DNA of 64,000 nucleotides, from assembly GCA_009760855.2 (NCBI GenBank), contig WPIO01000035.1, positions 2,162,001 to 2,226,000 of the forward strand. The letters run 5' to 3'. Source of the stretch: Cristatella mucedo (lineage: Eukaryota; Bryozoa; Phylactolaemata; Cristatellidae). This document shows positions 1-64,000 of the stretch, piece after piece. The translations under genes were made by a program, and so were the position numbers. The stretch's first letter is position 1. Each line of letters opens with the position of its first letter. The notes under the pieces were generated by a model that was not told the DNA's origin, made no database searches, and saw nothing but the letters and a program-made list of their open reading frames with translations.

Positions 1-690
1 TGTTGGCGCGCCTTATTATAGAGGTTTAACCTGACAGCCGCTCGTCTTACCCTGCGCTCACCGGCATGGCGAAGGCGGCGGCGTGGTCAGGTGTAGTGGT
101 TTGGCGGGAACTAGTCTTTGACCCTGGAACTCGCTACAACCCTTTTGCTCTTTCCCTATTCTCTCCGTTGGCATTATTTAACAGTCAGAGCGACGCTCGG
201 TCTTTTGTTCAGCTCCTGCTCTCTCTTTCTCTTTCTCTCTCTTCGGCTTCACTTTGACGCCGTTGGACTCGTTTCTCTGAAAGCGAGGAGGAGGCGTGTC
301 TTTCATCGGCGATGAGAAGGACGAGACAGAGGAAGCTGGAGGATTCGGTGAACGCTACTGAATACGGTCGGCCTTGCGCCCGAGCTCGCATTTACGTTTC
401 TCTTGTGTTTTGTGTGTGTGAGCCTTCGCATGGTATCAGCATAAGTTGCCGGTGCAGACTAGACATAGTTGGTGTGGTGAAATGTTCCGTCGGTTTGGGC
501 TTCTCCGTCGAATTTGGTCGTTTCCGATGGCAGCCCTAGTGCGGGGACATATTTCCTCTAAGATTGCTTTGTGTAGTGTGGTATTCCTGATTTCACGGCG
601 GAAAGCCGACCTAGCTCTCAGTCACGATGTGAGCTCCGGTTTATGCTACAGCGGGAAACTCAAAACAGCCTGTTGGGTCGTTCATAAGTG
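1..690. promoter_or_regulatory. GC/CpG-rich leader region, possible promoter
   Basis: GC- and CpG-rich compared with the AT-rich DNA that follows, with a CT-rich run at about 220-245. An ATG at 312 opens MRRTRQRKLEDS before a donor-like TCG|GTGAAC, another candidate first exon. Long overlapping frames on both strands here reflect base composition. No TATA box or known site is evident. Inference only. Confidence 0.25.
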
Positions 691-691
691 A

Positions 692-877
692 AAAGGCCGT
701 GCAGCGTTAAAGTGGCGGGACGGTGTTGCCTCCACGAGAATGGCTCGGGCGGTTGAGAGACGTCTAGTGAGGACTGCGGAGATGGACACTGAGCGTAGAC
801 TAGCGCAAGCGACATTATTGCTCTTGCGAGATAAAGACTCAGTAAAACTCAAAATTCTGAGGTGTCTCCGTTTCTAA
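692..877 (+). CDS. Possible small ORF/first exon in GC-rich leader region
   Basis: Open from 692, with an ATG at 740 and stop TAA at 875-877. From the ATG: 45 residues, Arg/Leu-rich and charged (MARAVERRLVRT, then MDTERRLAQATLLLLRDKD). A donor-like CTGAG|GTGTCT near 861 would allow it to continue by splicing. I do not recognise it. It lies in the most CpG-rich DNA of the window's left end, which fits a promoter or first-exon region, but it could be a chance frame. Confidence 0.25.
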   Translation, partial: KGRAALKWRDGVASTRMARAVERRLVRTAEMDTERRLAQATLLLLRDKDSVKLKILRCLRF

Positions 878-899
878 TTGACGTCGTGGACTCCCACGC

Positions 900-2057
900 T
901 GCCTAGTAAACAAAGTAAGTAGGTCAGACAGTCAGGGAACATTCCATTCCGTGGCGCGTCCTTCTTGTGTGCCCTAAATGAGCATCGAACCGTATTCGGG
1001 CAATGAGGTTTTTGCCCTGAAAAAGTTATGGCAAGCGAGGTTACTTCGGCCCGGACTTTGGCTTTACATTACTCCATAATTAACTAATGATACTGTTTTC
1101 TGGATTTAAATCTTATCAGAATTAACTACGGATATAGAAATGATAGCAGGGAAGCAGAGCCTATTTGAAGTTGTAATTTCGAATGCGTGAAAGGTCATAG
1201 AATTAGAATTGTCACTAATATACACGAAGTTTATTAAATGAAATAATAGGAAGACTACCCGGCGTGGTTCTTCCATGGGCACACAATATCCAAGAATGCC
1301 ACAGCACCACAAGGGTGTAATATGTGTAATAACACACAGTGATACAAATGCGCCCTCCAGAGGAACTGCAGAAATAAACTGTCTAGTCGCTTTACATATA
1401 TGCTGTCAAAGGACACACCGTCGAGAGTTTCGACGCTCCTCAGATCAATCGTGCCACTCTCCCATTTCATATTCTAACACTGGGAGAACGAGTGATTCGG
1501 GCCCGTAGAATGTAGGCGCTGTCAACAAGAGCTGAAGATGGCTCATGTCTGTATGACTTGTCACTCACCATAGAGAACTCGGTAGCTATCAGCGAATGTG
1601 TAAACTTATGGCTTGCCCTTACAAACAATCGATCGCTGGATCTCGGCTGATTTACCACCAAACTACGTGACGATAAAACAGAATTTATCTCTTGAAAGCA
1701 GCAGGTGGCTGTTTCTCTAATAAGTGTCTTCCGTCCAACCACCTCAACATCCTCAGAATTCAGGTGTCACATTCTACAGCTGCCTAAATTTTGGAAGCTT
1801 TGTTAATAAGACTGCTTCCACATCCAGCCATCACATGATCCCGACCTAAATTAGGAACTGTCACCACGACCGGCTTGCAAGAAAAAGTCGACTATCCTCT
1901 ATGGTTCGGGTCTCGATTGGATCATTGGAGCTTCCATTTTGAGAGGATACCAGCCATTCTACTACGGCCGTCAATGAAGGTAGCTGCAAGACTAATTTAC
2001 AAATCTTAAGAGTTTGACCGTGAAATCTTTTGCTTACAGAGCTCAGACGGCTGCCGG
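900..2057. other. Unassigned DNA
   Basis: I see no gene, repeat copy or RNA here that I can support. Frames of 60-90 codons on both strands lack family motifs and good splice context. Confidence 0.5.
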
Positions 2058-2130
2058 TTAATAATAATAATAATTCACTCGATAAAGCGCCCTCCAGAGA
2101 ACTTAATCTCTCTCTGGTGATTCACATTTT
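2058..2130 (-). mobile_element. LINE A 3' tail fragment
   Basis: An (AAT)n run followed by GATAAAGCGCCC and AGAGAACTTAATCTCTCT, which is the reverse complement of the LINE A 3' hairpin tail. It is strongly 5'-truncated. Confidence 0.75.
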
Positions 2131-2199
2131 AATCAACGAATAAAGTACGGTTCTTACTAGCCAGCAAGGTCTCTGCCACCGGTTGGCTCATTCGCGGAA

Positions 2200-2400
2200 A
2201 TTCTGCATCAGTTTCAGCCTCCTTGTGCCCTTAGATCTTCTATGGACGGTATATTAGCTGCTCTATTCCTCCGCTTAGAGATCGGTGGCGACAGAAGCAT
2301 TTAATCTGCGGGTTGATGTGGAACTCTTCCTCAATACTTGGGCAACGACATTTGACTTTAGCATCCTGACTATGGCTGTCTCTCTAACGGTCAGGCTACT
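2200..2400 (+). mobile_element. LINE B 3' coding fragment (relic)
   Basis: Matches other LINE B copies (30.7, 31.9, 42.0 kb) in the segment that encodes the end of the RT ORF: CATCAGTTTCAGCCTCC, then TTCCTCCGCTTA, GGCGACAGAAGC and a GTGGAACTC block. Frames are broken. Confidence 0.7.
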
Positions 2401-3160
2401 ATACACTATTCACTATGTCAACAGCTGAGCTGGGCTTCTCCCTTTTATTTGCTGTGAAGAAAGTTACGTTTATTACCTCACATGAAGAACTTAGATGGAA
2501 ACTCCCGGTGGAAGCATAGGAAGATCCACTGCCGTGTGCCAGTACAATCCCACCGGGTGCCAAGTACTGGTTAACGGCGGCACTCAAGCCAACTTTGCTG
2601 CCAAGCATATGGGCGATCATGAAACATTTACTATATTTGTCTCCATGCAACATCCACATACTTAAGAGCGTATTTCGAATTTCCCGTTACGTTGGACCTG
2701 ATGGCCTACCTGTGACCTTTAACTCATGTGAGTGAAGGATGGCAAGGCTTACCCGACAAACACAGTCAGTTTCAAAACAAATCTGCGAGGTCCAATATGC
2801 ATACAAGGAAGGCTGGAATGATTATGTAACTATGATCAATCATATCATCCAAAGATTTAGATTATCGGATCATTATTTTAAGAGATAGGAACATAAGCAG
2901 GCATTGGACTGTCGTTTTGCAGATAAACTTGAGAACTCAAAGCTATAACCAAGAGTAGCACCGGAAGCACCAACTATAATCTTTGAATATTCAATAAATA
3001 GTGTAAATATAGTCTCAGGGAATATGTCAATCTAACGAGATCATATACAATCAAGCAGATCATATCGCGATAGACTCCTCACCACCGCAAACCGGCATGC
3101 AGTGTGCGGGCGGCTCCTGTCTGATAAACTATTAACATTATAATGAGAACACCGTCACCT
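2401..3160. other. Unassigned DNA
   Basis: Nothing recognised. The 86-codon minus frame at 2399-2659 has no family motif. Confidence 0.45.
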
Positions 3161-3168
3161 AAATTTCC

Positions 3169-3456
3169 TTGAATGAAGCTGAATCAACATCTGCTCAGAC
3201 CGGCTTTGTTAACGACGCGCTATTGTCAAGTCACCACGCACCCGGCCGCCCGAACAGCGGCTCGCGGCCCGTCAGCCCCGTGCGTGTATTTGGGAACCGG
3301 ATCCAGCTGTCCCAGGATTCATGCGGTTGCGTGATAATGGACTGCTTCGTTGGCGGTCCGGCGGCAGTAACTTCTCCAATATGCCCTGTGTTCAGTCTGC
3401 CCTGGCCGGAACGGTGGTCACTTCCGGACGTGCAGTGCAAACATAGCAATGTGTAA
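3169..3456 (+). other. GC-rich patch with open frames on both strands
   Basis: A local GC-rich island in AT-rich surroundings. The plus frame (Pro/Ser/Arg-rich, including GRPNSGSRPVSPVRVFGNRI) follows an acceptor-like ATCTGCTCAG and precedes donor-like TGC|GTGATA, so it could be an exon. The opposite strand is also open for 72 codons. I do not recognise either product. Confidence 0.2.
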
Positions 3457-3459
3457 GCA

Positions 3460-6100
3460 GGTTTCTGCCAAGTAAATAAGGAGTGGGCCTTGGATGCCGT
3501 TTACCGCTGGTTCTTTATCGACGAACCGGAAAGCAGGGAGGCGGGACTAGGCACCCTGACGTAGGGGTTTACTCTTTTATCATCTTGTTGTACTACCAGA
3601 CGGACGTGTGATCTCCGAGTCATTTCCATAGGGAGAGATTTTTACGTTTTATCATTTCAGATTGATGTTGAGGGGTCCGTGTGAACGAATATTATATTCG
3701 CTTCGTTCTGAAAACAGCAGTTTCCGGCTCGAATGTTACGACAAAATTATTCAGTTGAGCTCGATGTACCACTTCCGGTTTAAATAGTCTTACAAAATAA
3801 TTTTATTATGTTTCCACTCATCGTAGCCACCAAAATGTGAAACTTGCATGTATAACTAGTTTATCTTTAAAGCATAATTTCCAAAAAAAAATTAATTTTT
3901 TAAATTCTCGTGGGTTACCGTTAACCCACTTCATTGCTGCGATGAGTTACAGAGAGATACAAGCAAGCAAAAACTTATTCATTGGTCTGTGCCAATCATT
4001 CACTCAACTCACATGAGGCATCGGGTACAAGCATGTAATAATATTACATTCTTAACATTGAAATTTGACGACGCATACTGGCATGTGAATTTATCGCAAA
4101 TCAAGTATGAACAATTTATAGGATGAAACTTAACGAAGCAGGTAGGTCTTTCGTGTCATTTAGTTTATCATTGTGGAAATGTCGTGTTAAACAGATCTAT
4201 AGTTTCAATTTACTTTGTCAGAATAGCTGTGTAAATATTGAGGTGGGATTAGAGAACTGCTAAATTGTCCAAAGTTAGGAAGTCAGTGGTCCAAGAGGTG
4301 AGCTGGGAAAGTAGGTTCATTAGATGCCCTTGACGAGAGGGCAACGAGAACCTAAAGCCGAGTAACATAGCATTGTGGTAGCGGGTCAGCTTGATGGCGG
4401 GCCCAATGCAGGTGAGAGACCGGTGTAATCGCGACCACGCTGTGTCGTCAGCGACGAAAGCCGACGACATTTTCTATCGAACCGTTAAGTGGTTTAGATG
4501 CTTCTACTTTCTTTCCTTCGGAGCGTGGGTGTACGTATACACACAAATTCGGTGGGGTCGTATGGTAGAATACTTGGCAAATATGTGCGTCATCACGTTC
4601 ATACTTTATCAGCCTTAAGTCCTTACGACGTAGTGAATCATAGATGCCGTTAAGGCGCCGATTACTAAAATGTGGGTGAAATCTAGACTTGACTGGTGAA
4701 CTTGTGGATACATTCACTGGTGAAAAACTCAGCGCCAGAATTTGTGGCTCAATCTTAACGTAGAGAAGTGTGAATTTAAAATATACTGCCGCTTAAATTG
4801 ATTTGTATCATTTGTATTTTCTTCAAATATAGGTTTACGACATTATGACAGAACTGCAAGATTTTCCTCAAATATGCCAAATTCCAATCCAACTAGATAA
4901 TCATGGATTCCCGTCGGCCAAGTTGAAAATATCGTAATTTGTTTGGCTGGCACAATGTGTTGGAAAATATTAAACCTGCACAGCATCTTCCATAATTAGC
5001 ATAAAGTAGTGTTAAAATCGGACACATTTGGAAAAGCATCAAGTTTTGGTTTACCGCTAAGTAGGACAGCTAAAACGTGGCTGTACCATCCACAAACATT
5101 GTGGCTTTTTCACACATGATTAAAATCAAGGAAACAGCCAAGGCATTTCATTTGAAAAATGCCAAGCCTGGTCAGTTGTTAAGCATCAGAACATATATGC
5201 ATGCAACAATTGTACATGTATTTTCCAGCAATATTACCATTTATAGGTTTCGACTATACTTACAGTGCCTTTTGCAGAGCCAGATAACTGCAAAGGCTAT
5301 ATATCTAACACTGTTTATGAATGATGACTACAGTAGCCCAGCCAAAGAGTAATGACTTAGGGCCTTACAACACATTGGGCTGAAAGCCCTCAATTGTGTA
5401 AAGTGGTATGACCGACAGTGAAAAGTAACTAGGCTATCCTCTAAGAAAGCTTAGCATTACATCACTTGATGTAGTCGTACTTGTGAATACACTCTGCTGA
5501 CTCAGGTACTACATTCGTATCTTCCATACACATTTTGACATAAGATTAACTGATCAATTCAATTGAAAAAATATGTCCACAGTCTAATCAACAAGATAAG
5601 TTGATAATGAACTGGATAATTTTAGCCCGTTTGAGGCTGTAGTTGAACTTCTTCTCAGGCAGCAGTGAAATGAACACTGAAGGGGGCTGCGTTCAAGCAG
5701 GAAGCAGCAGTGGGCCAATACGCGACTGCATCGCCCACCATCTAAAGCTCCTCCGTGTGCTTTTTCATATCACCCCCTTATCTCGCATGTTATAAATCAC
5801 GCAACCTAAACAATAGAGGCCTCGTAATCTCAAAGTAGCCGTTTCCCGGTGATCTCAAGATCAAATGAGGAAAAACCAGCAATCCCACCACAACATGGTA
5901 TTGCCATTCAATTGTCATTTCTTTGCAGCAATTTAAGAAAGATTGAGTTCTCAGAAGGGTTCTTTATCAGTCTACAATATGTGTATTAGCACTATAACAG
6001 CTCAATGCAAGTACGTGCCTTCCTTAACTTTGCCTTCTCATCTACTTTTAAGGTATTTTACATGGGGGAGGCAAATGAAAAATGACCTTAACTGCTCAGC
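3460..6100. other. Unassigned DNA
   Basis: AT-rich, no recognisable gene or repeat copy. The scattered 70-90-codon frames at 4249-4717 and 5077-5352 look like chance frames. Confidence 0.45.
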
Positions 6101-6104
6101 TATT

Positions 6105-6270
6105 ATGGCACGAGCTTTGCCCATTGCAGAGCCATGTGCCGAGCTGGATGGTCAACGGGTGCTCGAACCAACCAAGGTCACGAACGAGGCCGTAGGCTCG
6201 ACCTGATACTTAATAACGGAAGAGCCTGAACGAAGTGTAGTTCTCTTTAGGGCGCTGTACACAAAATAAA
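6105..6270 (+). mobile_element. S2 SINE (diverged copy)
   Basis: The tRNA-like head is worn. The tail AGAGCCTGAACGAAGTGTAG then TTCTCTTTAGGGCGCTGTAC followed by an A-rich end matches the S2 family (compare 28040-28180) and the LINE A 3' hairpin. Confidence 0.65.
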
Positions 6271-6344
6271 TTACAGTTTTCTACCACCACTGATCACCAA
6301 TGCAGGTACTGTCTCTGCTACCGCACGGGTTCTCCCGCCATTGC

Positions 6345-7010
6345 GCCTAAAACTGGCTGCTGTCTTTTGCGCGAAGCAACCGGTCTCGCCCGTCGCCAGT
6401 GAGGCAGATGCATCGGCTACCAGTACGTGCCTCTGGCCGCTCGATCGACCACTCTGAGCCAGTGCCTTCGGTCAATCGGGGTACGACCACCGCGCCACCT
6501 CTGCTGGGAAGTTCGCTCGCACGTCTTCTGAGCCCCGAAGAGGTCTCCTCCACCCGGCAGCAGTTCGAAAACCGAAACCACGCACTACGAGCCACCATAT
6601 GCGCTGCGATTTCGCCTCGGACCGCACGGCCAACATCTGATCTGCCCACCTGGAGGCTTGTGCCGTCGCTGGTCTGGGGCGCTCCATGCCGCTTCTGCCG
6701 ACGTTAGTAGCTGCTCCATGCCGTCGTCGTATCTTTTGCGCACCGACTCGCTGGCCACCAGTGACTCTGTCTGGCTCTCTAACGGTGGGGCCAGCTGCCG
6801 CCACCCCTCTGGGCCGATGACCGTCTCTCTCAGGCTGAAGCTGCCGTCTCCGCCAGCCTCTGTCTCTCTGGACACGCAGCCATCTCGCTGCGTACACTGC
6901 TGCCACTTCTCTGCCGGATGCCTCAGCACAGCGTGAACGCAGAGCTCTGCCACCATCAATGCAGAAACTCCACTGTCGTCTCTGCGGGCTCCGCCTTCGT
7001 CATCCGACAC
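6345..7010 (-). pseudogene. Possible LTR-retrotransposon gag relic (zinc-knuckle region)
   Basis: A GC-rich block whose minus strand is open in overlapping frames for about 140 codons each. One frame ends ...QIRCWPCGPRRNRSAYGGS, resembling a decayed CCHC zinc knuckle (CxxCG then a basic stretch), preceded by a charged segment RKRYDDGMEQLLTSAEAAW. That layout fits the end of a Gypsy-type gag. The His and last Cys are missing, so the copy is broken if the call is right. Composition-driven chance frames are the main alternative. Confidence 0.35.
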
Positions 7011-7285
7011 TCAGCTGGCGATCGCTGCTGCGGCTTTCGGTTGCTCCTATCGGCCTCCTCAGTCCGGCGAGCATTTATCGATTCAAACGCTGCTTTCGCC
7101 ACTGGCTTTCACCTCCAGTCGCTTCTCGCTGCTCGCCTTCGCGCTTCCTGGCACTCTGGGATCCGACCGTCGAAACCTCTCACTCACCTTCAGGGCTTGC
7201 AAACACCTTCCTGAAGTGCTGCGCAGCTGGGCGTAATCCTCTTGCCGAGTCCCGGGAAGAGGTTGCAGCGAATATTAATGCCTGC

Positions 7286-7610
7286 CAGGAATGTAATGTA
7301 ATGTATGTCCGTCTGTGTGCTCCACAAAGTCATAAAGACCATGGGTGTTAGGAGAGTTTTGTATAGCTCTCACAGCCTAAGCGACGGCTTTCGTTCGGTA
7401 GCCAACAGGCTTCGTCTCACGCAACAAAGAAAGTGGGAAGCATAGCATGAATCGAGCAGTTGAGGTGATGAGTGGAATGGAAGTAGCGCTCAGGACTGCT
7501 GAAAGGATGTTCCATAGTCGGCAGTAGGAGAGTAGTAGTCGTTGCGTAAGAAACACGAATATATTCACGTGCCACAAAGCTGGGCCGACACCTCTTTCAA
7601 TATCTCAGGT
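7286..7610 (-). mobile_element. LINE B 3' end
   Basis: Reverse complement of the LINE B 3' end: the tail with TGTATGTCCGTCTG and CACAAAGTCATAAAGACC, then the shared block encoding the RLLRETK/VGYRT-type C-terminus. Compare 31080-31130 on the plus strand. Confidence 0.8.
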
Positions 7611-9755
7611 CAGAGTCAGCAACCAGCTTACAAAGCTGTCGCCGAGAAGTAGTATTCCTTCATCTCCTGGCTCGGGCCCTCACTGTCGCTCTGCCGAAAA
7701 AGCTTTTAGTTTGATGTTAGAGAGGGTACGAAGCCTGTGAACACTGAATTGGGCTCCGTTTGTTTGCTTTGTTTACAACATTTATTAAATTTTAGCTTTA
7801 AGGTGATTGAGTGGGTCCATCGGCCAATACTTAGGGCACATACCGTGAATATTAGTGTACATAGTAACGAATTGTGTTTACTAGACTATGGAAAGAGCAC
7901 ATCCGGCATGCGTTCTATGCCATTGTTGAACACCCTTTCTTATAGATTTCTCTAAACACGATCCAAACAAGATGAAATATAAATGGTTTTAAAAAGCAAA
8001 AAGTGCATATTGACGGTTAATTGTAATAAGAGGCACCAACAGATATACATAAGCATTAGTAAAATGCAAGGTCGATAGTTACAGGCTTCTACTAGCTGGC
8101 TCACCATCAAGTTGTTAACCTGATGATGCAATCTATAAGAAACTGTGCACTCACCCTATTACAACACTTTTCGGTCCTTTCAGTTTCCATACTGCGCTGT
8201 GGGGTCTGTAAGTACAAAAAAGCCTCTGACAAGAATTCGAATGTAAAAATAGTGAGCTGGCCAGGAGTAAACGACTGACAGAATGCCTGATAAGGGGCAT
8301 TTACAGAATACAATATATATAAGAGCGTTAACATAACATAAATTTAGATACAAGTTAGCTGAAAGACTCAGAAAGTTTCTCATCCTGAAGGCTCCTTATA
8401 GGTCGACTGTCAAGTGAATTCAGTCAGGCTTTCTCATGACTGCAGACGTGTCTCATAGTTAGTTGGCACCATGGCGTAGTGTATTTGCCCCTTTTCTCAG
8501 CATGGGCAAGCTGTAGGTATGAGTTCCTCAAATCAGGAAGATGCTACCAGATTCTTTCTTAGCTGTCTTTTCTGGCTCAAGCCGCCTATAATTCAACCAA
8601 ACTGCACAAGTCAAGCAGACAGACATCAACAAAGTGGTTAAGCACTTCCATTAAGCGTACATACCTATATAAGCAATATCACAACTTGCTCCAACAACAA
8701 TAAAAACTACGATGACGACGATTGAGGTGCATGTCAGAAGGTGGGCACTGATCTTGCCTCCTCATGAATCTATACAAAAATAAGATGAGCTTCCAGCAGA
8801 CTGTACATATGGTGGCTGCATATGAGTATAATAAGAGAAATAGAAATAACGTCATTTACAAAAACCGTGGGAAAATCAATCTGTCAGAACTACAACTGCC
8901 TGGAACAGAGCTTGGAACCAGCCAAGCTACAGTTTACCATGTAGACTAGCATAAAATTACTAGAACACACATTTTGGGCCATTGCTGAGGACCCTTGATT
9001 CAATGTTCAATGAAAATGCTGCATGTGACCATACAAAGCACACCAGGCTCAACACAGATACAGGGTAAAGAGAAGGAAGATGTGGAACACATCTTTAGCT
9101 GAGGATGCACCAAGCTGAAAAAAATGAGAAGCCAGACTTATTCACGATACCGGTTTCCATTGTTTGGTGGATACAGACTACTGGCCCAATCATCAAAATC
9201 TGTCAATTTTAATAGATGAAAGAGCCAACAGCAAGCCAACGAGTGTGCAGCACACGACACTCCAGCCCATTTAGTAGTGGCGTGGAGGACTCCAAATTTG
9301 GTGTGGACCTTCACTTATCTTCTTCGTAATACAGATAAATATTCTACTCACATATCTTGGCGCTGTGACTACTTTCAGCTGCCCTGCACATGTGCTGCAA
9401 AACCTACTAAACAAGATGCGTCTCAATTAGTTCATTCTACTAGAAGATCTTTTAGGCAGGACAGTAAGAACCTCGCCATCCTGGGTAACCCTATCAAACA
9501 TTACGAATTTAGTTAAAGAAGTACTATTAGGAACTCGCTGCAATAATCGTACCATACTTGAATGATAACAATGGACCTTTGGTTCTAAATTCCCTAAGGT
9601 TCCAGGAAAATTTCGTTAATGGAATCTGCAGCATACGCTTTGTCTCTCCCAGCTTGAAAACTACCCTTCGCTCAGTTAAGACTTCTAAGTGAAACTAGTG
9701 TAAATGAACTATCAACTCTTCGTGACAATGCTAAACATTGCCAAACTCACTCTTC
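7611..9755. other. Unassigned DNA
   Basis: No gene or repeat copy recognised. Frames of 60-80 codons occur on both strands without motifs. Confidence 0.45.
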
Positions 9756-9759
9756 TGGT

Positions 9760-10330
9760 GTGCCCCCCCAGAATGGGTATCGAAAAATCCTGAGCAGCTA
9801 AAATTCTTGTAAATGTCTAACTCATAATATCAATGGGTTGTTGCCAGACACCCAAGAGAAGTTTTGCTAAATCAACATAGGTGACTAGTCTGGCAGATGC
9901 ATGCCTGAGACCTGATATTCATTGTACAATCCCAGGGTTCTCTCAGGGTGGCAGTGTTGCTGTCATTAGTCAATGAATCATTTTGTCTAGACCTGTGGCT
10001 TTTCGAATGGGCTATCACTTGGAATCTGCTATCAGGTACGCATAAAAGACCACATCTCTTCGTGATCTACTAATTCTCTTTCTGTGTGTAACCTTGTTCA
10101 TGGAAGAAGTTTTCTTGTTCTCACCACAACCAACAAGCATGTAGACAAATATGTGGTTACCAAGGCTTCGATATTCATAACCCTTGCAACCGCCAGAACT
10201 GGTGACTGACTAGAGGACATCAATGGTTTGAGTCAAACAAGATAATCAAGCTGCTCGCGTTTGTCAAGGTAAGGATCTTCTCATTTACCGGAAGTCTACT
10301 ACTGACCTCGTTGTTTAATGCCATATCCAG
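9760..10330 (+). pseudogene. LINE endonuclease-domain relic
   Basis: Plus-strand frames with stops contain the pattern of an APE-type endonuclease of non-LTR elements: a segment LRPDIHCTIPGFSQGGSVAV (compare family '...I.GY...R....GGGVA...') followed by a later part resembling the domain's end. It has multiple stops and frameshifts, so it is a dead copy. It could be the 5' part of LINE A or B, but no overlap with an RT segment shows which. Confidence 0.4.
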
Positions 10331-10427
10331 ATCATTACTCATGCTTGATTTCATTGTTTTCAATGAATCGTCGAATTAATATCGGTTATCGAACGTGCAA
10401 CTTTAAGCATTGACCCTGAAATATTTT

Positions 10428-11280
10428 GAATAATAATAATAATGCGCGATGTAAGCTTTGAAGATTTCAATCTCTTTCTGAAACTATTGTATTGCTGCAA
10501 ATACAATTTAATGATTGAGTAATATCATGCTTGATAAACCAAACCTTTAAATACCATGGTTAGTGACATCACAGGGTCAGCATGCAAATGTGGTTGTGAC
10601 ATGTGCAGTATCCTTTATAAGCACGAGGACGAATCTAGGTGTGTTTGAAGTTCTTTTTAAAAATGATTCAGGACCTTCTGACGCAAGTAGGAGAGGGAGT
10701 TCAGAGCTTTGAGCATACGAACTAAATGACCTGGTCTCAAAGGATTGAGTTTGTACAGTGTTGGTAGACTGTTAGTTCGAGGCAGGTGGTAGGATGTGGC
10801 CTGGTGGAGCAGATCTCAAGGAATGAGGCTGGAGCCAAAGAATAGAGTTACACCTAGAATGAGCGACAAAACCTTGGGGTGATACGTTGCTTGACTGAGT
10901 AGCCAGTGCAGGTCGGCCGAGAAGTGGCAGCTACAGCCCTCACGACAGACAAGCCTGGCTGAGTTTTGCACCAGCTGTCAGCACGGTGTACACGCCGGTG
11001 ACCAGTAAGCAGAGTTGCAAAGTTCAAGACGGGGATGCAGATGCATGGTTCTTATATGTGGTATCCTTATCTAAACAAAGCCAATTTTAGCAATGTTATG
11101 TAGCTCAAAGTAGAATTTGACTATGGGCCTAATGTCGTCGTCTAACGAGAGGTCACTTTATGACACCTAGATTTCAGGCTGATTCAACAAGAGATATGCT
11201 GGCAGAGGCAATTTTGACGGCAATGCTTCCAATTTTCTGAATCACACTGGGTTTGCCCTTAACTAGTAGGGTAGCTTGTG
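10428..11280 (-). mobile_element. LINE A copy, 3' part with decayed RT C-terminus
   Basis: Starts with (AAT)4 and the tail hairpin (worn), then the 3' untranslated part with GGTCAGCATGCAAATGTGGT, then the RT C-terminal region colinear with 39763-40700 (CACGACAGACAAGCCT, TTTTGCACCAGCTG, GTTTGCCC...AACTAGTA). It is truncated at about 11280 and carries many indels, so it is older than the 39.8 and 62.1 kb copies. Confidence 0.85.
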
Positions 11281-11885
11281 CGTCATAAACATACCATTGG
11301 TAGACCGATACTTGAAAGCCTAGATTAGCTAGCGATCTATATAAATTGCGGTTTTATCTTCTGCCAAAAAGTTGTTGACAAGATTTTTTACCTTTAAGCA
11401 GCTATAGTAAGCTTTGTAATGGAAAAGAATAAACTCTAGCAAATTTTAATCTGCAGTTAAGCAAGACTATAGCACTGAACTGTACCTGCGCGTGACATCC
11501 TATACGCGTGATGACAAGAATGTCACTGCTCAGATCAGAGGATCTATGCGCAATGAGGCTGGCCGATCGCGTACCCTACACTCGAACGATTGCAGCAGCC
11601 GTGCTGACGCGTGGGGCTTAAACCATGCTAGTTCGATATTAGTCGGTGTCAGATGAGGGCAAGGTCCATAAACCAGACGAATCATCTGCGAGTTCCACTG
11701 AGGTCTACCCATGATCCCTTGCTGTTCTCCAATGCAAACCAGGGAAAGGGAGTGTATCCAGACTGATACTTGGCTGATTCATGTTCTTGATCGGAATCTG
11801 CTGTGACAGATCATAAGCCTTTAGATGCTGGCCTTGCAGACAGTTGTGCTCCTGGATGTCAAGGCTGGTTCCTAAATTTACCTTC
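11281..11885. other. Unassigned DNA
   Basis: Nothing recognised between the LINE A relic and the dinucleotide tract. Confidence 0.45.
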
Positions 11886-11927
11886 TATATATACATACAT
11901 ACATATTACACACACACACACACACAT

Positions 11928-11969
<42 letters not shown>
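11886..11969. repeat. (CA)n/(TA)n microsatellite
   Basis: A compound tract: ATAC repeats, then CA, then an uninterrupted TA run. Repetitive [11 protein letters not shown] frames across it are not genes. Confidence 0.97.
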
Positions 11970-12014
11970 TACCATGTCATTAATCCCACACCATTCGTGA
12001 ATTTACCGTCCTTT

Positions 12015-12200
12015 ATTTGCTTAGTGCTGACCTTGTTGTGCTACATGCAACCATATTATTGCATATGACCCCATACATGTCACCTCTAACCACGTATGCT
12101 TGTTATAGTGAGTATACTACCATTAACCATTCGATCCTTTGCAGCAAATGTAATGTTCCTAGAAAAGAGACTAAGTTCTCCACGAGGGCATTAGACACAT
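12015..12200 (+). mobile_element. LINE A 3' end fragment
   Basis: Contains the plus-sense end of LINE A: ATGTCACCTCTAACCA, CCTTTGCAGCAAATGTAATG and AGACTAAGTTCTC, followed by an ATTATTTTAAT-type tail. Confidence 0.75.
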
Positions 12201-12569
12201 ATTATTTTAATGTGAAACTAAAGCTGCCACTAACAAAAAGGACAACACAGGCTTTGTATTGGATAGACGACTGCTTTTATATATGGTGCTCTTATTTTGC
12301 TTCATCTTTGCACTTTAGTGTAGGAGTCATCTTTGCCAACAACTAAAGTCTTGAAAATTTGGTCTGGACATTCAGCTCAACCACTGGCCATCCAGGTCTA
12401 ATCTCTAGATAAGGGAGCGTCGACCACAGTGACACAAGTGACCAGCTCATGGTTTGTCTCGGCTGAATGTACAACTCTGATTGTGTAAAGCAGCTACTGA
12501 ATCAACTGCAGCTGGCGATGAATTTAATGACTGGTTAAAAATCGAGATGTGACATATCTGCTCTGAGCT

Positions 12570-12890
12570 TTAATTATGGATGCCGAACAAAAGTTCTTAC
12601 ACTGACCACCAATGCCAGACGAAACGGCTCTGCATACCGCTGGACTGTTGTGCCCGGTTTCGTGCCTTCTTATGCCCCTGGTCCTCTGTGGACTTGAAGA
12701 CAGTTGGCAACACGCTTTTTCCCTCCGCATGTCCAACTTTAATGGACTCATCACGACTCTGTGCAACAACCCATTTACTCTCCTGCCATTACGAGCACAG
12801 CCATCCTGACCTGCTGCTTTCCATCTTATATTCTACCATGCTAATTAAATCTGTTAGGCTTTGAGTGAGCTACTAGAAAACTCTCAAAAG
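12570..12890 (+). mobile_element. LINE B 3' end, diverged and internally deleted
   Basis: CGGTTTCGTGCCTTCTTATG aligns with the LINE B CAGTTTCAGCC block; CTTGAAGACAGTTGGCAACA then matches the TTAAAGACAGTTGGCGACA block; the end AGGCTTTGAGTGAGCTA with AAACTCTC matches the 3' end. The segment between the first two blocks is partly missing. Confidence 0.6.
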
Positions 12891-15248
12891 CGAAACATAC
12901 CTGCATAGATAGAGATAAATTACATTACACAGCAGAACACCTATAGGCCAGATCGTTGTAGTGGTGCTAGTTAGTCCATGACTATGACCCGAAGATCTGA
13001 AGTGTGCATTATCCAAGGAAACGGCTTAGTTTCCTGCATTGTACATAATTCTGACACCTAAGCAAAATGTAACCACATATTATCCGTCTTCCTTACAGTC
13101 TCAGGCCGGCCTGTTAAATAAGAACATTCACCTTGGTATTGTAATCAGGGCAAGCACCTTAACACTGGGCAAACCAGACAGTCAGATGAGCTGGTGGTGC
13201 CCAGACTTGATACTTACAGTCCTGAACAAAGAGATCTGCAGTCAAATAATGCAATGCTAAAACTACTGAACTGTGGGCTATCGTAATCTCGTTTGAGCAA
13301 ATGACTCTTGGTTAGTAAACCGGTTTGCTATTGAAAGTTATCTTGCATTCAATAGTCACTGAATCTACTTAATACAGAGTATATGTCTGGACATTAAACT
13401 AGATGAACCAATTTTATGCGTAATGTGTTAAAATTAGCCTGTGTTATAACTACCAAATCTGACTTTCCTTTGTTAACATTAAGAGTTAGATACCAACCAA
13501 AATTGTGAGTATCGTAGATTTATTCAGAGAGGTTAAAAATAAGGAAATGGTAGTGGATCCCAGGCAGGAAAGAAAAAGAATATGTGTAACGTATTGTCAG
13601 TTTAAAAATGAGCCAAGTTTTCTGACAAGGACTGGAGCCTGAGGGAGAGTGTTGACTGAAAAAACAAGTGGACGGCTTAGAAGGTATCTTCTCAATCAAG
13701 AGCTCTGCCTTCTTGAAGAGGTAACATTCTTTACATTTCACTGGCACCTCCCTGGACCTAATAGTACTGAGAGTGATGTGATGAATGCCCTCAGAGGTTT
13801 GGTGGTCTGAGTGTGCCAAAATAAGAGAGTTAAGACATCTAAAACTGGCTGTAAGGCCCTATCTGATCAGCCTTGTACAGGTCATTTTAAGTTTCAAATC
13901 AAATCTGTTTCCATGGAATAGATAGTTCAAACTTCTGACTGAACTCACTTTAGAAAAGTACTGTGCTGGGACTACTACCCATTCTGTCTTGGACATGAAA
14001 GGCAGAAGGGAGACAAAAAAACATCTTTTAGTTATCATTCATTCCGTTGCAATTTACTAGGTAGCGTTAAGCAGCCGTTTCAGTGAAAGTTTCACATTAA
14101 CTGCCACTTTCTAAACGTTTAGCCAGGCAGGCAGCCAGCAGGTGTATTACTCTTGTGGAGAAACATCATTATCTGCCAATGTGATAGCCCACCATAATAA
14201 TGGCTGACTATGAAAATGTTCTTATAAATGCCAACGTCACTGGATAGAGGAACCCGGTCTAATGCATGACGACTTAAAAGAGTACTCCGGGCCGACTGTG
14301 GTGAAGTGAATTAGATCAAATCTCTTGGGATGACACTTTTGGCTAACATTCCTGTCCAACCAATTCTTGTGAACAATGCGCAGCATATCCTTCATCAGGA
14401 CAAGCTAGAACACGGGCACTCTTTTAAAATGTTGATGGACCTCAAAACGGCCTGGCAAAAAATGCATCTATCTTTCCACCTGTGCTTCTCCCTCAACTGG
14501 GGCAGCTACAGAATGTGCAAAACATGCATTTACTTGTGCTAGAACATACGTGAACTTGTTGTGAAGTCCAGATGGATTCCAAACGGGCTGGCTTATGCCA
14601 TTTTTCCAAACTGGCTGTAGGACGACTGCCTTCCATTTAGTTTTGTTTCTAAACAGCTGCTTAGTAACCAATCGACAGCTTATGCAGAATCCATGCCAGT
14701 AATAGTATAGGGACTCAGCGACACTGGCAAGGGACGACGAATGCATGATGTAAATGCCCCCAAGTACTTTAACCTGACTTGAAGCATATAAACCAGCCCA
14801 CAGCGGCTTCCCGGCAACGTCGAGCAGACTGTTTCTATCACTTATATTTCAAGTTCGACTATTATAATTACCGTTGCTTATCAGGATTGAGCCTCTCTGC
14901 TGGTTTTTCCTGGATCTATCACCAGCACTTGGCAGTATTTACCAACACTTCCGGTCGAAGCTCCTCTCGAAATGTCTAGACATCAATAGTATAGTGTTAA
15001 ACTGTGCAAGTCAAATATGTCGAACGGGTATGTAGGTGCCGTTTCGAGCACAGAGTAGTAGAGGCGTAGGGTGCCAATTACTAATGGCTACCGGATATGC
15101 GAAGTTAGAGTTGTCATAGAAAAAAAATAGTTCAACTTGCTGCAATCATGCGCACGTTTACATTAAAAAACCTCACTTACTATCCAGACGTGGTGTTTCA
15201 GCACCAGCCTGCCCACTGTAATTGTGAGTATCTAAACTAAAGACTACG
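12891..15248. other. Unassigned DNA
   Basis: No repeat copy recognised. A 99-codon minus frame (13520-13819) includes PVKCKECYLFKKAELL but lacks family support. Confidence 0.4.
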
Positions 15249-15421
15249 GGTGAGCCGTGATGGCACACTAGGTAAGGCGGTTGCTTTCACGACATCTCGG
15301 CCCCCGACGAGTTCGATTCCTGTGGTGGGCGAGTCCCTTTATACACACTGCAAGCGGTGGTGATAGCCGTAAAGTGCTCTTTCTGTCTCTATACACAAAA
15401 GAGGCTGTTTGTATCAGCTAG
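15249..15421 (+). mobile_element. S1 SINE (tRNA-derived)
   Basis: Begins GGTGAGCCGTGATGGCACAC with an A-box-like TGGCACACTAGGTAAGGC and a B-box-like GAGTTCGATTCC, as in a tRNA gene. A non-tRNA body follows (GCAAGCGGTGGTGATAGCCG) and the end is AAAAGAGGCTGTTTGTATCAGC. Well preserved. Confidence 0.88.
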
Positions 15422-16859
15422 AGGATTTTTTTTTAACGACACGCTTGATAGCAATAACCGGTCAAGCAGCTCCCTTAGGGAGCAAATTGAGCCTTCGGCA
15501 TACATACATAACTGCATTATCTTTCCAAACTTACACAACCTTGAGAATGGTGATTTTTTTGATGAGATACGACCACCCCAGCTCTGACGCCCACTATCTA
15601 CTTCAACCTTCAGACATTCGAAAGTATTGAGGTTTGAAGATTTGAGCTCAGCCAACCGATTCAACCCTTTGCCCCAAACTATATTCCTTTAAATCACATA
15701 AAATTTGGTGGAAAATTTTGGAACCATCATCTTTCTTTCATTTAAATGAAAACCACAAGCTGAATGGAGCTTTTTGCAGATGGCAGCTGACATCAAAGTT
15801 TACATCTCTTTACGGCTGAGAGCTGGAGGCAACAGCGGTGAGAACCTACTGAAAAGAAATCAGTAGATTAAATATTGGTGGGTAAAATGAGTGACTACGG
15901 TTTAGGTTAAAATTTTGAATGAAACCTCAGTTGCTCAAAGCTTTTTGGTGAATGAAAAAGAACTTGTCTCCAGCTCACTATGCCATACTATGTGTCTTAT
16001 GTGATTTGGATCACGAGGCCGTCGTAATAACGCATGAATTTTTCGCAAATACAATCGGCTGAAAGTGGGCTGGCGCTAAAACCTGTTACACAATTATGCG
16101 CACGACTTGGAGATACAACCACAATTTCTACAGCTTATGTAGAAAGAAATGGCCTGCTGTCCAGTGTACAGCAGTAGTATATTGGAGGTATCCAAGTTAT
16201 TCAGGGGAACCACGATCCCACATTTTGTTTACAGATACCATATAATTTTGAACGTCAGCGTTCCATACACTATTTCGAAACAATCAACACACACACCACT
16301 ACACACACCACACACACACACACACCACCAACACAACAAACAAACACACACCAAACCCCAGACCAATAAAAGTGCACACGTACATGTACACACAGAGTAA
16401 AAACCGTTACTGTGCAAACCGAGCTTGTGACTCTGAAAATTGAAAAGCTGAATACTCCGCATAATTCAGCCTGCCAAACAATATCTGTATCTGTAGGTAT
16501 CTACGAGTCCTTGTTTCAAAAGTGACCACTTCACTAGATGAGCACATCAGCTCAAAGTTTACTCTGCTACGTTTCAGCTAAAAGACATTCTCAATTTGGG
16601 CTTACTACCATTACTGGGACATTACATAGATTTAGGGGATACTACATCAAATTTGCCCAGGCGTTTCTGACATCCGTTTCAATTCAGGTCACTCACAGCT
16701 TGCTGTCTTCCACCTGTGTATCAGGTGCCTACGTAAGGCGCAAAACTCTGCAGATAGACTGCCTAAACCTGACTTCACTTTATGGTGCAACAACCACTTC
16801 TTGACGATCTCACTGCTTCAATCAAGCGCTTCAATGAAAGTCAAGGTTAAAAACAGTGG
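15422..16859. other. Unassigned DNA with CA-rich tract
   Basis: No gene recognised. An imperfect CA-rich stretch at 16285-16352 accounts for the HTHTHH frames there. Confidence 0.5.
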
Positions 16860-17430
16860 GGTATTCACTTCGTTCAGTTCTTCTATTCCCAGCTCCACCC
16901 CAACTATTAAACTAATCCTGCAGCCGGTATCCTAGGCATCGTGCCACCGCCTTTCTGACTCAAATCGTTCTGCTGTACTCGTATGAGGGTCAACTCCTGT
17001 TAGAGATCATCTATTTGTTCAACAGGCTACCAAAGCCTTACACTGCTCCCGAACTGACGTCACCCACAGACCCTACCTGCAGGCTAAGAAGCATAAAATA
17101 AACTGCTCCCGAACTTAGCTTCATCATGCCCCACCAACCCTCCTTAAGGGCATATAAAAGAATCTTAAAACGTACCTCTTTATCAAGGCATTAGTACGTC
17201 TCCTGTGATTTGTCCTTTGTTGCTAGTGCATGCTACACCAACGGTATATATCGGTGACACTTTGCCACACGGTGCACCCTCCACCACGTTATGCTTGTAG
17301 ACATTGTGCATGATACCACTAATCAGTTAATCATGATTCCTTTACAGCATATGTACAGTGCTTGGAAGAGCTTAAGCTTTCTGAGGGTGCCATACAATGG
17401 TATTACTGTATTATAGCATACACCTTCAAG
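16860..17430 (+). mobile_element. LINE A-related 3' end, diverged
   Basis: Plus-sense remains of the RT C-terminus and 3' untranslated part: AGGGCATATAAAAGAATC... (end of ORF), then TTTACAGCATATGTACAGTG and GCTTAAGCTTTCTGAGGGTG with ATTACTGTATTATAG at the end, matching the LINE A tail with many changes. Probably an old subfamily. Confidence 0.55.
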
Positions 17431-18734
17431 GGATATTGTAGCAATTTTTAAATCAAGGCAGAATATGTGGAGGGAAAGTCTTATTCAGCTAATTGAATCC
17501 AAACGACTTACTGATGTCTAAAAGTACTGTTGGACACTTTATTTACCCCTGGAGTATGGAGATGAATCGAAAACTGCTTTCAATGCACACTCGTATCTGA
17601 GGTTTACATATGTTTCACAAATACTAGATTAGGATAAGCAGCAATCCAAGCTAAAGTCACTTCCACTTCCAAGTATATGCATTCTGGCCTCGCAAACAGC
17701 CATCTCACTTCAAGACTAGAGCAAAAAGTAGGGATGTGAAATGCTAGGCCATCCTCACTTCATTTCCTACTATCGGTCTCGCCCTCAAAAAAGAGAGTGC
17801 TGAGTTTTTTATAGCGCGGGTTACTGCATGCTACGAACGTGTTACAAACTGCTAAAAACCCATGGTTACTGTGGATCACAAAGTCAATGTGCCCAACAAG
17901 TCCCTAGAGAATGTATATAATCTAAGGATCTAATAAACTGAGTGGTTTAAAATTGCCAAATGGGTGAAAGTTAAGGAATTAAAACAGAACAGCACAGCGA
18001 TTGAAATAAAGTAATAGTGTTGCAAAGACCTCACAAAAGACACAAGGGTCTCAGGTAACAAATATCTCTGGTTAACCTACAAATCGGTTTACGAAGATCC
18101 TAGTTGGCAAGAAGAACCTACATTGGCAACAAAATACTGCGGCTCACGAAACCGGCTAGGGGCTATGGGTAAGGAGCAACCTAAATTGCTGGTGGGAGAA
18201 AGAGTTTCACAGTATTTTTGAGCCAATACGACATTTGAATGGATAAGCTATCACAGGTTTCAAAAAAGCACCAACAAGCCAAAAAATTCCATACAAATAT
18301 ATTGAGTGCTCAATGGGGCTTTGAATGTGAGTGACAAAGTGCCGTTAGCACGGGTTGTATCAAGTCAGGATAAAAAACCTTCAAGATAAGTGAAGAGCAT
18401 GCATGGTTGTGCTATGCATAAACAGAAAAGCTTGACCATATGATTCACAGTTTAAACAATAGGTGAAGGTTGTTTGTTTTGTACCTTTTAATGCAAAAGG
18501 ATATTTTTCCGGCTTGGCAATGAAACGACATTTTTTGTCATTATATCACTATGCGCAATCTGATTCGGTTATGAATGACCAGGCACAACCCCCAGTCCTG
18601 AAACACATCAGGTTTAAAACCGAGTACCACACTGTATTTCCTATATACAGCTCTTACATATCATGAAAAGAAAACATTGAATATCAGCGGAAAAGCACTG
18701 ATAACAGCAGAAATCAAAGAGCTCAATAGTAATG
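17431..18734. other. Unassigned DNA
   Basis: AT-rich, no supportable feature. Confidence 0.45.
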
Positions 18735-18739
18735 CTGCC

Positions 18740-18895
18740 ATGGGTTTGTAGGCCCATAGGGTGCTTGCCTTTAACTAACAATGATAACGTGAAGCATCTT
18801 CAGATGCCTGAGACGTGGGCTCGAGCTATTTGGCATATGTGCAGCACCTGGATGGAGATTCAGCCCTCTTTGGGCGTTACACAAACTGAATTATG
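18740..18895 (+). mobile_element. S2 SINE, diverged
   Basis: A worn tRNA-like head with a GTGGGCTCGAGC B-box remnant, then CAGCACCTGGATGGAGATTC and CTCTTTGGGCGTTACAC, matching the S2 body and tail. Confidence 0.6.
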
Positions 18896-19409
18896 TTTTA
18901 ATAAGTTATTACTATTCGTATATAATTGTTTTAAAATCTGATAATCTAATAATAAATCAAACATTAATTAGTCACAATTGTTTTTAGGTGCCATAAATGT
19001 AAAATGTCAGCGAAATGTTGTTGAACACGTCCAAGAATTTGCTTGACATAATTGTTTAAGCCGTGTAGACGAGAGCTCTGTGAAATTGTGACTTTAACAG
19101 ACCTGGATGGCTCTTAAATCCTTCAAGATAATTGCTTGGAAATACAGGCAACACTGCAATACGATGGGTATCCCTCCTTTGACACTCCGTATGCATGGCA
19201 CGTCGTTCGAGTTAGTTGTGCTGGCACTGATACATTGCAAGACTTTTGTGATTGGCAGCTGGCGATAAGCAGACGATAGTATGATCAGATCCCTTGTATA
19301 TAGGTGCCGTTACACAACATAATAAAAACAAGCTTCTTAGAACTGCTGTCCGCCACAAGGCCACGTCCCAGTGATTGATTGATCAGCCTTCACACAGAGT
19401 GATGCTCAC

Positions 19410-19483
19410 CTTGAAGCAACATTTGACCTTTTTCCAGTGGCTCCATCGGTGGCATTGACAAAAGAGCTTGTGTGCAACATGAA
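19410..19483 (-). CDS. Candidate internal exon, 74 bp, unknown gene
   Basis: Bounded by a strong acceptor (TATTGTCTCTTCTCTTTAG) and a good donor (TTCAAG|GTGAGC). Two frames are open throughout. One reads FMLHTSSFVNATDGATGKRS, the other contains LFCQCHRWSHWKKVKCC, faintly like a zinc-finger end. I do not recognise it. It lies downstream, on the same strand, of the lectin-like exon at 25949-26381, so it might belong to that gene; a LINE-split satellite sits between. Confidence 0.3.
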
Positions 19484-19799
19484 CTAAAGAGAAGAGACAA
19501 TACATGCATAAATGAGCAGAACAAAATAACGACGCATAAGATGGAAAGGGCACAACAAGAGTGACAACCATTAAGGACGAATTGATGTTACATACATTGT
19601 TATTAGAAAGATCTCGCATAAATACCTCCTAACTAATATAACTGTGAGTGAACATCAGATTATGTCCACTTCCATGAACTAAACTCTGACATGGTGTGAC
19701 ATCACTTAAACTTCAAGCAGGTTATTTAAAAGTCCAGAAAAAAATATGCAATACACATTATTAGATCCTTTATATAGAAGAAAAAACGATTCTTTCACT

Positions 19800-20404
19800 T
19801 TTTACATCCAATGGATGCTTACTACTCTGGCGATGCGACCGATTCCGATGGATTGCCCTATTTTTGCCTGGGTTTTACATATCGCTTGCCCTACATTGCC
19901 CTTGAATGAACCGGCCCGATAGTTGAAAGTTGCAATGTAAACACAGTATACTGTAATACAAAAGAACAGTTTGCAGCTATGCCCAGCTGCTTTCTGTCTA
20001 TTTGTAACAGACCCTAATAGAGCTTGCCTTATTTTCCTGGGGCCATTGCCATCGACTGCCATGCATTACCCGAGATTAAACCTGCACAAGGGGTGAAGTT
20101 ATGAGCATGCACAGTAAGATGTTAGCTGGAATGAGAACTTGAGCTTCTCCCAGCAAATGTCTTGTTGATTTTCCATGGATTGATATATTGGCACAGCCCA
20201 TGCTATTGATTGCCACAAACTGCCCAACAATTAACTAGCCAATATCTTGAAAATGCAAGGGGCTCCCATTTGAACTCGGTAAAATATTTTGTGCAATGAC
20301 TATAGGAGCTTAGCATAGCCAATTTGTGGTTAATGTTCCATGGTTGTTGTATCGGCCTGGGCAGATTGCCATTCATTGCTTGGGAATGTCCTTCTATGAT
20401 TGAG
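19800..20404. repeat. Decayed tandem repeat, left block
   Basis: A motif like GGCCATTGCCATCGACTGCC recurs at about 20041, 20196 and 20353 with changes, preceded each time by a TTTTCC.TGGATTG-like block. Spacing is about 155 bp. The same motif and spacing reappear at 22935-24250, so the two blocks look like one array split by the LINE A copy at 20410-22930. Confidence 0.6.
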
Positions 20405-20409
20405 TGAAA

Positions 20410-22930
20410 GCATAATAATAATACTAATAAATTTGATAAAGCAACCTCAGAGAACTCAATCTCTCTCTAGGTGCTTTAGAATTGCTGCAAAGGAAGCACG
20501 ATCGAGTGGTTAGTGGTAGTATGCTCGATAAACAACAAGATTAACATGGTTAGGGGTGACATGAACAGGGTCAGCATGCAAGTGTGCTTATGACAGCATG
20601 CAAGTGTCAGCACCCATAAGCACATAAAGAACTAATCACACGGGCCCACTAACTGCTATCATAAATAGATGTCTTCATTTTTATTTTCAAATGAGGACAA
20701 GTCAGGGGTGTACCAACAATTGAACTTGTGACTACTCGCCTAACGACAACTGGTCTGTACCAACCGGCTTATACGACAATTGATCTATATGGCAATTGAT
20801 CTTTGACAAGTGGCCCTAAGATCAGAAATAGGCAATACAAATAAAACTGGTGCAGGCTAGTTTTATTTGATCAAATTAGGTTTTACATATATCTTAGGTT
20901 ATAGACTATTATAAGGATTAGATATCAGCTAGTATAGATAAAGAGAATTGATAATTCGTGTGATTGCATATATGTCGCATAGTAAGTTGATAGGCTACAG
21001 TAACATTGAGATCGATTTTATCTAGAACGTAATGAACATTTTTTGACACCTAAAAAATGTTTTACTAATAATCATGTTGCATATATTTAAAAAATTCAGT
21101 CATGAATTCATTCTTAATTGCTTGTATCAATTGAATAAATTAAAAATTGTGTATTATTCTTATAAATGGACATATAAATCAGTTGTCGTATAGGCCAGTT
21201 AGTACAGGCCGGTTGTCGTAGGGCGAGTAGTCACGAGTTCAATTGTCGGTATGCCCCTGACTTATATATAATTCATTTGTATTTTTGTCCAATAGTCGCA
21301 GACCAGGTGGTATATAGATCAATTGCTGTATAGGCCGTTTAGTACAGGCCAATTGTCGTGGGGTCAGTAGTCGTATGTTCAATAGTCACCCAACCAAGTC
21401 TGCAGATAGCGTGACTGCTGTCGGGAATAAGTTCCAGGCTTTTGGGGCATACAAATTGCATGCACGGTCTCCAAACAAACGATTTCAGGTTTGTACGAGG
21501 TATAGGTAAACAGTTAGTTTCCAAAATGTGGGTGGTACGATGCTTAGCCTGGTGGGGGAGTAGATAGGCTGGAACCAAAGAAAGAAGGGACCTAAAAGAG
21601 AGCAACAAAACCTTGAAGTCGATGCGTTGCTCGACTGGTAGCCAGTGCAGGTCGGCGAGAAGTGGTGCGATGTGGCAACTGTGACGCTCATGATAGACAA
21701 GCATAGCAGCAAAGTTTTGCACCAGCTGTAAGCACCTGATTGCACAGGCTGGTAGACCAGCAAGCAGTGAGTTACATAAGTCGAGACTGGACGTCACAAA
21801 TGTATGGACTAGTTTAGATGTGGTACGCCTGTCTAAACAAGCCCAAATTTTAGCAATGTTATGCAGCTGAAAATAGGCAGATTTGACTGGAACTGATGTG
21901 GTCGTCCAACGAAAGGTGATTTTGGAACATGACACCTAGATTTCGTGCAGATTTAATAGCAGATATGCCGGCAGAGCTGATTTTGAGCTTTAGCCTTTCC
22001 AATTTCTGAATCACACTTGGTTTGCCCATAACTAGTAAGTTGGTTTTATCATCATTCAATTAAAAAAAACTTGCTGCCATCCATGTGCGAATATCAATAC
22101 ATGCAGCAAGAGAGTAAAGAGAATTCGATGTGCTGGAGGGTGGGAATGGATCAAAGCAAAGCTACAAGTGAGTGTCATCCACCGTGAAAAGAACTGGACC
22201 AAGCAAGGAGCCCTGAGGTTCCTAGGATGATCTTTGTCTGATCGTATCAATACTCTGGAGTTACCCACTGAGATAGGACCTGAACCATTGCAGAGCAGTG
22301 CCAGTGATGCCCAGGCAAGATGAGAGATGATCAAGAAGGACTTAGTGATCGATAGTATCAAAAGCTGCCGAAAGATCGAGCAAAACAAGTAGAGATACTT
22401 TACTTATGTCTGCATTCCTAAGTAGATCGTTGTACACATGAAGCAGTGCTGACTCTGTGGAGTGATTAGCTTAAAAACCAGACTGGAACTTACTTGCAAG
22501 GTTTGAAGTTGTAATATGTAAATTCAGCTGGTCTGCCACGACTCGTTCCAGTGTCTTCAATAGGAACGGTAGAAGAGAGACTGGGGGATAGTTGCTCAAG
22601 TTCTCTTGGTCTAGGGTCACTTTCTTGAGAAGTCGCCTGACTACAGCTTTTTTGAAAGGTGCTGGGACATGAACTGAGGCTAATGACATATTTATGCAGC
22701 AGCTGATCAATGCATCGTAGAAGCAGGACCGTGAGAATAGGGTACAAAAAAACTGGTTGCCTTCTTTGGTTGGGATATGAACTGTAGGACGAGATCACTA
22801 ATGACCTGCTTGAATGTAGACACTGAGGTGCTGCAAGGAATCGAGGGACAGTATTCTAGGGGGATGCTGCCATCGCAGGGATGAACTCCCCGATCTTATC
22901 TTTCTTCTTGACAAAGAAGCTAGAGAAGTG
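20410..22930 (-). mobile_element. LINE A copy, RT pseudogene, split by a foldback element
   Basis: Minus-strand LINE A: tail (AATAATAAT, hairpin) at 20410, 3' untranslated part to about 20705, an insert (20706-21396), then RT from its C-terminus at 21400 up to about 22930. Pieces of RT are readable in several frames (21339-21935, 21859-22059, 22056-22388, 22471-22710), including the HWLPVEQRIDFKVL-type C-terminal block and the LSNYPPVSLLPFL block near its start. Frameshifts and a deletion around the catalytic core make it non-functional. The tandem repeat flanks it on both sides. Confidence 0.85.
20706..21396. mobile_element. Foldback (long inverted repeat) element inside LINE A
   Basis: The left arm (about 20706-20791) starts AGGGGTGTACCAACAATTGA. 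The right arm (about 21175-21260) is its inverted copy, ending TCAATTGTCGGTATGCCCCT. Arms are about 85 bp and contain repeated ACGACAA/TGGCC words. The core is AT-rich with no coding frame. A second, partial right-arm copy lies at about 21290-21396. LINE A sequence resumes after it (GTTCCAGGCTTTTGGGGCAT), so it was inserted after LINE A. No clear target duplication, and the superfamily is unknown. Confidence 0.65.
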
Positions 22931-22934
22931 GTGT

Positions 22935-24250
22935 GCTCGCACTTTTAATACTGTATTCTGTAATATGCAAGAAAAAGGGAGCTTGGCCCAGCCACTTTCT
23001 GGCGATTTTCGACGGATCACATAGGATCACTGTATTTGCCCGAGCCATTGCCATAGATAGTCATTAATCGAATTAGTGCAATAACTTAAAATCACTTTAT
23101 TACACTGTATATAAGTGAGTTGTAATACTCGTTTAAATTGAACCATTAGCAAAATGATTTAGGGCATTCTGAAGCAAAATACAGTTGATTGCTGCATTAG
23201 CCCGGTCCATTTCGGTCTATTATAGAGCTTTGCATCAGAATTCCAGAGGCAATTGTGGTCAAATTATAGTACATTATACACGATTAGTAGAGTAATGAGC
23301 AATCACAATTAGAGCTTCCAGTCTGTGTGTTCTGGTCGTTTCCGGCAGATTGGGATGAATTGCTGTATGGGACTCGGCCATTGCAGCCGATTGTCTGAGA
23401 ATAGACATGCTCAATGGCAAAACATCTCTTGGGTGCACTTTGAACTGACTGTAAAATTGAAGCCTCGCGTTGACAATTTGAGGATGATTTGGAGTGGACT
23501 AGAGTAGATTGCAGTGTCTGCCCGAAGCCATTTCGGGTGATTACCACACATTGTCAGAAAGTGGATGGTGGGAAATGGCTCGAATCTATACGTGTGTAGA
23601 CATAACACAGTGTGTGCTTTAATATGCAATAAAAACTATAGCTTGGCCCAATCTGTTTCTAGTCATTTATGGTGGATTGCAGTGCATAGCAGTATTTCCC
23701 TGTGCTGTTGCCATCGATTGCAAGGCAGTACACGAGAACACGTGCGCCAATGCAAGTTGAATTTAGTGAGTATGCTTGTCACAGAATGTATTGTCACTTG
23801 CAATCAAAAAAGGAGTTTTTCACGTAGGAATCCTTCAAATTTGCTGTGTAGTGCAGTGAATTGCAGTGGATTGTGATACTGGCTCGGACCTCTGCAATCC
23901 ATTGTAGCAGCATTCGTAAGGACTTTACAGTGGAGTGGCATTAAATAATGAGGGTAATTCTGAATATCGAGTAGTCTTATATGCAATACTGGTTGAAGCT
24001 TGATGCGTCCAATTTCTGGTGTATTTGAGGTGGCTGAATGTGGATTGAGGAGAATGTCGGTATATGCCATAATCTTTGCAGCTCATTTATACGAGAGAGC
24101 ATGATTAAAATGATAAGAAATTATCATGGGTATATAAAATCGACTACGATATGCACTCGAAATTTGAGCTCGGCTCGGCCAATTTCTTGTTGATTTTAGC
24201 CTTATTAGAGAGGATTATGGTGGATTGTCCTAATTCTTCAAACCTGAAGC
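22935..24250. repeat. Decayed tandem repeat, right block
   Basis: Units carry GAGCCATTGCCATAGATAG (23042), CGGTCCATTTCGGTCT (23200), CTCGGCCATTGCAGCCGATT (23372), GAAGCCATTTCGGGTGATTA (23527), CTGTTGCCATCGATTGCAAG (23705) and CTCGGACCTCTGCAATCCAT (23882). A second motif, AGCTTGGCCCAATCTGTTTC and kin, recurs between them. Spacing is about 155-180 bp. Units are strongly diverged. Frames inside are chance. Confidence 0.65.
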
Positions 24251-24309
24251 TATGCGATAGTGGCAACTAAAAAAAAGGGAGTGGGATCCATAGGGAACCC
24301 TTGCCACAG

Positions 24310-24465
24310 GGTCTGAGCTTAGGGGTAAGCTGCTCAATCTTCACGAACTAGGTCGTGGTTTTGAGTCCTGCAATGGCGCAATCCTTTATTGCCACTGCAA
24401 GTGGGGGTGATAGCAATAAAGGATCTTCTGCTGCTTTAGGAAAAAGGTTGTTGAATATGCTACCA
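24310..24465 (+). mobile_element. S1 SINE, diverged
   Basis: A B-box-like GGTTTTGAGTCCTGCAATGG is followed by ATCCTTTATTGCCACTGCAA and GGGGGTGATAG, the S1 body. The tRNA-like 5' end is worn. Confidence 0.65.
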
Positions 24466-24499
24466 TTTTTTAAAGCTCAGGTACATATGTGAGTATGTA

Positions 24500-24573
24500 C
24501 AATAATGCCAATAATAATAATTAGTAATTTACAGTGCCATCAGAGAAATACAACTCTCTAGGCATTTTAAATC
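24500..24573 (-). mobile_element. LINE A 3' tail fragment
   Basis: AATAATAATAATTAG then CCATCAGAGAAATACAACTC and CTCTAGGCATTTTA: the reverse-strand LINE A tail, truncated. Confidence 0.6.
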
Positions 24574-24650
24574 AATCAAGAAAGTAAAATGCACAGATGT
24601 AGCAGTGCACGACCACTGAAAAAACTTGCTGTAAAAGTTCCACAGATCAT

Positions 24651-24818
24651 GGTGAGCCGTGATGGCACACTAGATAAGGCGGTTGCCATGACCTCAGCCT
24701 CTAAGTCGCAGGTTCAAATCCTGCAGTGGCGATTCTATATTGCTGCTGCAAAAGGTAGTGATAGCCTCTAAAGCTCTTCTGGTGCTATACAAAAAGAAGC
24801 TGCTAAATCAGCTGGTAT
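24651..24818 (+). mobile_element. S1 SINE
   Basis: GGTGAGCCGTGATGGCACAC at the start, A and B boxes (GGTTCAAATCC), body and the CAGCTGG end all present. Confidence 0.85.
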
Positions 24819-25468
24819 ATTATTCTTGTTACAGAGTCCTGCATTCGGCAATTTTTGCAAACTTAAAGCTGAATGGAGCCTGCTAAGGTACTTAAGCTGT
24901 TCCAGAAAGAAAGGTTTTCAAAATTACTATCCTTAAGTTATGCTATTGGGTTTGAGAGCTGTCATAAGTACTACAGCATAAGAAACTAGGTCCAAAATCA
25001 GAGTAATTTTGAAAGCAAACTGATAGCCACTATGGCTCTTTTGTCAGGACCCATAAGCACATAAAATGTAATTCAAGTGCTCCGAATAATTACTTTTGAG
25101 GTACAAGCAGGTTACAACCAATACCAAATACATACCAATAAAGTTACTAAAATGAAGAGTTGCATTCAGACCAAAGAACTCTCTGTGGAAAACATCAGGG
25201 ATGTAGCAGTACTTCAACATAGTGCACAATTCTAAGCAAATAGCTGCTAACGAGGTTAAACAACTGTGGATTATATGCTCTTGATTTGGTTCTATGCTGT
25301 TAATTCAGTATGAGGGCATAAGGTAGTAACACCACAGATTAAATATAACAGAAGCCGAAGATTGCAGCTACTGCATTGGATGATTACAATGTAGCAGCTT
25401 TTCTTTCAGTTAATAATCAGTGAAGAGCAGTGGCTTTACTACCAGTGATACGGGCATATCCTAAAAAA

Positions 25469-25638
25469 ATACTAGCTGATTTAATGGCATCTTTTTTGTA
25501 TAGCAGCTGGAGAGCCTTAAAGGTTATCATCACTGGTTGAAGTGGCAATAAAGGATCACCCATCGCAGAATTCGAAGCCACGAACTCCGGACCAAGGTGG
25601 TGAAGAGCAACCGCCTTACCCAGGGGTGCCGTCCTGGC
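25469..25638 (-). mobile_element. S1 SINE
   Basis: Reverse complement of S1: ATACTAGCTGATTTAATGGC at the left, GGAGAGCCTTAAAGG, then B box and GCAACCGCCTTACCCAG at the right. The 65-codon plus frame across it is not a gene. Confidence 0.8.
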
Positions 25639-25948
25639 GAAAGAAGCTTGCTATTTGTGGATTGCAGTGCAGCCTGCTGCTTGTGGCAGCAAGTTTGCTA
25701 CATACCGATGTTTTTTTTATTTATTTCGAGCATTGCTAAATCTATCACCTCATTACAAATTCTATAAATTAAGGCAGCTGTTGCGCTCTAGTGCCTCGAT
25801 GTAACAAAAAGGTTGGGTAACTGTCATACTGTCGCATCAGTGTTACAGCCGAGATGTGCAATTAGATTACATTGCAGTGAGATAGACTGGCTAGGCAAAC
25901 AATGGTCACTATTAAAGTGGAAGCAATACAAAGGTTATTCATTCTTAC

Positions 25949-26381
25949 CAAGGTGTTCCAAACATTCATAAAGAAGGAGGAATGATGATGACGTCTTCTT
26001 GGATAAGGATGTTGATCCTGTCAACCACCTAGAATTAATATTTTTCTTAGGAACTGTGCAATTGCTTCGGCCCTCACATTGTGTATCCACCAAACGAGTT
26101 TCATTGCAGACAGTAGGAGTACCAGTGTCCATGCATGTTTCAAAACTTGGGGGAAATAATAGGCAATCATCAGTTTGAGTGTGCAATAGTCCACATGTTG
26201 AAGAACTGGTGCTTGAAACTTTGCCGACACAGTGACCAGATTTGGAGATGTGAATGTACTGAGAATCATCACATGTAGGAGTAAGGTCTTCCTGAAGGAA
26301 TCCTAATCCATCGAAGGTACCAGTGCATGACATTAATGCTAAAAACAGCACCAGAAAAGTGCACAATAAAAAATGGTTTGC
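25949..26381 (-). CDS. Cys-rich secreted lectin-like exon (SUEL/galactose-binding type)
   Basis: An open frame with a hydrophobic leader (LLCTFLVLFLALMSC) followed by a Cys-rich domain of about 110 residues. VDTQCEGRSNCTVPKKN resembles the '..C.G...C.V....' core of SUEL/rhamnose-binding lectins (established family knowledge), and the closing LLLYECL fits the terminal '..V.Y.C' of that fold. Two N-glycosylation sequons (NET, NCT) are present. The exon ends TTG|GTAAGA at 25949 in phase 1. No ATG lies upstream in frame before a stop, so it probably begins at acceptor GGTATCAG (26382) with the start codon in an unseen exon. A possible last exon is 25166-25182 (after CCACAG), giving a quick stop. 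The family call is moderate; the exon itself is likely real. Confidence 0.55.
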
Positions 26382-26522
26382 TGATACCAGAATGTTTACG
26401 CCAAGTAAAAAATACAGTTATGGCACACATCTGTTTAGATCCAGTCACCTAAAACTGGTACTGGATGATTTGTAAATATATATCTAAGAACATACAGTAA
26501 ACATATACATATATATAGTACA

Positions 26523-26523
<1 letters not shown>

Positions 26524-26598
<75 letters not shown>
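26524..26598. repeat. (TA)n microsatellite
   Basis: About 37 uninterrupted TA dinucleotides, just upstream (minus sense) of the lectin-like exon. Confidence 0.97.
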
Positions 26599-26602
<4 letters not shown>

Positions 26603-26874
26603 CTATGCAATAATCTGCACCATCTTTTCTTTGGTTCATCTCTAGTAGGTACTACACTCGGTATGTATTAAAGCTCATTCTATTTTTCAATGATTGGATA
26701 CTGAATGGCTTCTCGACAGCACTGCATCTCATACACACATGTCAGCCACTAAGAAGGTTGAGGGTCTAATGCAATTTGCATGCAAAGAACTTCGAGAATA
26801 CCGTGACCTTTGAAATCAATAACTTAATAACTATTAACCTAGCCATTTGCCATAGCAGGAGATAGCGATGTACC

Positions 26875-27030
26875 TTTAGCATCTTGGCCCAGAGTTTGGC
26901 TCTTCCCTATCGAGGTCGTAGGCAGAGTGAGCCCTGCAACAGGCAATCATTTATTTCCCACTGCAAGCAGTGGTGCTTGCAGAGAAGGCTTTTCTGCTGT
27001 CATTTAAATGAAGTTCTTTCGTCAGCTAAC
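26875..27030 (+). mobile_element. S1 SINE, strongly diverged
   Basis: GAGCCCTGCAACAGGCAATC then TTTATTTCCCACTGCAAGC and AGTGGTGCTTGC resemble the S1 body; the head is hard to recognise. Confidence 0.45.
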
Positions 27031-28030
27031 GTTTTTCACTTTCTACTCCGTGTCCCAAACCGAAAACAATGAACAACTCCTTTCAGCTAATGCATAAACA
27101 GCTGTCCAGAAGCTGCCTTATCCATTGCCAGCTGCATGACTCGATTGGCACAAGTATGACCTTGTTGGCTGCAATATGGCTATTGCTGTTTTTGATAGTC
27201 GGACTGTATATGAACACTTTGGTAGATTCAGATCGGTGGCTAGGACCGATGACCTAAACTCCAGGCGACTAATTCTGCAAGATAAAGTTGATCTCAAACA
27301 CTTTCAACACCCTCACAGCCTCCACTGTTTGCATTCGCAGTTAGATCTCAGATCTCAAAGGAATGACATTAAGATCAACTGGACAGTTAATGAGAAAACC
27401 TTATGGAACACAAAAAGTAAAAAGCTTAACCATCAATTTACTTCCGCCAACATCAACCTTCCCAAGCCAGAAGCAAATACTTCCTTTACTTCAATTTTAA
27501 TCAAATTCCCATTCTGTATTACAGAAATCGTGTCATCTGGTACACGGTAATTTTAGCAATTATTTCCATAATACAACTGGCACCATACCTGCAAAATTTC
27601 CCCATTAGCTGCTTCGTCTTCTCTCAAGGCTCATGAGCATGGCTCCTGCACAACAAGGGTCAGACTCATGATCAAACATGCTCTCACTTTTGCATGGAGT
27701 CAACTCCTATTAAAAGGTAGATTATATGCACGTCAACTAACTTGTAAATTGCATTCACTCTGCTGTATTTGTTCCCTTACACATAAGAATAACTATGAAT
27801 CACAAAACCTAGACACCCATTGACATTGATACTTCCACCCAAAAAGATCACTCTTGGCATGTATGTTGTCAGTAAAATAATATCTGTCTCCACCTTCGAC
27901 TAAATCTTCTATCCAACCTATTCTAACTCGTTGAATGCTACAATACACCGTTAGGCAGTGTTATGGACGACTAAGCTACTCTGGTTTAAGTACAGTGCAT
28001 GCCCTGCTGAGATATGGTTTGATTTCTGAA
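27031..28030. other. Unassigned DNA
   Basis: A 124-codon plus frame (27176-27550) shows no motif I recognise and has no good splice borders. No repeat copy identified. Confidence 0.4.
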
Positions 28031-28039
28031 CATGCTAAC

Positions 28040-28180
28040 TGGTTTGGTCTAGCGGTTAAGGTGCTCGCCCCGACCAAGGTCTTACTGAGTTCGTGGGCTC
28101 GAGCCCACGAGCATATGTGAAGCGCCTGAATAGAGATTAAGTTCTCTTGGGGGCGCTATATAAATGAAAATGAATGAATT
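28040..28180 (+). mobile_element. S2 SINE (reference copy)
   Basis: A tRNA-derived head with A-box-like TGGTCTAGCGGTTAAGG and B-box-like GGGCTCGAGCCC, a short link, then AGCGCCTGAATAGAGATTAA, GTTCTCTTGGGGGCGC and an AATG-rich end. The last part is nearly the LINE A 3' hairpin (GCGCCTAGAAAGAGATTAAG then TTCTCTGAGGGCGC), so S2 is probably mobilised by LINE A. Confidence 0.85.
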
Positions 28181-28529
28181 ATACTAAGCACAGTCTTAAA
28201 TCGTCCTCTATGAGCTTATATATGCTTACAGTATACATGTTATTATCACAAATCAGTTTATGTTTTCCTTGTCTGCATAAGCAGAGTTCCTTGAAAGAGA
28301 TTTCACTCTATTTACATGCTGTAAAACTATATTGCTATTATCATTAAATTTGCCACTACCTTTAGATGAGGCAAAGGCATCTGTAAACATTATCTAACTA
28401 TATAACTTTCTATGCAGGGCAGTCTTGTAAATAAAAGTCATTGCTTGCTGGCTTGCACTGACCAACTGAAATACACCCAGAAAATTTTGAAAATAAAGTG
28501 TAAGTAAAAAAATAAACATATTAATAAAT

Positions 28530-28685
28530 ATTATTCATTTGTAGAGGACCCTAAAAGAAGTTAATCTCGATCCAGGCACTTTATATATGCGACAGGGCTC
28601 GACCCCACGACCTCAGTAAAGTGAACTCACCTTGAACTCGGTTATCATAGGTGAGCACCTCAACCTCTTGGTCGAACCAGGGTAG
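28530..28685 (-). mobile_element. S2 SINE
   Basis: Reverse complement of S2: tail CCCTAAAAGAAGTTAATCTC, B box GGGCTCGACCCCACGACC and A-box side TTGGTCGAACCAG. Confidence 0.8.
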
Positions 28686-29753
28686 CAAGCACTGACCAGT
28701 GTGCACAGAATTTGCAATTTGAGGTCTCCATTTTATTTGAAATTTAGAACACAGAAATCAAATTGCAATTGAAAACTTGATAGACTCACATTTCCCCTAA
28801 ACTTAGAGCATTCAAGAACTCTCTAATAGCGAGCATGAACGTATTCTCATGAAACTTTCTAGCAAACTTTTACGAATACAGAGTCACAATAGTTTCACAA
28901 AATGTAATATAACTTTCGAAGAAAAATGTAAAAGTTAGAGACAGTTCGATCAGCATGTTTAAAGTGACTGAAGGGGTGCATGGCCATTAGTTGCAAATCA
29001 TAAGAGCATTGAAACACAATTGAAGACCCAAACAGGTGACAATGGCAAAAAAAGAGCAAGTTAAAAGAAAGTTAAAAAAAGGTTAAAGGTACCAAGTGCA
29101 CATGGCATTGCATCCAGAAAAAATTATAAATTGCTATAGGTCTTTGTAAAGTATACTCTAAAATAAGGATAATTACTCCAAAGATATCAGCAAAGAACAA
29201 AACAATTTAGACTTGAGGAAATAACCAGTATGCCAGGCTCAAGTTAGCATTAACAATATTTATTCAAAAATATAAAAAATTAACGTTTGAAAGAGGTTTA
29301 GTTTTTAAACTGTCAGCTTCGTGAAATGCATCATGAGTTATCACTAGTAAAAGAATACTTACAATGCTATGCTTACACAATGTCAGTGGCACCATTAAAG
29401 TGAAAACTCCTGGCTTTGCTGGCAAACAAAGACCTCCCAAGCTATAAACCTTGCTGATTTCTTCATAGCAATCATGTGCCAGGCTGCCATTGCCAGCCAT
29501 TTGCAAAACCAATGAAATCCAGGATCGACCTATAGAACCTGGTCCCTACTATAATGTACCAGGTGTGCCTGACCTTTTTCAAGTAAAGATGGGGCACATC
29601 TGCAAAGAAATGGACCTGTATAACACTAGTAGTTTAAACCGTTGGATTGATGACTACCTACTGCATGTGAAACTAGCACATGTGGGCATTGAGTAGGTAG
29701 TCAGTAGCAGAAATTCATAGCTTCGGCTAAGGAGGTAGGTTTGTCTCCTGGAT

Positions 29754-29757
<4 letters not shown>
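28686..29757. other. Unassigned DNA
   Basis: AT-rich, no supportable gene or repeat. The 82-codon minus frame at 29264-29512 lacks motifs. Confidence 0.45.
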
Positions 29758-29810
<53 letters not shown>

Positions 29811-29847
29811 TATATATACACATATATATATATATATATATATATAT
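29758..29847. repeat. (TA)n/(CA)n microsatellite
   Basis: Interrupted TA tract with short CACA inserts, directly abutting the S2 copy at its right. IYIYIY frames across it on both strands are artefacts. Confidence 0.97.
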
Positions 29848-29985
29848 GTACCATTTGTATTGCATCCTAAGAAAAGTTCATCTCTATTCAGGCACTTCAT
29901 ATATGCAATGGTCTCAAACCCATGACCTAGGTCATTAAACACATTCACCTTGACCTTGGACAAGGTGAGCCATGTCTAGGGAATG
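29848..29985 (-). mobile_element. S2 SINE, diverged
   Basis: CATCCTAAGAAAAGTTCATC, TCTATTCAGGCACTTCATAT and TCAAACCCATGACCTAGGTC match the reverse S2 tail and B box. The TA tract at its 3' end may have grown from the SINE tail. Confidence 0.7.
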
Positions 29986-30689
29986 GTCGGTTTAAACTAC
30001 ACAAGCAGCTGTTGGCTTGCCCATACTTACCAACTTTGAAAATTCCAAACCGATTGTAGGGAATAACATGAACAGAGTCAAAATAACTCATTCTTCTGAT
30101 TTTGTTTTATGCTAGCAAAAGACTGCAATAATGACTGAATGTTGAGAAATGTTTGCACTTGATTATTATAAACATTAGCTTATGTGAATGCTTACATAAA
30201 GCCACAAGCAGTTATTGCACAATTGCTTTCTACTAAACAGACCTTTCTACATTGCATAAACCTGTTCTCAAGCATGACCTGCAATGAAACCAGTTCACCA
30301 TTAAGACAACATAGCACTGATATCAATTTTACAACAGGACGAATGCAACGACCTACGGGTCCATCGATCTTTGTAACCTATGCCCCAGTTTATTAAAGCT
30401 CGTGAATTGCCAGGCCAGCCTATACAGTGGTACATGACTCCAAACTTCTGAGTTTTTCGAAATGGGAGCTGTATCTCGGTTGATCTTTGCTTTGGGTTGA
30501 GAGCTAAAATTCGGCTTACAAGACACTTTCAGATACCCCACCACTAGTTGCCACTGTGGACGGCACAGTGAACGCTGCAACATGTGCCCATCCTGTGCTG
30601 TACTTGCTCACTTAGGTTGGTTGCAACAGATTTGCTCTCATGCACAGGAGTAGGAGTCGGTGTGTCAGCGATGCAAGCAAGAGGATGGA
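29986..30689. other. Unassigned DNA
   Basis: No feature recognised. Confidence 0.4.
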
Positions 30690-31132
30690 GGGAGGAACTG
30701 GGTGTGGTTACTCATTCAGGCTGCATCGGTTTCAGCCTGTTTGCGCCCTCAGGTCCTGTGTGGATAATAAATTAGCTGTCCCATTCCTCCGCTTAAAGAC
30801 AGTTGCCGACAGAAGCTTTAGCTCTGCAGGTCCTAGACTGTGGAACTCACTTCCACAATTCTTACGCAACGACACCTCTCCAACTGCCGACTATGGCACA
30901 TCTTTTTCAGCGGTCCTGAACTGCTACTTCTATGCTACTCACTACCTCAACTGTTCTGACTCTGCTACGCTTCCCACTTTCTCTTTGTTGCGTGAGACGA
31001 AGTCTGTTGGCTACCGAATGCGTACCGAAAGCCGCTTAGGCTGTGAGTGCGCTATACAAAACTCTCCTGTATAACACCCACATGGTCTTTATGACTTTGT
31101 GGAGTTACTGACGGAGATACATACATACATAC
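30690..31132 (+). mobile_element. LINE B 3' end (end of RT ORF and tail)
   Basis: The frame from about 30700 encodes a CR1/L2-type C-terminus: RFQPVCALRS, LAVPFLRLKTVADRSFSS, AGPRLWNSLPQFLRND, then SLLRETKSVGYRM. It ends with CTATACAAAACTCTCCTG, CACATGGTCTTTATGACTTT and an (ATAC)n tail. The related human-readable block in CR1/L2 elements is 'GDRSFS.AAPRLWNSLP'. 5'-truncated. Confidence 0.85.
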
Positions 31133-31411
31133 ATATTGGGTATTTAAACATGATGTTTCTAAGAACTAATAAGTCATGATTGTTCAGCATTATGCTCTTA
31201 CATCTATGCAGCTGCTATGGGGAGAGTGGGTTTTCCCAAACTAAAAGAGGGCCGGCTCCAACTAACTAGTTTTGATGCTAGTTTTGATGCGTTCAATATG
31301 CCTAGGTCACAGCTCGACATTACCACAAAAGGACATCAGGACTTGAATGAAATGGACCTAAGCAACCAAGAAGTGGTACAAACTTTTAAAATCAACCATA
31401 CAGTGCACAAT

Positions 31412-31565
31412 GTTAAATAAAAAATATATATAATTCATTTATATAGCACCCCAAGATAACTTAATCTCTATTCAGGCGCTTCACATGTGCCTCGGGGCTC
31501 GAGCCCACGACCTCAGTCAGACCTGGGTCGGGCGAGCACCTTAACCGCTAGACCAAACCAACTCG
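31412..31565 (-). mobile_element. S2 SINE
   Basis: Reverse S2 with a clear tail (AGATAACTTAATCTCTATTC, AGGCGCTTCACATGTG), B box GGGGCTCGAGCCCACGACC and A box CACCTTAACCGCTAGACCA. Confidence 0.88.
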
Positions 31566-31919
31566 GCGTTAAACAGCTTGAAACAAGCAGCAGTAGACTA
31601 ACAGATTGCTTTTAGGTCGGCGAACGATGACGACCTAGAGGGACTACTCTCACCTGCAGATGCTCTTAGACGATGGACAGCATCACCTGGAGCTAGCTCA
31701 GCTGCTGCATACCACTATGGGTGCACTCATCAGCACATTGAGACAGTGTAACCTGTGTTTTCCAAGCATGGCATATTGAAGAAGAGCAGCCAAATGCAAG
31801 CCTTTGCTCAGCCAGCAACCAATAACACACCATCTCAGAGGACACCATGAACATGCCCACTATATGGCAGGCGACTGGAATCAAGTTTTATAAACAGACA
31901 AGTCTGGGCTACCAAATAA

Positions 31920-32515
31920 AGCCACAAGGCCACTGCAGCTGGCTATGAATATGGCTACAAGGCTAGATTGCAAATCCCAGAGGTTTTACCCATGTGTCCT
32001 TTGCTAAAAGAGCTAGGATGGTTGCCTGTTGATCAACAGATATAGGGCAAAGTTCATAGGCAGACCTAACAAGGCAGACCACGGCTTGGCTGCTACATAT
32101 GTCGCTGAACTGGTGCACCAGTTTCAGCCTCCTCGTGCCCTCAGGTCCTGTAAGGACATTAAATTAGCTGTTCCATTCTTCCACTTAAAGATCGTTGGCG
32201 ACAGAAGCTTTAGCTCTGCAGGTCCTAGAATCTGTAATGACCTTCCATGACTCTTAAGCAAAGGCAACTACTCTCATGCTGCAGACTGCGGCACATCCTT
32301 TCAAGCCGGCCTCAGCTGCTACTTCCATGCTACTGGCTACCTTAACTGCTCTCCTGACTCTGCTATGCTTCCCATTTTCTCTTTGTTGCGTGAGATGAAG
32401 TCTGTTGGCTACCGAACCCTTATCGAAAGCTGCTTAGGCTGTGAGTGGGCTATACCAAACTCTCCTGCATAATACCCACATAGTCTTTGTGGCTTTGAGG
32501 AGCTACAGATAAATA
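31920..32515 (+). mobile_element. LINE B 3' part, broken frames
   Basis: Extends further 5' than the 30.7-kb copy: GCTAGGATGGTTGCCTGTTG encodes the '..LGWLPV.Q' block of the RT C-terminal region. Then VHQFQPPRALRS, LAVPFFHLKIVGDRSFSS and the 3' tail at about 32500. Stops and frameshifts throughout. Confidence 0.8.
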
Positions 32516-32584
32516 CAAACAAAAATGATTTTTCCTAATAGTACACAAATATCTATAAGTTGCTAAAAATAGAAGATGTAACAC

Positions 32585-32825
32585 CATGACTGGCTCCTGG
32601 AAGAAGTGAAATTTGATAGTGTGAGTATCTTGGTTTGTGGTTGTTTCGGCTACTCTGGTGTTGAAATTTTGCACCGTATCAATACACTTATGGACTAGCA
32701 TTGTACATCGATCTGGTAAAAATGCTGGGACTCCCAGTGCTTTGGCTCTCATGGGAACGACTAAATTTGACGGCTGGACATAAAGCATACAGCAAAAGCT
32801 TGTAAAGTATCGCTTGCTGGAGCAC
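32585..32825 (-). CDS. Candidate exon of an unrecognised gene
   Basis: Acceptor CAATTTTTACTTACAG is followed by about 80 open codons in a globular-looking frame (SSKRYFTSFCCMLYVQP, VPMRAKALGVPAFLPDRC, VHKCIDTVQNFNTRVAE, then IKFHFFQEP). Donor choice near 32585 (ATG|GTGTTA) is uncertain. Its 3' side borders the LINE B copy. No family recognised; a transposase relic is possible. Confidence 0.3.
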
Positions 32826-33244
32826 CTGTAAGTAAAAATTGAGTCGGCCGAGTCAGTCACCTAACCTATATCCTTAAGAGCATCTTTGGGATACGTTAGA
32901 GCTCTGTCTGAGGTTTGATTTTGCACTTACTAAGACATCAGAAGAGCTGTTTAGCCCACTGCAGCCTTACAGAGGTAATATTACCTCAAGAGAATTGTAA
33001 CAGGTTGCCAGGCTCGATTCCGGCCTATAAGAGAGGTTATTACAAACCATAGAGGACCGACCTGCTATTAAACTATTTCTGTTGTCAATAATATCTTTAC
33101 TGGTGCAAGACGTTAAGCTTTCATTTAGCATGTACTTTGCAAGCAATCCGCGTGTATTTCTGTTTGCTAATTCAAAATCCATCAGCTGGCACCAGGTGAG
33201 CGTCACTATTCCAGGTAGAACAAGCCTTGTGAGAATGAGTGTAT

Positions 33245-33480
33245 GTGCCTATCTCCATCTGTAACTCCACAAAGCAAGAGCTACTAAGTGGGTGTTGGGC
33301 AGGAGAGTTTTCTATAGTGCACACGAAGCCTAAGCGGCTATCGATACGCATACGCTAGCCAACAGACTACATCTTGGCAACAAAGAGAAAGCGAAAACCC
33401 TAGCTGAGTCAGGAGGGCGATCAAAGAAGTGAGTAGTACGGAAGTAACAGCTCGGAAAGGCAGGAAATGATGTACTAAAG
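33245..33480 (-). mobile_element. LINE B 3' end
   Basis: Reverse LINE B tail: CCATCTGTAACTCCACAAAG, TTGGGCAGGAGAGTTTTC, GAAGCCTAAGCGGCTATCG, then GCCAACAGACTACATCTTGG. Truncated. Confidence 0.8.
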
Positions 33481-34074
33481 TGGGCAGGGGGCCGGTAGAT
33501 CAGAGCGTCTTCCAACCGCGGCTTCAACTTCCACCCCGGAAGTTGCAATCAAACAACACAGGCGACGACGGTAAGACACCGGGCGAAGTGCGTCAAATGC
33601 ACAAACATGAATACAATTTCAGACTGGAGCTATTTACCAGCCTTATTCTAAGAATGGTATAAAATCCATGTATGGCCATATTTCGGGATCTCAAAAATCC
33701 TACCGTGGGTGTAGATGTAAAAACTTACTCACTCACTGTCGGTGCAAGCACATTGCGAGCCAAATAAACCAGAACAGAACCAACGCCGGGCAGCATCCAC
33801 ACTGGGAAACTACGTCGGCCTACCAGGCTGTACATGGGTAGTCAAGTGGTAGTCATGCATCTTTACCTAGGATATGCGACGCCATTGCAACGATAATGAT
33901 GCCGCTGAGCCAGCGCATAACGAAGATGGGCATCAGTGAAGGAATTCGGAAGACGGACCCGCTTCCACAACCAGGGAAACTTAAAATGGTTGAATGGAAC
34001 CGCCATAGCGACAGATTAATTCCGGTCGCAGCTGTCGGGTGGCGAGCAAAACTACACGCGACCAGAGAGTATTA
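33481..34074. other. Unassigned DNA
   Basis: No feature recognised. Confidence 0.45.
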
Positions 34075-34955
34075 GCCTAACCCAGATGTTGGCAAACTCC
34101 GGTCTTTAGGCCAGGTCCGGCCTAGCAAGTGCTCCAGTCTGGCCTAGGGGGCCCTAGTTATTTATACATGGATCGGGCCTAATTGAGTTGTCCCGGTATT
34201 CTTCCCCTACACGATAGAGGTACTTTGACATACGAGTATCGCAACACGCGAGTTTTCGAAGCATGAGCAGTCTCTCGGCCAAATTTTGCTTTCAATTGAG
34301 AGCTAACTGTCATTGAGCTTAATTTGCCTTCACGCGTATCGCAGTATGATTCTAGAACTGCGACTTTGCTTTTCGCATGGCTAGGGGCGACAGCCCTTAG
34401 CCGTGACGAATTTTCGCCAGAATGTGTTAACGTAAAGGTTGGCAAAATCCGCCCTTGATGCCAGATAGGCCCTAGCTAGCATTCTCACTCTAGTCCGGCC
34501 TAAAACCACCCCAGTTATTTATTGGTGGATCCGGCCTAATTAATAATTATAATAATAATCGTAGGGTTTGATATAGCACCATGGAGAGAACGCAATCTCT
34601 TTCTAGACACTTTGCATTTGCTGCAAAAGAAGCCCAATCAAATGCTTAGTAATTGAATTGCCGCGACTGTTTTCCACTTCACTACTGCTCGTTGCAGTTC
34701 AAACTGTTGCCCATGTATTTTTTAGAACTGATGTTGGGTGCCTTTATGAATAGAAGGGCATGGCAGGGTTGGGGTGATAAATGTCTACCCCTGTAATTGC
34801 TGAGCGTCAGTTGTGACTTTTGTTTGTTTGTTCGTCTGGCGACGCCCACTCCAGGGGCCAGCAGAGTGGGCGTGGTTTCTACTGACCTAGTGTGCCTTCT
34901 TGACCTCCTGAAATGGCCGAGTAGTCCGCAACCTTTGCCGACCTCTGGCCTAACC
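34075..34955 (-). mobile_element. hAT-type non-autonomous DNA element with perfect 8-bp TSD
   Basis: The element is 34083-34947 (865 bp). It begins CAGATGTTGGCAAACTCCGG and ends in the inverted form of CAGAGGTCGGCAAAGGTTGC, terminal repeats of the classic hAT type (CAG.GGTCGGCAA). The 8 bp on each side are identical, GCCTAACC (34075-34082 and 34948-34955), which is the hAT duplication length. It contains a LINE A/S2-like tail at about 34545-34640 and an 88-codon minus frame (34179-34445) also present in the second copy. KSKVAVLESYCDTREGKL in that frame may be a scrap of a BED-finger transposase N-terminus; this is a guess. No transposase core, so it is non-autonomous. Confidence 0.88.
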
Positions 34956-35254
34956 AAAAGAGACCTAATCAACTCGATGTAACCAATATAAAAGTTGTTT
35001 TCAAATTCAAATAGACTGTGTAATCTCTCTCTGTATTTATTACAATTGACGCGTCAGCTATTCGTGCCCAGCTTTAGTCACATTAAAACGGCGTTTACAA
35101 GTACCTTAATACGGGAAAGCTAACAAACGTACCTTAAGTATGGACAGGCATAAAAAGTTTTCCTCCTACCGAGCTCGCTTAAAAGCTTGCAATATAAAGC
35201 AAGCTTATCACAGCAATAGCTAAATAATGTGACGACGGCGTGTATGACCCTATG

Positions 35255-35400
35255 CATGTTTGCCCTAATCATGTTATTCATCTTGTTTATCAAGCATGAT
35301 ATTACTCACCATTCAATCGAGTTTCCCTTTGCAGCAAATGTAAAGTGCCCAGGAAGAGATAGAGTTCTCTGAGGGCGCTTTATCAAGTGCATAATTATTA
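35255..35400 (+). mobile_element. LINE A 3' end fragment
   Basis: CCTAATCATGTTATTCATCT, CCCTTTGCAGCAAATGTAAA, GAGTTCTCTGAGGGCGCTTT and ATAATTATTATT at the end: a well-preserved plus-sense LINE A tail. Confidence 0.85.
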
Positions 35401-35504
35401 TTTTAATATTTTCAAAGAACGTACTATAATAGATAGCTCATTACAGTAAAACATACAGCACGGAGTGTAGAGGTCGATTGAATGTAGCCCTGGTTTTGCC
35501 GATG

Positions 35505-35600
35505 AGCTAAGGTGTTTCTATTTGACAACTGAAGTCACGGGCACAATACCTGCGGCATTTTTAGTGTCTGGGTGAAGATGAAGTTTTCTTGCGGTGCTAT
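35505..35600 (+). mobile_element. S2-like SINE, very diverged
   Basis: GATGAGCTAAGGTGTTTC resembles the A-box side, and GAAGTTTTCTTGCGGTGCTA resembles the tail. Weak. Confidence 0.35.
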
Positions 35601-35713
35601 ACAAAATCATTTGCATATATAAATACATATATAATGGTTAAAACGGCCTGCTATACAGTGCTAATGAATTACCTTAATGGTTATGAACCCTCGTACGTGA
35701 AGTAATAAAGTAA

Positions 35714-35805
35714 TGCCTGTTCCGGGTCTCGAACCCATGTCATCAATTTTATTAGTCTGTGCACTGAAGTTTTTGGTGCAGTAGCCGACCAAACTAAGCT
35801 AAAAA
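35714..35805 (-). mobile_element. tRNA-like SINE head
   Basis: In minus sense, TTTGGTCGGCTACTGCACC (A-box-like) is followed about 45 bp later by GGGTTCGAGACCCGG (B-box-like with a good T-arm). It lacks the S1 body, and neighbouring bases do not close an acceptor stem, so it is a SINE head rather than a tRNA gene. Confidence 0.45.
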
Positions 35806-36104
35806 AACGTGTATGATGAACGACATTGATTCCGGCGGGCATTTCTAGTGGGAGTCTCACTGAGACACGGTGGACGCACGTGGTCTGCAAACGAGACTCG
35901 GCTTTATTCCTCTCAAAGGACAATCGCGAGATGCGAGCTCTGATGAGAGCTCGATGAGAGTTTGATCAATCGAAATATAACCTGCATTAGTGGCCCGATG
36001 TTGAGCTGCTTCAATGGCTTAACTATTGGCGACGGGTGAGGCACGTGCATTAGAATCAGACGCTTCGCTAATTCCAGCAGAAGCCGCAGGCTCAAGCAAC
36101 ATAT

Positions 36105-36181
36105 ACACTAACTGATTTAGCAGACTCATTTGTATAGCAACAGAAGTGCCGCAACGGCCATCACCTCAGCTTGCTATATAG
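36105..36181 (-). mobile_element. S1 SINE 3' part, interrupted by the hAT element
   Basis: ACTAACTGATTTAGCAGACT, ATTTGTATAGCAACAGAAG and GGCCATCACC match the reverse S1 3' end. It stops at the hAT element, and S1-like sequence seems to resume at 37046 (GGCAGTAAAAGTATTGCC). Confidence 0.6.
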
Positions 36182-37045
36182 CAGAGGTCGGCAAAGGTTG
36201 CGGACTACTCGGCCATTTCAGGAGGTCAAGAAGGCACACTAGGTCAGTAGAAACCACGCCCTCTCAGCTGGTACCTGGAGTGGGCCTCGCCTGACGAACA
36301 AACAAACAAAAGTCACAACTGACGCACAGCAATTACAGGGGTAGACATTTATCACCCCAGCCCTGCTATGCCGTTCTGTTCATACAGGTATCCAACATCA
36401 GTTCTAAAAATATACATGGCAACAGTTTGAACTGCAACGAGCTGTGTTGAAGGGGAAAACAGCCACAGCAATTCAATTACTAAGCATTTGATTGAGCTTC
36501 TTTTGCAGCAAATGCAAAGTGTCTAGAAAGAGATTGTGTTCTCTCCATGGTGCTATATCAAACCGTACGATTGTTATTATAATTGTTAATTAGGCCGGAT
36601 CCACCAATAAAATACTAGGGTAATTTTAGGCCGGACTAGAGTGCGAGTGCTAGCTAGGGCCTATCTGGCATTAAGGCCGGATTTTGCCAACCTTTACGTT
36701 AACACATTCTGGCGAAAATTCGTCACGGCTAAGGGCTGTCGCCCCTAGCCATGCGAAAAGCAAAGTCGCAGTTCTAAAATCATACTGCCATACGCGTGAA
36801 GGCAAATTAAGCTCAATGACAGTTAGCTCTCAATTGAAAGCAAAATTCGGCCGAGAGACTGCTCATGCTTCGAAAACTCGCGTGTTGTGATACTCGTAAG
36901 TCAAAGTACCTCTATCGTGAAGGGGAAGAATACCGGACAACTCAATTAGGCCGGATCTATGTATAAATAACTAGGGCCCCCTAGGCCAGACTGGAGCACT
37001 TGCTAGGCCGGACCTGGCCTAAAGGCCGGAGTCTGCCGACTTCTG
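36182..37045 (+). mobile_element. hAT-type non-autonomous element, second copy in opposite orientation
   Basis: 864 bp, starting CAGAGGTCGGCAAAGGTTGC and ending GTCTGCCGACTTCTG. It is nearly identical, in reverse orientation, to 34083-34947, including the internal LINE A-like tail (36490-36590) and the frame at 36684-36890. Flanks CTATATAG and CTATGGGC agree in the first four bases only, so the duplication is worn or altered. Together the two copies make a 0.86-kb inverted repeat with a loop of about 1.2 kb. Confidence 0.87.
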
Positions 37046-37669
37046 CTATGGGCAGTAAAAGTATTGCCAGCTGTTTGACTAGAACCATAATCTGGGTCGT
37101 AAGATGCTAGCACAACAACCCTGGTTTAACAAGCATTACTTGCGTGACCGGATTAGCACTTTGGAAACGGATGTTCACTGTAGTTACTGGGCTCTATTTT
37201 TCCCAGCACTTCCAGTTCTGTAGGTCTAGAGTGCAATTAGTCTACAGGTCTGAGTTTATGGGCATGCTGCACTCTTGTGCCTTTACTCCTGCATCAGAGC
37301 GAATGGTTAAATGACAACAATATGTCCGGGATATGAGGCTCTGACAAGGTTCCAATCTTACTTATCCGATCGTTTTCAATCAGCTCGTGATGTTTTCATG
37401 TCTCATTCAGCAGAAAAGTCACCTGTGGAGCTCGAGCTGTCCTTTCTAAGTTAGGTACTTCTCTCCATTCATACTGAGCCTGTCCATCAAGCGATGGGTT
37501 GATCTGCTGAAAGATGCAGCACGCCCTTCCCATTGCGACGTCATCCCCTGTTGATTAAAGGCCGTTGAACAGGAGGCTTTCGGCACTGGTCGCACCTGAA
37601 CAAACATTGTCACTTCTATGTTCATTATCAATCGGACTGCAGTATCGACATGGTGGCATCAGGGTACTC

Positions 37670-37800
37670 GACGATCCGCTCACCATTCGATCGTTCTTCC
37701 TTCGAAACAAATGTAAAGTGCCAAGAAAAAGATTAATTTTTCTGAGGGCACTAGGTCAAATGCACCATGAATAGTATTATCATTATTATTATTACCGCTC
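37670..37800 (+). mobile_element. LINE A 3' tail fragment
   Basis: CTCACCATTCGATCGTTC, GAAACAAATGTAAAGTGCCA, ATTTTTCTGAGGGCACTAG and ATTATCATTATTATTATTA match the LINE A end. Confidence 0.75.
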
Positions 37801-37842
37801 CTTACTGATATTAAGAGGGGATCATTTCGTCTTCTTTCATAG

Positions 37843-38081
37843 AATATGGACATTCTAGGGTTTTGGTATATGAGGATAGAAACCGCATGACTGAAGGTGG
37901 TTTTCGGCTACCGCCACTGATAGATGTCCCAGATCATGAATTCGGCAGCAATTTTGTGAAATGGAAACTCCGAGAAGTGAGCTACATGCTCTCAAATGGT
38001 GCGGCGAAGAATCCAGCGGCCACGAGCATGGATATTGTTCGTCAGTGCTCTGGCATGGCTTTACTGGACCCATGGAGATAG
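37843..38081 (+). CDS. Candidate 3' terminal exon of an unrecognised gene
   Basis: After an acceptor-like CTTCTTTCATAG, 79 codons are open in a protein-like frame (YGHSRVLVYEDRNRMTEGGF, then LPPLIDVPDHEFGSNFVKW, SYMLSNGAAKNPAATSMD, ending SGMALLDPWR) and stop with TAG at 38079-38081. The entry phase is 1. Composition is balanced and not repeat-like, and it matches none of the repeat families here. I do not recognise the product; upstream exons were not found. Confidence 0.38.
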
Positions 38082-39240
38082 TGTAGGTACAATAATGAGT
38101 CCGACAGCATTAGTTTGAACAAGGTTCTGGAAAAGATTGAAGCTTAATGCACTCTTAGGAAAAGCAAGGTACTGCATACAGTTACCAGTTTTGGAATATT
38201 TAGAAGGCAGGGCAATTTGACTCGTTTCTATCGAGGCAAAGCTTGTTGTGTGGGCCGGCTGCCTCTGCTGTTGTGATTAGTGCAGCACACGGTCACTTAT
38301 GTAGGCCTAACCTGCGGCCAATGGTTACGCGTTTGACAAAGCAAAACCTACTCCTCACCTGTGGCCAATAGTTAAGCCATCGACGAAACCCAGCGTCAGG
38401 CCGCCAATAACGTAGCTTATATTTCCTGACGTAGCTGCTGTGATTCATCGAGCTCTCATGTATGCATGCGTTGAGAGAAATATAGATTGAGTCTCGTTTA
38501 CCTCTCACGTCCTCACCGCGTCTCCCTGAGATTCCGTTAAAATTGCCTCCACCGGAGCCATAGAAATACAACCGGTTCACGAGTGAAGTGTGCAATTTAA
38601 CTGACCTGGATCGCGTAATCGGTGACAAGGTGATTTTCAGGATAGAGTTGCAAGAACTGGTTTTTTCATGAAAAGGCTATAACCACTGCAGGTGGCAACT
38701 GATAATTACTGCTTGTTAGCAACCACTCGAAAATCGGCATGAAATGACCAGTCAGACTTCGAGAGTTTAGAGCCCTACCAACCAAATTGACATGGTTGCT
38801 GCACAGCCGAAGCGTTAATAGCAGTTTTCTCGCTACAATCGCTGACAGCTAGGAAACTTGGTTGTTTCTACGCGTGGACCAAGTAGCTAAATTGTGGAAA
38901 TTGTGGTCGGACACAGAGAGCATCGAGAACCGATTTCCCGGCTCCATGAGGCCTCTGAAGCAATTGCAATGGACTCGGCCATTTTAGTTGGCAGTGCCAG
39001 GCTAGATTGCACTGTGTACATGGCGGCGAAGGCTCTATAGCAGATGATGGAAACGCGATGGAAAAGTGTGTGGTAGAAGCCAGTGATCGGAACACATACA
39101 ATTATAGCTCTGACGGTTGTCAACAATACAAACCTATTCTTCTAGGTAGATACCAGTGCGACGTCTACACGATTAATCAACGGATTTTCCGGACACGTCA
39201 GATTTTGCAAATGTCCGCACACCTTAAAATAAATAAATAA
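38082..39240. other. Unassigned DNA (apart from the candidate exon)
   Basis: Somewhat richer in CpG than its surroundings, with 70-110-codon frames on both strands. It may be a promoter region, but nothing is recognised. Confidence 0.35.
38517..38561 (-). CDS. Candidate first coding exon
   Basis: ATG at 38561-38559, then MAPVEAILTESQGDA and the donor GACGCG|GTGAGG in phase 0. It lies in locally CpG-richer DNA. The frame stops soon after the donor if unspliced. Its next exon would lie at lower coordinates. A different frame gives a 111-codon open frame (38293-38628) that has no better support. Confidence 0.25.
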
Positions 39241-39415
39241 ATACTAGCTGATTAGACAGCCTCTTTTTGTATAGCGACAGAAGAGCCTTCAAGGCTATCA
39301 CCACCGCTTGCAGTAGCGATTAAGGATCGCCCACTGCAGGATTCGAACCCACGACCTCGGGGCCGAGATCGTGAAAAGCAACCGCCTTACCTAATGAGCC
39401 ATTACGGCACACCTT
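39241..39415 (-). mobile_element. S1 SINE
   Basis: Full reverse copy: AATACTAGCTGATTAGACAG at the left, AGAGCCTTCAAGGCTATCAC, B box GGATTCGAACCCACGACC, A box CAACCGCCTTACCTAATGAG. Confidence 0.9.
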
Positions 39416-39762
39416 ACATCTATGGACGGCTGTACCGTTTTTCCAGTCGAGACGGCTGACCTTGCCGTGACAAATCCGACTGCAAGTACCGTGACCGTCA
39501 TCTCGTAGCCGACGGCCATTCAAGCAATGGGACAAAAAACCGTGCACCTTGACCTCTTTATTGCTCAACTAGAGAGGATGGCAGAGAACGACCTCAGTGA
39601 CCTGGGTGTCATCAGATTGTACACTGATCCTACGTTGCCAAAGTCCTACTATGCTGCCGAATAAAATTTGCACAGCAAGTCGCAATCGAGCGAGAACAGC
39701 AAACGTTGGTAAGAAGATCCACCCTCGTACGGGTGAAGGAGTCCTAAGAATAAGTCAGCCAG

Positions 39763-40945
39763 ATAATAATAATAATAATAATAATATTGCACTTGATAAA
39801 GCGCCCTCAGAGAACTTAATCTCTTTCTAGGCGCTTTACATTTGCTGCAAAGTGATACGCAATAGAATAGTAAGTAAAATCATGCTTGAAAAACAAACAA
39901 AATGAATAACATGGTTAGGGGTTACATGCACTGGGTCAGCATGCAAATGTGGTTAGTGGCAGCATGCACAGTGTCAGCACGCATAAGCACATCGAGGACG
40001 AATCACAAGGACCCACTAAATGCTGTCCTAAATAGGTGTGTTTTTAAGTTTCTTTTAAATGTGGTCAGGTCAGGGGATGTTCTGATGCAGGTCGGGAGGG
40101 AGTTCCAGGCTGTGGGAGCATACGAGCTAAATGCACGGTCTCCAAAGGATTTAAGGTTTGTACGAGGTATTTCTAGACTGTTGGATTCCGAAAAGCGAGT
40201 GGTACGATGCTTTGCCTGATGGGGTAGTATATCTGAAAGATAGGCTGGAGCCATAGAATGAAGAGACCTAAAAGTGAGCGACAAAACCTTGAAGTCAATC
40301 CGTTGCTTGACTGGTAACCAGTGCAGGTCGGCGAGAAGTGGAGTAATGTGTGGCAACTGCGACGCTCACGACAGACAAGCCTAGCTGCAGAGTTTTGCAC
40401 CAGCTGCAATCGCCTGATCGCACATGCTGGTAGGCCAGTAAACAGTGAGTTGCAGAAGTCGAGACGAGATGTCACGAATGCATGGACCAACTTGGACGTG
40501 GTATCCTTATCTAAACTAGCCCTAATTTTAGCAATGTTATGAAGCTGAAAATAGGCTGATTTGACTGTGGAGCTGATGTGGTCGTCTAACGAGAGGTCGC
40601 TTTGGAATATGACACCTAGATTTCGAGCTGATTCAACTGGGAATATGCTGGCAGAGCCAATTTTGAAAGTCAGCCTTTCCAATTTCTGAATAACACTAGG
40701 TTTGCCCATAACTAGTAAGTTAGTTTTATCATCGTTTATTTTTAGAAAATTTGCTGCCATCCATGATCGGATATCATCAATGCATGCAGCAAGTGAGTTG
40801 AGAGAATGTGAGGTGCTCGAAGGCTGGGAGGGATCAAAACAAAGGTACAACTGAGTGTCATCCGCATAGAAGTGAAAGCCTAGATTGTGCTTGGCAATCA
40901 CATCAGCGAGAGGGAGAGTATAAACGGTGAAAAGGACCAGATGGC
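39763..40945 (-). mobile_element. LINE A 3' part with intact-looking RT C-terminus
   Basis: An (AAT)n tail at 39763, hairpin, 3' untranslated part, then minus frames covering the RT from after the catalytic core to the end of the ORF (40003-40356 and 40173-41009 in two frames). The frame ends ...RAFSSYAPTAWNSLPT, then LKTHLFRTAFSGSL. Nearly identical to 62115-63270 base for base. It breaks off at about 40945 (after the VYTLPLADVIAKHN block), where Gypsy sequence soon follows. Confidence 0.92.
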
Positions 40946-41004
40946 CGTCGTTCAGAAACCCAATAGCGAACCGAGGGTCTGCATTGGCGATCCTCTGATG
41001 ATCG

Positions 41005-42000
41005 GCCACTAAATGATGCTCTCACACGACGGCGTTATCAGATAAATATATTAGACGACGTGCAGCCCAATATACGGATATTGAGCTAGGTCGACATCAA
41101 AAGGCCTCTTGGCAAGTACGATTAGACGACGAATCAAGCAAGCAGATCGCAATGATCACACACACGCTGGAAGATTTCGTTGTGCAAGTCTGCCTTTTGG
41201 TATAAAGGTGAGCAGTACGATCTTTTGAATGGGCCTGCATGAAACAATCGGGTGGTCTGATTAATAAGAACAATAATAATAACAATGCATGCATACAGTA
41301 CCATCGGAGAACTTAATCTCTTTCTAGGCACTTTACATATGCTGCAAAGGAAGCATGACCAAATGGTGAATGGAGTTGTCTGTGTTACTGATGACATCCT
41401 GGTGTCGGGATTTGGTGACACGAAGCAGGAGGCTAAACAAGACCACGATACAAACTTGGCAGCACTGGAAAAACATTGCCTCGAGCGACACATTTAACTG
41501 AACAGTGCCGAGGTGGCTTTCAAGCAAGATTGAGTGACCTCCACGGGACACATACTATCTAAGAATGACGTATCAGCAGACTCGGAGTGAGTGGGGCGCC
41601 TCCTCCCACTGGTGCTGCAGCCCTTCTAAGGTTCAATGGTAATTTACTATACCTAGCTCGTTTTGTATAGGAAATATCCTCAGACCTGACATTACTACCG
41701 GTGCTAACCAAGAAGGATGCCGAATAATCATGTGACCCGAAATGCCAGCATCCATGTAAGCAGTTCAAAGAAAAGCTTGTAGTGGTGCCTGCCCTTGCAT
41801 ACTTCGAACTGACTTAAAGTCTGATCCAGCAGGCTGACATTAGCCAGACGGGCGTTGGTACTTTTCCTCGACAAGACGGCGGGCCTGTAGAAAAGTATGC
41901 CTTACGAGCACTTACGTAAGCCGAGTAGAACTTGGAACTGCTGGCAGCTGTATAGGGATTAGAGCGATTCGATCAGTAGACCTTTGGTAGAGATATAATC
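41005..42000 (+). pseudogene. Gypsy-type pol relic: reverse transcriptase and RNase H start
   Basis: Plus-strand pieces in shifting frames match Gypsy (Ty3-like) pol in order: the RT region with ASLPFGIKVSS (about 41185), the catalytic block VVCVTDDILVSGFGDTKQEA (about 41375-41435), the connection with GHILS (about 41545), then RNase H fragments LELLAAV and FDQ.TFGRDIIV (41930-42000). Stops, shifts and a LINE A tail insert (41268-41362) break it. The next domain piece resumes after a LINE B copy at 42478. Dead copy; described only. Confidence 0.8.
41268..41362 (-). mobile_element. LINE A 3' tail inserted in Gypsy RT relic
   Basis: AACAATAATAATAAC, then GGAGAACTTAATCTCTTTCT and AGGCACTTTACATATGCTGC: a severely truncated minus LINE A copy lying between the LPFG and DDIL parts of the Gypsy RT. 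Confidence 0.8.
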
Positions 42001-42478
42001 GTTGTTGTTGTATCTCCGTCTGTAACTCCACAGAGTCATAAAGACTATGTGGGTGTTTTGTGGAGAGTTTTGTATAGCTCACTCACAGCATAAGCGGCTT
42101 TTCGGTAAGCATTCGGTAGCCAAACAGACTTCGCCTCACGCAACAAAGAGAAAGTGAGAAGCATAGCAGAGTCGGGAGAGCTGTTGAGGTAATGAGTAGC
42201 ATGGAAGTAGCAGCTCAGGACCGCTGAAAAGGGTGAGCTATAGCCGGCAGCAGGGGAGTAGATGCTGTTGCATAAGAATTGTGGAAGCGAGTTCTAAAGT
42301 CTAGGAGCTGCAGAGCTGAAGCTTCTGTCGCCAACTGTCTTTAAGCAGAGGAATGGAACTGCTAATTTATTGTCCATACAACACCTGAGGGCGCGATGAG
42401 GCTGAAACTGGTACAGCAGTTCAGCTAGGTACGAAGGAGCCCAGCCGTGGTGGACACTCACTATCCTTTGACTAGCTA
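42001..42478 (-). mobile_element. LINE B 3' part inserted in Gypsy RNase H relic
   Basis: The tail at the left (TTGTTGTTGTATCTCCGTC, CACAGAGTCATAAAGACTAT), then the reverse ORF end with LYQFQPHRALRCCMDNKLAV, PFLCLKTVGDRSFSSAAPRL. It sits exactly between the GRDIIV and LASILPKRLS parts of Gypsy RNase H. Confidence 0.87.
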
Positions 42479-42640
42479 GCATACTACCGAAACGTCTCAG
42501 CCAAGCACCAAAGAAACTACAAGCGCTGATCAGGTGCCTTCAGCGACACGACTTGATCCTGCGATATGTGCTAGGTGAGCAGCTGCACAACGCAGATGCT
42601 CTGAACCGTGAATGTTCCATTGGAAGCTAGGTTTACTTAA
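42478..42640 (+). pseudogene. Gypsy RNase H end (continuation)
   Basis: The frame from 42471 reads LASILPKRLSQAPKKLQALI, then LQRHDLILRYVLGEQLHNAD and ALNR, the end of Gypsy RNase H and its '..Y.PG....AD.LSR' closing motif. A stop follows shortly. No integrase is seen after it. Confidence 0.78.
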
Positions 42641-43956
42641 GGCTTGCTCAAGCTTGCTGTGCCTAGCTGCACTGTCGATATTCGTGACTGTTAGCAGCTA
42701 TTCGATCCATACGACTGTAGGGGAGTATATTTCCACATGCAGTACCAGGACTGTTTTTTCCTACAGATATTACAGCTTTTAGTGAAGTGCTATTGAATCC
42801 AAGTGCTCAGTCGTTGACTTGCTCAGGTGGACATCTCTAATTTTCCTACTCAACGTCAACCACAAACGTCTTTCACCTCGCCCTGCACGCCTGCTTGCTC
42901 CAGCTAGCGAAGAGCATAGTCAGCCATTTGCAGTGTTGCTCGCGTGACCTACCGCGAGTTTTCACAGCAGGTCATAGTACTTCAGCTTGCCTCTGTTTTG
43001 TCTTTGGAAAAGCATCAGTCACACAGTCCTTGCTTGGTGCTTTATTGGCTTTATGCTCTTCATGTCGAAGCTTTTTTGTGTCAGCCCGTCGTGAGATACT
43101 GTCTTCCAACTCCCGATGTGCATCTCTTTCTCTCAGGTACTTCCTGTCAGTGCAGTGAATCGTACTGAAGCTTACCTCTTCGACTTCTATCTCCTCGTGG
43201 ATTAAAAACCCTAATCAATAAAGGAGGTTAGTTGACACTCAGTGTCCGGATTCTTTCCGACCTTCAGCTTACCTAGCCGGTTGCTTTTTATATCTTAATA
43301 TTCAATTCCGATATGACGATGGCCTGGCAGCTTTAAATTAAGGGCATAACACCCTGGAGACCGATCATTTTGCCTGGGAAGAAAACACAGGCCTATGGTG
43401 AACTAGCGCAAATCTCGAGTAGTTGATTCGCAATTGGTGTTTTTATTTTAGCATTCCGTTTCTGGGATTGCCATCGAACGGTTAAATTACGACAGAAACC
43501 TTAGGCTTGAACTGAGAGTGCTAATTAAAGGAGCTGGAGCTGAAATTCTCAATACGGAGGTACTTAGGAAACCTACGAAGCCGGCCGTGCAGCCAATGAA
43601 GCACCAGATAACTAATTGGTAGGAAAATTGTTCACAGCTCAGAGGTCAGTCTTACGCGGGCTTCCCTCGAGCAAAGAAAAAAACACGCAACGTTGTAAGT
43701 TATCGGCATGTATTTACCCTGATTTCATACACAATGGCAACTCAATAAAGTCTATAGAAGAGAAGATGTTCTATGTCATATAAGGTTATCGTTTTAATCA
43801 GTTTCACAAATAAGCCCCTAACGTTATTCTGCCATTGGAACGACGTTCATAGTCCGCTATATATCACGGCGAAATCACCCCAAATTGCTCCTCCGATGGA
43901 GCTCCCGTGCTATCCGTAAATTTCTTAAGCTGAAAATCACCGACTTTCGCATTTAG
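42641..43956. other. Unassigned DNA; possible LTR remains
   Basis: 42700-43290 follows the Gypsy relic and contains an AATCAATAAAGGAGG poly(A)-signal-like site, as LTRs do, but no second copy or TG...CA pair could be fixed. The 87-codon frames at 42895-43168 have no motif. Confidence 0.3.
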
Positions 43957-44125
43957 GGTGAGCTTTGATGGCACACTGGGTAAGGCAATTGCTTTTCACG
44001 ACTTCCGTCCCGTGGTGGTGCCCACGAATCCTTCGGTGGGGATCCTTTATTGCCACTGCAAGTGGTGGTGACAGCCGTAAAGGCTTATCTGTCTTTTTAT
44101 AAAAGAGGCTGTTGAATCAGCTAGT
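43957..44125 (+). mobile_element. S1 SINE
   Basis: GGTGAGCTTTGATGGCACAC, the A box, a worn B box, then TTTATTGCCACTGCAAGTGG and AGAGGCTGTTGAATCAGCTA. Confidence 0.87.
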
Positions 44126-47100
44126 GTATTGCATCACTTTTTGCATTGTTTTTTATGACAGCCTGAACCGATGTTTCTCATGCTTTTCAGCATAGCAAAT
44201 TCCTAGAAATGTATCAACCACTGCTATGAAACTGCTTCGGGACTCTTTTTTCATCCATATCAGCTTCTTTGCAAACTATTTGCTCTTTATGAGCTTCTTT
44301 ATCTGTCACTCAAAAAAGTGGTTGGTTTGAGCTTTGCCTCTGACAGCTGAGGAAAGACATCTTGCACACACTTGAAAGCTGCGGACTCATCGTCTAGAGC
44401 CATGAAAAACTGCTCGGTGAGACATTACTTGATTTTCGCTTGAGACATCGGCATCCTTGATGGTCTAGCGGTGGTTCCCAAGTTTTGCTATTCTTTCATT
44501 CAGATGACTCAGTCCACTGTTGTCTGTACGTTCCGCAAAAGTATGTCCTTACATCCCGGCTGTCCTGTAAGCCAGAAAACGAAGCAAGTTTCGCAAACCA
44601 GTCATGAAGGCCTATCCTTAAAGGCATAATTGTGAAGCCTCAAATGACTTCTCTGCCAAGGTCGCCATTCTTCAAGGCACTTGGTAGAATCACGACATCA
44701 GTGGAGTAATCTTTAAGGAACGAGGGGAACACGGGAAAGACTGGCGCTTGTTACGACTATAAAGCAGCATGGCTTTGAGGTACTCGAGAACCTGTCTATG
44801 AAAAGGCATAATTAACACCGCCTACAGGTTATTCCTACATCCTCACTGTCCACATTGTTGCAGAAACACAGCCCATCTTGCCGACTATAGAAGTTAAACA
44901 AAGCTTTCGGCACTTTAGCATGTCTGTAACTTTAGCACTTCCTTCCTACGAGATTCACTCATTCAGCTTACATGTTCTTTGTTAAAAAATCGGACGTGGT
45001 AAGACTGAGACTCATGATAGGATTGTTGAGTTGTTTCTGCTTTTTGGAATATTGCTTTTCATTCTTGGCCACATCAGTACAAACAGCTGCTCTTGGGAAT
45101 AGTCACTAATGGGATGCCGTGGTGACCAGATTTTCTACGGCTTTCCTAGCGGCTGGTAGTGTCCATCTTGATTTCATTGAAATCTGGTTAACATGACCTG
45201 AACTTACAGTAGCTATCGTGGCTCTACTTTAGAAAACGTGCCAAATGCTTAAAAAATCGGCTACTGGCTCTGGTCTCTCACTGCAATGTCAAACCATTGG
45301 TATTAGCTATAGAGTGCCAACTATATTTATTGAATCTGAATCTCATGAGAAGGCTGCTAAATTTACACATAATAGTTTCGGCTGCCCTGCAAGCTGATTC
45401 GTCCGGCGCTAGTACTCAGAGCCCGACATTGCCTCTATTGCAAGGTTGCTCCTTTAGAAGGTCTTAGCCAGTGACATTAATTGCGACAGTGAAGAAGGCT
45501 TCAATTAGAATTTGGCCAACCTGGCTTTTAGGGAACCCCGATTTTTAATAATAGCTACTGAAGGTTACCATACCATACAATCACTTTCTTCCTACATTAA
45601 GGAATCCAATACTTTATTGAACTCACTTTTCATTGCATTTTAATTGATAATTCCTCACTACTTTGTCGGCTGCTTTTGTTTGTCAGCTTCTCAATCTTGA
45701 TTTAATGGAATTTTCTGTAAATTACTGTTTACCCAAAAACTTCTAATTTTGAACGCATTCATATTTATTTTCTTCAAATACATTATGAAGCCCAGTGCTT
45801 CCATTCGTGTGCAACCACTAGGGCAGCCAACAATTCACTACTAGACTTATGTTTAACTGGACTTGTTGGTCTATTACGGTACACATGTGCAATCACTATT
45901 CGCTGTATTTCTATTACTTGTTTGAGGCTGCACTCGGCCAGATCAGATTTTTTTTGTGGATATTGAATATTGCTGTCATCAAACCTCTCTCAACCAGTAA
46001 GAACATCCCGCAGGTTAAGTCAATGCCTATGAGTAATGCAAAATTATCATTTTCCTGGTCAGTGCAGTGAATCTTCAAATTAGCTTAGCATTTGCTATAA
46101 AAGCTCGGAATGAATTTTCTAAAAGAGCTAGAAATCAAGCATGTTTAATGATACTGCTCTAGAAGTAGATTTAAATTCTTCACAATTCTACAGCTTTACT
46201 ATTGTGTACTGTTATCACAAGATGACGATGATTGAGATTGTATGTTTCACTCTTTTCGGACCCACGCTATGCAGAGAGATTTTATTGTTCCACTTAAAGA
46301 GCTCAATTTACCTGTTGTCTTTTCCTTGAGATGCAATTAATCTACTACATCTCTCCATTTATCTACATATCTATGCATTTATCTCTATCTGTCTCTCTAT
46401 CTATTGCTCTCTCTCTCTCTCTCTTTCGGTCTCTTACCCTCTTAAGGTTTATAGGTAATGAACCAGCTCTGAGTCAACCGTGCTCTATGGAATCTTCAAA
46501 ATCAGAATTATAAAGGCTTTCTATTCAGTAACCTCTAAGGGGTTGTACATGTATTTACGAGTTTTTGACCACGATCAATGTATTAAACCAGCTGCAAAAA
46601 CGCCCATCACACTATTGATTGCACATCTCCAATTGCATGGTGAGAGAGTATTTGCCCCATAGAGCGATGACTAAGCAATGGTTAGACTTACTTGTATACC
46701 TAGAGGCACCGTTTAGAGCCAGTTGAATGACATTTAAGTGACCAACCGAATCTAAGCCAGCACATTATCGCTGACTGATCGTACATTGGCGTCTATTTGA
46801 TTATCATATCTCAGCACAAGATGTAGTGTTCTGGCATCCATTTATTCAAAGCTGACAAGAGAACTAGATTGCCAAATATAGCAATGTGTTTTTTTAACGG
46901 CCCATAGCCAGGCTATGGCTTTTTTCGTCAAAGGTTATGCAATAGGATGGCTCAGCAAAGCACAATTCGGCCTGAAGTCTTGACCCAAGCAAAACGCATG
47001 TAGACTCTGAGAACCAGTAGTGCCTGCCAGTCTGGAACGACAGATGAAGAAGTGTGGCCTCCACAAGGTTTTTTATCAGTAGATATGGCCCAGATATGAA

Positions 47101-48082
47101 GAATGTATACTATTTGCTGCTACCAGACAGACTAGTAATGTTTATGAGGCCACGAATGAGCACAAGGCAATAGTGACGAGCCAGCATACTACCACTCAAC
47201 CTCTGACCACTTCAGCCAAGAACCTTTCTGACTGCTCTCAGCAAACGTCCTCTTCGTGACCTCAGACGGACCACACTGCATGATCACAACCTGTTATATG
47301 CTTCCTCTGCTTAATTAGCCAGGTTTCAGTTTTCTCACTAGCTGTTTTGTTGGTACGAGCTCTATTGTGCTTCTAATAAGAGTAAGGAGCTGTGTTCTGT
47401 CGGCTGAAACAACTTCGCATTCAGTGTGCCTTCACCGCACTGCTCGATCTCACCTTCAGCTACTGTACAGAACTGGATGATTCCGGATAACAGACATACT
47501 GGTGGTGCCGGAGATCACTGCTGATTGGCGGTATATCCGGACTCCAATGCCAATTGAAGCCTTCCAATTCCACATCAGCTAAGGCTGGTCAGAGCCTGCT
47601 ACTTAAGAAAAACCATGGCATTGAGATTGATTATACATGATGGCGTGCTCAGCCAATAACAATTATGTAGGACTACTATACAATGAACCTGTTTGTTGCT
47701 CATATTTTCTCGATCTTTGCTACGGTTCATGATATGTTGTCGGTTACGTTATTTAAGATCATAATTTTCTTGACCGTTGAAAGGAAATGGGCTTTCGGCA
47801 GCACTTTATCTCACACGCTCTTCATCGATCATTGTTTAAAAATAGCCAACAGATATATTTGAGTACTTCCCTGCTGTGCCTTTCTTAGAACTGTAACTTG
47901 ATTATGCGGGAAAAGGTCCCATTGAAAAAATAGAGATTCTTATTATGCCCAAAACGAAGGTCTTCTTGTAGCTTTACCATTGGCTATGCACAAAGAAAAA
48001 TTGAGACCGCGTATTAAAAGCAACGGTGCATTACGATTTATCAGCAATCATTCGCATAGCTGCACTACAAATCTCAGTTAAA
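44126..48082. other. Unassigned DNA 3' of the sulfotransferase gene
   Basis: No gene recognised in 4 kb. A (CT)n run at about 46385-46440 explains the Leu/Ser frames there. The sulfotransferase 3' UTR must lie at the right end, but no canonical poly(A) signal close to 48083 was found. Confidence 0.45.
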
Positions 48083-48192
48083 TCAATCATACATAATTGG
48101 AACTTTGCAGCCAGCCAGCTCCGACGAGATCCATTCATCAATCCGCTCACTTTGTGCTACAGTTAGCTGGCTTTTCCAATCACCCGATTGAC
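48083..48192 (-). CDS. Sulfotransferase exon 7 (residues 258-293 and stop)
   Basis: The acceptor CATCTTTCTAG is followed by GQSGDWKSQLTVAQSE and ends ELAGCKVPIMYD plus TGA at 48085-48083. G-x-x-G-x-x-K completes the conserved RKGxxGxxK PAPS site. K264/T268/V269/E273 form the KxxxTVxxxE dimerisation motif. The 3.1-kb intron before it contains an old LINE A copy, a worn S1 SINE and palindromic AT tracts. Confidence 0.92.
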
Positions 48193-51100
48193 CTAGAAAG
48201 ATGTATCTCATGCTGCATACGATACGTAAAGCAGATCTGAAATATCAAGCTAACGAACAAATACCATGAGTTGTACTGATGCACTAATGCACTTGCAAGA
48301 CGAAAGTGGCTTACTAACAGCATGCATGCTATCCATGGAATAAGGGCCTCCTCACCAAATCAATGTGAGCTCACTTCTAAATCACTCATCACTATCACAA
48401 AATTCGGATAATTGCCACGGTATGTCGAATCATTTTTGAGGCATGATTAGAAATCAGTTCTTACGGTACGCTAAAGTGTTTAGGCGAGCGGCTATTTCAG
48501 ACTAATGCTTAATCAGCTTGGTCAGCTTCATCAGGCTAATAGCTCAGGGTTAGACTTTCACTTCACGACTTAGGTAGTGGTTTTGAGTCGTGCAGCAGTT
48601 CATCCTGCATTTTGACCCCCATAAGTAGAAAAGATGGCTTCTCATGCTGAACTGCCACGGTATAGATGAGGCTGCTGAATCAGCCAAATTTTAGTTTACT
48701 TAGTCCTAAAGTGTGTAGCTCCTAATTTTAGGAACGCCTGAATTACCTTAAATCAAGCTACACTTATTTCAACCAGGAAATAAATGTTTTCAAATCATTA
48801 ATTAGCTAACAAATGGGCAGTTAATTGCAGACGAAAAATTCGAATACCGACAAGGACATGTACATCTGTAAGCAGGTATTTTCGTTGTTTTATTATTCTG
48901 TGGAGGACTCTCTGAATTTTTGAATAATCTTATGGCCCTGAGAGAAAGTACTGAATAAACTGAACATCCTAAGGAAATGAGGCATCAGTTGGCGAAATCA
49001 GAACTAGAACTTTTGCTTTTGGCTTTCACATATCACACAGCTATGTAGGCAATTGGTGAAAGAAATCTGTAATTGCAGCAGATGTTAAAATAAATATATT
49101 CTAAAACGATAGCTTTGCTTCAATACTTAAAAGAATTTTGACGTATTTGACGATTCCATCGAATGAATGAATTTTTTATGGCTAGATTTAGCAATTTCCA
49201 TAAAAGAAAGCAAGAATCCAAACAATCGCTTATAGAATTTGCACAAAATCTGAGTGTCCTGTTCCAAAGTGACCATTCACCGGGCAATCACATGTGCTCC
49301 TCAGTCAAGTTGGCCTATTTTTAGCCAGGTAAAATTGCAAAAAATTCGGGCTACTTAGACTGGAATGTCACATCTTAGTTGTTAAATGCTTTTGTAACAT
49401 CGTGTTTACATTACTCGCAGATCTTCCAACCTGAGCGATAAGGTGCTGATAGTCGGTGCAATACTCATCAGTTATGCTCGTCTGTCGTAAGCGTCACTAT
49501 TTTCACATTCCACCACATCTGCTCTGGCTCCCGTCAAGCAGTCCATCCACTACAAGGCATTTCACTTCCTTTTGTGTCTCTCCATTCTCTTTCTTTAGCC
49601 TAATTGTGGGATTTTTTCCTCAATTAGGCAAATCATCTGTTCACCTGCTCTATGGACTCACGTCCTCTAGCTGAGGATCGGAGCAACCTCAAATTCTTTG
49701 AAGAAAACGCCTTTGGTTTTTATGCTCCCAAAGCGTGACATCATTCATGAATTGAGTCACGACATGTAACTACTTGAAGCCTTTGTTAAAGAAGCTAAAA
49801 CCATACCTACTCCTCACAGCATTTGTTGGGTCAGTGTGAGTCGTCCTTTGTGTGCTTATGAGCGTTGACACTGAGACGCTTCATCTCAAAGTTATTTAAT
49901 TAATTAATTAAAGTATTTTATTTAATTTATTATATTTAACATGATTCCTTGACAGCATTAACAAAGTAACTAAAAAGAGATTATTTCTCTTAGGCAAAAA
50001 TCTTATTGTTATTACGATTATCCAGCACTGACAGAGCGACAGCAATCGGTAAAACAACAAACCTTAAAGCAGCTACATATCATATCTAACCTCTACCAAT
50101 TGTCTCTAATAAGGTCACACACTAGTGATGATGAGCCTCACCTTCTGTAACAGCATGACTGCTTGATTGTGTGCATGATTAACCTTTCAAGGTTGAATTA
50201 ATCAGGAATCTATGACAGCTGTTTCATACTATCTACACTTTCGATTCTTTACAAGCCGAGATATTGTACAGCCGCTTCATACCTTGAGCAGTGTACTAAG
50301 TTCTGCTGTGGCTTATTAATGTATGTTCTGGTCTCTTTCAATTATCAAAAGCAAATGATCAGTTACAAGAGAAACTTGTAAGGAAGAACAAAGTAAATGT
50401 GTACTTCAGTTGCATCACGGTAAAATGATTTGCTACTGTCTGGCAGATTTTTGAATATCTGTCGGGAACTTTACTGTTTAGGAAGCTGATCATACTGACA
50501 TTCTCAAGAGATTTTTTATCTAAATGTACGTCACCAGGAAAGCATTCAGTGTTGGAGCTGAACATAGACGAGTATATTTATACATGCATATATACATACA
50601 TATATAGATATATATATATATATATATATATATCTATATATATAGTACCAAACTATATATATATATATATAACTAAGATATATATATATATATCTTAGGC
50701 ATAAGGAAGTATGACTATCTTAACAGAATATTTAGTAAAGCTTTTGCAAATATTAGGAGGCTGGTCCGTAGAATGGCTTTCATGAACTCCGTGAATTCAA
50801 TGATTTTACCTGGGAATGTAACATGTGTACATGAGTCACAAGCTTCCCACTCAGATCATATGTTCTAAGGGCGAAGGTTTCATCCTATTAAAATATCGTA
50901 GTTCCAGCTTTTAAAAGTACACAAGTACAATTCCTGACCTACTGTGCAAGCCAGATTGTTACCGTATCGAAGGATCTTTGTTGAAACCTCTTCTCTGATT
51001 CCAGTATCTCGTGATAACGAGGCCCCACGTACACTTAAGTTACATTGTAGCCAGTTTAAAGTGTATGTGTGTGCGCATGTGTGTGTATGCGTGTGTGTGC

Positions 51101-54100
51101 CTACACCTGTGTATGTGCGTATTAGTACAAATTATTATACAGACATATGTTACACTGTGGAATTTTTCTTTGCAGCATTATCATTTAAAGCTTAAATCAA
51201 ATAGAAAATTGGCAAATATTATTATACACCTTTCATCGATAAGGTCAAGATAAAAACTGACAGAATTTTTCGCGAATATTACCTTTTCTGAGGAAGTCTT
51301 TGTCTACATGCTTATGCATCTCGCCGAAGGACGAACGTCGAACGATCTCGTCGATTTCGTGGTCACTTAATTTCCTCTCGAGGAAATTGGCAATACTGAC
51401 AACGGCTGCACGAGGATCCTATTGATTAATCCAAGTGATAGGAGAAACATTTAGTGGCATTATACGATACTTAAAAGGCACGAAAATAGAGAGCTTCTAT
51501 AATATATGAGTAAGCCTTCTTTAGCCATTACCAAATGAATCACTTAGCTGAAAATTAAATTGAACAATACCACTCATGTCTACATTGTAAGGCAAAGTGT
51601 GTGCTATTGCTTTTAGTTTACTCCTCGCCTAGTAGTGCATTCTTAATAAAGTAGTCGACGGAATTTTTGTTCTAATTTCTGGAGATACGCATTTTCATGG
51701 TCAAATTTCTTTTTACCGCCTAGAAAATTAGCGTCTCAAAAGTGAATTTCTTGTCACAGTCAGTGAATGGGATGCAGCTTTGGGGCTAAACATTTTTATT
51801 CTGAAAGAAATCTTAAAATAGCGTTTGCAGATTTCTGAAATACCCGGAGAAATTTGTGTATGAAAAAGACGGATATATATACTATCAAAACAAAAAATCG
51901 TGGTGTGGCTTTTTGCCTAACGAGAATTTTAGTAGCTACTAAAACAGTTTAAGATTTAACTCCTATCGGTGGCTGAAATATCATAATATGATCACATTAC
52001 ATAAATTTACTAAGTAGCTAATGGAACTGGCTTGCTTCCTTAGCCACTCACTGATGAGTACAGAAAAAGGCCTGCAGTTTACAGGAACGTCCTATATTCG
52101 GATTGAACAACAACACTGTCAGACTACTAGTACTTTTAGACCTAAACACTTTAGGCTATGGGAGGATTTCGGTAATTCCGTATGTAACTAGCACTCATAA
52201 ATTCTTTCGCTAACATTTATGTAAATCCAAAAAGCTACTTATGTTACCATGCGAATTGATTTCGTTATAATAACTAGTTAGGGAGCTTCCAAGAAGCCAG
52301 TTGTGACCAAAATGTGAGTACAAGTAGAGTATTTAATCGTTTCGTTACAGATAAAAGAATCGAATTTTTACGATTTAATTTTATACCTGAAAACTTCTGC
52401 AATAGTGAAACAAATTCTCACTTCCGTTTAAATCAAGCCATTATTGGTGTTTAATCAAAGCCTACAAATAGCCATAAGCAAGGGATAGGCATGTAAATGT
52501 ACCTTCTTCATTTCTTCAAAAACCAATGTCAAAGCCTTTGGGCAGCTGCCTTCTTTAAACCAGTTTTTCATGCAGGTTGCGTAACTTCCGTAGCAGACTA
52601 TAAGCATAAGCAAAATAAATTTAGACTTAGCTGACTGCAGTCGACTAGTTCAGTAGTCTAAGTTGACCTGTCTAGACCATGTTAACATTCACATGAGCAC
52701 ACAGGAGTACCCCAGGGCTCACACATTCGCACACATAAATACATGTGCACACACAGACACAGAAACACAAGCACACACATTGGCAAACATCCAGAATGAC
52801 AGAAACTTAGGTGGCTGCCCATGCGTGCTAGCTTCGAGATGAGTTCAAGAAACACACTTTGATTAGCTCAGCCAGTTATTCTTTGCTAAATGCGACATCT
52901 TCCACATAGCAGCTCAGCCACTAATAAACACCTATTCAGCACTAAGGCAAAAGATAAATAGCCTAGTACGAAATCTGACTGGCCATGTGGTTCATACTGT
53001 AGGCATTTTTGAATAATGCCACAGTAATGGAATTTCTAATAAAGCATTCTATGCAATACTCCTAACAACAAATATATCTCTTTCTAGTACACTCAAGCTT
53101 TCTAGTAAAATCATGCAAGGTCTTCTCAATTGCCCATTTGAGTTCAATGTCAAAATCGGCAACAATTAATTTTGACCAGTCCAATAGCAGAGAATTCAGC
53201 CATAACCTTATTCAGTATTAGGTGACATTGAATCAGAAGGCAGGCACCTGCAATGCACTCAACAAGCCAAGACTATGCTTAGGCTCTGAAATAAATAAAT
53301 TCGTTAAAGAGAAAATGTATATTCTTTACAAATTACGAGATTTCAACGCTTAAACAGCCAAATTCAAATGAGGAGCATTGATGAAGGCACAGCATAGACT
53401 TTCATAGTGACTGTCATATTAAGGAAATATTTTCAAACTCGAAGAAATTCATCTGCAATAAGGCATAGTTGCACTCATAAAATTAGATAAGACCCGAGTC
53501 ATTATGGAGTCAGCTGCGAAACAAATTGTCTCAGATAAGTCACGCACAAAAATCCACGACTTCGGGATATCGAGAACAGCCACAAACCAGTGATAAACTC
53601 TCGATGTTACTTTACCTGGCAGTAGAAATATTCCCAACATTTATTTAGGCTAAGCGATTAATGTGGCTCCTACACTAGTAGCGCCTGATCCTTTTCCGGA
53701 GTGAGATTAAAAGAAAGAGTGCTTATTTTTATCCAGCTGGGCCGGATCCTAATCCTAATGTAGAGTGACATTAGTGACAAGAGTCGACAACACCAATAAC
53801 TGCAGTGGCCTAAAAGATAAATCTATTTAAGTACAGCAAATAAAAATCAGCCACGCCACTGTAAATTACCCTTGCTCAGTATAGTTAAAGCATGGGTTCA
53901 TTGAACGGTAGACAGTAATGCTTGAGCCGTGATGGCACACTAGGTAAGGTGGTTGCTTTTCACGACCTCGCTCCCGAGGTCGGGGGTTCGATTCCTGCGG
54001 TGGGCGATCTTTTATCGCCACTGAAAGCGGTGGTGATAGCCGTAAAGGCTCTTCTGTCGCTATACAAAAGAGGCTGTTTAATCAGCTAGGATTTCTTTTG

Positions 54101-54304
54101 TTCAGAAAAACATAGCCTACTGAAAATGAACATTGCACACTCACACACCCATGCACATTCCCACACACATCCATACACTCAAACATAACCCACACGCGCT
54201 TACACCCCCCCACACACACAGACGGACACATTCACATGTATATATATATATATATATATATAAATATATTCATATTTCCTACAATTTTTTTTAATAAACT
54301 AGTT

Positions 54305-54388
<84 letters not shown>

Positions 54389-57300
54389 GGGCAGTATACA
54401 TATATGCACAGATAAGAACGGCATTCAGATGTAAATCCACATAAATTATTAGGTACATGAATGTGGCTGCAAACTATGAGCTACAAACCCAACATGCTAT
54501 AATATTTTGGATGCCCGCCTAAGCTCATGCAACACTGAATCGTAAGAAAGACAGCTAAGACACAGTATCTGTTTTCTTGAGCGTGTTCGATGCTGGCTCC
54601 TTATTTACTGCTTTTTTAAATGCAAAGGTTGCGAAAGGTAGCGACTGGGATCCTTTTTAAAAGATAGTTTACGGTCTCTGATCACGAGGAATCAATTGTT
54701 ACCAACACAAGTTCTTAGGCAAACCATCGAAAATTAAAATTCAATGTTAATAAATCACCCTATCAGGTATCATATGCATTGGCTTGGAAGATGTCTTTTC
54801 AGCTCATTGGCAGTTTATAATGTGATCTGTATAAGGTTTTGTGAAACATAAAGTTCTCTTAACAGAAGTGGTCTACAATTTTCAAACCCTTGATCCTAGT
54901 TGCTTTAAATTCCCTAGCATACAAGTTCCCCACGTCATAACTCTTTAAGTGAAGTTAAGCCACAGCCCACCGCATCATGTTTGCTTACATAAGTAAGGTT
55001 TCATCGTAAGCTGAGTACTTACAAGGAAATTTTACTTAATGCCTAAAGCCTCACCTCTGCCATTAATAAACCACTCAAAATACTCGTGGAAAGGTACGTC
55101 TCGAGTAAAGTTGTTTAGCTTCTTTTCAAAATGGTAATAACTTGTGCAGACGTCTTTTGGGTTCCTGACAACTCTTATGACCTGATAGATGAAATAAAAA
55201 AAGGCTCAACAAGACTTTACGGTTTTTCGGGTATAAAGAAGCTTCAAGTTTGCATATTTTCTATAAAAAAAACTGAAGGCTGATCGATAACAACACAAAC
55301 ATAGTTGTGCATACTAATAATAATAATAATAATAATGCACTTGATAAAGCGCCCTCAGAAAACTTAATCTCTTTCTAGATGCTTTACATTTGCTGCAAAG
55401 GGAAATGCATTTGAATACTAGGCGAATAGGCATTTATACTGACAGCAAGTTTTGAATAAAAAGTTGAATTTTTTCGAGGTAACTTATTGTGGTAACTCAC
55501 GAAGTCCTGTGCATCTTTTTTAGTCAATGATGTTCTGTGTTATCGCTATTACGGCTCACTTTTTGCTAAATACTTTGCAACGTCTGGAATAGCCCATTAG
55601 CTTGCGAAGAATTGCCTAACATTAGCCACTTTTGATATAAATAATCAACATGTGCTACTCAAGAGTTAGTCGTCTCGCCTGTTTATCACAGGAAATGTTT
55701 TGCAATGATTTAGTTTTTGTCTTAATGAGCACTTTTTCTGCGGGGCATAATGCATTATGCCAAACAAATCTAAGCATGTTTTTGGTAAGGATGAATTCAT
55801 GTAATCAGCTGCTAGGTTTTGACCTTTATTTCCCTAAAAAAGAACTCTCTCTTCACAAGCAAAAGGAGTTTATAGGTCGAGGATGACCATATGAACAACT
55901 TTAAATAAAAATACACGTGACGCTTGACTTGTGTCAAAGCTCATAAAAACAAGTACTGCACACCTGGCTTACCGTGCAAACGTATTCTACGAGCTGCAGC
56001 ATTGCAAGTGAAAAACACACCAGTCACCAACAGCATATATATCACAGTATAATCGGCTAAACCTACTCTGGAACTGTGATGGGCTATAATGGAACATCAT
56101 TTCTTAAATTATTGTTCGCTGAGAGGGTACTTAGTACTCACTTAATGCGTTTGCAGCACTGATTGTGTATATGCGTACTGTCTAGAAGGAATCTCTGCAA
56201 TAATTGAGAAGAGAGATTAATTCCACTGATAGTGGAGAATGTAGTCCGACCTCCTCAGGCAGTTGTTTAGGCAACCTGTCGGAGAACGTGTAGGCAACAT
56301 TTTAAGAAACATCGTAAAACATTACCTGTGCTCTATTTTTAGAGAATGGATGGCTTCTTAGTGTTTAGAGTTTTTCTATGCTATGTAGAATTTTTTACTG
56401 AGGGAAACTCCCAGATCAATAACCCGAGACGCTGGTTGAATTAAACCTGACGAAAACCTCCCAGAAATAAGCTACCATTGCGGTTCGTGTTGATGAGACA
56501 CTTTCAGCTGCAAAAACATCACCACAGTAACAAAAGAAGCAGTTGCTGCTTATGCACCGAGGCTACCTTGGAGAGGTGCTGTTTACCTGATGATTTTTCA
56601 GCAAAGATTGCACTGACAGGGAATTATGGTGACCTATTAAAGTATGGTTGGTAACCTATTCGTAATAAGTTTGTCTATATTTAGCCGGAAGATAAATATA
56701 CAATGATGAATTCTCTTTACCTTCGCCGTAGTATCTGGAGCGATTAGCTGGGCTGGAAACAGATGATAAGGCAGGTGCGAGAATATGACCCTTGGCGACG
56801 GTTCGGCGTCCAAATACTGGAAGATTTCCTGCCACGTCTTCCCAGCTAAGAACGAAGTATTTTAAGCTGTATTGCACATAATTCACCTGTATTAGATCGC
56901 GTGCACGGCAACAACACAGCATCTTGCAGAACACTCCCAGAACTGTCCTAGCAAGACACTCCAGCTCTTCTCTCCTACGGCTCCATTAAGACACACTAGC
57001 TAACATAATGACATATTAATAATGACTTAATAAAAATATAGTAAAAGAAGAATTTCTAAACCCCTATTAGAAACAAACCTCTTTCTACACATTAACAATA
57101 TGATGGTAAGTACATCATTTTGGACAAAACCAGGGTGGCCATTAAAGTGAGTGACAAGTATAAGTAACAGTGCAACTGTATCACGAGACGGAGCTGTATT
57201 CAAAGCGGCGTCCCAAGCCAGCTAATTAGCGCTGCAAGAAGGCACCGGTCGTACCAGGCTCGAGCTCTCGGGGATAGTCGATGAGTTCAAGTGGCATGCT

Positions 57301-58169
57301 CGATGGCTTTTCGACATTTGAACCATGCAAAATCAGTGATGCGACAGTGGCTGCCCAGTGAGTACCTAAAACAAGTCGGGGAACAGCAGGGCGTCAATGC
57401 ATAGTGCAGCAACTCCATGGATCAATTATGGCTAACAAGCACTGCTAGGCTCTCCTGCTGAAGTAATTAGCACAGCATCTTGCTGACAGATGCCTTGTCA
57501 AGTGCAAAGCTCCCTGCAGGCATGTAGTACTAGAACTGCTACATCAACCTCTAGTCTACCCCGTAGGTACAGTGTGGGTGCACGCACCAACAGAATGCCC
57601 CACAGTGCTAAAAAGTTGAAGGTAATCAGCTGGCCGTTCAGCAGGTGGGCTTAAGAAATCCTAGGTTTCTCTAAGCTCAGTAATAACAGATTACTACTGG
57701 TTGGGAAATTCGGTCCTTCTTAAATTAGCCGCAGCTGAACTTCAAATTACCTAAGGCTTTCTCTTGAAATAATCACTCTTTGCACGTCAATCGATTGCAG
57801 GCCTGTGTATATGTGTAATGCTGATCCACTAGCTGAAGCAATAATTACCTTAGATGCCTAATCAATTAGATTCATAAATTGAAAGCTGGCAGAGCTAACA
57901 AAGCAAAGGAAGAAGAAACACGTCGAGCCTCAGCCTGATAGGGCTTCAGTACACTAATTATCACTGGCTAAAGGAAGATATGCATTCTTCATTCCAAACT
58001 TAGCACCAGTGAAAAATTGCGTCCCTAAATGGTTGATAAAAATCACTGTGGTTTGCAGCCAATATTCACTATACGATATGCTACAACTCAGCACAATGCT
58101 TACATCACTTCCAGCTTCAGTAAATTTGAATGTCTTACAGCCACTGATGGGGAGTGGCAGCTATTTGCC

Positions 58170-58205
<36 letters not shown>

Positions 58206-60264
58206 TACTTGATAAAGCGCCCTCAGAGAACTTAATCTCTTTCTAGGCGCTTTAGATTTGCTGCAAAGGGAAATGCAATTGAATGGTAAGTAAAATCATG
58301 CTTGAAAAACAAACACAATGAATCACATGGTCAGGGGTGACATGCACAGGGTCAGCATGCAAATGTGGTTAGTGGCAGCATGCACTGTGTCAGCACCAAT
58401 AAGCACGTGAAGGACGAATCACAGGGACCCACTAAATGCTGTCCTAAATAGGTGTGTGTTTTAAGTTTTTTTAAATGTGGTCAGGTCAGGGAATGATCTG
58501 ACGCAGGTCGGAAGGGATTTCCAGGCTTTGGGAGCATACAAACTAAATGCACGGTCTCCAAAGGATGTAAGGTTTGTACGAGGTATTTCTAGACTGTTGG
58601 ATTCCGAAAAGCAGGTGGTACGATGCTTGGCCTGATGGGGGAGTATGTCGGAGAGATAGGCTGCCTTATCTTTCTGAACTGCTCACTTGTAAGCCCGTCT
58701 GAGCCAGTTGATTGGCTTTTGCGACCCTAAAGAGTGGCCTCGAGCGACTACATGTTCAGTGCAGACTTTCAGAGCTTAACTTCTCCGTGATGCCTTCTGG
58801 TATTTTCCTGATAATTTTGCTTTGTTTTCTCGATAATTTTGCTTTGTATGTGCAAAAGCTCTTAGGAAGGCTTCTCAAAACAACCTGCTCATAAAAAATG
58901 TCCATGTTGACATTAGTCAATTCCTACTAGCCGCTTTCTTTGGAGGTTGGATGAGAATTTTCGAGTATCTGGCATTTGCAATAGAAATCGCATGTCCTTC
59001 AAATCTACTAGCCATAAGGGTAATGGTCTGCTAAAAATGCTAGTAAATTATTGTTTGCATCTTAATATAGCTGAGCTCTTTCTGGGACCCTTGCATAAAA
59101 TAAAAGTAAAAGCTAGTTCTATGAATAGCCTCATTCGCTAAGTGAGCAGAAGAGCTGCAGAGGCTATAACTCTAGCTTGCAGTGGGAATAAAAAACTGTC
59201 TGCTGCATGACTCACAATCAAGATCAAGATTGCGAAAATCACTGGCAACGCAGGATTTCAAGTTAATCGTTAAGGTAACGTTCAAATTTTCAAAAAGTGT
59301 GAGCACAAACCTGAAAATGTGTGTGGGAAAATCATAGACTTGAGAAACGAATGTTGAGCTAAAATATTAGTCAAATCGAGGGTAACTAGCAATGCACTGA
59401 TGCAGCCAGTAAGAAATTTCAGTCTGTTTGTACACATGACCGTCAGCCATTGTTTCCGGGAATTTAAAGTATATAAGAAGCATGACAAAAGGTCGAGAGT
59501 CAGAAGTGCAATTGATGCAAGGGAGAGGAGCTCAAGTTCCCCATTTACTGATTAAACAGGTATCAACTTGCGAATTTTCTGGAGGCATCTCACACAATGG
59601 TTACCTGCGAGTATTCTGTATCTTCATCATAGCACAGGAGAAGCTCATAACTCTGGGATAGTCACTTCGAAATCCTTCTACCCCACAAGCAGCTACTGCT
59701 AACAGCCACTAAGCGTATCAGATGCCTGTGCCTCCGTTTCATTAGCATTTTGTGATAGTAACTTTTGCACTGCTGATTCTTATAGCGCTTTCTAAAGCTC
59801 ATTTACAGTCGGCCGCGAAAGGATCTCACATCTGTTTGGTGATCAACACAAGAAAGCCACACTGAGCAATGCTGACGTGGGTTTAAGGACACGCCAAACG
59901 CGTTGGCATTCTTTGTACGGGTGATATGAATATAAACATGACTCACACGTAGCACAATTCATGCATATGAGGAGTGGCAAGTGTGAGTACGTGAAAACAC
60001 ACTTACGCACGTACAGAGGTGCATACGAGTGGTCATGGAGCATGAGTAGTGGGCAACCAAATTCTGCAGTTTACTCCCTTCCTTACCTGCTTTTGGATAG
60101 GTCCAGATAAACACGTCATCTGCCCTTAGTCGATTGGCCACATACTCGTTCGCAGCTGGTATTTTTACTGCTGGCGTAAAGGAGTCGAATAGTATCCCGT
60201 CAAAAGTATGAATTGGGTATCTAACTGAGCCGGCCGGACTATCAGGGATGGAGCTATCGCTCAT
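48083..60264 (-). CDS. Cytosolic sulfotransferase (SULT family), 7 exons, 293 aa
   Basis: The protein transfers sulfate from PAPS to a small acceptor (alcohol, phenol or amine class; substrate not predictable) in the cytosol. Exons on the minus strand: 60087-60264, 57255-57365, 56721-56845, 55055-55181, 52503-52597, 51283-51418, 48083-48192. Every junction is GT-AG with matching phase, and the total of 882 nt gives 293 residues plus stop, the usual SULT length. Seen: PAPS loop TYPKAGTHW (res. 55-63), FSHLP with catalytic-type H120, RNPKDVCTSYYHF (144-156; R144 and S152 fit the 3'-phosphate ligands), RKGQSGDWK (256-264), and KSQLTVAQSE (264-273) matching the KxxxTVxxxE dimer motif. Odd: the Lys that normally precedes the catalytic His (KTHLP) is Phe here, and TTW is THW. 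Introns carry S1 SINEs, LINE A pieces and microsatellites. UTRs and poly(A) site were not found. Family assignment is secure; the subfamily is not. Confidence 0.93.
48529..48690 (+). mobile_element. S1 SINE, diverged, in sulfotransferase intron 6
   Basis: GTGGTTTTGAGTCGTGCAGC (B-box side) and GAGGCTGCTGAATCAGCCAA (3' end) resemble S1. The middle is poorly preserved. Confidence 0.5.
49440..49890 (+). mobile_element. Old LINE A relic in sulfotransferase intron 6
   Basis: Degenerate plus-sense RT C-terminus: MLVCRKRHYFHIPPHLLWLP parallels the RLVCRERRSCHITPLLADLH block of the 62-kb copy, and LLKKLKPYLLLTAFVGSV parallels its FKRNLKT.LFRTAF end. No clear tail. Confidence 0.6.
50581..50700. repeat. 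Palindromic AT-rich tracts
   Basis: Two TA tracts. The second, 50673-50698, is a perfect 26-bp palindrome (CTAAGA, TA run, TCTTAG). The first is bounded by TAGATA/TATCTA. In sulfotransferase intron 6. Confidence 0.9.
51283..51418 (-). CDS. Sulfotransferase exon 6 (residues 213-257)
   Basis: Encodes DPRAAVVSIANFLERKLSD, then EIDEIVRRSSFGEMHKH, then DKDFLRK, matching the family blocks for the helix before the C-terminal P-loop-like motif (I..FL....S, ...I....SF..M). The acceptor (AATCAATAG) has a weak pyrimidine tract. The donor AAAG|GTAATA leaves phase 1. Confidence 0.93.
52503..52597 (-). CDS. Sulfotransferase exon 5 (residues 181-212)
   Basis: The acceptor is CTTATGCTTATAG. The exon encodes VCYGSYATCMKNW then CPKALTLVFEEMKK, aligning with the family's YGSWFDHV...W and ...L.L.YEDMK blocks; the usual YED is FEE here. 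The donor is AAG|GTACAT and the phase at the end is 0. Confidence 0.92.
53921..54090 (+). mobile_element. S1 SINE (best copy), in sulfotransferase intron 4
   Basis: CTTGAGCCGTGATGGCACAC, A box TGGCACACTAGGTAAGG, B box GGGGTTCGATTCC, body GAAAGCGGTGGTGATAGCCG and end AAAAGAGGCTGTTTAATCAG. The least damaged copy in the window; antisense to the host gene. Confidence 0.92.
54235..54389. repeat. (TA)n and (CA)n(TA)n microsatellites
   Basis: TA tract at 54238-54265, then CA about 54308-54362 followed directly by TA to 54389. In sulfotransferase intron 4. Confidence 0.97.
55055..55181 (-). CDS. Sulfotransferase exon 4 (residues 139-180, 3'-phosphate site)
   Basis: A strong acceptor (T-rich tract, CATCTATCAG) is followed by VIRVVRNPKDVCTSYYHFEK, the most conserved SULT block, which binds the 3'-phosphate of PAPS through an Arg and a Ser (R144, S152). 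It continues to FHEYFEWFINGR and ends AGAG|GTGAGG in phase 1. The HEYFEWFINGR segment fits the helix that precedes the YGSW-type loop of the family. Confidence 0.95.
55317..55425 (-). mobile_element. LINE A 3' tail, in sulfotransferase intron 3
   Basis: (AAT)6, GCACTTGATAAAGCGCCCTC and AATCTCTTTCTAGATGCTTT: a clean reverse LINE A tail, truncated after about 90 bp. Same strand as the host gene. Confidence 0.87.
56721..56845 (-). CDS. Sulfotransferase exon 3 (residues 97-138, catalytic His)
   Basis: Acceptor TTCTTAG and donor AAG|GTAAAG. The exon encodes GKTWQEIFQYLDAEPSPRV followed by IFSHLPYHLFPAQL. PSPRV and HLPYHLFP align with the family block around the catalytic histidine (H120). The usual Lys two residues before this His is replaced by Phe118. 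The exon ends in phase 0. A different frame of the same DNA gives a longer open frame (56656-56934), which is a shadow. Confidence 0.93.
57255..57365 (-). CDS. Sulfotransferase exon 2 (residues 60-96)
   Basis: The acceptor is a pyrimidine-rich tract ending TTTTAG at 57366. The exon restores Gly60 and continues THWAATVASLILHG, matching the helix after the PAPS loop, then a variable stretch ending YPRELEP. Two donors keep phase 1: CTG|GTACGA (end 57255, preferred because +3 and +5 fit consensus) and ACCG|GTGCCT (end 57246, adding three residues). The 2.7-kb intron before it holds a LINE A 3' fragment. The exon is too short to appear as a stand-alone open frame. Confidence 0.88.
58172..58662 (-). 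mobile_element. LINE A 3' part, in sulfotransferase intron 1
   Basis: (AAT)10 tail, hairpin, then 3' untranslated part and the end of the RT ORF up to GATGGGGGAGTATGTCGGAG, colinear with 62110-62580. Truncated at about 58662. Confidence 0.9.
59140..59215 (-). mobile_element. S1 SINE 3' scrap
   Basis: AGCAGAAGAGCTGCAGAGGC and AGCTTGCAGTGGGAATAAAA resemble the reverse S1 body. Short and uncertain. Confidence 0.35.
60087..60264 (-). CDS. Sulfotransferase exon 1 (residues 1-59, start codon)
   Basis: The ATG is at 60264-60262. The exon encodes the N-terminal segment with the family-typical patch FDGILFDSF (res. 21-29) and then DDVFIWTYPKA leading into the PAPS loop. It ends GCAG|GTAAGG, a strong donor, leaving one base of the codon for Gly60 (phase 1). 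This start is chosen because it is a true ATG about 50 residues before the PAPS loop, as in cytosolic SULTs. Reading through the donor loses all similarity to the family. Confidence 0.92.
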
Positions 60265-60950
60265 GGTGCTCGTAGTTGTCAGTGGTTAGTGTTCAGCTGC
60301 AAGCAGCCAAGTAGCAGACAAGAGTCAGTGCACCAGCTGGCATTGGAAGCTCGAGATAACAGCATGAACAGCTAAGCAATCGCCCATTGGTCGTGATAAC
60401 AGTGCTCACTAATGTAAATATACATTGTAAAGCTAAATAGGACATCAAGCTGATTGGCAAGCTTCCAAATTTGATCTTCGATAGTTTAGGTATGTCGAAC
60501 CTGTTATACTGGTAGCCGAAAGCTACTGGTCTCAGGCACAAATCTGAATCAATTGCTTTTCTGATCGAATAAACCTTTCAGGTATCGTGCTCCTCTGTAA
60601 GCTTATTGGCCCACACAAGTTTCTTGTCCTGGCAAGAGATATTTTTCCGCTTACCCTCCGAAAGTTCCCTCATATCATGAAATTGGCAGCTGGCCAACCT
60701 CAAGTTATCTTGTATGCTACCACTCCAAGTCATCACTGCTTTGCTGGGGAAGTCATTGCATTCCAACCAATACAGAACAACTCTTTTTCGGCACAAATGA
60801 GCTCCCTCAACTTTCATTGATCACCTTAAAAATGATATCATTTTCGACCTGAAAATAACTCGGCAGGCTCTTAGGTAATGCAGCTCGGATTAATTGGTGT
60901 GCATTATTATTTGAGACCGTAAGATCAGCTTTTCGAATCAGTTAACCATG
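60265..60950. other. DNA upstream of the sulfotransferase start
   Basis: Must contain the promoter and 5' UTR, but no TATA box or known element was identified. Overlapping 77-82-codon frames lack motifs. Confidence 0.4.
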
Positions 60951-60954
60951 TACA

Positions 60955-61092
<138 letters not shown>

Positions 61093-61639
61093 CATAGCCA
61101 AAGCCTGCACTAGGGCTTCCAAACTGAATTAGCCGGCATATCAGTATAGCTTCGTCGCTAAATCCGGGTGTCCAGATCCATATGTCTGTTCACTATATGA
61201 CTACATCAGCTTCACCTGAGGTCTAGCTAATGTCACCCTCGTAACACTGCCGATATCAATCTCACTTAGATGAAAATAACAGCCAGGCTGCTCCCTGCAT
61301 CCAAGATATCAGATTAGACTTATGCAAGTCACTATGTAGAGTCTTTTATATTCCAGTGAGGAAAAATTAGTGCTAACACAAGCGTTATACGGTGCATGTT
61401 TCCAGCCAGCGTTGGTACTGGTCAGTAGCTTTGAGTGACATTTTAACTTTGGCATGCTGGCTGAAGTATTTTAGTTGTATGATTTTGCTTGCTTGTCTAA
61501 GTATGATAATATGAATGACAATAATATGCTGTTAATAATTCTCTTTAGAAAGTTTTGATGTGTCTAGGTAAAGATTTGTTTCCCCTGCATCGCTATACAG
61601 ACTTTCTATAACTGTTATTATCATTATTATATCCAAGTG

Positions 61640-61910
61640 CCAATGTCATCAATGTAAGCTTGGAGGAAGTTAAATGAGATCGACGTCCTGGAAGGCGAGA
61701 AGGGAACAAAGCACTGACACAATTATGTGTAATGTACATAAAAATAAATCCTAGATTATTCTTGACATTCACATAAGCAAGAAGGATAATAAGAATTGTG
61801 AAATAGGTAGACTAAGCGTAAATTCATTAAGTAATTTTTTTGTTAACGGTTGTTATGATGTCGATTGGCCATTGACACCAATGCTCTGCACTTGCCCACT
61901 GAGATGGGAC
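61640..61910 (-). mobile_element. LINE A RT relic
   Basis: TGTCATCAATGTAAGCTTGG..., GGAACAAAGCACTGACACAA, ATCCTAGATTATTCTTGAC and CTTGCCCACTGAGATGGGAC align with 63115-63390 of the good copy, heavily worn. Confidence 0.65.
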
Positions 61911-61924
61911 GTTAAAAACATTAC

Positions 61925-62109
61925 CATGCTTTACTTATGCTTATGCGTGCTGACACTGTGCATGCTGCCACTACAAACATTTGCATGCTGACTGTGTGCA
62001 TGTCACCCCTAATCATGTTACTCATTTTTTTATTTATCAAGCATTATATTACCCACCATTCAACTGAATTTCCCTTTGCAGCAAATGTAAAGCACATATA
62101 GAGAGATTA
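61925..62109 (+). mobile_element. LINE A 3' end, plus orientation
   Basis: GTGCTGACACTGTGCATGCT, CATGTCACCCCTAATCATGT, CCCTTTGCAGCAAATGTAAA then a worn hairpin, running directly into the AAT tail of the next, opposite copy. The pair is tail to tail. Confidence 0.82.
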
Positions 62110-64000
62110 TAATAATAATAATAATAATATTGCACTTGATAAAGCGCCCTCAAAGAACTTAATCTCTTTCTAGGCGCTTTACATTTGCTGCAAAGTGATA
62201 CGCAATAGAATAGTAAGTAAAATCATGCTTGAAAAACAAACAAAATGAATAACATGGTTAGGGGTTACATGCACTGGGTCAGCATGCAAACGTGGTTAGT
62301 GGCAGCATGAACAGTGTCAGCACGCATAAGCACATCGAGGACGAATCACAAGGACCCACAAAATGCTGTCCTAAATAGGTATGTTTTTAAGTTTCTTTTA
62401 AATGTGGTCAGGTCAGGGGATGTTCTGATGCAGGTCGGGAGGGAGTTCCAGGCTGTGGGAGCATACGAGCTAAATTTCACGGTCTCCAGAGGATTTAAGG
62501 TTTGTACGAGGTATTTCTAGACTGTTGGATTCCGAAAAGCGAGTGGTACGATGCTTTGCCTGATGGGGTAGTATCTCTGAAAGATAGGCTGGAGCCATAG
62601 AATGAAGAGACCTAAAAGTGAGCGACAAAACCTTGAAGTCAATCCGTTGCTTGACTGGTAACCAGTGCAGGTCGGCGAGAAGTGGAGTAATGTGGCAACT
62701 GCGACGCTCACGACAGACAAGCCTAGCTGCAGAGTTTTGCACCAGCTGCAATCGCCTGATCGCACATGCTGGTAGGCCAGTAAGCAGTGAGTTGCAGAAG
62801 TCGAGACGAGATGTCACGAATGCATGGACCAACTTGGACGTGGTATCCTTATCTAAACTAGCCCTAATTTTAGCAATGTTATGAAGCTGAAAATAGGCTG
62901 ATTTGACTGTGGAGCTGATGGGGTCGTCTAACGAGAGGTCGCTTTGGAATATGACACCTAGATTTCTAGCTGATGCAACTGGAGATATGCTGGCAGAGCC
63001 AATTTTGAAAGTCAGCCTTTCCAATTTCTGAATAACACTAGGTTTGCCCATAACTAGTAAGTTAGTTTTATCATCGTTTAGTTTTAGAAAATTTGCTGCC
63101 ATCCATGATCGGATGTCATCAATGCATGCAGCAAGTGAGTTGAGAGAATTTGAGGTGCTCGAAGGCTGGGAGGGATCAAAGCAAAGGTACAACTGAGTGT
63201 CATCCACATAGAAGTGAAAGCCTAGATTGTGCTTGGCAATCACATCAGCGAGAGGGAGAGTATAAACGGTGAAAAGGACCGGACCTAGCACAGAGCCCTG
63301 AGGTACTCCAAATTTTAGAGGTACTTCAGATGATCTTTGTCCATTCACGTCAACACTCTGGAGTCTCCCACTGAGATAGGACCTGAACCACTGCAGAACA
63401 GTGCCAGTGATGCCCAGGCGAGATGAGAGGCGCTCTAGAAGTACTTTGTGATCGATGGTATCAAAAGCTGCCGAAAGATCGAGCAAAACAAGAAGAGACA
63501 CTCTACCCATGTCTGCATTCCTAAGTAGGTCGTTGTATACCCGAAGCAATGCTGACTCTGTGGAGTGATTAGCTCTAAAGCCAGACTGGAACTTACTAGC
63601 AAGGTGTGAGGTTTCGATATACGAGTTCAGCTGGTCTGCCAAGACCCGTTCCAGTGTCTTTGATAGGAATGATAGAAGGGAGACTGGGCGATAGTTACTC
63701 AAGTTCTCTTGGTCTAGTGTAGCTTTCTTGAGAAGTGGCCTGACTACAGCTTTTTTGAAAGGTGCTGGGACCTGACCTGAGGCTAATGACATATTAATGA
63801 TGTTGGTTATGCATGGCAGCAGCAGATCAATGCAACGTAGGAGCAGGACAGTGGGAATAGGGTCCAGTGGACTTGTTGTCTTCTTTGATTGAGATACGAG
63901 CTTTAGGACTACATCACTAGTGACCTATTTAAATGCAGACATTGAGGCGCAGCCAGGAACCGAGGAACAGCATTCTAGTGGGAAGGTTTTCATCGCAGGG
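62110..64000 (-). mobile_element. LINE A (CR1/L2-type non-LTR retrotransposon), best copy; runs off the window
   Basis: Order on the minus strand: RT ORF, 3' untranslated part with short repeats (GTCAGCATGCAAA), hairpin tail and (AAT)n at 62110. The element reverse-transcribes its own RNA at a nicked target. The ORF is open from 63924 to 62470 (an in-frame TAG at 63925-63927 closes it upstream; ATG at 63792, 440 codons). Seen: LSNYRPVSLL, motif [17 protein letters not shown] (about res. 100-115), GVPQGSVLGP (162-171), catalytic YVDD (195-198) and the C-terminal block LADLHWLPVKQRIDFKVL. Compared with 40.1 kb, a one-base gain near 62477 shifts the frame and removes about 45 C-terminal residues, so this copy is probably dead. 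Endonuclease is off the window. Confidence 0.93.

Follow-up and report, generated by a model that had tools for sequence, protein, structure and literature searches.

An apparently intact seven-exon gene for an animal cytosolic sulfotransferase in a 64-kb window from Cristatella mucedo

Cytosolic sulfotransferases (SULTs) are common enzymes that add sulfate to small molecules. The motifs TYPKSGT, YGSWXEH, (K)SHLP and KXXXTVXXXE have been listed for the family (PMC11275347). For SULT2A1, Lys44, His99 and Ser129 are given as the catalytic residues, and 11 residues of the PAP pocket are named for SULT2A enzymes (PMC8134075). In mouse SULT2A8 the usual histidine is lost (Leu99), and His48 is described as an alternative base (PMC8134075). 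In SULTs the active site is overlain by loop 3, whose first half shields the substrate site and whose second half shields the PAPS site (PMC4492763); this loop is short in SULT4A1 (PMC11275347), an isoform for which a role has been argued in yeast (PMC8803991). Invertebrate families can be large, with 83 SULT genes reported in a scallop (PMC5700196), and the SULTs of ticks take dopamine and octopamine as substrates (PMC3150262).

Here we describe a locus in a 64-kb window, the term being used for the whole stretch of DNA analysed (64,000 nucleotides). As judged from its sequence, the locus is very probably an apparently intact gene for a cytosolic SULT of the animal type with seven coding exons.

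Exon structure and splice sites

The gene lies on the minus strand and runs from 60264 to 48083. Rebuilt from the sequence, seven exons of 178, 111, 125, 127, 95, 136 and 110 nt join into 882 nt that comprise 293 codons followed by TGA, with no internal stop and no frameshift. The six introns (2721, 409, 1539, 2457, 1084 and 3090 nt, in order) have GT-AG borders throughout, with all 12 internal splice dinucleotides intact, and phases of 1,1,0,1,0,1. Exon 1 (60087-60264) opens with the start codon and breaks off one base into the codon for the Gly in YPKAG, within the 5'-phosphosulfate loop, at a CAG|GTAAGG donor, and exon 2 (57255-57365) encodes GTHW and the remainder of that loop. The SHLP motif with the putative active-site histidine, His120, falls in exon 3 (56721-56845), and the 3'-phosphate-binding motif, RNPKD...SYYHF, in exon 4 (55055-55181). 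Exon 5 (52503-52597) carries YGSY, which is YGSW in the human proteins, together with VFEEMKK; exon 6 (51283-51418) carries SSF, the shortened loop 3 and the RK of the RKG motif. Finally, exon 7 (48083-48192) begins with the last base pair of the RKG Gly codon and encodes GDWK, KSQLTVAQSE and the TGA stop. Combined exon G+C is 0.471, compared with 0.344-0.423 in the six introns; exons 4 and 5, at 0.386 and 0.421, are not above some of the introns.

Vertebrate SULT exons measure 126, 98, 127, 95, 181 and 113 nt and have the same phase series. Provided that these sizes are right, exons 4 and 5 (127 and 95 nt) presumably match their vertebrate counterparts exactly. Among the literature matches listed, no paper giving exon sizes of SULT genes was found.

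The first-pass annotation of this DNA had reported seven exons of 95-178 bp, with GT-AG borders and compatible phases, encoding 293 residues, and the rebuilt model agrees with it in exon size range, residue count and outer coordinates. It had also called the gene complete. That description is supported for the coding region, where an in-frame TAA starts at 60288, 24 nt upstream of the ATG, and the frame stays open until a stop codon closes it. The further statement that six of the exons are hidden in chance frames was examined on two points: a single one of the 21 open reading frames of at least 100 amino acids (ATG, GTG or TTG starts) overlaps an exon (59959-60264, at exon 1), and the longest frame over exon 3 is the wrong one (56659-56985).

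Splice sites were also predicted by aligning proteins to the DNA across introns (BLOSUM62 scoring, with GT-AG introns allowed in each of the three phases), using SULTs from the PDB matches as queries and withholding the first-pass model. On the minus strand of 46500-62000 the alignments scored 333 with SULT1C, 319 with 1cjm, which we take to be SULT1A3, and 309 with SULT1B1. With each of the three SULT1 queries, 11 of the 12 internal splice sites came out as in the model, and all three recovered the exon 1 donor, both borders of exons 4, 5 and 6 and the exon 7 acceptor. The SULT1C query missed the exon 3 acceptor, choosing 56828 preceded by a spurious 8-nt exon; 56845 was obtained with the other two queries.

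For the exon 2 donor there are two in-frame candidates 9 nt apart, 57255 (CTG|GTACGA, 293 amino acids) and 57246 (CCG|GTGCCT, 296 amino acids). The site at 57246, which adds three residues, was picked by two of the three spliced alignments (SULT1B1 and SULT1A3) and 57255 by one, whereas the Pfam score is 189.9 bits with 57255 and 188.1 bits with 57246. Donor sites usually have G at position 5, and the 57255 site is closer to this consensus. With reservation, 57255 is kept as the predicted donor, and this is the sole doubtful border of the model. A six-exon model without exon 2, for which the phases of exons 1 and 3 are compatible, was rejected, because exon 2 raises the PF00685 score by 27 bits and supplies the rest of the PAPS loop. 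Reading of the raw sequence alone thus recovered a seven-exon gene with one doubtful splice site.

Domain match and active-site residues

The spliced protein matches PF00685 (Sulfotransfer_1) with an E-value of 7e-56 and 189.9 bits against a curated cut-off of 22. Colinearity with this profile, which the first-pass annotation had put forward as a check, was found, the match being one stretch that places residues 49-286 on profile positions 2-254 of 255. Searched as single-exon peptides, exons 3, 4, 6 and 7 match PF00685 with E-values of 2.3e-9 to 7.8e-4 (19.3, 37.5, 21.5 and 23.1 bits, respectively), of which only exons 4 and 7 exceed the cut-off. Homology begins at residue 44-49 and leaves the start codon and roughly 45 N-terminal residues uncovered; the predicted N-terminus, MSDSSIPDSPAGS, looks hydrophilic by eye. 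A PDB search gave 49 distinct matching sequences (E <= 0.001), and the leading matches are named SULT 1C2, 1B1 and monoamine-sulfating phenol sulfotransferase. The best is 2ad1 (1.7e-45, 158.8 bits), named Sulfotransferase 1C2 and presumably the human protein, with 37% identity (92 of 246 columns). Placement within a SULT family takes about 45% identity. A search of NCBIfam returned no match for the protein, and none of the pattern matches in prokaryotic (35) and viral (20) contigs encodes a relative, a comparison that is little informative here.

Lys58, His120 and Ser152 correspond to the SULT2A1 catalytic residues, the histidine and serine by alignment and the lysine by motif. The 5'-phosphosulfate-binding motif is TYPKAGT (residues 55-61), in which Lys58 is kept and Ser is replaced by Ala as in 2ad1. 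SHLP is found at 119-122 with His120 kept and with Phe rather than Lys ahead of it. The 3'-phosphate-binding Arg144 and Ser152 are present, as is Arg256-Lys257 of the PAPS-binding loop, and the dimerisation motif KXXXTVXXXE is matched by KSQLTVAQSE (residues 264-273). In the counterpart of YGSWXEH, YGSYATC, the first three residues are kept and the Trp and EH are replaced. Eight of the 11 PAP-pocket residues named in the excerpt of PMC8134075 are identical, with loop residues placed by motif rather than by a printed alignment, and the three differences are Ser45 to Ala59, Tyr184 to Phe207 and Met243 to Leu255. The kept residues are most naturally read as those of a PAPS-dependent sulfotransferase. 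By homology, PAPS would be bound through the YPKAGTHW loop, the RNPKD/SYYHF segment and the RKG motif, and the protein probably dimerises through KSQLTVAQSE. His120 would act as the base and, with Lys58 and Ser152, would move the sulfonate from PAPS to a hydroxyl or amine group on a small-molecule acceptor.

The first-pass annotation had found every SULT landmark in order. All motifs are indeed recognisable and in order, but THW, FSHLP, YGSY and VFEEMK are each altered in one residue and loop 3 is short. In the cofactor loop, His62 follows TYPKAGT, giving GTHW for GTTW with His in place of Thr; among the literature matches listed, no paper on a GTHW motif was found by title. The position of a cofactor-binding Tyr is occupied by Phe207. 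The span from SF to DWK has 23 residues, compared with 38 in three SULT1s, so that loop 3 is shorter by 15 residues. Because this gap falls in the interior of exon 6, where the reading frame is continuous, it does not reflect a missed exon. Four departures, namely His62, the Phe before SHLP, Phe207 and the short loop 3, were judged against SULT1, SULT2A and SULT4A1 enzymes, and none is called rare. Given the Phe before SHLP, the YGSY sequence and the short loop 3, the activity may differ.

Alternative readings and genomic surroundings

A motif-aware reader could in principle join open frames by chance, and exons 1, 2 and 5 give no Pfam match when searched singly. However, omitting exon 1, 2 or 5 lowers the PF00685 score to 169.6, 162.6 or 143.4 bits (contributions of 20, 27 and 46.5 bits), indicating that each carries signal. 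Moreover, 200 dinucleotide shuffles of 46500-62000, aligned with the SULT1C query only, scored a mean of 58.6 (s.d. 6.5) and at most 78, compared with 333 for the real sequence. Coincidence is accordingly rejected as having a practically negligible probability, which bears out the first-pass judgement that it was very unlikely. The locus could instead be a recent pseudogene or silent duplicate whose frame is still open: in a scan of 46000-48082 the first candidate polyadenylation signal (AATAAA or ATTAAA) beyond the stop lies at 46846, 1.2 kb away. The uninterrupted 882-nt frame, the full set of splice dinucleotides and the kept catalytic residues argue against decay, and we regard it as highly improbable.

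The protein might also be a SULT of the SULT4A1 kind that looks intact yet is inactive or an orphan, as suggested by its short loop 3, the Phe ahead of SHLP and Phe207, and by the excerpt of PMC11275347, in which no PAPS-dependent catalytic activity is described for SULT4A1 with its short loop 3. Yet SULT4A1 (1zd1) is not the closest relative, standing 36th of the 49 PDB matches with 89.5 bits versus 158.8 for the best. Lys58, His120, Arg144, Ser152 and RKG are all kept, and SULT4A1 has GRGRVGLWK instead of RKG..GDWK; in addition, SULT2A1, a working enzyme, likewise has no Lys before SHLP. Inactivity therefore appears very unlikely, if less so than decay, and an apparently intact gene for a cytosolic SULT is the preferred reading.

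Several repeats surround this putative SULT gene. A LINE-derived reverse transcriptase (PF00078) was found at 62470-63792 (3.8e-32), and another LINE-derived sequence at 40176-41009 falls under the PF00078 cut-off (3e-5). The kilobase-scale introns, the LINE reverse transcriptase and the type of SULT all point to animal DNA. Introns 1 and 3 hold repeats related to LINE-derived sequence, and intron 4 contains a member of a separate repeat family (54007-54088). Among the repeat copies checked around the gene, taken from 20 of the 24 direct families and 25 of the 328 inverted pairs, none overlaps an exon. Rfam at gathering score and a tRNA search gave no matches in the window. With the seven exons masked, the 64 kb scored 120 on the plus strand and 107 on the minus strand (SULT1C query only), and these alignments were chains of 17 and 20 short pieces. 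No second SULT copy was thus found in the window. That the masked scores are above those of the shuffles probably reflects the fourfold greater length of sequence aligned.

Comparison with described sulfotransferases

SULT1C (2ad1) shares with the new SULT a colinear catalytic domain, the PAPS loop, RNPKD, SYYHF, RKG..GDWK and TVAQ. The new SULT differs from it in having GTHW for GTTW, a loop 3 that is 15 residues shorter, Phe for Lys before S/THLP, Phe for Tyr in YEDMKK and a short insert ahead of EPSPR. Like the new gene, SULT4A1 (1zd1) has seven exons separated by six introns and encodes a short loop 3 (PMC11275347, excerpt), whereas it reads RGRVGLWK where the new SULT has RKGQSGDWK. The short loop 3 of SULT4A1 is taken from that excerpt, as the corresponding fragment aligned poorly with the new SULT. 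With SULT2A1 (3f3y, 4ifb) the new protein shares the lack of a Lys ahead of SHLP (FSSHLP in SULT2A1) as well as EYFEWF, and the overall match is weaker, at 126-127 bits.

The closest parallel for His62 that we describe comes from mouse SULT2A8 and SULT2A3, where the 5'-PSB motif has a His flanked by Thr47 and Trp49 (His48 in SULT2A8; PMC8134075, excerpt). Unlike SULT2A8, which has Leu99, the new SULT keeps the usual histidine as His120, and in this it resembles mouse SULT2A3, which is said in the same excerpt to carry both histidines. One speculative and rather unlikely reading is that His62 and His120 are two candidate catalytic bases beneath a cut-down loop 3 lid, and that the pocket could admit large or unusually oriented acceptors such as invertebrate polyhydroxylated sterols. 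With His62 and a short loop 3 together, this SULT would be a naturally occurring case for asking how the two positions govern the choice of substrate. Set beside these enzymes, the locus is an ordinary animal SULT gene, one more member of a known enzyme type.

Repeat copies within the sulfotransferase introns

Among the matches listed (best 20 of 24 direct families and best 25 of 328 inverted pairs), a repeat starting close to a (TAA)n run was found at 55311-55420, 58179-58478, 39763-40062 and 62106-62405, with 90-98% identity to the 39763 copy in the window repeat comparison. Two of these copies lie in introns of the seven-exon cytosolic sulfotransferase gene, 55311-55420 in intron 3 and 58179-58478 in intron 1.

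Retrotransposon copies and inverted repeats

Three minus-strand segments are related copies of a non-LTR retrotransposon. The copy at 62470-63792 carries a 440-codon frame matching the Pfam reverse transcriptase PF00078 (3.8e-32), and the copy at 40173-41009 showed a weak end match (3e-5). The copy at 21339-21935 shares DNA repeats with both and gave no Pfam match at E up to 1.

The matches listed also included a long near-palindrome at 34083-37045, perhaps a foldback element. Its arms, of 519, 229 and 111 nt, are 94-95% complementary and flank a central stretch of roughly 1.2 kb. An inverted pair of 147 nt (53923-54069 and 39265-39411; 88% complementary, among the matches listed) may represent a tRNA-derived SINE. 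ARAGORN found no tRNA in the window. By eye, a GGTTCGATTCC box was seen inside it.

Other open frames

Frames of at least 100 codons, present on both strands, overlap one another at 6347-7351, perhaps a G+C-rich island; the sole frame searched there, 6475-6906, had no Pfam match at E up to 1. At 25935-26366, a minus-strand Cys-rich frame 143 codons long, whose start is signal-like, was likewise unmatched in Pfam at E up to 1. By eye, it resembles a galactose-binding lectin domain.
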